A stretch of 64,000 bases of DNA, taken from positions 310,001 through 374,000 of the forward strand of contig NW_026570267.1 of the NCBI RefSeq assembly GCF_019649055.1. The letters are read 5' to 3'. Position numbers and translations under genes: made by a program. The notes beneath the pieces were generated by a model. The model was given only the letters and a program-made list of their open reading frames with translations. It ran no database searches and was not told the origin of the DNA. This document shows positions 1 through 64,000 of this stretch, piece after piece. The DNA comes from Paramacrobiotus metropolitanus. Lineage: Eukaryota; Tardigrada; Eutardigrada; Parachela; Macrobiotidae. The stretch's first letter is position 1; every line of letters begins with the position of its first letter.

Positions 1-2058
1 TATCCCGTATTGACTTCCTGTTCACCAGTTTCTCTTTGCCAAACTGTACACGGCTGACTTTCGGATACGGGAGCTTGTCGCGTGGAGGATACGGTGAGAG
101 GCTGGATAAATCAGCCTTGGGTGCAGTTTGTAGCGTCGGGCACTGGTTATCCTTCCAGATAGACACTGTCGCTTCGCTGTCCAAATGGTCCTGCAAATGC
201 AAATAACGGCCACTGTAAGTAGATTTATCATAGCCAAGCAAACCAAAAAACCATCGTTTGCCAAACTGTGCGATCATTCCTTACCAATAATCTCTGCACA
301 TAGAGTGGACCATCCGGGTTAGTGCGAGATAAAATTTCAAGTGCAGTCTGCACTTTTTTATCGCACCATACCAACTGATCTTCCGTAGGCTCAACCGGCC
401 TGAAAACAGACTTTTTGTTGCACACGATATTTTTCAATGCTCATTTCTCAATTAAAATTTTTTTACCCTTTTGGTCTTGATGGCAGGCAGATGTACTGTG
501 CCACAAACAGGAACCGACATAGCAGATTCCGCTTCACGCGATCCTGTTTCATATCGCTTTCCAAGGCATTCGGATCGGGATTGAATCTGATACTGTTCAG
601 GTTAACATCAACGCTGCCGGTGGCAGCATTTGTCCGCGATGCTCGAGTTAAAATTCTACTGCGTCCATCTTCCACTTCTCCCTCTTCCTGTTCTCCTTCT
701 TTAAGATCGGTTGGCGTCATCATCTCAAGAACAGTTTCCATTCCCTGACGAAAAATTCCGGAAAATAATTATTAATCAGCGAGCGCTATAATCCTGTTTT
801 TCATGTTAATAATCACTTGTTTGAACGTAGCGAATCCTTTATCAGTTAAGACCAGGTTGGGATTTTTCAGGCAATCCAATAAATTGCAAAGCTGAGCAAA
901 TTTCGCATTGGCGTGGGGGTTATTCGCCGTTCCCGTTGTCAGGCCCTCGGTAGTTACGCATTTTCCGGTATTGAATTCCCCGGCAATGTTAGCAGCTCCT
1001 TTATCCGACATTGGAATCCGTGCGCTAACATAACACAGTAAACGTCCCCGAGCCTTGCCGGACGTGGTTTTGGGAAGGCGAGACAACAATTCTGAAGAAA
1101 CCATGACTATTACGCTGGTGATAATAATTATAAAAATAATCGAAGCTCACGTAAACTAAACTTCGATAATCATGATAAAGATATTAGATACCCACTTTTA
1201 TGGTTTACAATTAACTTGATCATTATAAGTTCGCTGATCAGTTGAGTACAACCGTAGAAAAAAGCTTCTAAAAAATGTCAAAAATTTTTCAAAACCCTGG
1301 AAACTTTTTGTATTGCAAGATAAAAAAGGCTGTCACTAAAATTAATAAAACAGTGCGATCAAATTCAAGAGCAGAGAAGAAAATTTGAAAAAAACCTCAC
1401 TAATTAATTCAACAACTAAACGTTTAGCTTACCCACGGCAAAGCGCAGTAACATATTTTTGCAGGATGAGCTGACGAATTTCGGAGATCGCCATTTATTT
1501 TTCAGATCGACAAATAAATTCGCAATCTGTTCCTTCTCCCGGCTATCACCCCAATCGCAGGCTTCCTGAAACAGCATGAAGGGAACCGCTGGATCCAGGA
1601 TGTCCGCATCCACAAAATCGACAGTACAGCGCATCAACCATTCCATGTCCAAGAAATTGCGCGTCTGATTCTGTCGGAGAACACCATATGTTTTCAGATA
1701 CGAAACCTATCCCTTCCACCATGGGCCGCTGCACGCAAATTGCCACTCACTAATTCATCCCAAAAGCATCCACGGATGGCCGTTTCCAGATAGGTTTTAT
1801 GAGTTTCTCGTATACTACCCGAAATCGCGGAAAATTCCGTAATAAATTGTGCAATGCCATTTTCTAGCGTGGAGATCTTATCGGAGGAGAGTGGGCTAGA
1901 CAGATTTTGTGGCTTGCAGAGGAGGACGATGCGCGTCTAAAACACTTTCCGGTTAACCAGGGCTGCTGCATGAAAACAAGAAGAGGGAATTTTGATTGCT
2001 TTACCATGTAGTGCGAGACGCCAGCGAGACCATACAGTTCCTGTGGGGCAGAATTCAT
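1..2058 (-). CDS. THOC1: THO complex subunit 1, copy A (5' part, cut by window edge)
   Basis: THOC1 (Hpr1) is a core subunit of the nuclear THO/TREX complex, which couples transcription to mRNA packaging and export. The start ATG is at 2058. The protein opens MNSAPQELYGLAGVSHYM, followed by a 68-nt intron, an exon, a 44-nt intron and further exons. Recognisable blocks are LLSRLPKTTSGKARGRL (human LLRRLSKSQNTVFCGRI) and the NPDPNALESDMKQDRVKRN region before a hydrophobic helix. The donor CAA|GTGATT near 808 is intact and opens a 72-nt intron. Against copy B this copy lacks 9 nt near 523, so the helix reads RNLLCRFLF instead of RNLLSVLCRFLF. The 3' exons would lie before base 1. The reading frame is open across what is visible, so this is the better candidate for the working gene. 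The family call rests on remembered human THOC1. Confidence 0.8.
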
Positions 2059-2535
2059 GGCTAAACATTAGCTAGGAAGTTGCAATGCAAAATCTTAAAT
2101 GTATGACGATCAAAAGCAGAAACACAGATCCTGAAGGCGAGCAAACAAACTTGGAATCTGGGATCAATCCATAAAATTTAATGATAAAAATCATAAAATT
2201 ATACAGTTACTAAACTATGAAGTCACACTTCGCGGTGATCTTTGATGCAGTGACCATGCATTTTGCACCAAAATGAAACTTAACTACACGGGAACAAAAG
2301 TAAGTAACAATTTTAACATCCACGTAAAATCCGGATATGACTGCCGAGTGCCGGCGGGATGTAACAACAAATTCTGAAAATTCTGCCATCAAGAAACGGG
2401 AGATCAAAGACTGCAAGCAGTCGAATAGACACTTTCTGGAACTTAGCGCCGCCGCCATTGGGCGGTGAACATATCAGGCAAGTTTTGGTTTGTCGTTTTC
2501 CGGTTTCATCAGCATCTTTGGAATTCGTGATTCTC
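1..2535. repeat. Segmental duplication, left copy (THOC1 5' region)
   Basis: This stretch matches about 7526-10055 in the same orientation, at an offset of 7513 bases over the first coding exons. The match covers THOC1 exons, introns and upstream region and ends within the upstream region, near TTTGGAATT at 2518-2526. By eye about 772-2100 is nearly identical to its partner, while about 1-480 and 2200-2530 carry many more differences. The left boundary is outside the window. Confidence 0.9.
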
Positions 2536-2829
2536 GCCGGGACTGCAGACTGGCAGTGTGTCATTTTGACGTCACTAACAAACAGAAATTTTACGGTGCG
2601 TCAACAGGAGAATTACGCATGCGCTCTGTTTCTGTTCGTGTGCTGTCATATGGACGGTGGTGTAATACCGTGGCCATAGCACTGCCGCTTAAATTAAGGA
2701 AACTGTAAATATTTTTATCACACATTTGTCGCCTCGTTTGCAAAGAATGATTTCCTGTAAATTTTCGTGTATCTACCCAATCAACAAAGAACATAATTTG
2801 CGAACGCGCGCTGTTTAAAAAGTGTCGGG

Positions 2830-5800
2830 ATGAGCACTTGTCGTTACGGGCCTACGATGACTTCCCGGCGTAGCTTAGGCATACGGCTCTCAACCGCCAC
2901 AGGGCGCCATCCGGGCAAGAATCGTCAATTATCACCTGATGGAAGAGTTCAGCTAAAGCCATCTATCCCGAAAGCATATGTCGTACTGTAAGTATAGAGT
3001 GTAAAATATGTATGCCCCTTACCTATGCCCCGACAGCTTTTTAACATTTGAAAATCGTTGTGCGAAGCAGGTGCAAGCAAACGTTACGTGCCGAAGTTGG
3101 CGCTAGCGCATGCCACCCACGGGTGCTGCGCCAGATTCAAAAAACTTGCTGTTCGCTTCACTGGCTTTACTGTAATATCGCTAATAGTTATGCCCCTCTA
3201 AAAAGTCTTCAGTCACATACAATCTGTTCAAAGGATAGCTCAAAAAATGCAGAAAAAACTTTTATTATGGAAAATAAAAAGTTTTGTAAGTAAAAAGTTT
3301 TCGGAAAAACGAGATTTCAACGATTTACACTTTTTGCGTTTAGCACAGTCTGCCATATACTTATATGATAAGTCAAATTTATTTAACTCGTCGATATCTC
3401 GTTTCTCCGAAAACTTTTTACTTGCAAACTTTTTATTTTTCATAATGAAAATTTTTTCTGCATTTTTTGAGTTATAGGTTGAACAGATTGAATGAAACTG
3501 AAGGGCTTTCAAAAAATACCGAACCTGCAGGGGTTGCCCAGTACGCAGGACATTTGGCACACACATTTTCCGCAGCCGAAAAGCTGTCGGGGCATATAGT
3601 AAGGGGCATATGTGTAAATACTCGTAGTGTGCTCTGACTGCTCTCCTATCACCCGCTTTCGTTTTTTGTCAAAACACTCAAAAGTTTCTCCGTTCTTGTT
3701 TTGATTTTATTTGTAAACCGGAGAAAGTGTAACTGTTTTTTCGATTGTATTCATTTATTTGCATTTGAATGTTTTTCTCTCTCTAGATTCTACATCACAT
3801 TGATCACCAATGAATCGCTCCATTCTGTTTTTGTGTCCGCAATTTCCATGGCTGTATCCATCCAAATCAGCGTTACCAGCGTATTCGCGGTGTGATCCAC
3901 ACTCATCTACTTATCTGTTCAGACTGCTATCCCGTGGTCTTTTCAAAAGCACATCTCTTCACAACCTGGCCTTGGTTTCGAAGGGACTTACTTCCCAGCT
4001 CCAGCTTGGAACTAGGAGTCGACCGATTCTGGAAAGGTGCTTATTTCCGACTATCGAAGGTAAATCTGTGGCAGCGCGTGGCGTGGCTAGTTTCCCAACG
4101 GAATTTCCTATCGGTTTCGCAGAGGTACAGTACCCGGTAATTGTGGCTACATTGTGGTATTTAGCAGCGAATTGTTTACAGGAAGTCCAGCAGTTCGCCT
4201 TCCATCTGGCTGAATTGTGTCAGTTGCAAGCAGGAGGAGACGAAGCGACTGCCGTGAGTTTCAAGGACAAAGACCTGCTGGAAAATGTCATCACTGGGTT
4301 GAAAAAAGGAAATTATGAAGGGATTAGGGTCGGAATGAGCCATCTAGAAGAGATGTTGGATGCTTTGACGATGGAACTGCGGCTGCACTTCGGGATAGCC
4401 TGTCTGGAAGGGCTGCAAAAGCAACGCTCGCGTCTTCAAGTCGTATGTTCAACATTAGCAGCACCTGGAGACATGTCTGACAAATCCAGGAAGGAATTAA
4501 ATGCCTTTCGCAGTCAAAATTTACGGGCGGCGCGGGATATTGGACAGTGTTTACTCCGAATTCTCCAGAACTGCATGCCAGAGCCTTGTTTGAAGGACTT
4601 TCACCACCTTACGCTTCCGTGGGCGCAAATTGGATTTCAGGCATTTTTGGCTGTTACTTTCGATAAGGTATGACAGAAACGGAGTTATGTGTTAGATTTA
4701 GCGCAGCACATTTTGTGTTATTGTAGTTGTTTGTGGTATGACAATCGTTTGCGTTATGTGACTTACGTCATGCTTACGTGTATATCTTAATTCGGTTATC
4801 TAGGACGCTGCCGCCTTACTAACTGCCCTGGATAAAGTGATAACCTCAGCTCGGATGCTCTTATCTGCGCTGGATGCGAGCTTTGCAAAAACAGGTCAGA
4901 ATTGCTTTTGTTTATACACCGTGACTAACAGTACTGGATGAGACCATACTGGGTCGCACAATATCATTAGTTAAAGATTTGTTGTTTTGCAGAAGCGTCC
5001 TCGCTGTTGGTACAAGCGCTACACGAAGTTATAGTATTGACGGAATCAGAGGTTTTCGACACCGATGTTACTTTTTCGGTTGGAGAGTGCGATGCCTACA
5101 CTGATGCCGATTTTTCCGCTCTGTTCGACTATCATCCTCCCTGCCGAACGTTTGTGCATTGTAACTGGATATATGCTATTGCATTAACAAGTACCCCGCA
5201 TTCAAGAGCAGCTTTCGGATTATTGGGCGAACTTATGCGGAAATTGTATGTACAAGGAGAAGTGTTTGAACAAGAGGGCGAAAGACTGGAGGAAATTGTG
5301 GATCGTTTTGGTTGCGGTAGATATTACCACAAAAAGAGCCGAATTAAAGTTGGTCCGGTTTGAAGATCGAAATAAGCCGAAACCTCCGGTGATTGTCGTC
5401 GAAGCCTCCTTTAGTAATGAAGATTTAATTGAACTCTTTATTGAGGGCTGTGACTGGTTAGGACCAACAACAGGCGCCATATATTGCTTTCTTGTGGATA
5501 TACATTACGAAGGACTGAAGAAACCGAAACCCTTTTCTGCAACATTCTACGCTTTTAAGCGTAAAGAATTCCCTCGATCGAAAACTCCGCACAGGAATCC
5601 TGGTTGTAGAATGGCCAAAGATGGCATCGCAGATGGGAAAGGAAGTATAAAATACCACGTCATAAATGACATTCCGTACACAAATGACCATGCGAAAACA
5701 ATGTCGTTGGCCGACATCGAGCGAATATTCGATGTAGAGGTGGTATTAATTCGGCATGTGGATGAGAGGAATTATATATGGAACCGTTTAGCGTCACACT

Positions 5801-5916
5801 TGAGTACAAGGATAAGGACGGAAACAGGAAGCGGTTTGTGGTTGCGATAGAAAATTTTTTCGATTGGGTTAAGTCCGGATGGGACCAGCATTTTGCAGAT
5901 GCCGGAAAGAAATGAG
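2830..5916 (+). CDS. Multi-exon gene of unknown function
   Basis: I do not recognise this protein. A possible first exon runs 2830-2987 (starts MSTCRYGPTMTSRRSLGIRL) and ends at a good donor, GTAAGT; 3787-3890 could follow in phase. The best supported exon runs from about 4182 (after TTTACAG) to 4667, with helical sequence such as LLENVITGLKKGNYEGIRVG. Exons at about 4804-4890 and 4994-5316 continue it. A 49-nt GT-AG intron at 5317-5365 explains an apparent frame change: exon 4994-5316 ends in phase 1 and joins in frame to DRNKPKPPVIVVEASFSNED. The end is unclear. The frame stays open to 5850, or a 29-35 nt intron near 5735 would join MEPFSVTLEYKDKDGNRK, ending at 5916. There is no signal peptide, membrane segment or known motif. 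It could also be two genes, and the exon set before 4182 is weak. Confidence 0.45.
3011..3608. mobile_element. Fold-back / MITE-like element, about 600 bp
   Basis: The ends are inverted repeats: TATGCCCCTTACCTATGCCC at 3011 pairs with the sequence ending GGGGCATA at 3608. A second, longer pair of arms lies inside: about 3200-3330 matches the reverse complement of about 3375-3500, including the run GCAAGTAAAAAGTTTTCGG. The whole element can therefore fold into a long hairpin. It has no coding capacity; reading frames here appear as mirror images on both strands because of the palindrome. It sits in the presumed first intron of the unknown gene. I could not define a convincing target-site duplication. 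Confidence 0.8.
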
Positions 5917-6685
5917 GGCAAGTTATCGTGGTTGATTAGATCTGGTCTGTAACCGTCTGTTCATAACGTTCCGGCATGTTCTAGCGCTTTAATGGCTTCC
6001 TTTGGTGCTGGTTATTCAAGGCATTTTGATTTTTTATTTAGTCCTCTTTGTATTGCAAATGCCGCTCTCGAAGTTTGTGTTAATACAATAAAACAAGATA
6101 TCTCGTGCTCGTTTTGATCTTTCGGCCCATTTTAGATACGATTGCACATCTTCAAGATTGTGCGTGCAGCTCCTTAGGAACTTGCATGTGCAGGTATTCG
6201 CGTTTCTTCTAGCAAAAAACGTGAGAAATAAATCTTTCAGTGTTGCAACGAAATCCGCGTGTACCGCAATTAGTAAAAATCGTAAGCATCTCAGTAAAGA
6301 AGGTACGAAGTAACTATAAGAACTTTCGCCTGCAAGGTGAATCTATTCGAAAAATTGCCGTTCGAGCAAGTTACAGTTTTTAACCATGCCACAAAAATAA
6401 AGTATAAAAGAAATTAGGCACTTCCGGTAATTTTTTGCCTACATCTCAACATTCCGCTTCTCACATAATCTTATCCTCACATGCCATTCAACAGTGAAGG
6501 AAGAAAAGCGAAAACAAACCAGAAATTACCGACAACTAGGCATTACGCCGCATCTCCAAGTATGAAGTTAGAATCATTTAGCACTTCTAAAAGAATAATA
6601 CGCATAGAACATAAAAACTTATTAAAAGCGTCACTATAAAACGATGGCATATTCCTGCAGCATCAGCGCAGCCTGCTGCACGGGA
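5917..6685. other. Intergenic, between convergent genes
   Basis: No gene is visible. The plus-strand motif CAATAAAACAA at about 6087 could serve the upstream gene as a polyadenylation signal. An alternative C-terminal reading of THOC1 copy B (DPVQQAALMLQEYAIVL) extends down to about 6643 in another frame. Confidence 0.5.
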
Positions 6686-9571
6686 TCATATACTGGTTGA
6701 CTTCCAGTAGGAGAATGAATCCGAATCAAACTGCAGTATCCCAGCGGTTCGCTCCCAGTCAGCTACGATCAATTTCGCTATGCCCAGTGTACTTTCTTTA
6801 TTCATCATCTGATGACCAGCTGGTTCGGGTTCTTCCTCCGCCGGTAAATCCTCATCGGGATCAGGATTAATTAGATCGTCCAGGTTATCCGTTGCCATGT
6901 CCACATTGCCATTTTTCTCAGCATTATTCGGCGACAATTCAACGGGTGAGGTGGCAGTGGCTGCCATGTCTGCTTTATACTCTGCAGATCGGGATTCTTC
7001 TCGGCTAACTGCATGACATAATTCTCCAGGAATGTTCCCATATCTTTGGTCGGCATTTTCTCCACGGCCGCTTCATTCAGGAAGTGAATGTGCGTTCGCT
7101 TACCCAAAATTCGTAAAGCGCGCCACTGGAATTTTTCATCATTAACAATCCTGTTGAAAAGTTCAACCTTTACTGTTGAGAGTTTACTCTAGACATCGCA
7201 ATATCCGTAAGTATCTCAACTTGATTGTCCGCGCAAAACTATCACAAAAGTACTTTTGTAGTACAGTTTATGCAGTTCTTCTTACTTTGGTGTCTCTTTT
7301 CGTTATCGCCTATTCCACAACCGGAGCAAAATAACTCAAGTCTGGCGGCTGATATCCCAAATTCTGGAATTCTTCCGTAGTATTTGGACCTTTGTTCAAC
7401 AATCGCGTGACTTCCACACTAATAATATAAAGCAGATTCAGAAAATGAACTTTAAAAGATGCGTATAGTACGGTGAGTACAAATAAACTTACCTGCCAGT
7501 CACTTTACCCGGACCGGCCAAAGGCATATCCCGTATTGACTTCCTGTTCACCAGTTTCTCTTTTCCAAACTGTACACGGCTGACTTTCGGATACGGCAGT
7601 TCGTCGCGTGGAGGAAACGGTGAGAGGCTGGATAAATCAGCCTTAGGTGCAGTTTGCAACGGCGGGCACTGGTTATCCTTCCAGATGGACAGTATCGCTT
7701 CGCTGTCCAAATGGTCCTGCAAATGCAAATAACGGCCACTGTAAGTAGATTTATCATAGCCAAGCAAACCAAAAAACCATCATTTGCCAAACTGTGTGAT
7801 CATTGCTTACCAATAATCTCTGCACATAGAGTGGACCATCCGGATTTGTGCGAGATAAAATTTCAAGTGCAGTCTGCACTTTTTTATCGCACCATACCAA
7901 TTGTTCTTCCGTTGGCTCAAACGGTCTAAAAACAGACTTTTTGTCGCACACCACTTATTTTAATGCCCATTTCTCAATTAAAATTCTGTTACCCTTTTGG
8001 TCTTGATGGCAGGCAGATGTACTGTGCCACAAACAGGAACCGGCACAGCACTGACAGCAGATTCCGCTTCACGCGGTCCTGTTTCATATCGCTTTCCAAG
8101 GCATTCGGATCGGGATTGAATCTAATACTGTTCAGGTTAACTTCAACGCTGCCGCTGGCAGCATTTGTCCGCGATGCTCGAGTTAAAATTCTACTGCGTC
8201 CATCTTCCACTTCTCCCTCTTCCTGTTCTCCTTCTTTAAGATCGGTTGGCGTCATCATCTCAAGAACAGTTTCCATTCCCTGACGAAAAATTCCGGAAAA
8301 TAATTATTAATCAGCGAGCGCTATAATCCTGTTTGAACGTAGCGAATCCTTTATCGGTTAAGACCAGGTTGGGATTTTTCAGGCAATCCAATAAATTGCA
8401 AAGCTGAGCAAATTTCGCAGTGGCGTGGGGGTTATTCGCCGTTCCCGTTGTCAGGCCCTCGGTAGTTACGCATTTTCCGGTATTGAATTCCCCGGCAATG
8501 TTAGCAGCTCCTTTATCCGACATTGGAATCCGTGCGCTAACATAACACAGTAAACGTCCCCGAGCCTTGCCGGACGTGGTTTTGGGAAGGCGAGACAACA
8601 ATTCTGAAGAAACCATGACTATTACGCTGGTGATAATAATTATAAAAATAATCGAAGCTCACGTAAACTAAACTTCGATAATCATGATAAAGATATTAGA
8701 TACCCACTTTTATGGTTTACAATTAACTTGATCATTATAAGTTCGCTGATCAGTTGAGTACAACCGTAGAAAAAAGCTTCTAAAAAATGTCAAAAATTTT
8801 TCAAAACCCTGGAAACTTTTTGTATTGCAAGATAAAAAAGGCTGTCACTAAAATTAATAAAACAGTGCGATCAAATTCAAGAGCAGAGAAGAAAATTTGA
8901 AAAAAAACCTCACTAATTAACTCAACAACTAAACGTTTAGCTTACCCACGGCAAAGCGCAGTAACATATTTTTGCAGGATGAGCTGACGAATTTCGGAGA
9001 TCGCCATTTATTTTTCAGATCGACAAATAAATTCGCAATCTGTTCCTTCTCCCGGCTATCACCCCAATCGCAGGCTTCCTGAAACAGCATGAAGGGAACC
9101 GCTGGATCCAGGATGTCCGCATCCACAAAATCGACAGTACAGCGCATCAACCATTCCATGTCCAAGAAATTGCGCGTCTGATTCTGTCGGAGAACACCAT
9201 ATGTTTTCAGATACGAAACCTATCCCTTCCACCATGGGCCGCTGCACGCAAATTGCCACTCACTAATTCATCCCAAAAGCATCCACGGATGGCCGTTTCC
9301 AGATAGGTTTTATGAGTTTCTCGTATACTACCCGAAATCGCGGAAAATTCCGTAATAAATTGTGCAATGCCATTTTCTAGCGTGGAGATCTTATCGGAGG
9401 AGAGTGGGCTAGACAGATTTTGTGGCTTGCAGAGGAGGACGATGCGCGTCTAAAACACTTTCCGGTTAACCAGGGCTGCTGCATGAAAACAAGAAGAGGG
9501 AATTTTGATTGCTTTACCATGTAGTGCGAGACGCCAGCGAGACCATACAGTTCCTGTGGGGCAGAATTCAT
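6686..9571 (-). CDS. THOC1: THO complex subunit 1, copy B (probably damaged)
   Basis: This is the second THOC1 copy, with the 3' exons visible. Exons are 9518-9571, 9264-9449, 8946-9219, about 8334-8603, 7989-8280 and then smaller ones to 6686. Late blocks match human THOC1: SIWKDNQCPPL (human NSWKNEGCPSF), MPLAGPGKVTG (LGKGPTKKI), GKRTHIHFL..PTKDMGTFLENYVMQLAEKNP and an acidic linker before DWERTAGIL. Two lesions are visible. First, a 23-nt deletion near 8331 removes the donor that copy A keeps, so the exon reads on into FKQDYSAR and a stop. Second, near 6970-7000 the frame must shift from ..NPDLQSI to the acidic linker without a normal-sized intron to do it. The C-terminal death domain of vertebrate THOC1 is not recognised. 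It may be a pseudogene, or use a cryptic splice site. Confidence 0.8.
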
Positions 9572-10055
9572 GGCTAAACATTAGCTAGGAAGTTGCAATG
9601 CAAAATCTTAAATGTATGACGATCAAAAGCAGAAACACAGATCCTGAAGGCGAGCAAACAAACTTGGAATCTGGGATCAATCCATAAAATTTAATGATAA
9701 AAATCATAAAAATAATGATACAGTTACAGAGTTACTAACTATGAAGTATGCACTTCGCAGTGATCAATGATGCAGTGACCATGCATTTTACTCTAAAATG
9801 AAACTAAACTACACGGGAACAAAAGTAACAATTTTTTAACATCCACGTAAAATCCGGATGCGACTACTGGCGGGATCTAACAACAAATTCTGAAAATTCT
9901 GGAGAATTTCTGTCATCAAGAAACGGGAGATGGGAATTGCAAGCGGCGAATACACTTTTCTGGAACCAGCGCCGCCACCACTGGGCGGTGAACATATCAG
10001 ACGAGTTTTGGTTTGTCGTTTTCCGGTTTCATCAGCATCTTTGGAATTTCGTGAT
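7526..10055. repeat. Segmental duplication, right copy (THOC1 5' region)
   Basis: This is the partner of 1-2535. It extends from the exon ending in the sequence CGGAATTCATTTATC-like flank through THOC1 exon 1 to its upstream region, ending near the SMIM12 transcription start. Differences from the left copy: a 23-nt deletion near 8331, 9 extra nt near 8052 (present here, absent in copy A), one extra A near 8905, and scattered substitutions concentrated at the two ends. Confidence 0.9.
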
Positions 10056-10273
10056 TTTTCGTTTTCTTCGCATTGTTTTCAGTTTTTGGGATTTTATCCT
10101 TTATTGTCCTGTTGAATTGTGATTAGTGAACTTTTCTGACTTTTAGAAATTGTGTTGATTTGTGCCCGTTGTTTTGGGTTCCGTCGATTTGTGTGAAAAT
10201 CACGGGACTCCAGTCCATTATTACGACTACTCGTTTCACAAAATCACAATCATATCGGTTGCCAATTGCCGTC
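9572..10273. promoter_or_regulatory. Divergent upstream region, THOC1 copy B / SMIM12
   Basis: About 700 bases separate the THOC1 start (minus) from the SMIM12 start (plus). The part up to about 10055 is duplicated upstream of copy A, where SMIM12 is absent, so the duplication ended inside this shared region. No TATA box or other clear motif was identified. Confidence 0.45.
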
Positions 10274-10543
10274 ATGATTCAGATCCTGGGTGTTGCTGCT
10301 CGTCAGTATATTCCGTATGCGGTGTTCCCGATTGCCCTTGTTGTTGGCGCAATTGGATGGAATGTAGAGCATCGATGGTTCAAAGGAAGGAATATCACAG
10401 CCCGGCAGTCTATTGGAGAGGAACGCCAAGAACGATTCCTGGACGAAGCGACGACAAAACGTGATCCCGTTTCCTTAGCGGATACGAAGAAACAGCTCTT
10501 TAATCATGTCTTGGAGACTAATGTTAAGCTGCATTCAAGATGA
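10274..10543 (+). CDS. SMIM12: Small integral membrane protein 12
   Basis: This is an 89-residue single-exon frame starting MIQILGVAARQYIPYAVFPI. One hydrophobic segment (about residues 8-27, YIPYAVFPIALVVGAIGW) is followed by a charged tail with GEERQERFLDEATTK. Human SMIM12 has the same plan: [20 protein letters not shown], then SISERREDRKLDELLGK, at a similar length of about 92 residues. SMIM12 is a conserved single-pass membrane protein without an assigned biochemical role. The ATG at 10274 was chosen because the homology begins there; the upstream frame (from 10160) reads through probable 5' leader. A minus-strand gene, THOC1, lies head-to-head with it. An AATAAA at about 10687 may end the transcript. 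Confidence 0.85.
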   Translation: MIQILGVAARQYIPYAVFPIALVVGAIGWNVEHRWFKGRNITARQSIGEERQERFLDEATTKRDPVSLADTKKQLFNHVLETNVKLHSR

Positions 10544-11077
10544 TTTAGATTTGGATCCCCTCTTCAGATTTGACAATGTGATACGATAATGGTCATTGTT
10601 TGCTGTTTTTCTTTGCTTCTGAGTTGTGAGCTGATTATTTAAGTACTGTACTTGCATTACTGATATCTTTGTAATATCGGTAATAGAAATAAATTCGTGA
10701 ATTTATCTTGGTTGCAAATGCTTTCGCGATTTTTATACATATATCATATATTTCAGAGAGAACTGGGTAGTTTATGTGAATCCGTTTTATCTTATCTGTA
10801 GAAGTATACTGTATACATACTCTCATGATCCGAGCAGCGGGCAATCCATAAAAATTTTTTTGGTCGAAAACGAAACCAAAGCGAAGCATCAACACAGTTC
10901 ACACTTTCGCCCATCAGGCACACCAAACCAGTTGTCAAAATCAATTTTACTTGATTACTAGTAACAAAACAAAATAAGAAGAAAATGAAATCATTTCCAC
11001 GCCTAAAAGAATGCAGCTACATATGAAAGGGTCTATCAAGAAATTTTTACAATAAATACATGGACTCGTATCAAGCG
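10544..11077. other. Intergenic, SMIM12 to PRPF6 (convergent)
   Basis: No gene is seen. It is AT-rich sequence holding the 3' ends of SMIM12 (plus) and PRPF6 (minus). An AATAAA at 10687 suits SMIM12; TTTATT at about 11051 (AATAAA on the minus strand) suits PRPF6. Confidence 0.5.
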
Positions 11078-14000
11078 CTAAGAAGGAGTCTCTAAACTAT
11101 CCGCAACCATTTCCAGAATCGTTTTAGTTTTTCTTCGAAAGTTTTTCATATCTTTAGCGATGGCACACCACTTCTCGCCATGTCGAGGTTCAGTTTCCAC
11201 GCATTTCCGCATCACCTGCGCTTTTTCTTCCTCGGTGCCATATTGTTCTTCAAATTTATAAAAATATGCCCATGCATCACCGAGATCCGGATCCAAGCGG
11301 ACAGTCCGTGAGAACCACTCCCTGGCTTTTGCCACGCGTCGTTCCGCCCAGAACAACTTAGAAACCGCTAACAAAACATGCGGATCATGCTCGCATCGTT
11401 TGAGGGCATCCACGCTCTTGGTTTTTCTCTGCGGTCTGTTTTCCATGAAAATAGCGTCCGCCCATAAAATACCAGAATCAGGGATCTCTTGCAGGGCTTT
11501 CGACATCTGCACCATAGCGATGTCTCGGTTACCGGCCCGTAATTCCGCTCGGATAGCTTCCAGCCACAGTTCGGCTTTCTTCGGATTGCGTAAACGTGCA
11601 GTTTCCAAAATGGCTCGGGCTCGCGTTGGATTTCCTTGCTTTTCTTCGAGTCGCGCGGACAGCATCCACAACACCAAAGAAGCTGAAAAAATGTTATATT
11701 TAAAGTTGTTCAGTACCTTCCAAAGCACATTTTAAAGTAAAATCAACAATTGAAAGAAAACTTCTACTACTAATCTGTACTTCAGTTTTAACAAAAAACG
11801 AACATGAAAAACGAATCTTACTTGGGCATTTCTTTGTTCCTTCAGAGTACGCCTCTCTAGCTTCCGGTATTTTCTTTAAACTCTCCATTAGCTGACCTTT
11901 CATCATCCATAACTTCGCGCGCGATTTAAGATCCGTGCTGTCGGCATTCGTCAGATCGGCGTACGCCTTCAGACCTTCAGCGATAATTTCCAAAGCGCGG
12001 TTGTAGTCACCTAATGCCCATTCCAACTTAGCGGATTTCATTACCACCCGTGGAGTTGGAGCACTGGTGCGTGCTTTTTGTAGTAGCACTCTCGCTCGCT
12101 GATCTTCATTGTTCTCGCTTTCCAGCTTCACGGCGGCTAGCCAAATTTCTTCACTGTTCGGATTAGCCTATAAACCAACCTCAATCAGATTTTTCAAATA
12201 TATTTCGGGCAAGGTCAATAAAATTATCGGTAATTCCAAAAATGCTGTAGGATAAGCACAAACTAGGTAACTTTCTTTGACATAAACTGTAAAAACTTGC
12301 AGCATATGATAAAACAACCGACCTGGAAAGCTCTGGACAGGGTTAAACGCGAGGCGGAAACATCTCCTGCTAGCCACTTGGATTTAGCTAACATAAGCCA
12401 TAACCTTTCCACTCTTGGACAGTGTGCAACAGCCTTTTCGAGAATGGTCTCCACTGCTTCCCTGGTACCGTGATTCCTCTCCAAATCCGCAGCCGCTTCC
12501 CACAAAGATTTTTTATTAGGCATAACGGACAATGCATGAGCATATACAGCTCTCGCACATTCATACGCCCCTTGAGCGGTGAACGACTCGGCATCGGCTT
12601 TCCACGTGTGTTTCTGATCTTCCTCCTCGACACCATGTCCAATGACAGCTCGCACAATGGCTTGAGCCGTCAAAATAGAACCGGAATTTTCGGCTTCCAC
12701 CGCCTCTTTCAGCCACAGCTCCCTGTTAATTTCTACCATGTTGGCCTGCAGCGATCGCAGGGAGCGATCAATAATTTTATCCACCATGTGCACGTTTCCT
12801 TGGCTCTCTTCCAACTTAGCAGCAGCAATCCAAATCTGGCGATCAGTAGGGATATTCTCACGCGCTTTATTAACAACTTTCTTAGCATTCTCGTACGTCT
12901 CCAACCGGGCAAGTGCTAACCAAAGCTCTGTACTGGACGGACAACATTCAACAGCCCGTGCCAGCAGAATCCGTGCATCATCTGGATCTTCCAGCTCTAC
13001 CGCTTCTTTCCATAAGCGCACGGAATTTGGAATCTGCTCCAAAGCTTTCCGGTACACTCGTTTCTTAGCTTTGGGCTCAGTTTCCAGATCGGCAGCTTTC
13101 ACCCATATCCTTACGGAATTCGGGATGTTCTGAACAGCTTGTGCAATCACACTTTTTGCCAATTCAGGAGGCTGTAGACGAGAGGCTTCTAACCACAGAT
13201 CTTCGCTTTTAGGGCAGACTTCGCAACCATTCTGTATGATGTTGCGTGCAGCTTGGACTTTTCCGGTAACCTCTTCCAATCGTGCTGACGCGATCCATGC
13301 CGGCGGGTGATTCGGGTTGGTTTCTCGTACTGATTTTAGCAGCAATCGGGCCTTCTTTATGTCCTGCAAATGAATACCCAGTTAAGTGAGGGCGCTAAAC
13401 TATTTGCAACAGAGAATTGTTTATCTTAATTTCGAAAGTAGTAGTCGAATTAGTTAATTTCGAGAGAAATACAACGCCATAATAATATAATTACAGAATT
13501 TGTCTTACGCTCACTCGTCAGGAAACGACAGATATACACAATAGTCAGCATTACAATTTTCGAGTAATAAATAACAGTCTTTATTTTACTTCACAAAATT
13601 ACCTGAATATCAGCACCAAATGTTGGAATCATCGACTGAAGATCAGTCAAATAGCCTTTAGGATCAATAACGGTCTGTCCGGAAACGCTGTCGGAAACTT
13701 GGCTCAGACGCATTCCCATGAGAGTGTTTCGGGCTTCACCAACTTTCCGCAAATCAAGGTCCGGAGTAGCTAGACCTAGAGGTGTTTCCAAGCCACCGAA
13801 TTTCTGTTCACGAGCATCCACAGCAGCGGCCATTCCAGATTGTTCCGCGGCCCTCGCCTAAAAAATTACGCTATTCCTCTGTTTTTCACAGCGTTCCATC
13901 AATAACGCAGTTTATTTCTCGTTTAACTTACCTACTCTAGTTGATAACCGCTTAGAAATAATTATCAATAACGCAATAAAACATCCGTTCAACTTGTGTG

Positions 14001-14771
14001 GCCCGAAAAAAAATTTTAAACATTCAAGTGCAACAATTTTTGTAACTTCAAAAATTCGAGCAAACACTCTGCTAACTAGCTAACAGCATAATCTTATTGC
14101 TGTAGCAAAAACTGAAAAACACTACCGAGTACTAAAACCATTCTTTCACCTCAACTATCAAGGGCTCGAAAGTTTGCTTACGAACAGATACTTACAAGAA
14201 CTTTATCCGGAACAGGAGTGTACTGGTCCTGTTTCGCCAAGCGCTGCTTGCGATTTCTGGCGTCGCCGACATCGGGAATGGCTTTCCACTCAATGTCTGA
14301 GACGACATCTAACTTTCGTTTCAAGTCAGAAAACTGCTGCTGAATCTTAGGTCGCTCTTGACGAAACTTCTCCAATTCCTTTCGCAGACGATTCTCTCGA
14401 TAATCTTTCCGTTTCTCATCTAAACGATTATCGACAGCCGCATAAATCGCATCGGCTTCAGCATCATCCTTATCGTATGGATCTTTGGAGAACAAACTGC
14501 CACCGTACCCGCTGAATTCATCATAGTTAGCCTCGTTCAAATCCTCATCTTCCTCATCGGCGTCGTCATCTTTGTTCTTCTTTTTCATAGGGTGCGCATG
14601 ACGATCGTCCGTAATATCGGTATCATCGCGAGCCGGACCGATATCAGAACGCGTGGTGAAGCCCGTGGCACCACGACCCACACCAGCGACATATCCAGGT
14701 GGAGCAGGCAGATCCAGAAACTGTTTTTTCTTCTTGTTGGCCAAGAACTGTGCGCTTGGTACTGTAGTCAT
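11078..14771 (-). CDS. PRPF6: Pre-mRNA-processing factor 6 (U5 / tri-snRNP protein)
   Basis: PRPF6 bridges U5 and U4/U6 snRNPs in the nuclear spliceosomal tri-snRNP. Five exons can be placed exactly: 14196-14771, 13603-13857, 12323-13363, 11822-12167 and 11078-11682, all with GT-AG introns. They sum to 2823 nt, or 940 residues, against 941 in human. The N-terminus has [19 protein letters not shown] and [18 protein letters not shown], the PRP1 N-terminal signature. A block [20 protein letters not shown] follows, then HAT (half-a-TPR) repeats over most of the protein, for example [18 protein letters not shown] and [20 protein letters not shown]. The C-terminus keeps [20 protein letters not shown]. 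No lesion is seen. It lies head-to-head with AQR, another spliceosomal gene. Confidence 0.97.
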
Positions 14772-15403
14772 TGTTAAGCGTGAAATTCGTCTCTATTGTA
14801 TTTTTAAACTATATGAATGTAAATGTGAAGCAAGTATTAAAATAGCTTATCTAATTTTACAGGAGTGGAAACGAAATAAAAACTGTTTCCATTTCCAAAA
14901 TTCGATTATTTAATATTTCAAAATTAATTTTGTTTGAAAATTTATAACCAGAAACAGAACAAGCAGTTATGATCGGCTGCGTTTCCTTATCGCAGTGGCG
15001 AAGAGCACCAAACTGCCAGACTCTGTGGTGGTGGCCCTACATGAGAATACCACGTGAATCATTTAGCGTTAAAAACTACAGAGACGTTCACGTGCTTTAC
15101 TTTTGTGGCTTGTGAGAATATTTTTGGCCTGCAATAAAATTTAAAAAACCTAAACATTCTGAAGCTTCCCAGCAAGATGCAAGTTCTTTCGATTCCATTC
15201 TGATTCATGCTTTTGATGGTATCTCTAGTTTCCTTGTGTTTCACGTGTGGAGAAGGATCGGCAAGGTGTTTGTAACTGCAACGGATTCATCTTGCTGCTG
15301 ACAAACACCTCTTTTCTCGCCGTTTGCTTGGAAGACAGCCGTAGGAATACGACCAACGCGCAGACTCGCGGCATAGCAGCGCCGATTTGTCAAAATCGTA
15401 ACG
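14772..15403. promoter_or_regulatory. Divergent PRPF6 / AQR promoter region with three E-boxes
   Basis: The 632 bases between the start codons of two spliceosomal genes contain three perfect CACGTG E-boxes at 15051-15056, 15089-15094 and 15242-15247. CACGTG is the core site for bHLH-ZIP factors such as USF, Max/Myc and TFE types. No TATA box stands out. Shared regulation of the pair is inference. Confidence 0.5.
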
Positions 15404-18400
15404 ATGGCAGCACGCAGAATGCGCCGATTTCGTTCGGCTTATCCCACTGTTGACCAGATAAATTCTGATGTTATTACAAAGCTGGCGGTGGATTATTGGG
15501 CACCGGGCGATGAATCCGTTACCCACAAACCCTTCGATCTTGATGTGGTAGTTGGCATCTATCGAGAGCTGGACGCCGTTAGGTGTGCTACAAAATGCAT
15601 TCTGCAGGTTTTGGTTTTTCGTATAATTCACGCTACCACGATTTTGGTCTTTTATCGGAGAATGGGTGTTTTACAGGCGAGCACATTCTTATTTTTTGGT
15701 TGTAGGTTTTCCAGTCGGCGCCTGATGCTCTTAGACTTCAGTCAATATTTGGAGAGATTTTTGTGGCCAAATTTTTCTCCACGGACATCAAGATGCTGGC
15801 AACTTGTCATGAGTATTGTTGCACTCATTAACGAAAAAAAGCGCGAGCGAGCACCTGTATGGCATGTAAGTGTTACTCGCTACAGTGGCTACACGTTTTA
15901 CTTTGCATCATAGTATTTTCCAGAATGTCACTTGTCACTTGTGACACCGTTTGCAGCGGAAATTTTAATGGTTTTTTGTTTGTTTTCATTATTTTAATCA
16001 TCTCAGTATGTCCAAGAGTTTTCTGTTGTTTCGATAACTTTTCTGGTATTTTAGGCGTTCACGGCATATCCAGCGCATTTTCCGGAATTTTTTAAACAAG
16101 TTCTGGTCCTTACCTCCGAAAGCAACCAAGAAGATCAGCAGAAGCCGGCGTTATCCCTGACTGAAAAGTGCCAACTGTTGATTTTCCTGTCACATTGTGT
16201 TAACAGTTTGGTAAGAATATGTAAAGCAGTAAAAGTTGTATCGTGAATTTTGCCTTTGAAAATGCGTTAAACTCACTTAGTTACTAAAATGTAAAGTTAG
16301 TGGAATGCAGACAACAGTATTTTAGATTGTTTCGTTGGTATATTGAACAGTACGTTGTGTGCACAGGAAGAGGACATCGTGCGAGAACAAGTTCAAAAAA
16401 TCTTCGGCTTACCGATTTGGTTTTCCTTTCTGCCAAACGTCTGGAAATCGAATTGAAAAAAGCTCCTAATCTGAAAAAGGCTTGGGATCGCCTAGTAAAG
16501 AAGGATCTTATTAAAGACGATGCCGCCAAATCTCTGGATGATTTGTACAGGAATTTCATGCGGAATCTTATGCAGCAGTTTTTGACGATTTTAAACGCAA
16601 TACAACCCGAAGGTATTTGCATTTTGCAGACCACAGTGCCTAACACACGTTTATGTGGTATTTTGCAGTAGATTTTGCTTGTGAAAATTTTGTACAACTT
16701 TTTGAAAATTTTTTTTTGGAACACGGCTGTGTTGGAAGCTAATTTTACACTACGTTGTTTTAGGGGATTTGGAGCCGGGATGCCTGGGTTATTGCGAGCA
16801 CTTCTTGAACTTGATGATCGATTGTCAGTCATCGCTGAATACCCGGCGATTTTTTCACGCTCTAATGGATGATGCTCATATTCTCGTTAAATGCAAACTG
16901 TCCGGTTTGTATCGTCGATCCGAAGGAAGGGTGTTTTCGCAGCTAATTGATGCTCTGGAATTTTATTCAAGCTATGAAATCACTCTCAGCGGAAATGATG
17001 TGTCGGAGCAAGAACGTAATACCGAACACTACAACCGTGTCTCCGCCTTACAGCGGACAGTGTTCAAATTGTTCACCGATAACGACGGTGGTCGCAAGTT
17101 TGCGACGGCTCCTATCTATAAAGTCGATACGCGGGAAGCGCTAAAGGCATTTCTGGATCCCCTTGGGTATGGGCTTAGATGAGAACCATTGACTCAGTTT
17201 TTAAAATCCTTTGTCTTTGCCAGCTTCGAGGATCTTAAACGACTGGGTGATTACGTTGGGGTTTTGGGTACGGATTCACTGGATCCGTCTGACAAGAACA
17301 CAGACGCCTTGAGGAAGCACATTCTGACGGAAGTCCTTATCGCATACCATGAGCGTCGCGTTTCACAACTGCAGCGGGTTAATGCAATGCCGATTTATCC
17401 TACAGAAGATATTATCTGGGATGAAGCGCTCGTCCCGGATGAATTCACGTTAACATCAAGTATGTCGTAATATTTTTTGTTTTGTTCGTTCATCAGAATC
17501 GAATTGGCTTGTTAGCCATGCTGTAATTTGGTTTTACAGACACGATGCCGCTTCCTAAACTACACTTACAATTCCTTTCCTTGCACGATTATTTACTGCG
17601 GAACTTCCAGCTGTTTCGTCTGGAGTCAGCCTATGAAATACGCACAGATATCGAAGACGCGATAGCGCGTATGAAGCCTTGGTAAGTCGTAACGCTACGA
17701 ATTTTGAAATTATTGTGAAGAAACTATATTTACGAGTAAGGACTGAAGATACTCAATCCAGAATTTTTTTTCTGGCAGGACAAATGAAGTCGGGGGTGTC
17801 GTTTTTGGTGGATGGGCGCGCATGGCTCTGCCCATCAACCGGTTTGAGGTCTTTGACGTTGGCAAGCCTAATGTTGGATGCAAGCAGCCCTCACGAGTTC
17901 GGGCCACGATCACCGTGACGCTTAATGTCCGGCATGCAATCAAAGATGAATGGCAAGGTATGTGGCGGGGTTTTTCAACTTTTATTGAAGAAAGTCAGTG
18001 AAAAAGTAGTATCGAAGTTCAATAAATCTGGATGAACATCGTTCTTAGGCTTGAGAAAGCATGACATTTGCTTCCTTTTGACTGTCAAACCACCTAACAA
18101 AAATGTTGGATCTCCTGCCGATGGAACGGCTTCCTTTTTGGACTACAGCGGCTTAATGTACGTGAGAGGATGTGAAATCGAGGGGATGCTCGATGATAAA
18201 GGAAACCTGATTGATGAAAGTACGGCTGGATTAACGTTTGTATTGTCGTGTATGTGTTGTTAGTATTGGTTTCGCTTTTCAGTGTCCGAACATAAACCTG
18301 TCTTTCATGGAGAAACCAGACAGTTCCGCGTATGGCTGGATGCTAACCAGTATTATTTGGATTCCCAGAGTGCTTCTGGCACGGTTCGTACTTTAATATT

Positions 18401-21400
18401 TCTTGGCTGCACAGCAGTTCATTGTGTTGTTGTTTCCATGCAAATGCCAATTGCTGTACTGATGTATCTGTATTGCAGGATATATATCGCGGTTTTAATA
18501 TTATTATGCGGCGCAAACCGGAAGAGAACAATTTCAAAGCGGTACTGGAAACGATTCGAACGTTGATTAATTCCGAATGGGTGGTGCCCGATTGGCTGCA
18601 CGACATCCTGCTTGGTTATGGGGATCCCGCATCAGCCCATTGGACTAAACTATCCAACAAAGACGTGACGCTGGATTTCAACGATACCTTCCTTAGCTTG
18701 GAACATGTGAAGGCATGTTTTCTGGATGAAGTCGTGGAATTTAGTGATCCCAGAGGCTTGCCAATGCAACCACCGTTTAGGTGCGGCATAATATGTTTAC
18801 TTGGAAGCTTGTCTATGTATTTTGTATTCAAACAATTCATGAAACAAAGTCATGTTATCGTGCTGCCTCAAGAGTAACTATTGCTTCATGACTTTAATGG
18901 TTTAAAATATGGAAGTGCACGTCAGTTTCTCATTTGCTTGATGTGAATAACTGTTAACAGTATGCGTATGTATTATCTTCAGGATAACATTTGCTATGCC
19001 GGAAACCTCTGAGAACGGCACGAAACGCGATGTGGATGGGGAAATTATTACTTTGCCGAAACGATTGACCGTGGAACCCTACGTGAAGAAATCCACTTCT
19101 CCATATCCTCGAATTGAACCGAAAAGGTACAGATCATCTCACTGTTAACCCAATTGTGGAATAGAGTAACAGAAGAAATTTATAGGAATGCCATACCTTT
19201 CACCCCGGCTCAGACCCAAGCCATCATTTCCGGCATGCAGCACGGTCTGACATTGATTGTCGGTCCACCCGGAACCGGTAAAACCGACGTGGCTGTGCAG
19301 ATAATTTCCAATATTTATCACAATTTTCCGGAGCAGCGAACGCTGATTGTGACGCATTCCAACCAAGCACTGAATCAGCTCTTTGAGAAAATTATGGATT
19401 TGGATATTGATGAGCGCCATCTGTTACGTCTGGGTCACGGTGAGGAAGCCCTGGAGACCAAGAAAGACTTCAGTCGGTATGGACGAGTGAACTATGTCCT
19501 TGCGAAGCGACTAGAGTTGCTCAGTGAAGTCGGTCGGCTGCAAACAAGTTTAGGAGTCCCCGGGGATGTTGCGTATACCTGTGAAACAGCAGGACATTTT
19601 TATTTATACCAGGTACAGTACTGTTTTAAAAAAGGCTGCATAATTTTATTTATGTCTTTTTCTGTTCGCTAAGGTTTTGTTTGGTAGTACTATTGCTTTA
19701 TTTTCTATGGTTTTTATTTTGTTGTTCAGGTGCTTCCCAGATGGCAGATCTATAAAAATAAAATCAAAAGCGCCGGAAGCGAAGCATCCGCCATGTCCGT
19801 GGTGTCGGATTCGTTTCCGTTTTCGAATTTCTTCGGCGATGCTCCGCAGCCTTTATTCAAAAATGACACGTTTGACGATGACATGGAAACGGCTGAAGTG
19901 TGTTTCCGTTACGTTGAGAATATCTTTACTCAGCTGGAAGAATTTCGGCCGTTTGAACTGCTTCGCAGTGGATTGGATCGGACTCGGTATCTGCTGACCA
20001 AAGAGGCCAAGATCATTGCCATGACTTGTACACATGCTGGGATGAAGCGACAGGAACTGGTGGATCTCGGATTTAAAGTAAAGGCATCGTTTGTTCAGAT
20101 TTTTGCAGCCTTGACATGTGGCAAAACCAATTCATTGGTAAACATTCCTTCTTTCAGTATGACAACATTCTTATGGAAGAAGCTGCACAAATCTTGGAAG
20201 TGGAGACCTTTATTCCACTACTGCTGCAAAAGCCAGAACATGGATATAACCGGTTGAAAAGATGGATTATGATCGGGGATCACAATCAGCTACCACCCAT
20301 TGTGCAGAATAAGGTGTTTGAGAAATTCTGCAACATGGAACAGTCACTGTTCACCCGATTCGTACGCCTTGGCGTTCCTACGGTAGATCTGGATGCGCAA
20401 GGCCGTATGAGACCAAGGTATCGCTACTGCTTTTGCTATTGACTATTGTTATATCTCAGTAAATTCTTTTGAAAGTATCGTGTGCTTCTTATTCGTGGGC
20501 ACTTCATTGTTTTACAAAATTGTAATACAGTAAGTTCTTTTTGGTTTTTTATAGTTTATGTCGCCTGTTCAGCTGGCGGTATAAGCGCCTCGGAAACCTT
20601 CCGCACACATTGCGAATGCCGGCTTTTCTCACCGCTAATACCGGCTTCGCGTTTGATTACCAGCTGATCAATGTGGAAGATTACAATGGTGTGGGAGAAT
20701 CCGAACCAAGCGCCCATTTCATACAGGTATGCGAACGAATCGTTGGTGGATAAATGAATGGAATTGGCATCTCATACAATTTCTTGTAGAATCTGGCAGA
20801 AGCGGAATACGTCGTGGCCACTTTTATGTACATGCGCCTCTTGGGATATCCTGCGTCCTCAATAACAATTCTGGCGGCTTACAACGGACAGAAACATCTT
20901 ATCCGGGATGTAATTGAAAAACGATGCGGTACTAATCCATTGGTGGGCTGGCCACATAAAATCGCTACAGTTGATAAGTATCAAGGTCAACAGAATGATT
21001 ATGTCCTCCTGTCCCTGGTACGCACAAAGACAGTCGGTTATCTGAGGTATGTGGAAGCAAAGATGTATTCATTGTCTGAAATGTGAGCGTTTGTTGTTTT
21101 AAATAGCTGCTATCCATTGCAGGGATGTACGACGTGTTGTTGTCGCGCTATCCCGTGCTCGATTGGGGTTGTATGTTTTTGCCCGGATTCCGCTGTTCCG
21201 AAACTGTTTTGAGCTGAGTCCAGCAATGGCTGTACTTATGGAACGACCGTCACAATTGCATCTGTTCCCTACTGAACGCTTTCCAGTGGAAAGAAAGGTT
21301 CGTCAGCAAATTTTATTCTTTTGATTAGGAATGTTCTTTGTTCAAGGAACCAACGAATTTCATCCATGTGCAGCAGTTCATTTTTATTAATGGGTGGTAT

Positions 21401-21829
21401 GTTTTAAACTTTAGGATTCTTATTTCTTGTTTGCAGATGCTGGCTGATCCAACCGATAGTCCGGCCGTAATTATCAAAACCATGCCGGAAATGCTGAAAT
21501 TTGTGTATGATTTATACGCGGAAAAGGTGCAATCGTTGCGACCAGTTTACGAAGTGAGATATCGATGTGTTGTTGAGTTTGTTTTAGAAATTCATAATCG
21601 CTTTTCGTAGGCACAGATGGCTGCGCAGGCCGACAGTAGCGATTCCGAACCGGAAGAGGAGACGGCGCCCACCACAGAGGAGCCACAACAGCCGGCGGAA
21701 GAAACTGCCGTCAAAGCCGGTCCGACCAAAATCAACTTCCTCCCTGTGGAAGACATGCCTTTCTTCCCGATCCGTGGCGACAAAGGTGTGACGGTTGAGG
21801 AGGAAGACGACGGCGACAAGGATGACTAA
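15404..21829 (+). CDS. AQR: RNA helicase aquarius (intron-binding protein IBP160)
   Basis: Aquarius is an SF1-type helicase that binds introns upstream of the branch site in the spliceosome. The start is ATG 15404 ([20 protein letters not shown]). Roughly 15-17 exons read almost continuously against human AQR. Landmarks include [10 protein letters not shown]-type ARM-domain blocks near 16.87 kb, [10 protein letters not shown] near 17.43 kb, [15 protein letters not shown] at about 18160 and [20 protein letters not shown] at about 18500. The Walker A motif is [13 protein letters not shown] at about 19263, with [13 protein letters not shown], motif II region [10 protein letters not shown] at about 20162, GDHNQLPP at about 20277, [16 protein letters not shown] at about 20980 and [12 protein letters not shown] at about 21150. 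The acidic tail ends [10 protein letters not shown]. One frame break occurs near 16418-16430 (see findings). All other joints are in phase, so the gene is probably functional. Confidence 0.95.
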
Positions 21830-24800
21830 TGTCTGTCTTTGGGTGGGAACGTCGCAGTCGCCGTTTGTCTGGAGCGTTGATTGTTACTGCTTGTTTTAGA
21901 TTCCGTTTTTACCCTGTACCCTGTTTGTTAGCATTTATTATGGCATGAGATAATTTGATTGGCAGACGATATGCAAAATTTATGCAAATATCTGTATGGC
22001 GGTTGATCAATGGATTTTCGGTTTATCGTCTGGCAGATAAGCTATCGTTAACGGACTGAGGAAGCCGCGCGCCGAATGGGTGCAGTTGTTAGCATTTGTT
22101 TGTTTTTGCAGTACTTAAAGTTTTTCTTTGCCGAGTTCAATGCGCATCATGGTATAACATAAGTATTACTGTACAATATGTATTGTACAAACAGGCTGAA
22201 GCAGCATAAGTGCACACTATCCCAGTCCCCAGATATCACATTTAATTTGGATAAAGTAGTCTTTTAAAAATTCCGTAACTATTATAATGACAGCAAATTT
22301 AGCAAATAAGTATAGACGCCGTAGTCAACTGTTTTACCACAAAGGCACAAACAAAGCCACAAAGGCATGTTTTTCATGAATACCACCATCATGTTTTTCA
22401 TGTAGGATTATAAGTACCTATAGTTCTGGTGTATCGTATGATTCGTATCTAAAATTTGCGATGTACTGATGAGTGATGACTGATGAGCGATGCCTGACAT
22501 AACCGTATTATAAAAAAAAACTCACTCCAGAGTACCATGGTTCATTGATATCACAGCAAATTTATAGAAAATTAAATAGATATTTATATTATTATTAATT
22601 GTATATAATTATAGTATTCACTTATTAACAAAAAATTAATACAATAGCGACAACCGGAGTCGGCACAGTCTGCGTTGCGGCGCTTGTAATACATTGGATT
22701 AGCATTGTATTTCAGCCTTATTACATACTGTAGGTGAGCTTTGTCAGTAGACGGCTGATGGTCAATACAACACAAACGTTCGTATTTCCTTGTCTCGCGT
22801 TTTAATTGCAGTACTACGTTATAATACCTGACATGAGCGCCTGTTCATGCGGTTGTACGCCGAGCTGTCTGATCTGTAGTAGACTACCGCGAAGTCTACA
22901 CTCTGCCGTCTGTCTGGTATCGATTCACAAACCCAACACTAGCATTCAAGGGCGTCCGTCGCGCCGCCTGTGTATTGCATGTGGAACCTTCATCCCCGCG
23001 CATACGTCACAGACTGCACTGCAGAGCAGCCGGCTAACTGGGGACGGTGCAGTTGCGCCATCTGCTATATTCTGTTAACGCGCGATTAACAACCGTCATT
23101 TTGAATAACAGTTATACCATATTACCAACATCGAAATTTTTTCGACGTTGCAGTATTGTAATTTCCATTTTAAAAGGTCTTGTGAAGTGTAATGGATCTC
23201 TGTTAGTCGGCTCACAAAACCGGCTATAAGAAACACGCTGATAATTGTTTGTATTTTGGTAGGTAAGAATATTATACACCTGGTAGGCGGCGCCAAATGC
23301 ATCCCAAAATGTAGAAAGCAACCGCGTTTATAGCACGAAGCCCAGTTTATATATACGCGGTGACCTATATTGTGCCTCGATGGTGTGACAACAGAGACAT
23401 ATTTGTGTACCAGTGAAATACCCACACCACGAACCATTGTTGACCTATTTAGATCCATGTGCTCGCACTCGGCAATTGTAGCTCTCTTTTAGGGGCCATG
23501 CAGATCATAAAAGCAGCCAATGTTGCCCTACATTTCAGCTAGTACTGCGGACTGCGGTTGAGCTGTACTCTGCTCTACCTACTGCAGACGTTGCGGCTAA
23601 ATTCAACGGTACGGGTTTGTAGCGTGATTGTGGACTGACTGGTGTTGCATAATGAACTTTAATCGTTGGAATTTCATAACCCTAAAATTTTCGTGTGCTA
23701 AAAATTCCATACAAAAAATAAATAATAACAAAACATTTTTGCATACGGCAGTTGCTACAACAAATTGTGGACGGAGCCGAACGCGAAACCGGACATCAGT
23801 TGTTTTTATTTTTCAGCAAACACAGGCGATAATCTCTAAAAAATATCCTATATACGCATCGATTTGCATACAACATAAAATCTTCCGTATCGGAAATAAA
23901 GTTAAATAGCCTAAAATGGGCCTCGTGCGCCAAAACTGAAAAACATCCGTGATTTATTTAATAGGGAATAGAGTTGTAACGAATAAATACAACTGTTTAT
24001 ATTCGTTCTAACTTCTAACACGCAAAACTCTTTTTTACATATGCAGATACCTTAAAATCTTAAATTTCGGCGAATCTTATAATTCTCGTAGTTTATAAAA
24101 AAATTTAATATGGCCACTTTTTTCTGAATTCAACCGATACCGCGAATATTGCAACAGGCAGCTTAAAAATAACGGTTTTGCGGATTGACGGAATAGAAAA
24201 CACAGCTCGAGCCACATCCAAACGGTCCTCCACACGGTCCAGATCAAGGTCACGGTACAACAATCAGCTTGTTGGCGGGTTAGATCAATTTTTATATGGC
24301 CATATAAACTGCAGAAACATGCGATAACGCAACAGCGCACCCAAGCAGCGGCCAGTCAGGCCGTGAAATGGGCCGCCCGACGGTGTTCGCGGTTCGCCAG
24401 GAAACGACAGTGTCTCGGCTAACGGTATGTAGAACTCATGGAATTACACCAAAATTCAAAAACCAAATCGGGAAAACCTGGGAATCAGTTTTCTAGCAGC
24501 CTTCGGCCGTAATGCATCCAAAGGTCAACCAGCAGTTCTGCGCTGGAATAGCAAAATTGCACTTCCGTCCACAAAATTCTCCCAAAATCCCAAGATTCCC
24601 GCATTCATTTCCGTTCAGCAAAAACTCCAAGGACAATGACGTAATGAAGGTTAACCGCTGTATGTTGTAGAGGACACAATTATTTCCGGAATTATTTCAT
24701 TATATATACACGCACCCATACACGTATAGACGGTCCATATGCGCAGACGGTTATATACCACATATATACTGACGAAGAGCAGACGTTTCCTGGGTATAAG

Positions 24801-25637
24801 AGCCACAGTAAAAACCCTAACGTTGGCCACAGAGGTCGTTGGCTTGGCGCTTAGGTTGCTGCTGGAGACTCGCGATTCCGCAGTACTCTCTTACATATTT
24901 TTCTCTACTCCTCGCCACCAAACACGAAACGGTTGGTAGACAACTGTAACGTCTGTCTGCGTCTGGGTATTACACAGTATACAGCCGCCGCCAACACTGT
25001 TTGGCCATGCAATGCAGCTGACGATGCTTTGTTTCGTACCCAACACTGAACTACAGCTTATATACACTGTGGACCGATTTAGGGCAACTTGATTAGGGGA
25101 ACCAACCAGCGTTCAATGCATTGAATTATATACTGTGAAAAGATATATATTTGCCATCTCGCTGTGAATGTGTTTTTACCACCGTTGTCTGGAAGGTAAA
25201 TTGTCTGTCTAGCAATGATTTACCTGCTCGTTAATATTATGCAAATTTTGGGAAATTTTTTCTTATATCGGGTTATCTCCGAGACATTGATACATAAGGA
25301 AAAAATTGCAGCTGATTGCTTTTTCTTGTTTCCCTTCAGCAAATGAATTGTGGATTTACACAGTGCTTCTTCTTTTTTCGGTGGAATAATGGAACCATCC
25401 GGTAATTCAGAACTGGGCATACATTTTTCTGTAATAAGAGCAGTACTTTTTCACTATACGGACATTTTATTGTAATAATTGTAATATAAGTAATATTTTT
25501 CGCCATATATATACCTATATACAGGGTATAATATATACATACAGACATACAATATTTCGCATATTATAAGTGTGCGATTTTTCGCTAATTTTTGTCGGGT
25601 GATAATATTCGCTGCATTAAGTGTTGCGTGTGTAATA
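21830..25637. other. Long non-coding interval upstream of Pur-alpha
   Basis: I see no protein gene, tRNA or clear repeat here. Short reading frames show no family resemblance. A row of AT-rich alternating tracts occurs around 24700-24780 and 25500-25560. The 5' exon(s) and promoter of the Pur-alpha gene probably lie here, because its first recognisable coding exon begins at a splice acceptor rather than at a convincing ATG. Confidence 0.4.
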
Positions 25638-28600
25638 GATGGTGGCAGTAGCGGAGATCAGCAGGGTGAGCAGGAACTGGCGAGTCGTACTCTGCAGATA
25701 CAAGCCAAACGTTTTTACGTGGATGTCAAAGAAAATCGCCGCGGACGTTTCATTAAGCTGGCCGAAGTGGCGACGGGTCGGCGTAAGAACCGTATCATCC
25801 TTCCCATGTCCATTTCCGCCGAATTCCGTGATCGCTTAACAGAATTCCACGATTATAACCTGCAAATAGGTTCGTTTACTACGGTTGTGGTGTTAATAGT
25901 TTTTCAATTCTTCAGTTCTTCATATAGAATGCTCGGTACAGTGCATTATTGATCGTTCTGACGGGGGTTCGGTCAATAGCCTCAGAAAATATCATCTTTG
26001 TTGTCGCTCGGCAGGTCCTACTGCGCCTACCCACTTGCCGGAAGATGGAAAGCTAAAAAGTGCGGTGATTGTCAAAGATTTCCGACGCTATTTTATTGAC
26101 CTTAAGGAAAACGACCGAGGGAGATTTATTCGTGTAAGTGGTTACTTGTGTTACTTCATCTTGATCAATCTCAAAATGCTGGGATTTTTTTTAAACCGCA
26201 AATTAATTTTAACATATTGATCAATTACTGTGCCGTTAATCAGGAACACTTTTCGAATGGATTAGCGCATGCCGTCGCTGCATTAATTGCGAGATTGCAT
26301 TGCATATGTGTACCTTTAACTTTCTGACTGATAACAGCAGCTGCATTGCGTAACTTTTTTAAAAGCAAACAGTAATATTTAAAGCATGACGCGATCTTAA
26401 TCCAAGATGTCTACACCTTGCAAGCTAACGTTTTTTTCTTGGCAGTAACCTGGCAGATAAACGCCAAAAACCATGCGTATACAATTTTCATAATTTTGCC
26501 AGTCAACGGACTTAATTGTCTGAGCGTGCATATAAAAAGATGCATATCCCTATCTCAACTTATCTCTACAAGTTGAAAGAATACTATTAAAGGAATCTGA
26601 TTGTAAGCGAGATCTCTACACTGCCGATATTTTGTGGCTAGATAAGTACTATAACTGTAACAAAGTTTTTAATCTTCAACCATTATACAATGTATCTGTA
26701 GAGATAGAGGATAGCAGTATAACGTTCGTAGTTTTTGCATTCACCGACGATGTACCGCGAGGTCCGAAACCTGCGGACATAAATATGGGTGCGCCGTAAA
26801 TTCTTGCGCGTGTAGCTAGATAACGCCTCTGATTATCCGGAAGCTACAGAAAAAGCTTTCGGCTTTGATCTTAAATCTGCGCTAAAAATGTGTTGAAAAG
26901 GTTTTGTGTTGTTTTGCTGTCTGATATCAGGTTTCACACAAAAGCAGAAAACTTAAACTTTTAAAAGTATTTTGAACAGAGCGATCGATGCCTACATGCG
27001 CAAAACCTCTAAGCCTGTGTGCTGCTGGTAGTAAACCATGCGTTTTCATAGACCAGAACTGGCCAGCGAGGGTTATCGCACAGGTTACCCCTATTGCTGT
27101 TACCTACTATCTTAATTCTTATGAATTCCAAATGTTTTAAAATTAGTTTGACCTTTCCCATCCACAAATGAGTCTGCAGAGCGGACTTGTTGCAATTTCA
27201 CTTCATGATAGTTGAGTCTTGGTTGAGTCCAACAGATACCACGCACGACTGACAGCCGATAGGCGAAAGGTCATTAGCGTGGCGCACAGACCATAATTAA
27301 CTTTATTTGAGCACAGTGCGTGAATAGTGAATATTATACTGTTCGTTGTTCTTGACACATTGCGCCTGCCAATCTTATGTTGCGGAATTAAGATAAGATG
27401 ACGCAGTAAAATTCCAAATTGTTTTTCTTCAACAAAAAAAAAGCAAAACTGGAACAGATTTGATCGATTAAACTATAAGGTCACGATCGATCGTGAATGA
27501 CAAGCAGTCCATGTACGAGCATTTAGCGTAGCATTAGAAGGGTTGAGGCACTATAAGCATAAGTTACAGTATGTTAATGAATACTAGTACTACTCGAAAC
27601 GCACTTTAAATTGTGTTCTGTAAGATACAGAGCCGGAAGTTCTGTAACTTTTGATACCACCCCCTTACCGCTGATTGGACGACTGAGTTAAAGTGTTCTG
27701 TATCTAAAAGGAACTCTCCTGGCTCCGTTACGATACAGAACTCGCATTTCTTGCTATGTCAAATTTATTTTTTGATGTGGATGCACAGTCCGCTGTACGT
27801 CTAAAGTCCTATTTTTAATTCGTCTAAAGTCCTATTTTTCAAGATTTGAGGGTGTAAGTAACGGGAATTTAATTGCTTCTATCGAATCAACATTCCAGTT
27901 CTGCTTTGTTCACTGTTTTTATGCTGCCTCCGGCTGTGCATGTTTGAATTTATATCGATGGCAACAGGCGACTTCGCCATAGTCGTCAGCGCGAGGAATG
28001 GTAAAACCACCTCGACGTAAATACTTTAGGTGCAATTGCGTTTCGCTTTTTCACCAGTCGTCTGATTTCTTCAGCTTAATAAAACTTAAAATCGCCAGAA
28101 AAACAGAAAGGAAACGGCCACAAAATTGTTGTGAATAGTAAATAAATCGTTGACCAAATTGGTCAACGGTAACTGGGCGCTTTTAGAGTCCGAGGTCTCG
28201 TTGCTCTGTAACGCTCTATAAGATTCAGCGCTGTACCATTGGTAGATTCAGTTTTACAGAACTCCCGGCTCTGTATCTTGCAGAACGCATTTAAAGTGCG
28301 TTTCGAGTAGTACTACTGAATCCTGTACTGCACGTAAGCTACGTAACTGTAGGCTACAGTCTGCTTCAAACTATCAACGTAAGCACTTGTCCATAAATTA
28401 TGCCAACGGATTATAACAGCAAGATTATGCTAAGATAGTCTAATTTAGTCGCATAATTGCTTTGCTAAAACCATGCGTCGCTGCATAATCAGGCGTTTGC
28501 CATTAAACGTAAGCAGCAATAGCACAAGCTCATCTAACACTTGCGGAATGTTTTTACTTCAAAACACTGATGTGTTGTAATTGGCCACACACAAAAGAAT

Positions 28601-29228
28601 AAGATAATAATAATTGTATCATTATCTACATAAGAAACAAGCAAATGTATTCTACAAAGTAGTACGTATTATTCGTTCAATGAATGAGTTTTGTTTTTAT
28701 AGTTGTCTCTCATAAGCCGTGGAAATCGATCGCAGATCGGAATACCCGCACAAGGAATCACCAGACTCAGAGACGCATTTACGGAGTTGATTGACCAATT
28801 CGGATCAGAAGAGGATGCTCAAGAGGAAAGGAGTAAGTGTATATTATTTAGGCATAACCCAACAAGGAAGTTAATTTTACTTTCACCTTTTACAGTAGTT
28901 CCCTTTCGGGGTGATATCCCTGAGAGTCGGTCGATCCGAGTGGAGAACAAAACATTCTTTTTTGATATTGGCCAAAACACCCGTGGAGTTTTCATGAAAA
29001 TATCCGAGGTAAGTTATAAATAGCAGTCTTATGGTAAGAGTTTTAGCGTTTGAAAGTGATAAGATTCTGCTGTAGGTCAAGCAAAACTTTCGCAGCTCCA
29101 TAACCATACCCGAAAGGTCATGGGGCCGCCTTCGCGACACCATCAGCGATTACATGCGGGAAGTGCGAGAGAGCGGAGAAGAACTGCGATCCGGCATCGG
29201 TTTTGGTGGTCCGTCAACTAGTTCCTGA
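25638..29228 (+). CDS. PURA: Transcriptional activator protein Pur-alpha
   Basis: Pur-alpha is a purine-rich single-strand DNA/RNA-binding protein acting in transcription and RNA transport. Exons are about 25638-25869, 26016-26133, 28703-28832, 28896-29008 and 29076-29228, with matching phases. All three PUR repeats are visible. Repeat I has [20 protein letters not shown]; repeat II has [19 protein letters not shown] joined over the long intron to [20 protein letters not shown]; repeat III has [20 protein letters not shown] then [18 protein letters not shown]. Human PURA gives the same order (NKRFYLDVKQNAKGRFLKI, RKYYMDLKENQRGRFLRI, NKRFFFDVGSNKYGVFMRV). The glutamine-rich C-terminus of vertebrates is absent; the protein stops soon after GFGGPSTSS. 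The start codon is uncertain: an in-frame ATG at 25572 exists, but the sequence before 25638 looks like an intron end (TGTAATAG), so an upstream coding exon is likely. Confidence 0.93.
27586..28314. mobile_element. Inverted-repeat DNA element in the Pur-alpha intron
   Basis: Terminal inverted repeats of about 63 bp bracket a 729-bp element. The left end begins AGTACTACTCGAAACGCACT at 27586. The right arm (28250-28314) is its reverse complement with a few changes and includes GATACAGAGCC in both arms. No transposase is encoded. TGAAT flanks both sides a few bases out (27578-27582 and 28317-28321), a possible 5-bp target-site duplication if the termini are ragged. It lies inside the 2.57-kb intron 26134-28702; the rest of that intron shows nothing recognisable. 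Confidence 0.75.
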
Positions 29229-32200
29229 TCCAGTTATTGGATAGCTTTTATACGAACTGTCCTGTTATTGGTGTCCGGTGTTCCGCTCGTGTGGTCATCA
29301 TGCTCACCCGCTAAACCACAACTCCATTACCGAGGCCGTGCGTAAGCTGCTGCTGCATAGTGTCATCGCGCCAGCAGTCGTTGTCCGGTCAGCAACTACA
29401 GCACAGTTCTCTCTGCTGACTTTGTGTCTCTTTTTTATATCTGTCACGTTGTGTATTGGGTCATGAGGGGTTAATGAGTTGGTGGATAGCACGCTTCTCT
29501 ATTGGAAGCTGGAATGGGAAAGAAATGCGAGTGAAGCGCTTGGACTGGGATGCGTACGACACACATATGCGGTTACAAACACGTGTGATCAACTGCAGTC
29601 ACCGTTTGATTAATCACACTCACACACATTGGCCGTCCCCCTGATTGGTCAGCGTGTGTCGCAAGTGTCCCTGTCCGTGTAGCCGCTTGGAATGTGGATC
29701 GAGAGGAGGCGATCCATCACAAAGCAAGAGTCAAATGCAAAATTTGGATGGAATGAATGGATAGAGGAAAGAATTGATGGTTATCATTATACCCAACATG
29801 TACTTTCACCTTATCAAACTATCACTGCCTACACACATGCACCCTGTGGCCCAAATGTCGTCTGTGCCTGGAATTCTTCAGTATAATTATGATCTATGGC
29901 TACGGACAGCCTGAAGCCACAGGCTGCTGTTGTCTCATCAAATCATCGGGATAATATGTTTCTACTGTGCCAGTTTGCATTTTTTCTACAAGGGATCATA
30001 GGTTTCGTGGATGTATGGTTTTTGGTTACGATATTTTTGCCAGGAAGTATTAACACATGTGTGCTCCATGCAGGAAAAGCTGCAAATGCCTCGTTATGCT
30101 TGCGTTGTTGTCTTAGTCCTTTTAATTTTTTAGCGCTAATTTTACTCTCGCAGTTCAGTGGACGATCTATCCTTGTGCGCATGGATTTTTTTCTCGATTG
30201 ACATTGGGGGGCATTTCGCTGAAGTTTTCCACGCACCAACCAGAAAACTGCAGCTGCATTTATTTTTCCGGATTACATTGGACACTCATGTGCTTTCATA
30301 TTGTGATGCAGAATTGATAAGAGGCAGTACTTATCATACAGTCCTGTTTTTTGTTGTCCACAGTTATGGTTTGTTGTTTTTCTAATTCGATTTGTGTGCT
30401 GGATGTTAATTACGAAAAAACTGCAATGAACCGTTTTGGTTGGTATTTATTTGTAGCTTTTACTGCGTTGTGTTCAGATCTTAAGCTGCACTGTGCGCTC
30501 TCTTGATTTTTTCTCAAAGCTTTGCGGCCACTGCATGGATGGTAATTGTGAAAGTAAAGATGATCTCCTTTGCCTACAAACACTGACCTTTTGTCGATAC
30601 TCCAGTGAGGAACAGTGCATCCACAAAGATATCCGGTGCCTACTACGTAGTTAGAAAACACATTCGTGACAATTCCCCCGTAGAGGAATTGAATACGTAG
30701 GCGGTGGTTATATCATTAATACACAATACAAATATGCAGTGAAAAATTTGAAAAAAAGTTAAATTTTACCGTCTCTGAATTTCTTTTGCACGACTGCAGT
30801 GTTTGCAAAGGAAACCTTCACGGATTGAAAAACTGCACCCATACCAGCGGACCATCGCTTCCAGTGTTCCTTTCATTATGGCTACACCGGTGATTTGGGT
30901 GCAGTTTTCCGATCTATGTATTTAGGATTCCTTTGTAAAACACTGCAGTCGTGCAAAAGAAATTCGGTGTGGATACTGGATACTGATAGTGAAAATACGC
31001 GTTTCACTGAGGCCAGTTAAATCGGAACCATGTGTTCATCTGCGTACGAGTTGTCTAGTTCTAACGTAGATTTTCTAGAATTTTGGAATGCCTGAACTAT
31101 TCTGATGTGCAGCAATACGTTATTTTGACATGCATTGTTCATCTTGGACACAACATTCTTGTCCTGGGAAACGAGCAATTAAGTGTTCCAGTTCAATAAT
31201 TTTTTTCTGAGCGCAGATAGTATGGAGAGTAAGGTGAGTCATCCACTGATACTGTCGTAGGACAATAGGAATGCAAGGCTGCTGCCCAACGATTGTATGA
31301 TTGCTTTTGAATACCGACCGTCTAGCTTTGCGATACATGTACAGCATCCCTTCACTATTCGAACGGGAATCCGACAGAGAATCGGCAACTGAACAGACAG
31401 GATTGAGGCTAACCTTTAGTGTCCTTTACTTTCCATCTTTTCCCCGTTAGAGGATAGACAGACGCAAAAGCTCAGAACAGACAGAATCATCCTGACCTTT
31501 CAGTAACCTTTCAGTTACACGTTGGATCCTATACTAATATAATATATAGACAGACTACGTCTGCCATATGTTATATTAGGCTTGCCCGTTTCAACCGTGC
31601 AGCGCCTACGTAAATACAATAACACCTGCATACTGTCTGTATATAGAAGCACGTACCTGTTGTAGCAAATATTTATGGGGGGCTGTCCAATACTAATTTT
31701 TGTTTATTATAGCTTTATTACGGCCACTTGAAACTTATAATACTACTCTTGTAATGATCTGTATATACGTTGCATTGAATATACGGTATATATATCTCAA
31801 TGCGTAATTGTAGTCGACGATGGGATTTATGTAGCAGGTATTCGTCATGCGGGTTGTTTCTCGCATTCGCAAACAGAAGCGTTAGTTCAGTTATTAGCCG
31901 TTTGTACAATGACATGGATGAATAAAGTATTACCGCAGATGCAAATCCGAAAGCTTGGGGAATACGATGCAAACTGAATCGGTATGATATCGATAAATGG
32001 ACAAGAAAGCAGAAAGTTTTGCATTACATGTACCAAAATGGCACATGTAACGATGTACCAGATTTTCTTGGTTAGCTTCCATGATTTCGTTCTCTGTGAA
32101 TTAAACCCGGAATCTCAAGAATTGCATGATAGAGATATTTCGTACCACCGAGCGCTGCCGCAACGGTTGTCACACTGTTTCCCGGTGTCATATGCTAAGA

Positions 32201-33946
32201 TTTTTGAAGATATGCCAGCATCAGTGTCGAAAATCTCGAAATCTGCGGCAAACGAGAACCCACGAACCAATATGGCTGCCGACTTCTGACGTCATCAGCC
32301 GTCATTTGATCTTGTATTATGCCCGGTACATGGTCAATGGTTTATATTAAACCTGCTTACAGGTTATACTATTTAGTTATGTTGATCTGTATTCAGTATT
32401 GTACAGTAGTTCTATACGGAATATTTTAACGGTTAACGTAGCCTTTACACTTCGCAAATGGTATTAATTTTATGGATCGTATGTTTATAGCAACGCATGG
32501 TAACTCTGTGTAGATATCTAAATTACGCGACATGTACAGCGGGTGTGTCTGTTGTACTTGTATGCGACTATGCGTTAGCTCTGTCCGCCGGTCTGAAATT
32601 TTCTGAACGGTATAGGTGACATTACCATGGGACATGGGTGCGTGTCGTTACCTCTATTAGCTTGTGCAACAGTGCATGTGCAAATGCGATATCTTCGTAC
32701 AGTGTACTGTACTTCGACCGGTTTAAATAGAGGAGCATACATACATACGTATAAACGGAACCGCCTTGACGGACTCTTTGCGCTGAATTTCTGTTAAATA
32801 GAAAGCGATCCTGAATGCGGTCTGACTTGATTGCGCTATCACAGCCAAATTTGTCTACCTACAATACAATAACCAGCAATACTGGCACGGTATTCTTGTG
32901 TTTTGGTTAAACGCTGACTTGTAAGTAAGTGACTGCGCGCCCGCACCTTCAGTATAAAATGTAATAGGGAAACAAAGACGCAATAAAGGCTGTGTTTTTT
33001 TTTATACGAATTACAATGCCAACCACCCAAGCAATAACTTGACACTTAAACACATGGTCTTGACTCAAAGCTGTATATATAAGTGTTTCTAAAGGATTGA
33101 AATTAAAAAATCCACTGCCTTCATTCGCACTAGTCGTGGCGATGCCGAAAAAAAAACAGGAGGTGTATGAATACCGACACGACATCTTTGTTAACCTTAA
33201 GAAACCCAAAAAACCACTGTAAGTCAGTTAAGGTCACGCAGCCATTTTACGCATAATACTGTAAACAATTAGCTATGCACATGTATCGGTATTTGGTACT
33301 TTCGATTTGGCAGACGTTTTAAATGGATAACAATTTCAAGCGGCTCTACACAGTCTACAGTCTACTTATAAGTTGTTTGCTTCAGCTATTATCAAACAAA
33401 ATCTAGATACATGCGCACACAATCGTACAACATTAGTTACCACGCTGCACAAAAGTGTAAAAATTTTTTCCTTATACGAGTACTAAGGATCTGAATAATT
33501 TTTGTGCAGTATAATTTTACTCGTATTAACGTTTGCAAATTTCAGTTCGTACTTTTTAAGATTACATACTAGAAGTGCTGCTTAACCAATACCGGATAGA
33601 AAGTTTTGCAAAAGCTGGGGTATTAATTTTGTACAGACAAAGTAGACCAGTTGCACGAAAATGACAATATAGATATTATGTCTCACACTAAAACTCACAC
33701 TAAAAAGTAAAAAATAGCAATCCGTCAAGACTAGACTGGCGCTCGTTGTAAACTTTAAAGTAAAAACAGTAGGCTAATGCATGTTCGTATTTCGCAAAAA
33801 AACTTTATTATCACAGGAAACACCACTGTCACAACGCAGAACGCACATGTGCGACGTCATGGAATAAAACACCTCTAATTTTCCCATCGAACCCAATACT
33901 ATGTTAGATGAGTTTAACGTCAATAACTGCTGAGCAAAATTCAAAT
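29229..33946. other. Intergenic region downstream of Pur-alpha
   Basis: This 4.7 kb has no recognisable gene. The first several hundred bases are probably Pur-alpha 3' UTR. Open frames here (for example 29896-30201 and 31984-32289) resemble no known protein and are short. One hairpin element at 30777-30964 is listed separately. Confidence 0.4.
30777..30964. repeat. Short inverted-repeat (hairpin) element, 188 bp
   Basis: The left arm 30777-30841 begins GAATTTCTTTTGCACGACTG and ends with AAAACTGCACCCA. The right arm 30896-30964 is its reverse complement with a small indel. The loop is about 54 bases. Size and structure fit a MITE or solo fold-back. No flanking duplication was identified. Confidence 0.8.
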
Positions 33947-35383
33947 CTACGTCTTCCGGTGTCTCAGGCCTTCGTTTGCATCTGCTGGCCAGTCAACAAA
34001 CACTTCGTCCCCGCCGTCTTCCATTTCGGATGTCTCCAGCGGATCAACGGTCTCATCAAAACCGAAGTCTTCCGTACTTTGAGACGCTGGTAACTCCTTC
34101 ATATTTTGGCGTGCAAAACGATTGGACAGCGATAATCCCGCCAGAATCAATCCGCAAAAGAAATTAATGCCGACGATAATCGCCCCGATAATCACCGGAT
34201 GCCGATGCATCCAGTACCGCAATCCCTCCAGCCGGGCTTCCACGTGTAACTCCATACTGTAGATATTCACCGTGGATTTGCGCACTTCAATGACAGCGTC
34301 CATTACCGGCGCATAGGGATCTTCTTGGTATAGGTCAATCAGATCTACGCGCAAATGCTGCCGTTCTTGAAGGAATCCCATCAAATACAACGGCGAGAGC
34401 ACAATGATGCGTACTAAATGGTGGATGTAGGAGCGATACTGCAGAAGAGCAGGACGAGATGCGGATTTTAACAGATTTTCATCGTACGAACGTAGCGCGA
34501 TGTTGATCATAAAAATTCCGGCTTGAGCATTTTCCTGTAAAACATTCCTTAATTAAACACAGTAAACCATGTACCAAATCCACGCAGCAATTTCAATGTT
34601 TGGTGTTAAAAGTATGATACTGCACATTTTCACATGCACGGTTCAAGTGCGAACAACACACAAACGGAGGCGAACACGGAAAACTGCTTTCTTTTTAAAC
34701 ATAATATTTGAAGACATCTGAAAAAATTTATTGTTGTCTGTGCATACTGACAAAATGATACAGTGAATGTACTTTAATATAAAAAAAATCTGGTTAAACA
34801 TGTGTGGTGACTGGTCTTTGAAGGAATACCAACATAATTAAAGTAAATTAACGATTAGATCGTTCAAATGCGGTACAGACAACAAAAGCAAGCAACACCA
34901 AGCAGCAAGCCGTATTTTTTGTTAGTGGCAAAACATGCAGTGCACATGCAACCCCGTTAATGAGCTTACTTGTGCTACCTCGGATTCCGGTAGATCAACC
35001 GACACCCACATAGCATACTTCTGTCCGGACATGAGCAGCGGACTCTCCTTGCCCATGCGTTTCCGTTGGATAAACGGTACGACGGCGGTGGGATATTTGC
35101 AATACTCGGACTGCGCTCGACTGCAGTCTGCATACGACAAATGCACGGGCAAGACATGGAGGATGGTGGGTAATGTTAGGTAATGGAAAATGAAGAAGAT
35201 GAAGAGCGCCAGTCCAAATATGAACAACACCAGCGTAATGCTGAACAGTATCCGGAAGAGAAGTTTGAGAACCGTCTTCACGGCGTCGGACTGTGCTTTC
35301 TGCAGACGCAGCTGCAAGGAGACGATGTAGTTATAGGTTCTGAGATGCGGGTATGGACTGCGCTTGTCAACTTTGGCTTTCAT
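33947..35383 (-). CDS. BSCL2: Seipin, ER lipid-droplet assembly protein
   Basis: Seipin is an ER membrane protein that organises nascent lipid droplets. Two exons, 34970-35383 and 33947-34534, join in phase 0 to give 333 residues. A first membrane segment (FRILFSITLVLFIFGLALFI) is followed by a lumenal domain with LPTILHVLPVHLSY, LLMSGQKYAMWVSVDLPES across the splice to AQAGIFMINIAL, and DLIDLYQEDPYAP. A second membrane segment (HPVIIGAIIVGINFFCGLIL) follows GLRYWMHRHP. Human seipin shows the same features ([64 protein letters not shown]). The C-terminal tail is acidic and short. The ATG at 35383 gives a cytosolic N-terminus of normal length. It lies head-to-head with DCAF10, 740 bp away. Confidence 0.92.
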
Positions 35384-36123
35384 TGTGACGGAACTTCCGA
35401 TACTGATAAACGGAACACGTCACTGCTCAGGGAAGCCAGAGCCTGACAATCTTGAAAGACAGCAAGCAGTACAAAGTTTTTAATTAATTAGCAGCTCATC
35501 ATGCAATGCTGCACGCAAATCGAGCTGAGGACGAGGATACTTCTAAGCCATGACGATTGACGAAGATAAGCTTTTGCAGTTCTGCAGCAACCATGAGACA
35601 TTTATCTTGAACAAAAACTGGATATTAGGAAGAGCGTTGTCAAAGCAGAGGCAAGAACGCTCGTAATAATTAACTTTCTGAAACTTTCAGAGTGAAGTTT
35701 TTCTAATTTTCACAACTTTCTGATACATTTAGGGGCCCTACACTTACAGCAGCGGTTTTCTTTTCAGATGCATGCGATCAGATGATTCAGTCGCTGTTGC
35801 AGCCACCTGCGTCCGTTTACTTGCTTGAGAATCTACTCTACTCTAGGGTTTTCTTCAACTTCCTTGTGGTTCAGATTTTGGCTGTTTGTTTATGTTATTT
35901 ATTTTATGGAAATATAAAAATAGAAAACGTTTGCACTATCGCATTCGTAAACCAAAATTTGGGGTTTTTTGCCTTTATGATTTCTTATTACGTTCTGGTG
36001 GACTGTTTGCTCGTTTGTAGTGGTATCGACTGGTGCCAGTAAAACCGTTTACTGATTGAATATTCACGATCATTGCAGACCACGGGTGAATAACTCACGA
36101 TCCGCGTTTTGTTGACTGGAGCC
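35384..36123. promoter_or_regulatory. Divergent upstream region, seipin / DCAF10
   Basis: 740 bases separate the two start codons. It contains AT-rich and ordinary sequence without a clear core promoter motif. A bidirectional promoter is inferred from gene orientation only. Confidence 0.35.
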
Positions 36124-37957
36124 ATGAGGCCGAGATCAATACCTAGACGTATTCGGTCGCTTTCCGCCCCAAGTTTCGTTGAACAAGCCCAGCCACTTTC
36201 AGAGAAATCCCATACAGGAACGCCGGTGGTACTAGATGACGCTCTGCAAAGGGGCTCTAGTCCTATCGTAATTCGCCAAGTTCAATCGTGGCCTTCCTAC
36301 ATCGTCCCTCACGGCGATCATTTCCGACCGTCACTTTTCCCGACGAATGAAATATCGACAGAAGGTACATAGTTTGCGTGGTATGCTTCTGCTTTGTGAT
36401 ATCGCTTACTGTGTATGTATTGATTTGTTACAGGAAAACAAAACGATCAACCTCGTAACGATAATTTTGATAATGTTATTGTTACCCATCCATTGCAGTC
36501 ATTTTGACTAAAAATTCGTATTGTTCCAGATAGCCAGCGTGAGCAGAGATTCGCTACACGTGCTGTCGTTAGAGACTATGGACGGTTACTTCTTGGTCGG
36601 GAAACCGGTGGAATGTTCTATGCCTCCGATGTAGACGAGTGTACACGAATGCAGCTTTTAAGCTGTAATTCTGCGCAACGGTGGAATCCTTATTGGCGAA
36701 ATCTGGCTTATCACAAGATGGACCTTTTCCACACGGTAATTTATTCTTAATTGTGATCAGTTAGTTACATGTAGAAGAAATTTTTCCCTTTTTTCTTTTG
36801 CTGATATTAATTCATTTTCGTAGATGAACTACGGTTTTGGGACAGGAGCATGCTTTAATATCAGCTACTCTCCGAATGGATCCATTCTCTTGGCTTCATA
36901 CGAAAACGGATTTATTGACATTCTGCACAGCGCCACTGAACGTCTGACACGCATCCGTTTTGCACATGCCGATGGTGTGAACGCATTCTCGTGGCTGGAT
37001 GAACAGCGTTTCATCAGCTGCTCCGATGACTGTTGCATTGCCACCTGGGATGTTCGCCTGTGCAACAAACCTATGCAAGTCCTCCATATCAACGATCTGA
37101 CCCCGACATCACTCATCGGAGAACATTCTCTCGATGGTGACCAGCCGTGGATCAAAGACATGCATTTGATCCCGAAGCACAGCAACGGAAATGGTCAGCG
37201 CACACTGCTGGTTACCGCCTTTTCCAAGTTTATCTATCGAGTTAGCCTGGATGATTCGGATCTGATGACACCGTTAGCGCTTTCTTCAGTGAGTGAACCC
37301 ATTTTAAGATCGGCGTATCTCCCGGAAAATTCCAGATACGACGGAAACTTGCTCATTGCTTCTGTACGTCCCTCGACGATGACTACGTGTTTTGTCAAGC
37401 CGGCTCTGAGGGCCAAAGAACAACGGTACCTTCCGGCTTGGTCATCCATTAATTCAACGAAGATCCTTGAAGACGGCAATCGACCGCTCGTCCCTGCTTC
37501 GTATCGTTCCATGAAGGTGGATCCTCTTGGTGGGGGAATTCTGGTGCGGAAAAACAGACTGTGCCGTTGCCGTGACGAATACTCTTATACGGCCTATTAT
37601 AAACTGGAGTCTAATCCCCGGTGTTCTCCGGAAATTCCGGATAACGCTGTTAATAAGTTCTTTATTCGGGATAAAGTTTCGGAGGATTATTTCCAGGAAC
37701 CTGCTTTCTCACCTAACGGATGTTTTGTGGCTTGTCCACAAGTGGCGAAAATTAGCATCTTAACGAGCGGTCCAGCGGCAGTGCCGTTCTCCTACTCACC
37801 AATGGGAAGGAATGCTTCGCAGTTCCATGTGGCTGCTTTGGTGGATTTGCCAAATTGCAGCGATGTGTTGTGCTGCGACGTCTCTCCAGCGGATAATATT
37901 ACTGTCGCTTCCGGTTGCTCAATGGGGCATGTGCATTTTGTACAGCCACGATTTTGA
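36124..37957 (+). CDS. DCAF10: DDB1- and CUL4-associated factor 10 (WD40)
   Basis: DCAF10 is a WD40 substrate receptor of CUL4-DDB1 ubiquitin ligases. Three exons (36124-36364, 36530-36735, 36824-37957) total 1581 nt, 526 residues, with matching phases. The WD repeats begin at NISYSPNGSILLASYENGFI (human ELEYSPDGSVLTVACEQTE). Next comes FISCSDDCCIATWDVRLCNK (human FATCSDDTTIALWDLRKLN), whose WDVR is the WDXR motif used for DDB1 contact. The last repeats have EPAFSPNGCFVACPQ and end VASGCSMGHVHFVQPRF (human IASGCLSGRVSLYQPKF). The N-terminus is basic and lacks the long proline-rich leader of human DCAF10. The ATG at 36124 follows in-frame TTG codons; no better upstream ATG is in frame. Confidence 0.88.
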
Positions 37958-38886
37958 TCTCCCTTTATTGGTTGTAAATGCTCTGTCAGTGACGGTGTTC
38001 TGTGAAAGCTTTTATAATAGAAATTATGTCGCTATAATAGAAATTACTTCGTTGTAAATACTACTTCAGTCTACTTTCATAGTTTGTTACTGTTTAGAAA
38101 TTATTACTGTATTTTGGTTTTGTTTATGTTTTACCACTGCGCTACAGCTGCAAACTGGCAACTACGCATAAGCTGTGTTTCGGTTAAAATTAATGTTTTT
38201 ATCTAAGAATTAAGAGATTTGCATCAGACTTTAAGCACTAAGATAATTGCAAAAACACACTCGAAAGAATAAACCAATTTCAAGTTTCTTTACTTTCTGG
38301 TTAGCATCTTATGCAACTAACAATGATAATGCTATAATGAACATGATTATTTTTATTGCATCTGGCATTCACGTTCTAATACTCGTAACAATTCATCGTC
38401 AGTACAATTGTTGTACACTATTAATCCTTAACGTTTACGTGCAGTTGTCCGGTTTCATTAAAATAAGTACACAAGCAAATCGTACGAGATGGTACAAGAT
38501 TTGTACTAAATTATTTATCGTTAACACGAGCATGATGTAGGATTTAACGAATAAGAAAAGTATCAATACCATTGCACGGTTGCACTGCACCTGTGGACCT
38601 ATGGTCATTCACTCACTCGCTCACGTTTCTGTAGCATTCAGGCTTGACAACAAAATCGTTCGCATCTTTTGTATGTCTTCTGGAAGATGTAAACTTTCTG
38701 CTCTGATAGAAGACGACATATAATTATTATTAATACTTAATCTTTTGTCGTTTTATAATGATTATAATTATGAGATCCAACCCTTCAGAAGTTTCAAGAT
38801 GTGAAATTGTGCAGTAAACGGTCACAAGTCCGAGCGCATGAATCTAATCCCGCGCGAGGCCTGAATGTCAGTCGCGACGTTCAAGG
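37958..38886. other. Intergenic, DCAF10 to calcium channel
   Basis: No gene is recognised. A short direct repeat, TATAATAGAAATTA, occurs at about 38010 and 38033. An upstream non-coding or short coding exon of the channel may lie here; a candidate acceptor precedes 38790. Confidence 0.35.
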
Positions 38887-41800
38887 ATGCCGTCCAAAAC
38901 GCTTCCCAGATCCTTATTTTGTCTTCCGGCAGATCATCCTGTGCGACGGGCTGCACTATGGATTGTCCGCTGGAAGTATGGTAGTAATATCGTACTATTC
39001 TGATCCGAGTTGAATGGTGTTTTACATTTATACACAAATCTTGCTGATTTTAGGCCATTCGATGTGATGATCCTGTGTCTTATTTTGGCGAACTGTATCG
39101 CACTGGCCATTCATAGATCCTATCCAAACGGAGATTCCGACAAAACCAATGATATCCTGGTTAGTAATCAATTAGATGTATTTTGAATGATCTCTCCGGA
39201 GGTGTGTACAGGGCAGGAAGTACTAGTCTGCTTGTCCTTTCAGGACAAACTCGAATATTTCTTCATTGCTGTTTTTACCCTCGAATGTGCCTTAAAAATC
39301 ACCGCATTCGGCTTCATCGGCCACCCGGGAGCGTACATGCGGAACGGGCTAAATGTTTTGGATTTTATCATCGTTGTAGTGGGATTAATCAGTGTGGCCA
39401 TTCATGCCAGTGTGCCCGTGGCTGACCACTCGGCGACGTTCGACGTCAATGCACTGCGCGCGTTCCGCGTGCTGCGTCCATTGCGGCTGGTGTCCGGTCT
39501 GCCCAGTCTACAAGTGGTTCTTAATGCCGTACTACAGGCCATGCTTCCGTTGCTCCACATTGCCTTGTTGGTACTGTTCATGATGCTGACGTACGCCATC
39601 GTGGGAGTGGAATTATTTATGGGCATTCTGCATCGCACATGCTTCACAAATCGCACAGGTATTTTTACAGTTTATTTATTAGTACATTTATAAATTAAAA
39701 TTTGTGGTTTTATTACTTTATTTTTTAATTAATTTTAGTTATTTTATAAGGTTCATAGTGGCCACCTTTGAATTATCTAAAGAGATTGGCTAGTGTTTTT
39801 TAATCCAGCTGGCAGTTTTTATTGTGTAAATTTTATTAAAGCGAACGAATAGTACGAATGTTTGCCAATCGCTGAAAGGTTTCGGATTTCCATTGGACAG
39901 AATTATCACAAAATGGTAATACGAATAGTGCCTGTTTATGCTCGTGCCGTGTACATGGTAAAAGCATAGAAAGTAAAAGTATACATAGAGGGACCGTGGT
40001 AAAAGCGCTTGGCGATAGCAGCCTTTGTCTAAATTTTTGATAATATCACGCAGTTAATTTCACTCGGCATTTCGTAGTTTTTTTTTGACACATTTTGTGT
40101 TTGAAGGGGAATTCCGTATTGTAAAAAATCCGGAAACGTGTGCCACGGACGAGTTTTGTGATGTCGCCAACGGTGAACATTGTCTGCCTGGCTGGGAGGG
40201 TCCGGAGCACGGGATAACCAGTTTCGATAATATTGGCTTGGCCATGCTGACCGTTTTTCAGTGCTTGACCTTGGAGGGATGGAGCTCGATTCTCTACGCG
40301 GTAAAGATTTCCTGGTAGCATCTGTAGTAATTGCCATTTTAATTACTTTTTTCTACGTATCATACGCTGTGCAACAGGTGGAAAACATAGTTGGCCAGAA
40401 TTGGGCGTGGATCTACTTCGTGTCCTTGGTGATACTTGGATCTTATTTCCTTCTGAATTTGATTCTCGGTGTTCTCAGTGGGTATGATTACTGTGTATAA
40501 TGTATTAACAATTCATGACTGTAATTTGTGAAGTTTGTTGTTTCTTTTTTATAGCATGTTCTCCAAGGAAAAGCAGAAGGCCGAGAAGAGCGGTGCGCTG
40601 AAAAAATTCATGAGCGGCCGCAACTTAGACAGTTTTATGCAGGATTATTTACAACGAATCGCCAGCCGACGCAATCGACCACACAATCGCCCGCGACCGA
40701 TTAACGAAGACATTCGGATGCTACGGCATGACATCTTTGTTGTTGGATGGCGGGATACGATGACCTTTTGCCAGATCCAGAAAGGATGGCAGCGCGCCAG
40801 AATTTCCTGCTTCCGCCTGATTAAATCCAGATTCTTTTTCTGGCTCATCATCGTATTAGTGTTTCTTAACACGTGTGTTCTGGCTACCGAATATTATGGT
40901 CAGCCGCACTGGTTGACTGTATTTCAAGGTAATTTGAATTATTTTAACACGTTGGAATATAAATATAACAGTATAAATCCCAATTAGGATAGTGGGGTCT
41001 TCGAAAGGTCTTAGAAAGACAATTAAAAAAGTGTGGTCTTATTTAATTTTCTTACAGATCGCGCAAATGTCGTGTTTGTGATACTATTCCTCGGTGAATT
41101 ATTCATTAGAATGTTTGCCCTGGGAACCAAGCACTATTTTGCATCTTTCCTGAATCGGTTTGAATTTGTTATCATTGGCTGCAGCGTAATAGAATGCGTC
41201 TTGAATCAGCTGGAACTACTTCCAGAGCTGGGACTGTCAGTCTTGCGAGCAGCGCGTCTTGTTCGGATATTCCAGATCACCCAGCACTGGTCCAGCCTAC
41301 GCAGTGTGACCTTTTCCATTGTGAACTCCTTGAAATCGATTATTAGTTTGCTGTTCCTGCTCTTCTTATTCCTTTTTGTTTTTGCCATTTTGGGTATGCA
41401 GCTTTTTGGTGGAAAATTCATTCGCTGGAGCGAAGACGATGATTTCCGGCCGAGTTTCGACAGTTTCTGGCAGGCAGGATTGTCGGTTTTTCAGGTCGAT
41501 TTGCAAGAATTCTTTTTATTCCGTCACTTCATGCAGTGCGTTTTATTTATTGCAGATGTTGACCGGAGAAGATTGGCACAAGGTTATGTTCCGGGGAATC
41601 CAGGCTTATAACGGCATCCACTCTGTCGGCGCTGTTATGTCCCTTTACTTCGTCGCAGTCATCGTTGGCGGAAGATGTAAACCGAACGTACACGAAAGAT
41701 GTTGCTGATCGATATGAAAATCTTCTCGTTTTCAGATATTCTGTTGAATGTGTTTTTGGCCATTGCTGTGGATAACATGAGCGAAGCCACCAACCTATCG

Positions 41801-44800
41801 GTCGAGGACATTCCTGGAGAAATTACTGAAATCAAAGAAACTAATATACACTACGCAGTTGATGATCCACCAGAAAATGTCGAGGAAGTACAGATTTTGC
41901 TCACTGAGCGCGAGCAGCCGAGTGAACAGCTGGTCGTCAGAGATCGACAATGTTGGTCCAGTCCGTGCAGGTCTACGCGCATTATGGTCAAGGAAGCTCA
42001 GCCGGTTCATATGAGATCGGCAGACGTTATTCATATCCAAAGTTCTGGAAATTTGCCAGCTTTACCCGTTCCGCCTGTTGATTACATGAAGAAAGCACAA
42101 TCGGAGGAAACTGTAGAGGAAGAACAGGAAATGCTGAAAAAACAGGAGCATCAGTCCGTTTTCGCGTCTGATCCCTTACCATTGCACCGCAGTTTATTCC
42201 TCTTTGGATCAAAACATCCGTTGCGCAAATGGTGTTACCTGATTGCTACCGATCGGGTTTGCCGATCTTTTATTCTGGTGTGTATTATACTGAGCAGTGC
42301 GTTGTTGGCAGCTGTGGATCCTGTGTCGGCAACACCAACGGAATTCGAGCTGGTTAGTTATATTCAGCAGTTTACGCGACCCAGTAAAGCAATTTAAAAT
42401 TACATCTTTTGAATTCTTTTTTTAGGTGATAAGTTATCTCGATTACTTTTTCACGGGCTTGTTCACGATAGAACTAGGAATGAAGATTGTGGCGTACGGA
42501 TTTATTCTCCATCCAGGATCGTTTTGTAGAAGCTGGTTTAATATTCTGGATTTATTGGTCGTGATCTTGTCGTTGGTGTCTTATGCATTCGAGTATGTAA
42601 TCCATTGTGGAAATATGTTTGGAACGCTCGATACTTTACTAAACTATCGTCACCTTTTTGCAGTGATTCGGAATTTTCGTCCATAAAGACACTGCGTGTT
42701 TTCCGAGTTTTCCGGCCGTTGATAGCTGTAAATCGTGCGGAAGGTTTAAGGGTATTACGGTATTCTCTTTGTATATTGTATACTACAGTTAAGTATATTA
42801 TTTTTAAAAAATTGTTTATGTTGATAGCGCATTATCCATTGTGTTACGGTCGCCTTGCGAAGTATATGGAACGTCGTGCTGGTTATCGTGGTGACAATGA
42901 TAATGTTCGCCATTATGGGTGTACAGGTTCGGTTTTCGTTGATGTTGTATTGCTGTGTTAGCATATCCTTAAAATATTACTCAGTAGTAGTTTAGCTTTT
43001 GACTGAATATTTTTTATTCGCAGATTTTCAAAGGCCGGTTTTATCGCTGTTCGGATTTGTCAAAGCACACCGAACACGAATGCCGGTTAGTATACTGTAA
43101 ATAGGGGCTTCTTGACCGTTTTCCATTCGCTTCCACACTGTACTCCATTCAGGTTTTCCCTTTATACAATTAACGGGGACAACTTTGATTATTCTTGCAA
43201 AAAAACCTAATGTAATCAGTGCTACCGGTAATTTTTTTGTGCTTTGCACAAGTAAAATAATGCAACTGTTTTATTTTTACATTTAAAGAATTTGTAATGC
43301 ATATTTGGTACCATTGTTTGCATTGCAGTGGGAATTTTGTGCCCTTTGTCAACGGATATCCTGCAGATGATGTAGTTGAGCGCGAATGGATTGACAACGA
43401 ATTCAATTTTGACAACATTTTCCAAGCATTCTTAACCCTTGTAGCTGTCGTTACGACGGAAGGATGGCCGAAGTGAGTCGAACCTTTTCCATCTGACAAA
43501 AGCATAACAACAGAAAAGAGAATAATTTGTAGATTTTCTAGTTACGCATACGTAGGCGTTGATTCCAATGCGGAAGGTCATGGACCCATATTTAATTATC
43601 GTCCCTACACGGCACTGTACTTCGTCACATATCTGTCGGTTGTGGGATTTTTCATGATGAACATCTTCATCGGGTTTATTATCATCACATTTCTGCAAGA
43701 AGGTGAACAAGAGTATGCAGACTGCCAGTTAGATGAAAATCAGGTGAATGTCAGATAAATTGTAGTTTTTCATATTTGTTAACGGTGGGTATTTTAGCGT
43801 AGATGTATGGAATTCGCCCTAACATCCAAACCCATTCCGAAATACATTCCGCAGCGACGTTTGCAGTATAAGATTTGGTGGCTGGTGGGATGTGAGCATT
43901 TTGAAAATTGTATCTTCGGATTGATTTTCCTCAATACGATAGCGATGTCCGTCCGGGTACATTGCTTTTAATGAAATTGTTTTGGAACCACCCATAGATA
44001 ACCCATGAAATTATAAACCCAATCCAGCTAGCCCTAATCTATTGTTGCAGTATGACGGACAGCCGAAAGGTCAGATTCTAGCCCTGGAATACCTCAACAT
44101 GACGTTCACTGCAGTTTTCGTTCTGGAATGTGTACTAAAGTTATTTGCGTTCAACATCATTGTATGTGATTTTACCGTATCACAGTGACTAACGTATAAC
44201 ATTTTATGGTGTCGTTTACATGAAAAGTTGTTATTGCCATCTGCAGCGTTCTCTTTTTTAGCATTACTTCAAGGATGTGTGGAATGTGTTTGATTTTGTT
44301 GTGGTTTTCATCAGCATGTTCGATATTGGCTATTCCCTGTATACCGGGGTAAATTATGTACACTATTAATTGCTATTAGTACAGTATTTGTGCAGTCATA
44401 TTGCAATGAGGATCTTGCGCAGTATCGAAAAATACCCACACGGTTATAAAATTACGTGTGATTCTTTTGAGTTTTGTCAGTGAGTTTTTTCTATTGGCAG
44501 ACTGTTACGGAAGTGAACATCTTTAGGATTTTTCGTGTTTTACGTTTGGGAAAGCTTCTTGGAAAAAGCAGGAACACCAGGATCCTGTTCTGGACATTTC
44601 TAAAATCCATGAGAGCGCTCCCTTATGTGATTCTTTTGATTGGAGTTATCTACTTTATCTACGCCGTGATTGGAATGCACGTAAGCAGGAAACGTTTTGA
44701 AGAAACGAACGTTTGTTGTTGTTCAATTAAAGTTTGCGTTAATTGATTAAGCAACCTAAAACTCCACACCAGCTACTGTATAGACATTAAATAAACGCTG

Positions 44801-46180
44801 TGAAAATGCAGTCACAATAACTGCGGTTAATTAAAAAGCGTATTATGTGCACCGGTTCCGGTGGTCACGATTTCTGATGTGTGTATTTATGCTAGGTGTT
44901 TGGAAGAATTTCCTTGATTAACAAAGATAGCTCCATTGACCGGCATAACCATTTCCAAAACTTTCCCCGGGCATTACTCCTCTTATTTCGTTCCGCAACT
45001 GGCGAAGGCTGGCAGGATATTATGATGTCGTGTGCGAACCGTCAGGATGTCTTTTGTGACGCGAGAACCGGTTTACCAGCGGGCAGTTTATGTGGATCGG
45101 ATTTTTCTTATGTGTATTTCACATCCTTCCATTTTCTGTGTTCTTTCATGATTCTGAATGTGTTAGTGGCGATTATCATGGATAATTTTGATTATCTAAC
45201 CAGGGACTGGTCAGTTGTGGGTCCCCAGCATTTAGACGAATTTGTACGGCTATGGTCGGAATATGATCCATTAGCAACTGGATATATCAAACATATGGAT
45301 GTCATTTCCCTATTGAGAAGTATCGACCCTCCGCTGGGCATTGGACGATTGTGTCCACGACGTATAGCGCGAAAGGTATTCCGGGGTGTTCACTGTTTCT
45401 TGCAATAACGGCATTTGGTGTAATTTGGTACATATCTGTTTTTGCATTTGAAAATTTTTAGAGACTGTTAGCGATGAATATGCCACTGAATTCGGATGGA
45501 ACTGTACAATATAATGCCACGTTGTTCGCATTAATACGTACTGCATTGCATATTTATACCGAAGGATCCATAGATGAAACCAATGCCAAATTACGCGAAG
45601 TAGTGCTGCAGATTTGGAGGAAGACATCCGAATACAAGCTGGACACAATCCTGCCGAAGCCAGGCGGTAATTGCAAAATAATGCCACTTAGTACTGCAGG
45701 TTGATCAATGGTCTTTTTACGAAAGAACAAGTTCTGCTATTTTATTTTAAAGTTTGCTCAGTCGCTGAAATAGGCTCTGATGTTGGCGCGCTTAAACCAT
45801 GCACAACTGTGTATGCTATGCGAAGGACTTTGATAAAGCAGGAGGACTCAAGTCGCTAAGTTAACAGCTTGCTTTCGCACAATTATTAACTCTAGCTTTT
45901 CCCTACAGCTGGAAATTGTTTATTATTAAACCAGAGCAATGAACAAAATTTAAACGAGCACAGAAACAGTGTGGTGACACTTACGAGTAATACCGAAGTT
46001 TTTTTAGCGGATACGATGACCGTGGGGACACTATATGCAGCGACCATTATGCAGGACTACTACAGAAGATACAGAAAAAGGAAGTGCGCAACTAGCGCAT
46101 GTGCTACCGCTGAGTTAGAGGATGACCGAAGGAAAATGGAAGGTGTGCTCTCCACATGGGACCGAAAAGCGGGCGCCTAA
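38887..46180 (+). CDS. Voltage-gated calcium channel alpha-1 subunit, L-type-like, divergent
   Basis: This encodes a four-domain pore subunit of a plasma-membrane Ca2+ channel, over more than 20 small exons. It starts near [20 protein letters not shown] (ATG 38887), which splices (AA|GTATGG) to [20 protein letters not shown]4 segments are [16 protein letters not shown] (DI, about 39450), [14 protein letters not shown] (DII, 41240), [15 protein letters not shown] (DIII, 42690) and [14 protein letters not shown] (DIV, 44520). Pore glutamates are TLEGW (40270), TGEDW (41560), TTEGW (43453) and TGEGW (44999), giving EEEE, the high-voltage Ca2+ filter. The DIII-DIV linker, [12 protein letters not shown], and C-terminal [35 protein letters not shown] and [13 protein letters not shown] (IQ) are Cav1-like. 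Oddities: the AID position reads [13 protein letters not shown], losing the key Trp; DIII S4 has I for one Arg; and the protein ends about 45 residues after IQ. Confidence 0.93.
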
Positions 46181-46585
46181 CGGTGAACTCTCGCAGCTGT
46201 GTGATAGTAATTACGCCCGGTTTTATAAACGTTTTATGAGTTTGTGTTAATCGAAAACTTCGCAGTTTGCGTCTGTTGTGCATAGATTCTAGTTAGTTCT
46301 TCGGTTTGGGAAAAGAAATGCTGCACAATATTTTAGTCTGCCAAAGATAATTTTTTAAATTAAACTGATGACCTTTTCTTTGGTACATACTACAGTGTTA
46401 GGATGATCGACAACTACAATATTCAATACAACTTCAGAAATATATTTGAGCGGTAATAGGTCATTTCACTGTTTTGTACAACGCTTGACATACAATTCCA
46501 AAATTATCATAAACATCTGGAATAAAACAAGCGAGAACAAACAAAGCAATCACCAGATTATAAAAGAGATTTATACGACTTTCAT
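46181..46585. other. Convergent 3' region, calcium channel / MED17
   Basis: This holds the 3' ends of two convergent genes. Positions 46511-46585 resemble 63872-63987 near the right edge of the window. Confidence 0.5.
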
Positions 46586-48735
46586 TCAGCGGTAAGCATT
46601 TACGTTCGGTTTATGCAGCACTCCATTTCGTTCAGCCAGAATCCTTCCGTCGAGGGATATCTGACTGTCCGCTTGACAGGGCCGTCGTTGATTTAGGGAA
46701 ACTATGGTCTTTAGGCCAACCAGCAAGGGCACCCAGAAGCAAAGCGACACGCCTAATCCTGGTCGGACCACCCACGATTTTGTTCAAACTGATCTCCGAA
46801 CACTCTTGTCCCGATTCCATAAATGTTCCGTCTCTTATCACAGTAGTGCAGACATGTTTAACGGACAAATCAGCAAGGTATACGCGGCATACAAAGGTCA
46901 CACTGCAGACGATATTCAGTAACCTGTATAAAATCCGAAACCTTCAAAGCGCCGATCAGAAAACTTTCAACATATTTCTCCCGTTTTTAAAAATTTCGTT
47001 ATCAAAGACTTTTAAACAATATGAACAATAAGACAAGCGTCGTCTACAGAGACTGCACTTAAAAAGGCGCCCTTACCATCGATTGTCAGATGATTTTCAG
47101 TCAAAGCGATTGCATAGCGAAGACCGGCGCGAAATGATTCCGATTTCACATTCTCGTCTGCATTGTAGTAAAGAGCCACTGGAGCATAGTGGACAACTTC
47201 GAAACGATTGCTCTTCAAAAGATACTGAAGGACTACAGCGTGTTGTCGTACAACCTATTCAAAAAGTTTGAAGTGTTATCTTGCGCCCGATACAACAACA
47301 GTTTGAATAAACTATAAAACAACAGCAAATCCGGGCTAAATACCTTCATGTACAATAACCGGCAATCCAGTTCAACCTCGCAATTCGCGGGCGTCACAAA
47401 ATCTTTCGTCAGAAAAGTGACTTTTCCATTGGATACGTTGAAGGAACAATTTGATCTGCGACACAAATAGTAATATTTTGTTACTATCAGTAGCGACTCT
47501 ACAGTAGCCAAAAACCTGTCTGTACCTGTTGTACATATCAAAACCCGGCGTCGTTAATGAGATCTTGATTGTAATATTTCTCCACGATGTTGTAAAGCAG
47601 CAGTCATGCACCGAAAGCTGAATATCCAGACAACTTAGGGATTCTGCTGCTTTTAAACACCTGCAAAAAAACATGAATGTCTGGAAAATATTTCAATAAT
47701 CACCTAAAATATCTTACAAGCAAGTTGAAATCGGCTATGAAAATGGCTATACATGAAAAATAATATAAAAGTAGTCGAAGATCTGTACCGTCTGTGGAGG
47801 ATCAATGCCGTTGATCTAGATACCAATTCTGCTGTTAATGTGCGGCTGCAAAAAACAATAAAATACATTAAACGTCCTTCAAAATCGGTACCGAAAAAAG
47901 CAACGGAAGTATTTTTAACCATTTATTATTAGTACCTGCCAAGTCCTTGTTTCCATACCCGGCGATCTTTGGCCTGAATCGCCATTTTCCTCCTAAATAT
48001 CTTCAGTCCCACCGGCCCACACGCAGGCACCGGTAGATCAGGATTAGCGAAATCGCGCATGCGGTTGAGAAGCATCTGAGCAAGCGAATGTTCAAGAATT
48101 TTGGATTCAGTCAATAAAGGAGTCTTTTGCATATCCCGAACCACCGGGATGCTCCGGAATTTTGTATCGGCCTCGGCAACATGGAGCAATTTCAACCGCA
48201 GGGAGAAACCAAATAAATTCTAAACACAAGACAAAAGCGTTGCCAAATCATACAGCATATACAAACCGTTTCCAGATAGCTCACCGAGTAATGGATTTCA
48301 TCGGAGAGTACTATGGGTTCAATCATGTCATCCAGTCCACTAACACCTTCTGCGCTCATCTGCCACACAAAAAGAGTGAAACAAACAGTAAGCTACTAAA
48401 TCGACGTGTATTAAAATATACCAAGGCAAACAATTCCCGGCAAAATAAGGTGTTCTGTGCAGACATCAACTTGCGATGCCAGTAGGTGTCCAGCGTCAGA
48501 ATTCTTCCCCACGAGTCCTGCTGCTTCAACTCCTCCACTCGACTGCGTTGATTATTGCCGAATTTCGCTGAAGCAAACAAGCGAAAGCTTTTCGAGGTAT
48601 CCTTTAATGCGCCACAATATTACACACGTACAGGTGACCAAATCAACCTGAATGACCGTTTCACCGCCCAGATCACCGGCAATGACGACATCGAACGGCT
48701 TTATCGTTGTCCTCTTCGTTTTTACGCACTTCAAA
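46586..48735 (-). CDS. MED17: Mediator subunit 17, C-terminal two thirds
   Basis: MED17 is a head-module subunit of Mediator, contacting RNA polymerase II. The exon 48632-48735 opens with FEVRKNEEDNDK in one frame (human FEVIKNTDLDLDKK) and PFDVVIAGDLGG in the next (human PLDVQIPSDLEG), so a 1-nt frame step is needed. A 64-nt intron (48568-48631) leads to SKFGNNQRSRVEELKQQDSW and LMSAQNTLFCRELFAL (human LEAAQNVLLCKEIFAQL), then VSGLDDMIEPIVLSDEIHYS and ILEHSLAQMLLNRMRD (human VLEHNLHLLIREFHK). Later come CLDIQLSVHDCCFTTSWRNI, NGKVTFLTKDF and NRFEVVHYAPVAL, ending in VNAYR at 46586. The N-terminal part of human MED17 (about 210 residues) was not found between here and the next gene. It may be a partial copy, or may have distant 5' exons. 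Confidence 0.8.
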
Positions 48736-49361
48736 CTGACGGAAGAGGAAAATTACACTACGGGAATCATTTCAAGTGGTTAATGTGCCGTTTTGAACCA
48801 GAATACTCCAAAGATTCTGCCTGTGCGAGGCTCAGTAAAACGTATGAGTGTTACGTAATTCCCGTACCTGCTTTGCCTTTCTACTCTCTCTTACTGCAGT
48901 CAATCACTGACACCTCAGGCTCACACGGTACATGTAGGTACTGCATCAGTGTACTGGCATAAATGAAGTGCTTCAAAAACCTCTGTTCAGCCACAACGTG
49001 TAAGTCCATACGGATGGCTGGGGCAGTACAAGGAAAGTGTATTGTGCGACATTGAATTCCCCTTATATATTGCCTGCTCTCGCTGGTCACGCCCCGTCTT
49101 CGTTTATAATGAAGATTATCAAGTAGAGGGCGCTAATAGTGGCTCATATGGCACAGCAAGTGTCCTCTGACCTCTCGGGCCGGCGCACTTTCGTTGCAAG
49201 TTTTTAAAACATCAACAAATGTCGGCACTGCACTTCTGTGTTAGGTTTCGTTTGGACTTGAATTTTTATCCCAAATCGTGTAAGTGCTTACCTCATTTTG
49301 AAATTTTGGCATCCTTTTTGGTTGTATTGCAACGAGATTCGCTTCGAATTAAGTTACTGCA
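48736..49361. other. Interval upstream of visible MED17 exons
   Basis: I searched both strands by eye for the missing MED17 N-terminus and found none. A polypyrimidine tract with acceptor (TTTTCCTCTTCCGTCAG on the minus strand) ends at 48736, so this should be intron from MED17's point of view. The plus-strand frame from 49219 is probably 5' leader of the next gene. Confidence 0.4.
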
Positions 49362-49756
49362 TATGGCCATCCCAGATGGAACCCGCTCGAATCTTGTTAT
49401 TGGCGCTGTTGTTGTTGGAGCTCTGTTTTTGCTCGGAGCCGCCGTCTTGGTTGGCTTTACTGTTCACTACCTCGGGTCATGTGGTACGTGGTATTATGTA
49501 TATCTTGTCGGAAACTATGCCACCTTAACGCTTCGCTAAACAATTTGGAAACTTCCACATGCAATTCGCAGTGGTTGGGTGGAGTTTTGGGGTGCCGGGC
49601 TCTTCCTGCTGCCAGCCTGTGGGATCGGCGGATTTTGGATTGCCAAACAGTTGCATGATAACCGCTCAATATCGGCTGCAGCCAGGAGGAGCGCGCAATA
49701 CGAAATGGACCGTCGGTATGCACTGCATTACTGTAATTCTTCAGTGAATGTAAAGT
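49362..49756 (+). CDS. Two-transmembrane N-terminal exons, unknown membrane protein
   Basis: ATG 49362 starts MAIPDGTRSNLVIGAVVVGA with a strong hydrophobic segment. A second exon at about 49559 reads GWVEFWGAGLFLLPACGIGG and FWIAKQLHDNRSISAAARRS. A donor at HYLG|GTCATG would join them in frame, though GTCATG is a weak donor. The two hydrophobic segments look like the first half of a small tetraspan protein. I do not recognise the family. The frame continues without a stop into a copied LRP exon (49772-49905), so this may be the start of a chimeric gene, or an independent gene broken by the insertion of LRP sequence. Confidence 0.45.
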
Positions 49757-49771
49757 TTGGGATTGCAGAGA

Positions 49772-49905
49772 CCCCTCTAATCGACCCAGAAATTGATAAT
49801 CCTCGTGGACTGGCGGTGCATCCAGGGAAACTTTTGTTGTTCTTCGCTCAATGGGGATCACAGCCGAAGATCGAGCGTTCATGGCTGGATGACAGTGCAA
49901 GTAAG
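49772..49905 (+). repeat. Copied LRP beta-propeller exon fragment
   Basis: The sequence encoding [20 protein letters not shown] and KIERSWLDDSAS matches 51809-51942, which encodes [20 protein letters not shown] and [12 protein letters not shown], including the splice donor AAGTAAGTA. The copy sits upstream of the LDLa repeats, where a propeller blade is not expected. Confidence 0.85.
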
Positions 49906-49964
49906 TACAAATAATGAAGTCATGGGAAATACGAGCAAATTAAGTTAACGAGCATCTTCTGTTA

Positions 49965-52683
49965 GTGAAAAATAGTTACGAAGACGTGGAATTATGTGTA
50001 AAGACGAACGCATGCTTCGTGGGTGAGCGAATGTGCGCCAGTAAGATGGAATGCATCCCGCAGAAAGAATGGTGCGACGGGAAACACGACTGCAGAGACA
50101 GGTCCGACGAGGAGAACGATGAGTGTCGCTTGACAACGCCCCTTCCGCCTTGCCACGGAAATGAATTTCGCTGTGGTAATGGGCGTTGTATACCAGGAGC
50201 ATGGGTGTGCGACGGGACCAAGGACTGCGACGATGGTACGGCTGAAACCCTGGCGGACTGGTGTGTCAACAAGAAAATCGACAAAACTGGAGGTGGCTAT
50301 ATGGCCGGTACGTAGACCTTCGATCAATTTTTTTCTGATGTAAATCTTATTATATTATAGATTTTATTATCGTACTTTATAAATTGTTTAAACTAATTTT
50401 TTAAATCGTTTGCTAAGACACAAGTTGGTTAACATAATTTGTAATAAAGATGCATGGTTCATGATTTGTAATACAGATTCTTGCTTGTAATGCAGAGCCT
50501 GGGACGGCAGAAATCTCTACAACTGCTAGCTCAGCGCAGTGTCCGAATACCGATTTCGCTTGCAGCAATGGAGAGTGCATCCCCAGGTCGTGGCGGTGTG
50601 ATCAGGGCGTTGATTGCGCTGATGGCAGTGATGAACACAACTGTCCGGGTGCGTGGACGCTGCCTCCCGCAGCTCTCCATGCCGTGTCGGCGTTGACATG
50701 CGCTCACGACCAGTTCCATTGTGATGCCCCAAACGGGACCGCAATGTGCCTGCCGTTGGGTAAGGTTTGCGATCATCGTAATGACTGTAAAAACGGAACG
50801 GACGAGGGCTTTGGTTGCAAGCTGGCGGAAAAGGAGTGCGAGAAGAACAACGGACAATAAGTGTAACCTTACTCCGCCGGGTCGGAAATGTTCTTGTCCT
50901 CACGGGTATGTATAATGTAAATTGTGAATTATTGGTATATACAGACTACAGTATAACCATCCTGAAATCGATATGCTTTGGTCTGAACAATAAGGTTTTT
51001 AAAATACGAGTAGTTTATTTTTGCTACTGGACTCTGCAAAATCATTCTGTGTGTTTGAAACGAGAATGTCAAGTTCCTGGTGATTATAACGGGACACAGG
51101 GACGTGTTACTGTTTATATTCTTACAATGAAATTGAAATTCTATGATTTTGAAGTACCATTGCTGCTGAATTATGTTGCAGATTCTTTTTGTAGGTACGT
51201 TCTGTCTCCCAACGGAAGGGCTTGCGCTGATGTCGATGAATGTGCAACAAGCTCACAACTTGGAGGCCCTTGCAGTCAACTGTGCATCAATCTGAAAGGC
51301 ACATACAAATGTCACTGCGCTCCCGGTTTCCTCCTGGAATTTGATGGTCACACGTGCAAATCGGCTAATCACGTTCCGTTGCTCATGTATTCCACTGACG
51401 GGGAGATTCGGTACATGGAAACGGAAGGTTTTCGGCATAATGATCTCTTTACAGAAGGGAAACTGACCACGATGACTGTAGGACTTGATTGGAAGCAGAA
51501 TAATAGCTTTGAATCCAGCACGGTAGGAAAATATTTTAGTATAGATGCAAGTCATTGCTCTTTGCAGATACAAGTCTTTCGAGATGCTTAATATTTGAGA
51601 TTTTTCTATTTTCCAGATTTTCTACAGCGATGCTGACCGAAAACATACAATCCGCTACGAATCTACTCACGAACGGAGCGTTATTCTCAAGAATATGGTC
51701 ATGCCGGAAAGCATCGCATTCGACTGGGTCAGCGAAAATCTGTATTACGTGGATGCCGGGAAGCCGGAAACTGGAGTGTGTTCTGTCAGCAGGAAAGCAG
51801 TGCATTGTGCTCCCGTGATCGACGCTGAAATTAATAATCCTCACGGACTGGCGGTTCATCCAGGAAAACGTCTGCTGTCCTTCGCTCAGTGGGGATCACG
51901 GCCGAAGATCGAGCGCCCATGGCTGGATGGCAGTGCAAGTAAGTAACAATGTCCAGGGAATCGAAACAATTACGTGAGTTATCTAAAAACAGCTAAAAAG
52001 TTGGGAACAGAGATTGGCCCTTGAATAGGTATATACAAACTATATATAGTTTGTCGGTTTTTTTTGCGGGAAGTTGAAAATAACATAGTGCTTGTAATGT
52101 TGGTTGATAACTATCGCGCAACTAGAAAGCCGAATTCAGGCTCCAGTGCTGTTTTCTTGATAAATTGCTAACAAAGCATATATTTTATTGTTTAGGGGTT
52201 GTTGTCATTTCCCAGAAGGTGTTATGGCCGAACGCTCTGGTAATCGATTATATCTGGGATCGCTTATATTTTATTGATGCCCAGTTGGACTGGATTGAAT
52301 GTGTATCATACAGCGGGGACGACCGGCGCACGGTTTTCCGCATGGCATTCTCGCATCCTTTCGGCTTAACAATGATCGGCAATCGTCTCTACTGGACAGA
52401 GTGGACGCACCGGGGCATTTACAGTGTATTGACCAACGGGAGCGATTTCCAGCTAGTGCACGACATGTCGATGCGTCCGTTGGGAATAGTGGCTGTGCAT
52501 CCATCGCGGCAGCCCTATTTCGATTCTCCTTGCGAACCCGCTGTTAGTCTCTGCGACCAAATATGCCTGGCTCGTGTAGCGCAGTATTACAATTGCGTCT
52601 GTCAGAGTGGATATCAGCTGGTGAACGATACAAAGTGTGTGCTCTTGGTCCCTTGGATGATCATATTCAGCGGGAAGCTTTGA
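49965..52683 (+). CDS. LDL-receptor-related protein (LDLa-EGF-propeller), truncated
   Basis: This is a secreted or surface lipoprotein-receptor-like protein. Four LDLa modules are visible: [60 protein letters not shown] with [10 protein letters not shown]; and [23 protein letters not shown] modules follow, one calcium-binding type ([19 protein letters not shown]). Then comes a six-bladed YWTD propeller: [80 protein letters not shown] and [13 protein letters not shown] closing EGF ([20 protein letters not shown]) ends at a stop at 52683. No second cluster, transmembrane segment or NPxY tail follows, so it is far shorter than LRP1/LRP2, and either truncated or soluble. Blade three has FAQWG where FWTDWG is usual. 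Some exon joints, around 50.9-51.2 kb, are uncertain. Confidence 0.8.
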
Positions 52684-53785
52684 TTTCGCTTAATCAAGGA
52701 AAGTACAGCTAGTCCACCGTGGCCGGAATCATAATGGCCTCTTTACAGAAGGGAAACTGGCCACCATGACTGTAGGGCTAGACTTGAAGCCGACATCTTG
52801 ATTTTTGAATTTGTAATTTCATTTTTTGATCTTATTAGCTGTGATTTTTTAGCTCTCATCCTATCATGGTAGTGGTATGTGATCCTTTTTATAATTATTT
52901 TGAACGCAGTATCGTTTGTGGGCCGATCTTATAAAGTTTTAGTGTGATGATGATTGCTGATATCGATTTAATTTATTCTAAGCCTGGATCTATCTGATGC
53001 AAAGCGTAACGTAACCTAGGGTTGAAATCATGATTTCATGTTTCATTTCATTTCATGATCATGCGGACCCTCGCGTGAAATGTGAAAAGGAAATGAAATG
53101 AAACGTGTTGCCTAGACACACTCGCTCGCTCTGCGTTAATCTCATTTAACGCTTGGGCGTTAAATGCTATTAACGCTTGTCGAGCTCGCTCGCGATCGCT
53201 TGTTGCCGCTTGTGGATGCCGGGGCAAGTGATCATGGTCAGCCTGGGTGATGTCCGGACGACGCACTGAAGGGCGGTCGCCGGTCACCAGGTGTATGATA
53301 CGAGCCGCGCCGGACACCCCCAAACCGACAGGCAGCCCCCAACCGCGCGCGGAAGACAGAGAGAACAGGGAAAGAAAAGTGAAACAGATCTGCAATACGG
53401 CATACAGGAATGTAGTCGAAAAGTTACAGGAAATTGCGAAATTAAACAGATGAAGAGGCTAAAACTCAGTGGAAAGGAATGGAAAGAGGTTGGGCACAAA
53501 CAGTGTGCAGAAAATTTTCAGCTGATGTGGGGCAGTGAGGAATGGGCGACAGGGAATGGTTTTCGCATTGCGGAGGGTTGCACGGAATGGTAGGAACCGG
53601 AATATACAGCAGTAGAATGTCCAAAGGCTATGGGACATGGCGTGGCAGCGCGTTGGTTTTTGAAATCCCAGGTGGTGCCCGGGTGGTGTAATGTGATCCC
53701 AGGAAATCGCATGTAAAAACATGCAAAACAAATGCGAATGATCTGCCTACACTGGCTACATATTATTGCAGTACGAATAATGATA
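52684..53785. other. Non-coding interval with LRP exon remnant
   Basis: The segment 52738-52798 (CTCTTTACAGAAGGGAAACT and onward) repeats the LRP exon at 51438-51497 with few changes and no open continuation. Around 53037-53108 a short inverted repeat built on TTTCATTTCATTTC / GAAATGAAATGAAA occurs. Frames around 53230-53600 on both strands resemble nothing I recognise. Confidence 0.55.
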
Positions 53786-54299
53786 CAGTGAAACTTCTCT
53801 ACAACATACACCCTCCGTTCCAGGCTTTCTGAATGTTACAGAGGGGTGTATGTTATACAGAAGCTCTGCCCCTAGGGGCACTGCCCTCAGGGGCTCAGGG
53901 GCACAGCCCCCGGGGGTGTTTCTTAACAAAAAAATTAGCAAAATATCAGAGTATGGACATTATTCGGTCTGAATGTTGGTTTTGCTGCCCTTTTGTACGG
54001 TTGGAGTTGGAATATCCGGTAGTAAACAGATTAAAAAGAGAAGCCGGAACTTCCTTTTAGAGACACCGAAATGGTTTTTTTCCCCAGCCTAGCCAACCGT
54101 ATGTTACGCAGGGGTTGAATAAGTTGGTAAAAATGTTACCGGTTCCATAAAAGGTGTATGTTATAGCTGTAAAGGGGTGAATGTTATACAGAGAACTGCC
54201 CCTGTGTTATAGTCTACCGGACGGTTTGGTTCCCAGCCTCATGTATGCAGTAAAGGGGTGAATGTTATAGGAAGGTGAATGTTAAGAGGAGTTTCACTG
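53786..54299. mobile_element. Non-autonomous Tc1/mariner-pogo-like element (MITE), 514 bp
   Basis: The ends are inverted repeats beginning CAGTGAAACTTCTCTACAAC at 53786 and the complement of CAGTGAAACTCCTCTTAACA at 54299. Each end is flanked by TA (53784-53785 and 54300-54301), the target-site duplication of Tc1/mariner/pogo elements. No transposase frame is present. The interior has GC-rich self-complementary GCCCCTAGGGGC tracts and several copies of a GGGGTGAATGTTATA motif. Confidence 0.85.
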
Positions 54300-54399
54300 T
54301 AATGATAGATCACGTACAACTTACAAGTACTAATTGCATTATAATGCTGTTACAAACTAGCGTTATGCAAGCAAACAAACGTTAATTATTATTACAAGC

Positions 54400-56120
54400 C
54401 CAACCTCGGCCTCCGGCCTCGGTCGGGAAAATATAGGATTGAATTTTGAATAACGTTTCAATATTATAATTATTATGGAATTACTGATCTGCAAATATTA
54501 AGTATTGTATTATGGATGGAAAAACTACTACGATTACTGCAGTGCGAAAAATGTCTGAGCGGTTTTTTGTAATCAACTACTTCGCATCGCGTGTAGCAGA
54601 AAAACTTAACATCAGTGATCTCTTGTCACGAAAAAATTTTATTTTACTTTTGTGACGCTGGCTCTTAACTGTGGCTGCAAGTAAATGCCGCATTTACTCA
54701 ATCCATGTTTTACGTCCATATGCCAAACTGTCTGATATTATTAAAATTAATTTGGAACGGAAGTGTCTGCAATTTGCTTAATGGATCCCGCCAATTCAAA
54801 GCAAAAGAAAGTTTCATTGCCTAAAAGAAATAGCAGAAGTTGGTTTATATCATAGGAGATAGAACTGATAAAGATCCCTTCCCCTCTGTCCGACGGGCGA
54901 AAACCACAGCCCTTCGGTCTAACCGGCGAAATGTCTGACAGGCGGAATTCTCTGTTCGGAACTGTTCCCAGTTAGACAGTGGGCGGCGGAACTGTTCCCA
55001 GTTAGACAGTGGGCGAAAATCCTTACAATTCTGTCTAACCGGCGAAAATTCATACCTCTTTGTCTGACCAACGAAAATCAATAACCTTTTTTCTAGCCGG
55101 GGAAAATACCTCCTTCTTTGCCTGACCGGCGAAAATCCTTTCCTTTTTTTCCCGGCGAAGATCTTGTTCTTTTTTTAGCTGTCGAAAATCCCTTGTTTTT
55201 TTTCTAGCTGTCGAAAACCCATAACACTCATTCTGACAGGTAAAATTCTTACAGGCGAACGTTCCTTCCCTACGGTTTGTCTTTGTATATATATATTTGT
55301 ATATATATATACCTCGGCCTTCGGCCTCGGTTGGAAAAAAGTATAACTGAATTCTTATTATCGTTTTAATATTATAATAATTAATAATTATTACGGAATC
55401 ACTGATTTACAAATTTTATTGTTACACTATAAACTACTGCTACGAACCACCGTAAGTCGAAAATGATAACAATCGTTCGGAATGAAATGACGGAAATTTA
55501 TTTGATGGATTCCGTCGGTTTAAAGTGGTTTATATGTACTACTGAACCAGCGAAAATCCAATTTTCTCTGTCTAAGAGTCGAAAATCGCTCTTCCTCTGT
55601 TCGACGTTTTTGTCTGACCAGCAAAATTCCTACCCCTTGGTTTAACCGGCAAAAATCTCTACACCGCTGTCTAACCAGCGAAAATCCCTAGCCTTCTGTC
55701 TAACCGACGAAATTCCTTTCCCAACTTTTAACTGGCAAAACCCTTTCCCTTTATCTGGCCGGCGAAAATCCCTCCCATTTTTGCCTAACCGGCAAAAATC
55801 TCTAACTTTCTGTCCAACCGGTGAAAATCTTTTCCCCACTTGCGAACCGCCAAAAATCCCTGCCCATGTCTAACCGGCGAAAATCTTTTAGATTCTGTAT
55901 AACCTGCAAAATTCCCTTCCCCTCTGTCTGGCTGGCGAAAATCCTTCCCCTTTGTCTGGCCGGCAAAAATTCCTACCCTTTGTCTAACCGGCAAAAATCC
56001 TTAACTTTCTGTCCAACCGGTGAAAATCCTTTCCACACTTTCGAACCGCTAAAAATCCCTACCCGTGTCTAGCCGGCGAAAATCTCATACGTTCTGTCTA
56101 ACCGGCAAAGGTCCTAGCTT
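54400..56120. repeat. Degenerate tandem repeat family, irregular units of about 25-30 bp
   Basis: Units follow the pattern TCTGTCTAACCGGCGAAAAT plus a short variable spacer. They occur at 54880-55260 and again at 55560-56115. Each run is preceded by a palindromic motif, CCTCGGCCTCCGGCCTCGG (54405) and CCTCGGCCTTCGGCCTCGG (55311), and by a shared spacer containing ATTACTGATCTGCAAAT-like sequence. The block therefore looks like a larger element repeated in tandem, each copy with its own tandem-repeat core. Apparent reading frames are repeat translation only. Confidence 0.8.
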
Positions 56121-56439
56121 TGCATTACTTTATAATTAAATAAAATTGTAAGTAACGCTTTTCCGCATTTCTGTATTTCCACAATAAATACACTCGTAAT
56201 TGTAATAAGTTCTGCATTTCTGTAATACACATTTCTGCATTTCCACAATTTCAGTCAAATTAGCATAACGCTGCGCTCTACACGGGATAGTGTTATTCAT
56301 CAGCCAGCGATTTGCGTTCGAAAGTTCCGCATTACGCCAATCCTCTTTTAATTTCTGATGATACGCCAATTAGCGAAATTCGCTTTGAACACATTTAGTA
56401 ATTCGGCGGACGAAAAAATCGAACAATTAAAGTCGTTCA

Positions 56440-57200
56440 ACCAAACTAAATTAAAAAAAATCAGTAAATCAGCGAAATTCATTTCGAACCCGTGTGTTAA
56501 CGCGGAGAGGAAAAAACTGAAAAACGCACCCTTTGAGACAAACTACATGATTGTTTTAAGCATTGTACAAATTCTGCTTCGAAGTTGTATCAGAAGTTCC
56601 CTGTTAAATTACGCCTTTCCGCATTTTTTACATTCCAAAATATCATGCAATTCAGCCGCGCGGTATTAGAGGCTTTGAGCAGAAAACACCATAACCATAC
56701 CTTAACCATCCCTTATCGTGTAGTTGGACGACCGCCATCGAGGTAGCAGTGTACAAAGTACTCAGCGAAGGCGCATAGCTGACTCTGGGTCCCTTCAGAT
56801 TTAATTTGTTTTCTCGCACTGCGTGAAACGATCTCTTTCAAAAATTACATTTACATTCAAAAATGTTTCTCTATTCAAAATGTGTATATCTGGGGAAGTT
56901 AAATTGGGCAGGTGTTAAGGGGAGCCTTTGAAAGTCCATCACCATACGACACGTTTGTATGGTATTCACACTTACCATACGCTCGCACTTAACCATATAG
57001 TATGGTTAAGTGTATGGCTATGGTTAAGTGGAGCAGTTGCTCAAAGCTTCTATTATGCGCATAGTGGTACATATGGCACATACAGTATTGTACTACATGT
57101 GTGTTATTAGTCAGCGGTTTTGGTTCGATAACGTCCGCATCGCCGCCAATCCTATGTTAATTTCTAATGATCAGCCAATCAGCGAAATTCGTTTAGTTGA
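56440..57200. repeat. Dispersed repeat unit, interrupted copy
   Basis: 56460-56668 and 57051-57198 together match 58240-58605 (shared text such as GACAAACTACATGATTGTTT and ATCGCCGCCAATCC). The two parts are split by an insertion at 56669-57050, described separately. Confidence 0.88.
56669..57050. mobile_element. 382-bp inverted-repeat insertion with 5-bp target duplication
   Basis: The insert begins GAGGCTTTGAGCAG and ends CTGCTCCACTTAACC-complement, that is ...TTGCTCAAAGCTTC, giving a terminal inverted repeat of about 13 bp. TATTA is present on both sides (56664-56668 and 57051-57055). The paralogous empty site at 58451-58464 reads GCGGTATTATGCGC with a single TATTA. The interior carries repeated ACCATAC motifs in both orientations. 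It is non-coding. Confidence 0.88.
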
Positions 57201-57240
57201 CAAGTACGTAAGTGCAACTCAAATTATAAATAACAAGCTC

Positions 57241-57266
57241 AACCTCGGCCTCCTGCCTCGGTTGAG
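57241..57266. repeat. Palindromic CCTCGGCC motif, third copy
   Basis: CCTCGGCCTCCTGCCTCGG repeats the motif seen at 54405 and 55311, again upstream of a tandem array, which supports one composite repeat unit occurring three times. Confidence 0.7.
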
Positions 57267-57527
57267 AATATTTAGTACTGATGAAAGAAATGTGGTAGTT
57301 TTATAAAGATAAAAAAAAGATTTTATAAGATTTAGGAAACGGAATTTAACTGATCGGAAAAGCGGTTTGTTTTGGATTATACACGTTCCGTTAATTATAA
57401 CGGAACGTGTATACATATACTTCTGTTTATGGAAGTGCCATCGCTAAAACCGTCGTCTACAAAGAAGGTTGAGCCAAATAACATATTAGCAAAAAATTTC
57501 TATCTATTAGCAAAAAATTTCTGTACT

Positions 57528-58082
57528 TATATCTGGCCGGCGAAAATCCCTGTACTTCTATCTGACCGGCGGAAATTCCTGTACTTCCACCAGACCGGCG
57601 AAAATCCCTGTAGTTCTATCTGACCGGCAAAATCACTGTACTTCTATCTAACCGGCGAAGATCCCTGTACTTACATCAGACCGGCGAAAATCCCTGTACT
57701 TCTATCTGGCCGGCGAAAATCCCTGTACTTCTATCTGACCGGCGGAAATTCCTGTACTTCCATCAGACCGGCGAAAATCTCTTTACTTCCACCAGACCGG
57801 CGAAAATCCCTGTAGTTCTATCTGACCGGCAAAATCACTGTACTTCTATCTAACCGGCGAAGATCCCTGTACTTCTATCTGACCGGCGGAAATTCCTGTA
57901 CTTCCATCAGACCGGCGAAAATCCCTGTACTTCTATCTAGCCGGCGAAAGTCACTGTACTTCTATCGGACCGCCGAAAATCTCTTTACTTCCATCAGACA
58001 GGCGAAAATCCCTGTACTTCTATCTGGCCGGCGAAAATCCCTGTACTTCTATCTGACCGGCGAAAATCCCTTACCCTCTGTC
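57528..58082. repeat. 28-29 bp tandem array with higher-order structure
   Basis: About 19 units of the form TATCTGACCGGCGAAAATCC plus CTGTACTTC stand head to tail. Variants recur in order: units with GGCGGAAATTC, then CATCAGACC or CACCAGACC, then GGCAAAATCAC, then TAACCGGCGAAGATC. This implies that blocks of about five or six units were amplified together. Confidence 0.92.
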
Positions 58083-58239
58083 TCACCGGCAAGAACACTA
58101 TCGGAAATTATATCCTCCAGTCGGGAATTTGCGGATTACAGGAACGTTTATTGTGCTCATCAAATTCCCTTCTTTTTAATAATACTTACTTATATTAGTT
58201 TTTGTATGTACCTTGCCCGTTAAGGTACAGTTATCCTTT

Positions 58240-58610
58240 TCTTTTTTCGCCAATGAAATCAAAAATTCCTTTCGAACCCGTATCGTAACGCGGAGAAGAA
58301 AAAAACTGAAAAACGAACCCTATGAGACAAACTACATGATTGTTTTAAGCATTGTACAAAATTTTGCTTCGCAGTTGTATCAGAAGTTCCCTGTTAAACT
58401 ACGCCTTTCCGGATTTTTTACATTTCCAAAATATTTTACAATTCAGCCGCGCGGTATTATGCGCATACTGGTACATATGGCACATAAAGTATTGTACTAC
58501 TTGTGTGTTATTAGTCAGCGGTTTTGGTTCGATAACTTCCGCATCGCCGCCAATCCCATGTTAATTTCTAATGATCAGCCAATCAGCGAAATTCGTTTTG
58601 TTCCTCTTTC
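58240..58610. repeat. Dispersed repeat unit, uninterrupted copy
   Basis: This is the partner of 56440-57200 without the 382-bp insertion, ending with the shared GATCAGCCAATCAGCGAAAT region. It follows directly after the 28-29 bp array, as the other copy follows its array. Confidence 0.88.
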
Positions 58611-59079
58611 GTAATTCGGACAACGAAAAGATCGAAAAACAAAAGGCGTTGAGACAAACTACATGATTTTAAACGTTTATTAAGCTATCGTGCGAAAATT
58701 ACCGTCGAACGCTGTAGGAGGAGATGTTGGATAAAAAAAACGGCGAAGTAGCTTTGTATATATAATAATGACAAGAACTGAGTACGTATGCAAGTTGAAA
58801 ACCTTATGTATAATTATACTTAATGTTCAGAAATATTCAGTTACAGTAATTAGACAGTTTTAAACCTCATGGTATCGAACTTTGATAATAATAATTTTTA
58901 GCAAGCTGTGCGAAGGGAACTGTGATAGTTATCAGGTACAATAGTTTTCAGGTGATTTGTTTAGAAACTGTGTAAATAGTATAGTTTCAACTTATGGTAC
59001 TCGTATAAATTAATACGGAAACAGTACGAACCCTACCTATGAGTCGTTCAGTCGTAGCGACGAAGCTGTTGTAAATCTT
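58611..59079. other. Non-coding interval between repeats
   Basis: AT-rich sequence with no gene, array or inverted repeat that I can identify. Confidence 0.4.
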
Positions 59080-59972
59080 CAGGGCCCGCGCTCAAGTTCT
59101 GACTCTGACCACTCAAAGTCTGATTCTATGTTTCTTATGTTATTTATTGTTTTCTTATGTTATCTTATGTTTTTCGCCTTATGTTCTCTTATGTTATCCT
59201 ATGTTTTTTGCCTTATGTTTTCTTATGTTTTTTACCTTATGTTATCTTTTGTTATCTGATGTTTATTATGCTATCTTATATTTTCTTATGTTTTTTGCCT
59301 TATGTTATCTGATGTTATCTTATGTTATCTGATGCTTTCTGATCTTATCTTATGTTCTTCTTATGTTTTTCGCCTTATGTTCTCTTATGTTATCTTATGT
59401 TTTTTGCCTTATGTTTCTTATGTTTTTTACCTTATGTTATCTTTTGTTATCTGATGTTTATTATGTTATCTTATATTTTCTTATGTTTTTTGCCTTATGT
59501 TATCTGATGTTATCTGATGCTTTCTGATCTTATCTTATGTTCTTCTTATGTTTTTTGCCTTATGCTATCTTTTGTTTGTTATGTTTTTTAGCTATGTTTT
59601 CTTATGTTTTTTACCTTATGTTATCTCATATTTCTTATGTTTTCTTATGCTATCTTATGTTTTTACCTTATGTTGTCTTAAGTTTTCCTAAGTTTTCTTA
59701 TGAACAAAAGGAAACATTAGATAGCATAGGTACAAAAACATTAGATGACATATTATAAGAAAACATAAGAAAACATAAGATAACGTAAGATAACATAAGA
59801 TAAAAAACATGATAAAACATAAGAAACATAAGAAAACCAAAAGAAACATAAGAAACAAAAGATAGCATAAGAAAACCTAAGAAAACTTAAGATAGCATAA
59901 GAAACAACAGCAGTCAGAGTCCGACTTTGAGTACGAGAGGCAGAGTGAGAGTCAGAGCTTGACGGCGGGCCT
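59080..59972. mobile_element. Large fold-back element with simple-repeat arms
   Basis: The outer ends are inverted repeats. The left end has AGGGCCCGCGCTCAAGTTCT then GACTCTGA and ACTCAAAGTCTGATTCT. The right end (59909-59972) is the complement of the same order, with GCCCGCCGTCAAGCTCTGAC. Inside, the left arm (about 59130-59700) is a long array of CTTATGTTATCTTATGTTTT variants, and the right arm (about 59700-59905) is its complement (GAAAACATAAGATAACATAA). The arms are unequal in length. The structure recalls fold-back transposons such as Drosophila FB. Apparent ORFs (59147-59332 and 59537-59758) are repeat translation. Confidence 0.85.
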
Positions 59973-60482
59973 TACAAGTTAGCCAAAGACGTGTTTGTTA
60001 CAGTAGAAAAACGAAAAACATCCCCTCTACCCGAAACAGCAACGTGAGATACATTGGTGTCCTTAGTTGAACCGCGAAATTTTAGTTTGGAAATTGGTTA
60101 TTTCAAACTTTCGCTTATAGGACATCCTCCAAACTCACCCAGTTTTTCAAAACAATTCATAAAAAAGTTCAATCTCAGGATAATCGTGGCTTGAGCTAAC
60201 ATTTTATGTTAACACTTAAAAACATATGCTCTTTCGAATGAAACTAAGATTACGTCAATCAAGCATTGCACTGATCCAGAGCACCATGATAAATTAGGCT
60301 GGCATTTTATGAAAAAAATAGTGGCAGTCAGTGGTCAATTCTCACAAGTGACGGGCCCCAGGCCTGGACAGTTATGGAAAACTCACATACACCGGCTAAG
60401 GTCACTGACTTTGATCCGGTGATGAATGCTACTTGTGCTGCACCTTTTATAATAATTATTTAGTTCATACTTTATTAGTATG

Positions 60483-60514
60483 AAGGTGGGTACATAAAAT
60501 TGTATACCCACCTT
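60483..60514. repeat. Short hairpin
   Basis: AAGGTGGGTA and TACCCACCTT form a 10-bp stem with a short loop. It could be the end of a small element or a transcribed hairpin. Nothing around it decides. Confidence 0.6.
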
Positions 60515-62693
60515 GTTTGTATACTGTTAGTCACTGTAGTGTAATATCGATGTCAAAAACTTAATGAATAACCTTGGTAGTTTCAAGTACGAGTAGTCCT
60601 TGTTTCTGGTGATCTTTCTAGAAATTTTGAAGCGGGAAACCTGGTGGTACGTGGAAAAATCACGACCAATATCGCCTCAATTTAAAATTTGTTTCAAAAA
60701 CAGTTTTTTGACGTTTTCCAACGAAAACAGCTGTATTCTCTGTAGAAAGATATTGTAAAGCTTATAGAAGGCGAAAGATGAAAACTATAGAAAGCAATTT
60801 TAAATTGAATTTATTATGGAGGACAGGAGGAATTTTATCTTGGCTGGGTCATCCTGTATTGTAAAACGGATGCGTTGAGTTGGACGGCATCGGGGATTTG
60901 TTTGAGACTGCGCGTTTGGAGTTTGGTTACTCGAGGCACTTTGTACAAATTTGCAAAATTACCGGTGTTCAGCCTGTAGAAAATGGGGATGGAGATGAGA
61001 TCCAAAAAGTCAGATGGGCTGAAAATTTAAGTAGCCGGGGGTAGGCTGGGAATTAAACGGAGAAGGTAGGGTTGGGATAAAAGTGGGAAAGACGAAAATG
61101 GGACAAGTCATGTCAGATATACAAAGTTTGTATACTGTAATAGTGTATTTAAATAATACATACTAATATTTTGTATGTATGGATGTATGTATGTATGTTC
61201 TTTTTGCCGAGCGAAGCGAGGCATTTCTTTACTTCAGGTTGGTCCGAAACTCTCGTTGTTTGTGTGTCTGTCTGTCACCTGGATTGTAGACGATCGCAAA
61301 GACCAATCGCTTTCAAACTTTTTAGATAGACTATAAGTTATTATTGTAGCCTGTTACGCATTCACGTTCGCGAGGCTAAGTTATGCACGACAGAGGAGTG
61401 TATTCATTTTTGTTTGTATGCTGTATGCATGTAAGTAATATTTTGTGCTCGCTTTTGTATGGCTTTAATACAAGTAGCAAGTTAGCAACGCAATGCCCGG
61501 AATCTACAATAATAGATAGGATGCGCAGAGTCAAAACGCGGACTTACTTACAACGTTTTTTACCCTTGACATACAGACATCGAACGCAAAACCGCGCCCG
61601 TTTACACGTCTTGCATGTAGGTATGTACGGGCTAAACTCGACCGCATGCGCACAACAGTAATGACACACAGACTGACATTATGGGTGCTGACATTATGCT
61701 TCCAGAATCCAGATTGTATCACCATAATTTTAAAACTTAAATAATGCCATATAAGAGCACCAAAGTACGCTTGGGTATTGCTATGCAGTATTATTTTTAG
61801 ATAAAATAAAGTTTAATAAAGACGGTTCACAATACTTCTGGGAACCCAGATCAGAGCGGGAACCCGCCAAACGGTTCGAGTATACAATTTTCTGTCAAAA
61901 ATCAGACCGAAAATCAAAAAAATGCGGTTATGCGACCAACCCAATTCATTCCAACTCATACTTCGCTAAATTAACAATATTAATAATAATTTCTGACTTA
62001 CGATGGAAGGCTGTCCAGCAGTATTAATCGTACTCGCGTATTAAATCAGATTAAAAGTTCAGGCACAGAACGGAGAGTGTTGTAAGCAGTAAGCAGCACC
62101 AACAGCTGGGTAGCCAGCGCGCAGGGTTCCCTGCGATAAGACGGCAGCTATACATGACAAGTATATTACAAATCGTTAGAGACAGCCACAAGGATCTGTG
62201 AACCTTTTGGCAAGTCGGAATCAATTTGTAATACGCTGGTCAGCTGCAATAGGATATCAAAACCAAATTAAACAATGATCAGGCAACAAGTAATCAGTAA
62301 ACACTGGCGCACTTGGCCAAACGCTAATATTGCGCAGTCTAGTCTGTAATCCCAAGACGCAGGCTTCCCTACTGCATAGACCCAGTACAGAATAAAAACT
62401 TTTCTATTTTCCACAGTAATGATTTAGACCAGTAAGTTTGAAAATTTAACTTGAAAAAAGAAGGAACCCGTTGTTCTACTACCATGATTTCCTATGCTAA
62501 GTTGAAGTATGGGAAAACAATCACGTGGTTTTGAATTTTGCTATTGGCGGTGGGCAGCCTCGATCTAAACTCAGAATGCTGACCCACCAATAAAAATCGC
62601 GGAAAAGCGAAGTTTTGTAAGTACCTGGGCGTCGCTTAGACCCGTTACAAGGTACGCCCATGTTGGTAACGGTTTTCGTCGACGCCCACCGAC

Positions 62694-62793
62694 AGACATC
62701 GAGCAAAAACCGACTTACATCGAAGCCCAGCCAATTGGGACTTGGTACGCCTATTTCTCGCTTCGATGTAAGTCGCTGTTGCTCGATGTATGT
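62694..62793. repeat. Imperfect inverted repeat, arms about 33 bp
   Basis: GACATCGAGCAAAAACCGAC (62694) and onward to CATCGAAGC (62726) pairs with 62760-62793, whose complement reads GACATACATCGAGCAACAGC. A further weak inverted pair, GGGCGTCGC / TCGACGCCCA, lies outside at 62628 and 62679. Related text (GACATACAGACATCGAACGC) appears at about 61568. Confidence 0.7.
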
Positions 62794-63368
62794 CCGCGTT
62801 TTGATCCTCTGGAATATCATAGAATTGCATAGATAAGCTGTCACATGAGGCTGGAATGGGCGCACAGCTCTCATGGTCAGTAACGATCTCGTATCGATCG
62901 TATTTACATATCTATATATTCACAAATTCTGCACAGAATCTGAATGCGCCTGCATTTCTCATGATCAACAAGACCACTGGATATTGGGAGAAACATCATT
63001 TTAGAAGTTTTGTGAAATCATGTTTAAACATTATTACTTGGAATGCAAAATATAGCATTATTATGTGTGATAAAACTGATAATGCATATGTACATAGGTG
63101 GCGAGCGGTACTGTCCTCTTTAAGTAAATCAATTCATCACGCTGGGTAAAACGTAAAAAATGAATGGATCGCAAAATCACATTTCCCTTGTCGTATACTT
63201 GGACGCGACCTCTGTGAAATGTAAGCCAATGCCTAACAGTTGTAAAACATTGTTTATTTGTATCACCGCTTTGAATTTTGCAAAGCTTTAACAAATTGCC
63301 TGTCTGTGTGTGGATAGCGCATGGGCAAGAAGATGATCTCCAGTACGGACATGCCGTTTCCTCTAAGA

Positions 63369-63997
63369 TGGGGCCTATTTGCCAGTACATGTGGGCAAAT
63401 TTTCTACTGTCCGCTCTGCGTGTTTTTCTGGAATGTGGCCCATTTGGGTGGGTGGCGTACAGCCTGGTTGTATGTAGGAGCATGGTAAGCACTAGACGCA
63501 ATAACCACATCGTAACATACATTTACCTGTCGACTGACATTTAACAGGCTAGCGATAGCGCTGTACAGACGGCTGTGGCGTGGTTTTTCTTTGGCATGGT
63601 TGGATTTTTTCTCGTCACGGAGGCATTCATGTCTCTGATGAGCTTGAGGATATTGAGAAGTGTTCAACAATGGCGTCCTGGAACAAAAAGCGAACCAGTG
63701 TCTGAGGTTGTCGCTTGTCTGGATATGGCCTATGTACCGCTGGTTAGCACGATGGTACTGAATTGCCTCATGCTCGTATTCTACCTAATGCTCGAGTGTA
63801 ACGGTTCCGGCTGGAAAGATCTTTCAGAATATGTCGTGTTTAGCGGTAACACAACAATTCAAACTACCCTGAAACATCTGGTACCACACAAACATAAGCG
63901 AACAAATCAAAACAACCAGCAAATGTTCAATAAGACGAAAACACTGAGCAATCTACAAATTTTAAACGAGATTTATACTGCCTTTATTCAGCGGTAA
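63369..63997 (+). CDS. Multi-pass membrane protein, unknown family
   Basis: ATG 63369 starts MGPICQYMWANFLLSALRVF. An exon ends at CRSM|GTAAGC (63483) and joins in phase 0 to ASDSAVQTAVAWFFFGMVGF (63548). Four hydrophobic segments are visible: around WANFLLSALRVF/GWVAYSLVV, AWFFFGMVGFFLVTEAF, YVPLVSTMVLNCLMLVFYLM and possibly YVVF. A basic linker (LRILRSVQQWRPGTKSE) separates two of them. The frame stays open to a TAA at 63995-63997, but the last 42 codons overlap sequence related to the MED17 3' end on the opposite strand and look less protein-like, so the true C-terminus may be earlier, near DLSEYVV. An upstream exon is possible. I do not recognise the family. Confidence 0.45.
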
Positions 63998-63999
63998 GG
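63872..63999 (-). repeat. Sequence related to the MED17 3' end
   Basis: GAGATTTATACTGCCTTTAT and TCAGCGGTAAG here match GAGATTTATACGACTTTCAT and TCAGCGGTAAG at 46566-46596, and scattered matches (AAACATCTGG, AAGCGA..ACAAA, GCAATC) extend back to 63872/46511 in the same order. At the MED17 locus this includes the C-terminal Tyr-Arg-stop; here the same Tyr-Arg-stop on the minus strand ends at 63988, followed by AATAAA. Confidence 0.6.
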
Positions 64000-64000
64000 A

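Follow-up and report, generated by a model that had tools for sequence, protein, structure and literature searches.

Loss of the intron 4 splice donor in one of two tandem THOC1 copies of Paramacrobiotus metropolitanus, a likely young pseudogene

The THOC1 gene occurs twice on the minus strand of the 64-kb stretch of DNA analysed here (42% GC, eukaryotic to judge by its GT–AG introns and the genes it contains; hereafter the window), and one of the two copies lacks a piece of sequence at an exon border. The question that arises is whether both genes still encode a protein or whether one has recently died and, if so, which of them. Copy A is cut by the left edge of the window, such that only its 5′ part can be compared with copy B (Table 1); over this part the two are 94.4% identical across 2568 columns by blastn and have the places of their introns in common. 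That the genes are indeed THOC1, as an earlier note on this DNA had claimed, is borne out by searches at the protein level. Exons 1–7 match the Pfam family efThoc1 with 85.3 bits for copy A (E 5e-24) and 79.6 bits for copy B (E 2.8e-22, with X at the lost codon), the curated cut-off being 27, while a composite query, in which the end of exon 4 is of the A type and exons 5 onward come from B, reaches E 3.3e-27. With this composite query the PDB matches at E ≤ 0.01 are solely chains of THO complex subunit 1, namely 7znk (E 3.5e-21) and 7apk (E 4.4e-21); the single copies match 7znk with E 7.4e-17 (A) and E 1.4e-15 (B). The THOC1 chains, and the aquarius chains used further below, are presumably human.

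Table 1. Features of the window discussed in the text. Positions are those of the window; slashes within sequences mark exon–intron borders or the deletion junction.
Feature	Position	Strand	Remark
THOC1 copy A and 5′ flank	1–2532	-	first seven exons, the seventh truncated by the window edge
Copy A exons 1–7	2058–2005, 1936–1751, 1670–1433, 1091–817, 744–467, 399–285, 190–1	-	no internal stop
Copy A intron 4	745–816	-	CAA/GTGATT...CGTCAG/GGA; 72 nt, GT...AG, phase 0
23 nt in A, absent from B, containing the GT donor	A 795–817	-	MAFFT/blastn; six equivalent placements
Near-identical tract in A, gene-conversion-like	621–2201	.	3 substitutions, 23-nt indel and 1-nt homopolymer indel
Substitutions per A segment	1–517; 518–620; 621–908; 909–2198; 2199–2525		33/517; 5/103; 2/265; 1/1290; 51/314
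THOC1 copy B and 5′ flank	about 6634–10056	-	exon model and Pfam match
Copy B exons 1–7	9571–9518, 9449–9264, 9183–8946, 8603–8330, 8279–7993, 7925–7811, 7716–7493	-	
Copy B last two exons	about 7418–7286 and 7188–6634	-	hand-built
Deletion junction in copy B, TTCAAACA/GGATTATAG	8325–8340	-	no GT donor; stop after DYSAR
In-frame TAG, copy B exon 8	7310–7312	-	hand-built exon; avoidable only through a poor donor upstream
First frame switch, copy B last exon	6980–7040 (approximate zone)	-	coding score moves between frames
Second frame switch, copy B last exon	6690–6740 (approximate zone)	-	weakly supported; scores about -0.4 to 2.6
UPF0767 family, SMIM12-like	10273–10542	+	family search
PRPF6-like	14771–11081	-	2823 nt open
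AQR (aquarius)	15404–21829	+	20 exons by hand; 1464 codons and stop, one frameshift
Seipin	33950–35419	-	family search
EGF / LDL-receptor class B domains	50791–52680	+	family search

The difference that bears most directly on this question lies at the end of exon 4. Copy A has there the donor that the earlier note had proposed, and the intron that follows it leads in phase 0 into GGA ATG GAA. Comparison with the family supports the presence of this intron, since the spliced model of copy A scores 85.3 Pfam bits versus 68 when the intron is read through (a query in which X stands for each of the two stops and codon 221 carries the residue of B), and since exons 4 and 5 joined score 39.1 bits versus 31.2 when the sequence is truncated at the lesion (+7.9). 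In copy B, 23 nt of A have no counterpart, the junction falling at 8329/8330 in the plus-strand alignment of the two copies. The GT has gone with them and the frame runs on as FKQDYSAR to a stop, giving a predicted product of 256 aa. Copy B has, in other words, the disabling lesion of a duplicated pseudogene, and to judge from its reading frame the normal protein is probably no longer produced from it. The six equivalent placements of the deletion correspond to a 5-nt flanking direct repeat, AAACA, and a flanking repeat of at least 5 nt accompanies only 0.18% of the distinct 23-nt deletions that can be enumerated along the window. The earlier claims of a deletion between two AAACA motifs, and of microhomology at its ends, are thereby upheld. 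Loss of 23 nt between 5-nt direct repeats, one of which is kept, is what would be expected of replication slippage or of microhomology-mediated end joining, and the sequence fits either mechanism alike.

Copy A, too, had been said to carry a lesion, in that it lacks 9 nt and was thought thereby to have a spacing less like that of the human protein, such that each copy would be damaged in its own way. A length difference of 9 nt does exist near A 518/519 (blastn), but the remainder of the argument is not supported. The DRVKRNLLCRFLFVAQYI of copy A aligns without a gap to SNFRRHILLQYLILFQYL of PDB THOC1 (7znk; phmmer, 64.4 bits in all), whereas the alignment of this part of copy B to the same chain begins only inside its extra SVL (60.2 bits in all). 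Moreover, adding SVL to A lowers the Pfam score from 13.3 to 10.6 (−2.7 bits), and removing it from B raises the score from 12.5 to 15.4 (+2.9 bits). With the SVL issue set aside, the residues of B are slightly the more family-like (15.4 versus 13.3 and 12.5 versus 10.6). At the nucleotide level TGCTGT occurs twice in B at this site, a pattern for which a simple deletion in A could account; set against the protein-level spacing, this makes either polarity of the change possible and, whichever applies, the change is in frame. No lesion is therefore visible in the part of copy A that lies within the window, its 3′ half beyond the edge being a region that may be broken, and copy B, with its lost GT and broken frame, emerges as the likelier dead copy, as had been suggested.

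The time at which copy B was broken can be approached from the divergence between the copies, which is distributed very unevenly. With gap columns dropped, there are 92 substitutions over 2489 aligned sites, and the maximum-likelihood low-divergence interval (log-likelihood gain 78) is a tract of ~1.58 kb that reaches from the edge of the 5′ flank into exon 5, part of which it includes; the B counterpart of A 621–2198 is 8156–9711. Within the tract there are 3 substitutions in about 1558 sites, or 0.19% (95% interval 0.04–0.56%), a level equal to about 1.5% of the divergence that silent sites show beyond its edges. The flanks diverge by about 5–16%, the higher value, on the right, being inflated by a gap-rich alignment in which two ungapped blocks are 89% and 91% identical. 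A permutation test gives the same picture: the longest identical run extends over 793 aligned columns as against a maximum of 389 in 20000 permutations, such that the identity exceeds chance inside diverged paralogues. The tract would most simply be explained by interlocus gene conversion. In this regard it resembles the gene conversion between neighbouring paralogues with which PMC3966225 and PMC3790853 are concerned, in that a sharp near-identical tract sits within older, diverged duplicates; it differs in being known from a single sequence, in which the transfer may have run in either direction. An origin of the tract by collapse of the assembly was judged less likely, since there is no substitution from 1409 to 2201, right up to the tract edge, whereas a collapse predicts that differences reappear within a read length of both edges. 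Since the tract encloses the 23-nt deletion, the latter is most simply later than the conversion-like event, and hence young.

The exons of the two copies also retain a record of selection. Between exons 5–7 of A and B, 16 changes are silent and 9 replace a residue (dS 0.133, dN 0.020, dN/dS 0.15), and exons 1–4 differ by one of each. If one copy had drifted freely from the outset beside a fully constrained sister, about 27 replacements should have accumulated, and nine or fewer would arise with P = 4e-5. There are thus too few replacements for one freely drifting copy, and selection maintained both copies through most of the time since they arose. The case against a late relaxed phase is less firm, as a mean dN/dS of 0.3 gives nine or fewer with P = 0.035. 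The lesion would be too young to have left a trace of relaxed selection in a ratio that covers the whole history of the pair.

It could be argued that a single gene is present here in two haplotypes, A and B, which the assembly misplaced in tandem, and that the deletion is an allelic variant. Near-identical stretches next to diverged ones may also occur between haplotypes, and the deletion appears to be young enough to be polymorphic, but the layout of the locus speaks against such a misplacement: the homology ends at 2532 in A and 10056 in B, and no part of 2533–7526 has a second copy within the window (self-blastn, E ≤ 1e-5 in both cases). This explanation is accordingly considered very improbable. 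The reading that we regard as likely is one in which THOC1 was duplicated within the locus, both copies then being held under purifying selection until divergence at silent sites had reached about 13%. The ~1.58-kb segment would later have been homogenised between them, after which B would have lost the 23 nt across the border of exon 4 and intron 4. On this reading copy B would be either a pseudogene of recent origin or a null allele that still segregates, with copy A as the likelier working gene.

The consequences for copy B depend on whether another donor can replace the one that was lost. Candidate donors were scored with a matrix built from 23 donors of the neighbouring AQR and PRPF6 genes, the introns of which (19 and 4, respectively) were placed by hand from anchor strings; it replaced a 29-donor matrix that had included six THOC1 donors, and the models of an automatic gene finder were dropped because AQR exons were swallowed in them. 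Scored leave-one-out, the 23 donors range from 0.87 to 10.89, with 20 at 3.96 or above. The intron 4 donor of copy A, at 4.34, lies within this range, yet is weak: with the earlier matrix 2 of the 29 training donors fell below it, and 10.6% of the 7385 GTs scored in the window were at least as good. Between the start of exon 4 and the acceptor, copy B has 11 scorable GTs, of which the best is TAT/GTTAGC at 8541 (2.57); another is CTG/GTCTTA at 8364 (0.76). Their use would delete 71 and 12 codons, respectively, and both would preserve the frame into exon 5. Copy B could in principle, therefore, still yield a THOC1 protein with an internal deletion from one of these or a similar cryptic donor, the more so as exons 5–7 were constrained through most of the history of the copies. 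Moreover, 3 of the 23 AQR and PRPF6 donors score below 2.57, as does the modelled intron 5 donor of B itself (AGG/GTAACA, 2.25), which makes cryptic splicing conceivable even if unlikely. Set against this are the low scores of both candidates when compared with the great majority of the reference donors, the loss of 71 codons of conserved exon 4 that the better of them would entail, and the possibility that copy B is interrupted downstream as well. On balance a rescue of the gene in this way is improbable. As the GT is missing and the other GTs in its vicinity are poor replacements, the transcript of copy B would be expected to retain the remnant of intron 4 and to stop after 256 residues. Since this stop lies upstream of several introns, nonsense-mediated decay of the transcript would be predicted.

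The possible downstream interruptions are a TAG in the hand-built exon 8 and two apparent changes of frame in the last exon, one near 7000 and a second, weakly supported, near 6720. The exon 8 donor downstream of the TAG, AAA/GTAAGA, scores 7.45, whereas the donors that would avoid the stop are poor, reaching 0.41 (7411) and −0.47 (7321) in phase and 3.36 (7389) out of phase. The tail of copy B gave no Pfam match, either with or without the second frame switch, and the switches therefore rest on coding scores and composition. All of these features may represent real decay or errors of single bases, the latter being possible because a frameshift of 1 nt is also present in AQR, elsewhere in the window. 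One base is missing at 16431, on both sides of which the protein aligns gap-free to aquarius; this is likely to be an assembly error and serves as a yardstick of indel quality.

The same reasoning could be extended to the lesion itself, such that the absence of the 23 nt, along with the 3′ frame switches, would be put down to the assembly or its consensus and copy B would be an intact second gene. The frameshift in the otherwise open AQR makes small indel errors plausible, and the past constraint on both copies also speaks for this reading. However, sequencing indel errors are mostly of 1–2 nt, whereas this loss amounts to 23 nt and is bounded by a 5-nt repeat; moreover, PRPF6, in the same window, is open over 2823 nt. 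Error is on these grounds an improbable source of the deletion, and loss of the splice site in a formerly functional copy B continues to be the favoured reading. A last variant would have copy B serve as a regulated short form: with intron 4 no longer removable, it would yield only a 256-aa N-terminal stub of THOC1 or an unproductive, decay-prone RNA, and this would tune how much THO complex is made from A or how that complex is assembled. To this suggestion very little probability can be given.

Loss of a splice site in a duplicate is a well-known route of gene loss and an ordinary fate, and general understanding is not altered by its occurrence in copy B. The features of copy B are likewise those of a non-processed (duplicated) pseudogene that has been silenced in this manner, in that its introns are kept, a recent lesion lies at an exon–intron border, a premature stop follows and the sister copy is intact in the part seen. 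It differs in that the lesion is apparently younger than the homogenised tract around it and in that its dead state is a prediction from sequence. Should the reading be confirmed, the locus would present a housekeeping duplicate near the moment of its loss, both copies having been long constrained and recently homogenised before damage to one splice site disabled one of them. There is a warning for annotation as well, as any model of copy B that skips the lesion would be wrong. Among the matches listed in a literature search, no title or opening of an abstract mentions a THOC1 duplicate damaged in this way; PMC2867973 contains the word THOC1 twice.

Scans of the 64-kb window for tRNA genes and Rfam families gave no match. 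Between the THOC1 copies lie two long open frames on the plus strand (3804–5847), for which a Pfam search at E ≤ 0.01 gave nothing; when the first of them was spliced by hand, the resulting model had only two matches, both under the curated cut-off. Also between the copies, at 3024–3596, are nested inverted repeats that resemble a MITE-type element, with inner arms of 78 nt (3207–3284 and 3426–3503, 87% complementary) and outer arms (3024–3066 and 3554–3596) that have TATGCCCCGACAGCTTTT in common. Towards the other end of the window, tandem arrays of two kinds occupy 55611–56109, 57514–58090 and 59127–59904. One kind has a 29-nt unit with a higher-order period of roughly 200 nt and forms two blocks; the other consists of repeats of the TTATGTTTTC type, beyond which lies a stretch with the orientation reversed.
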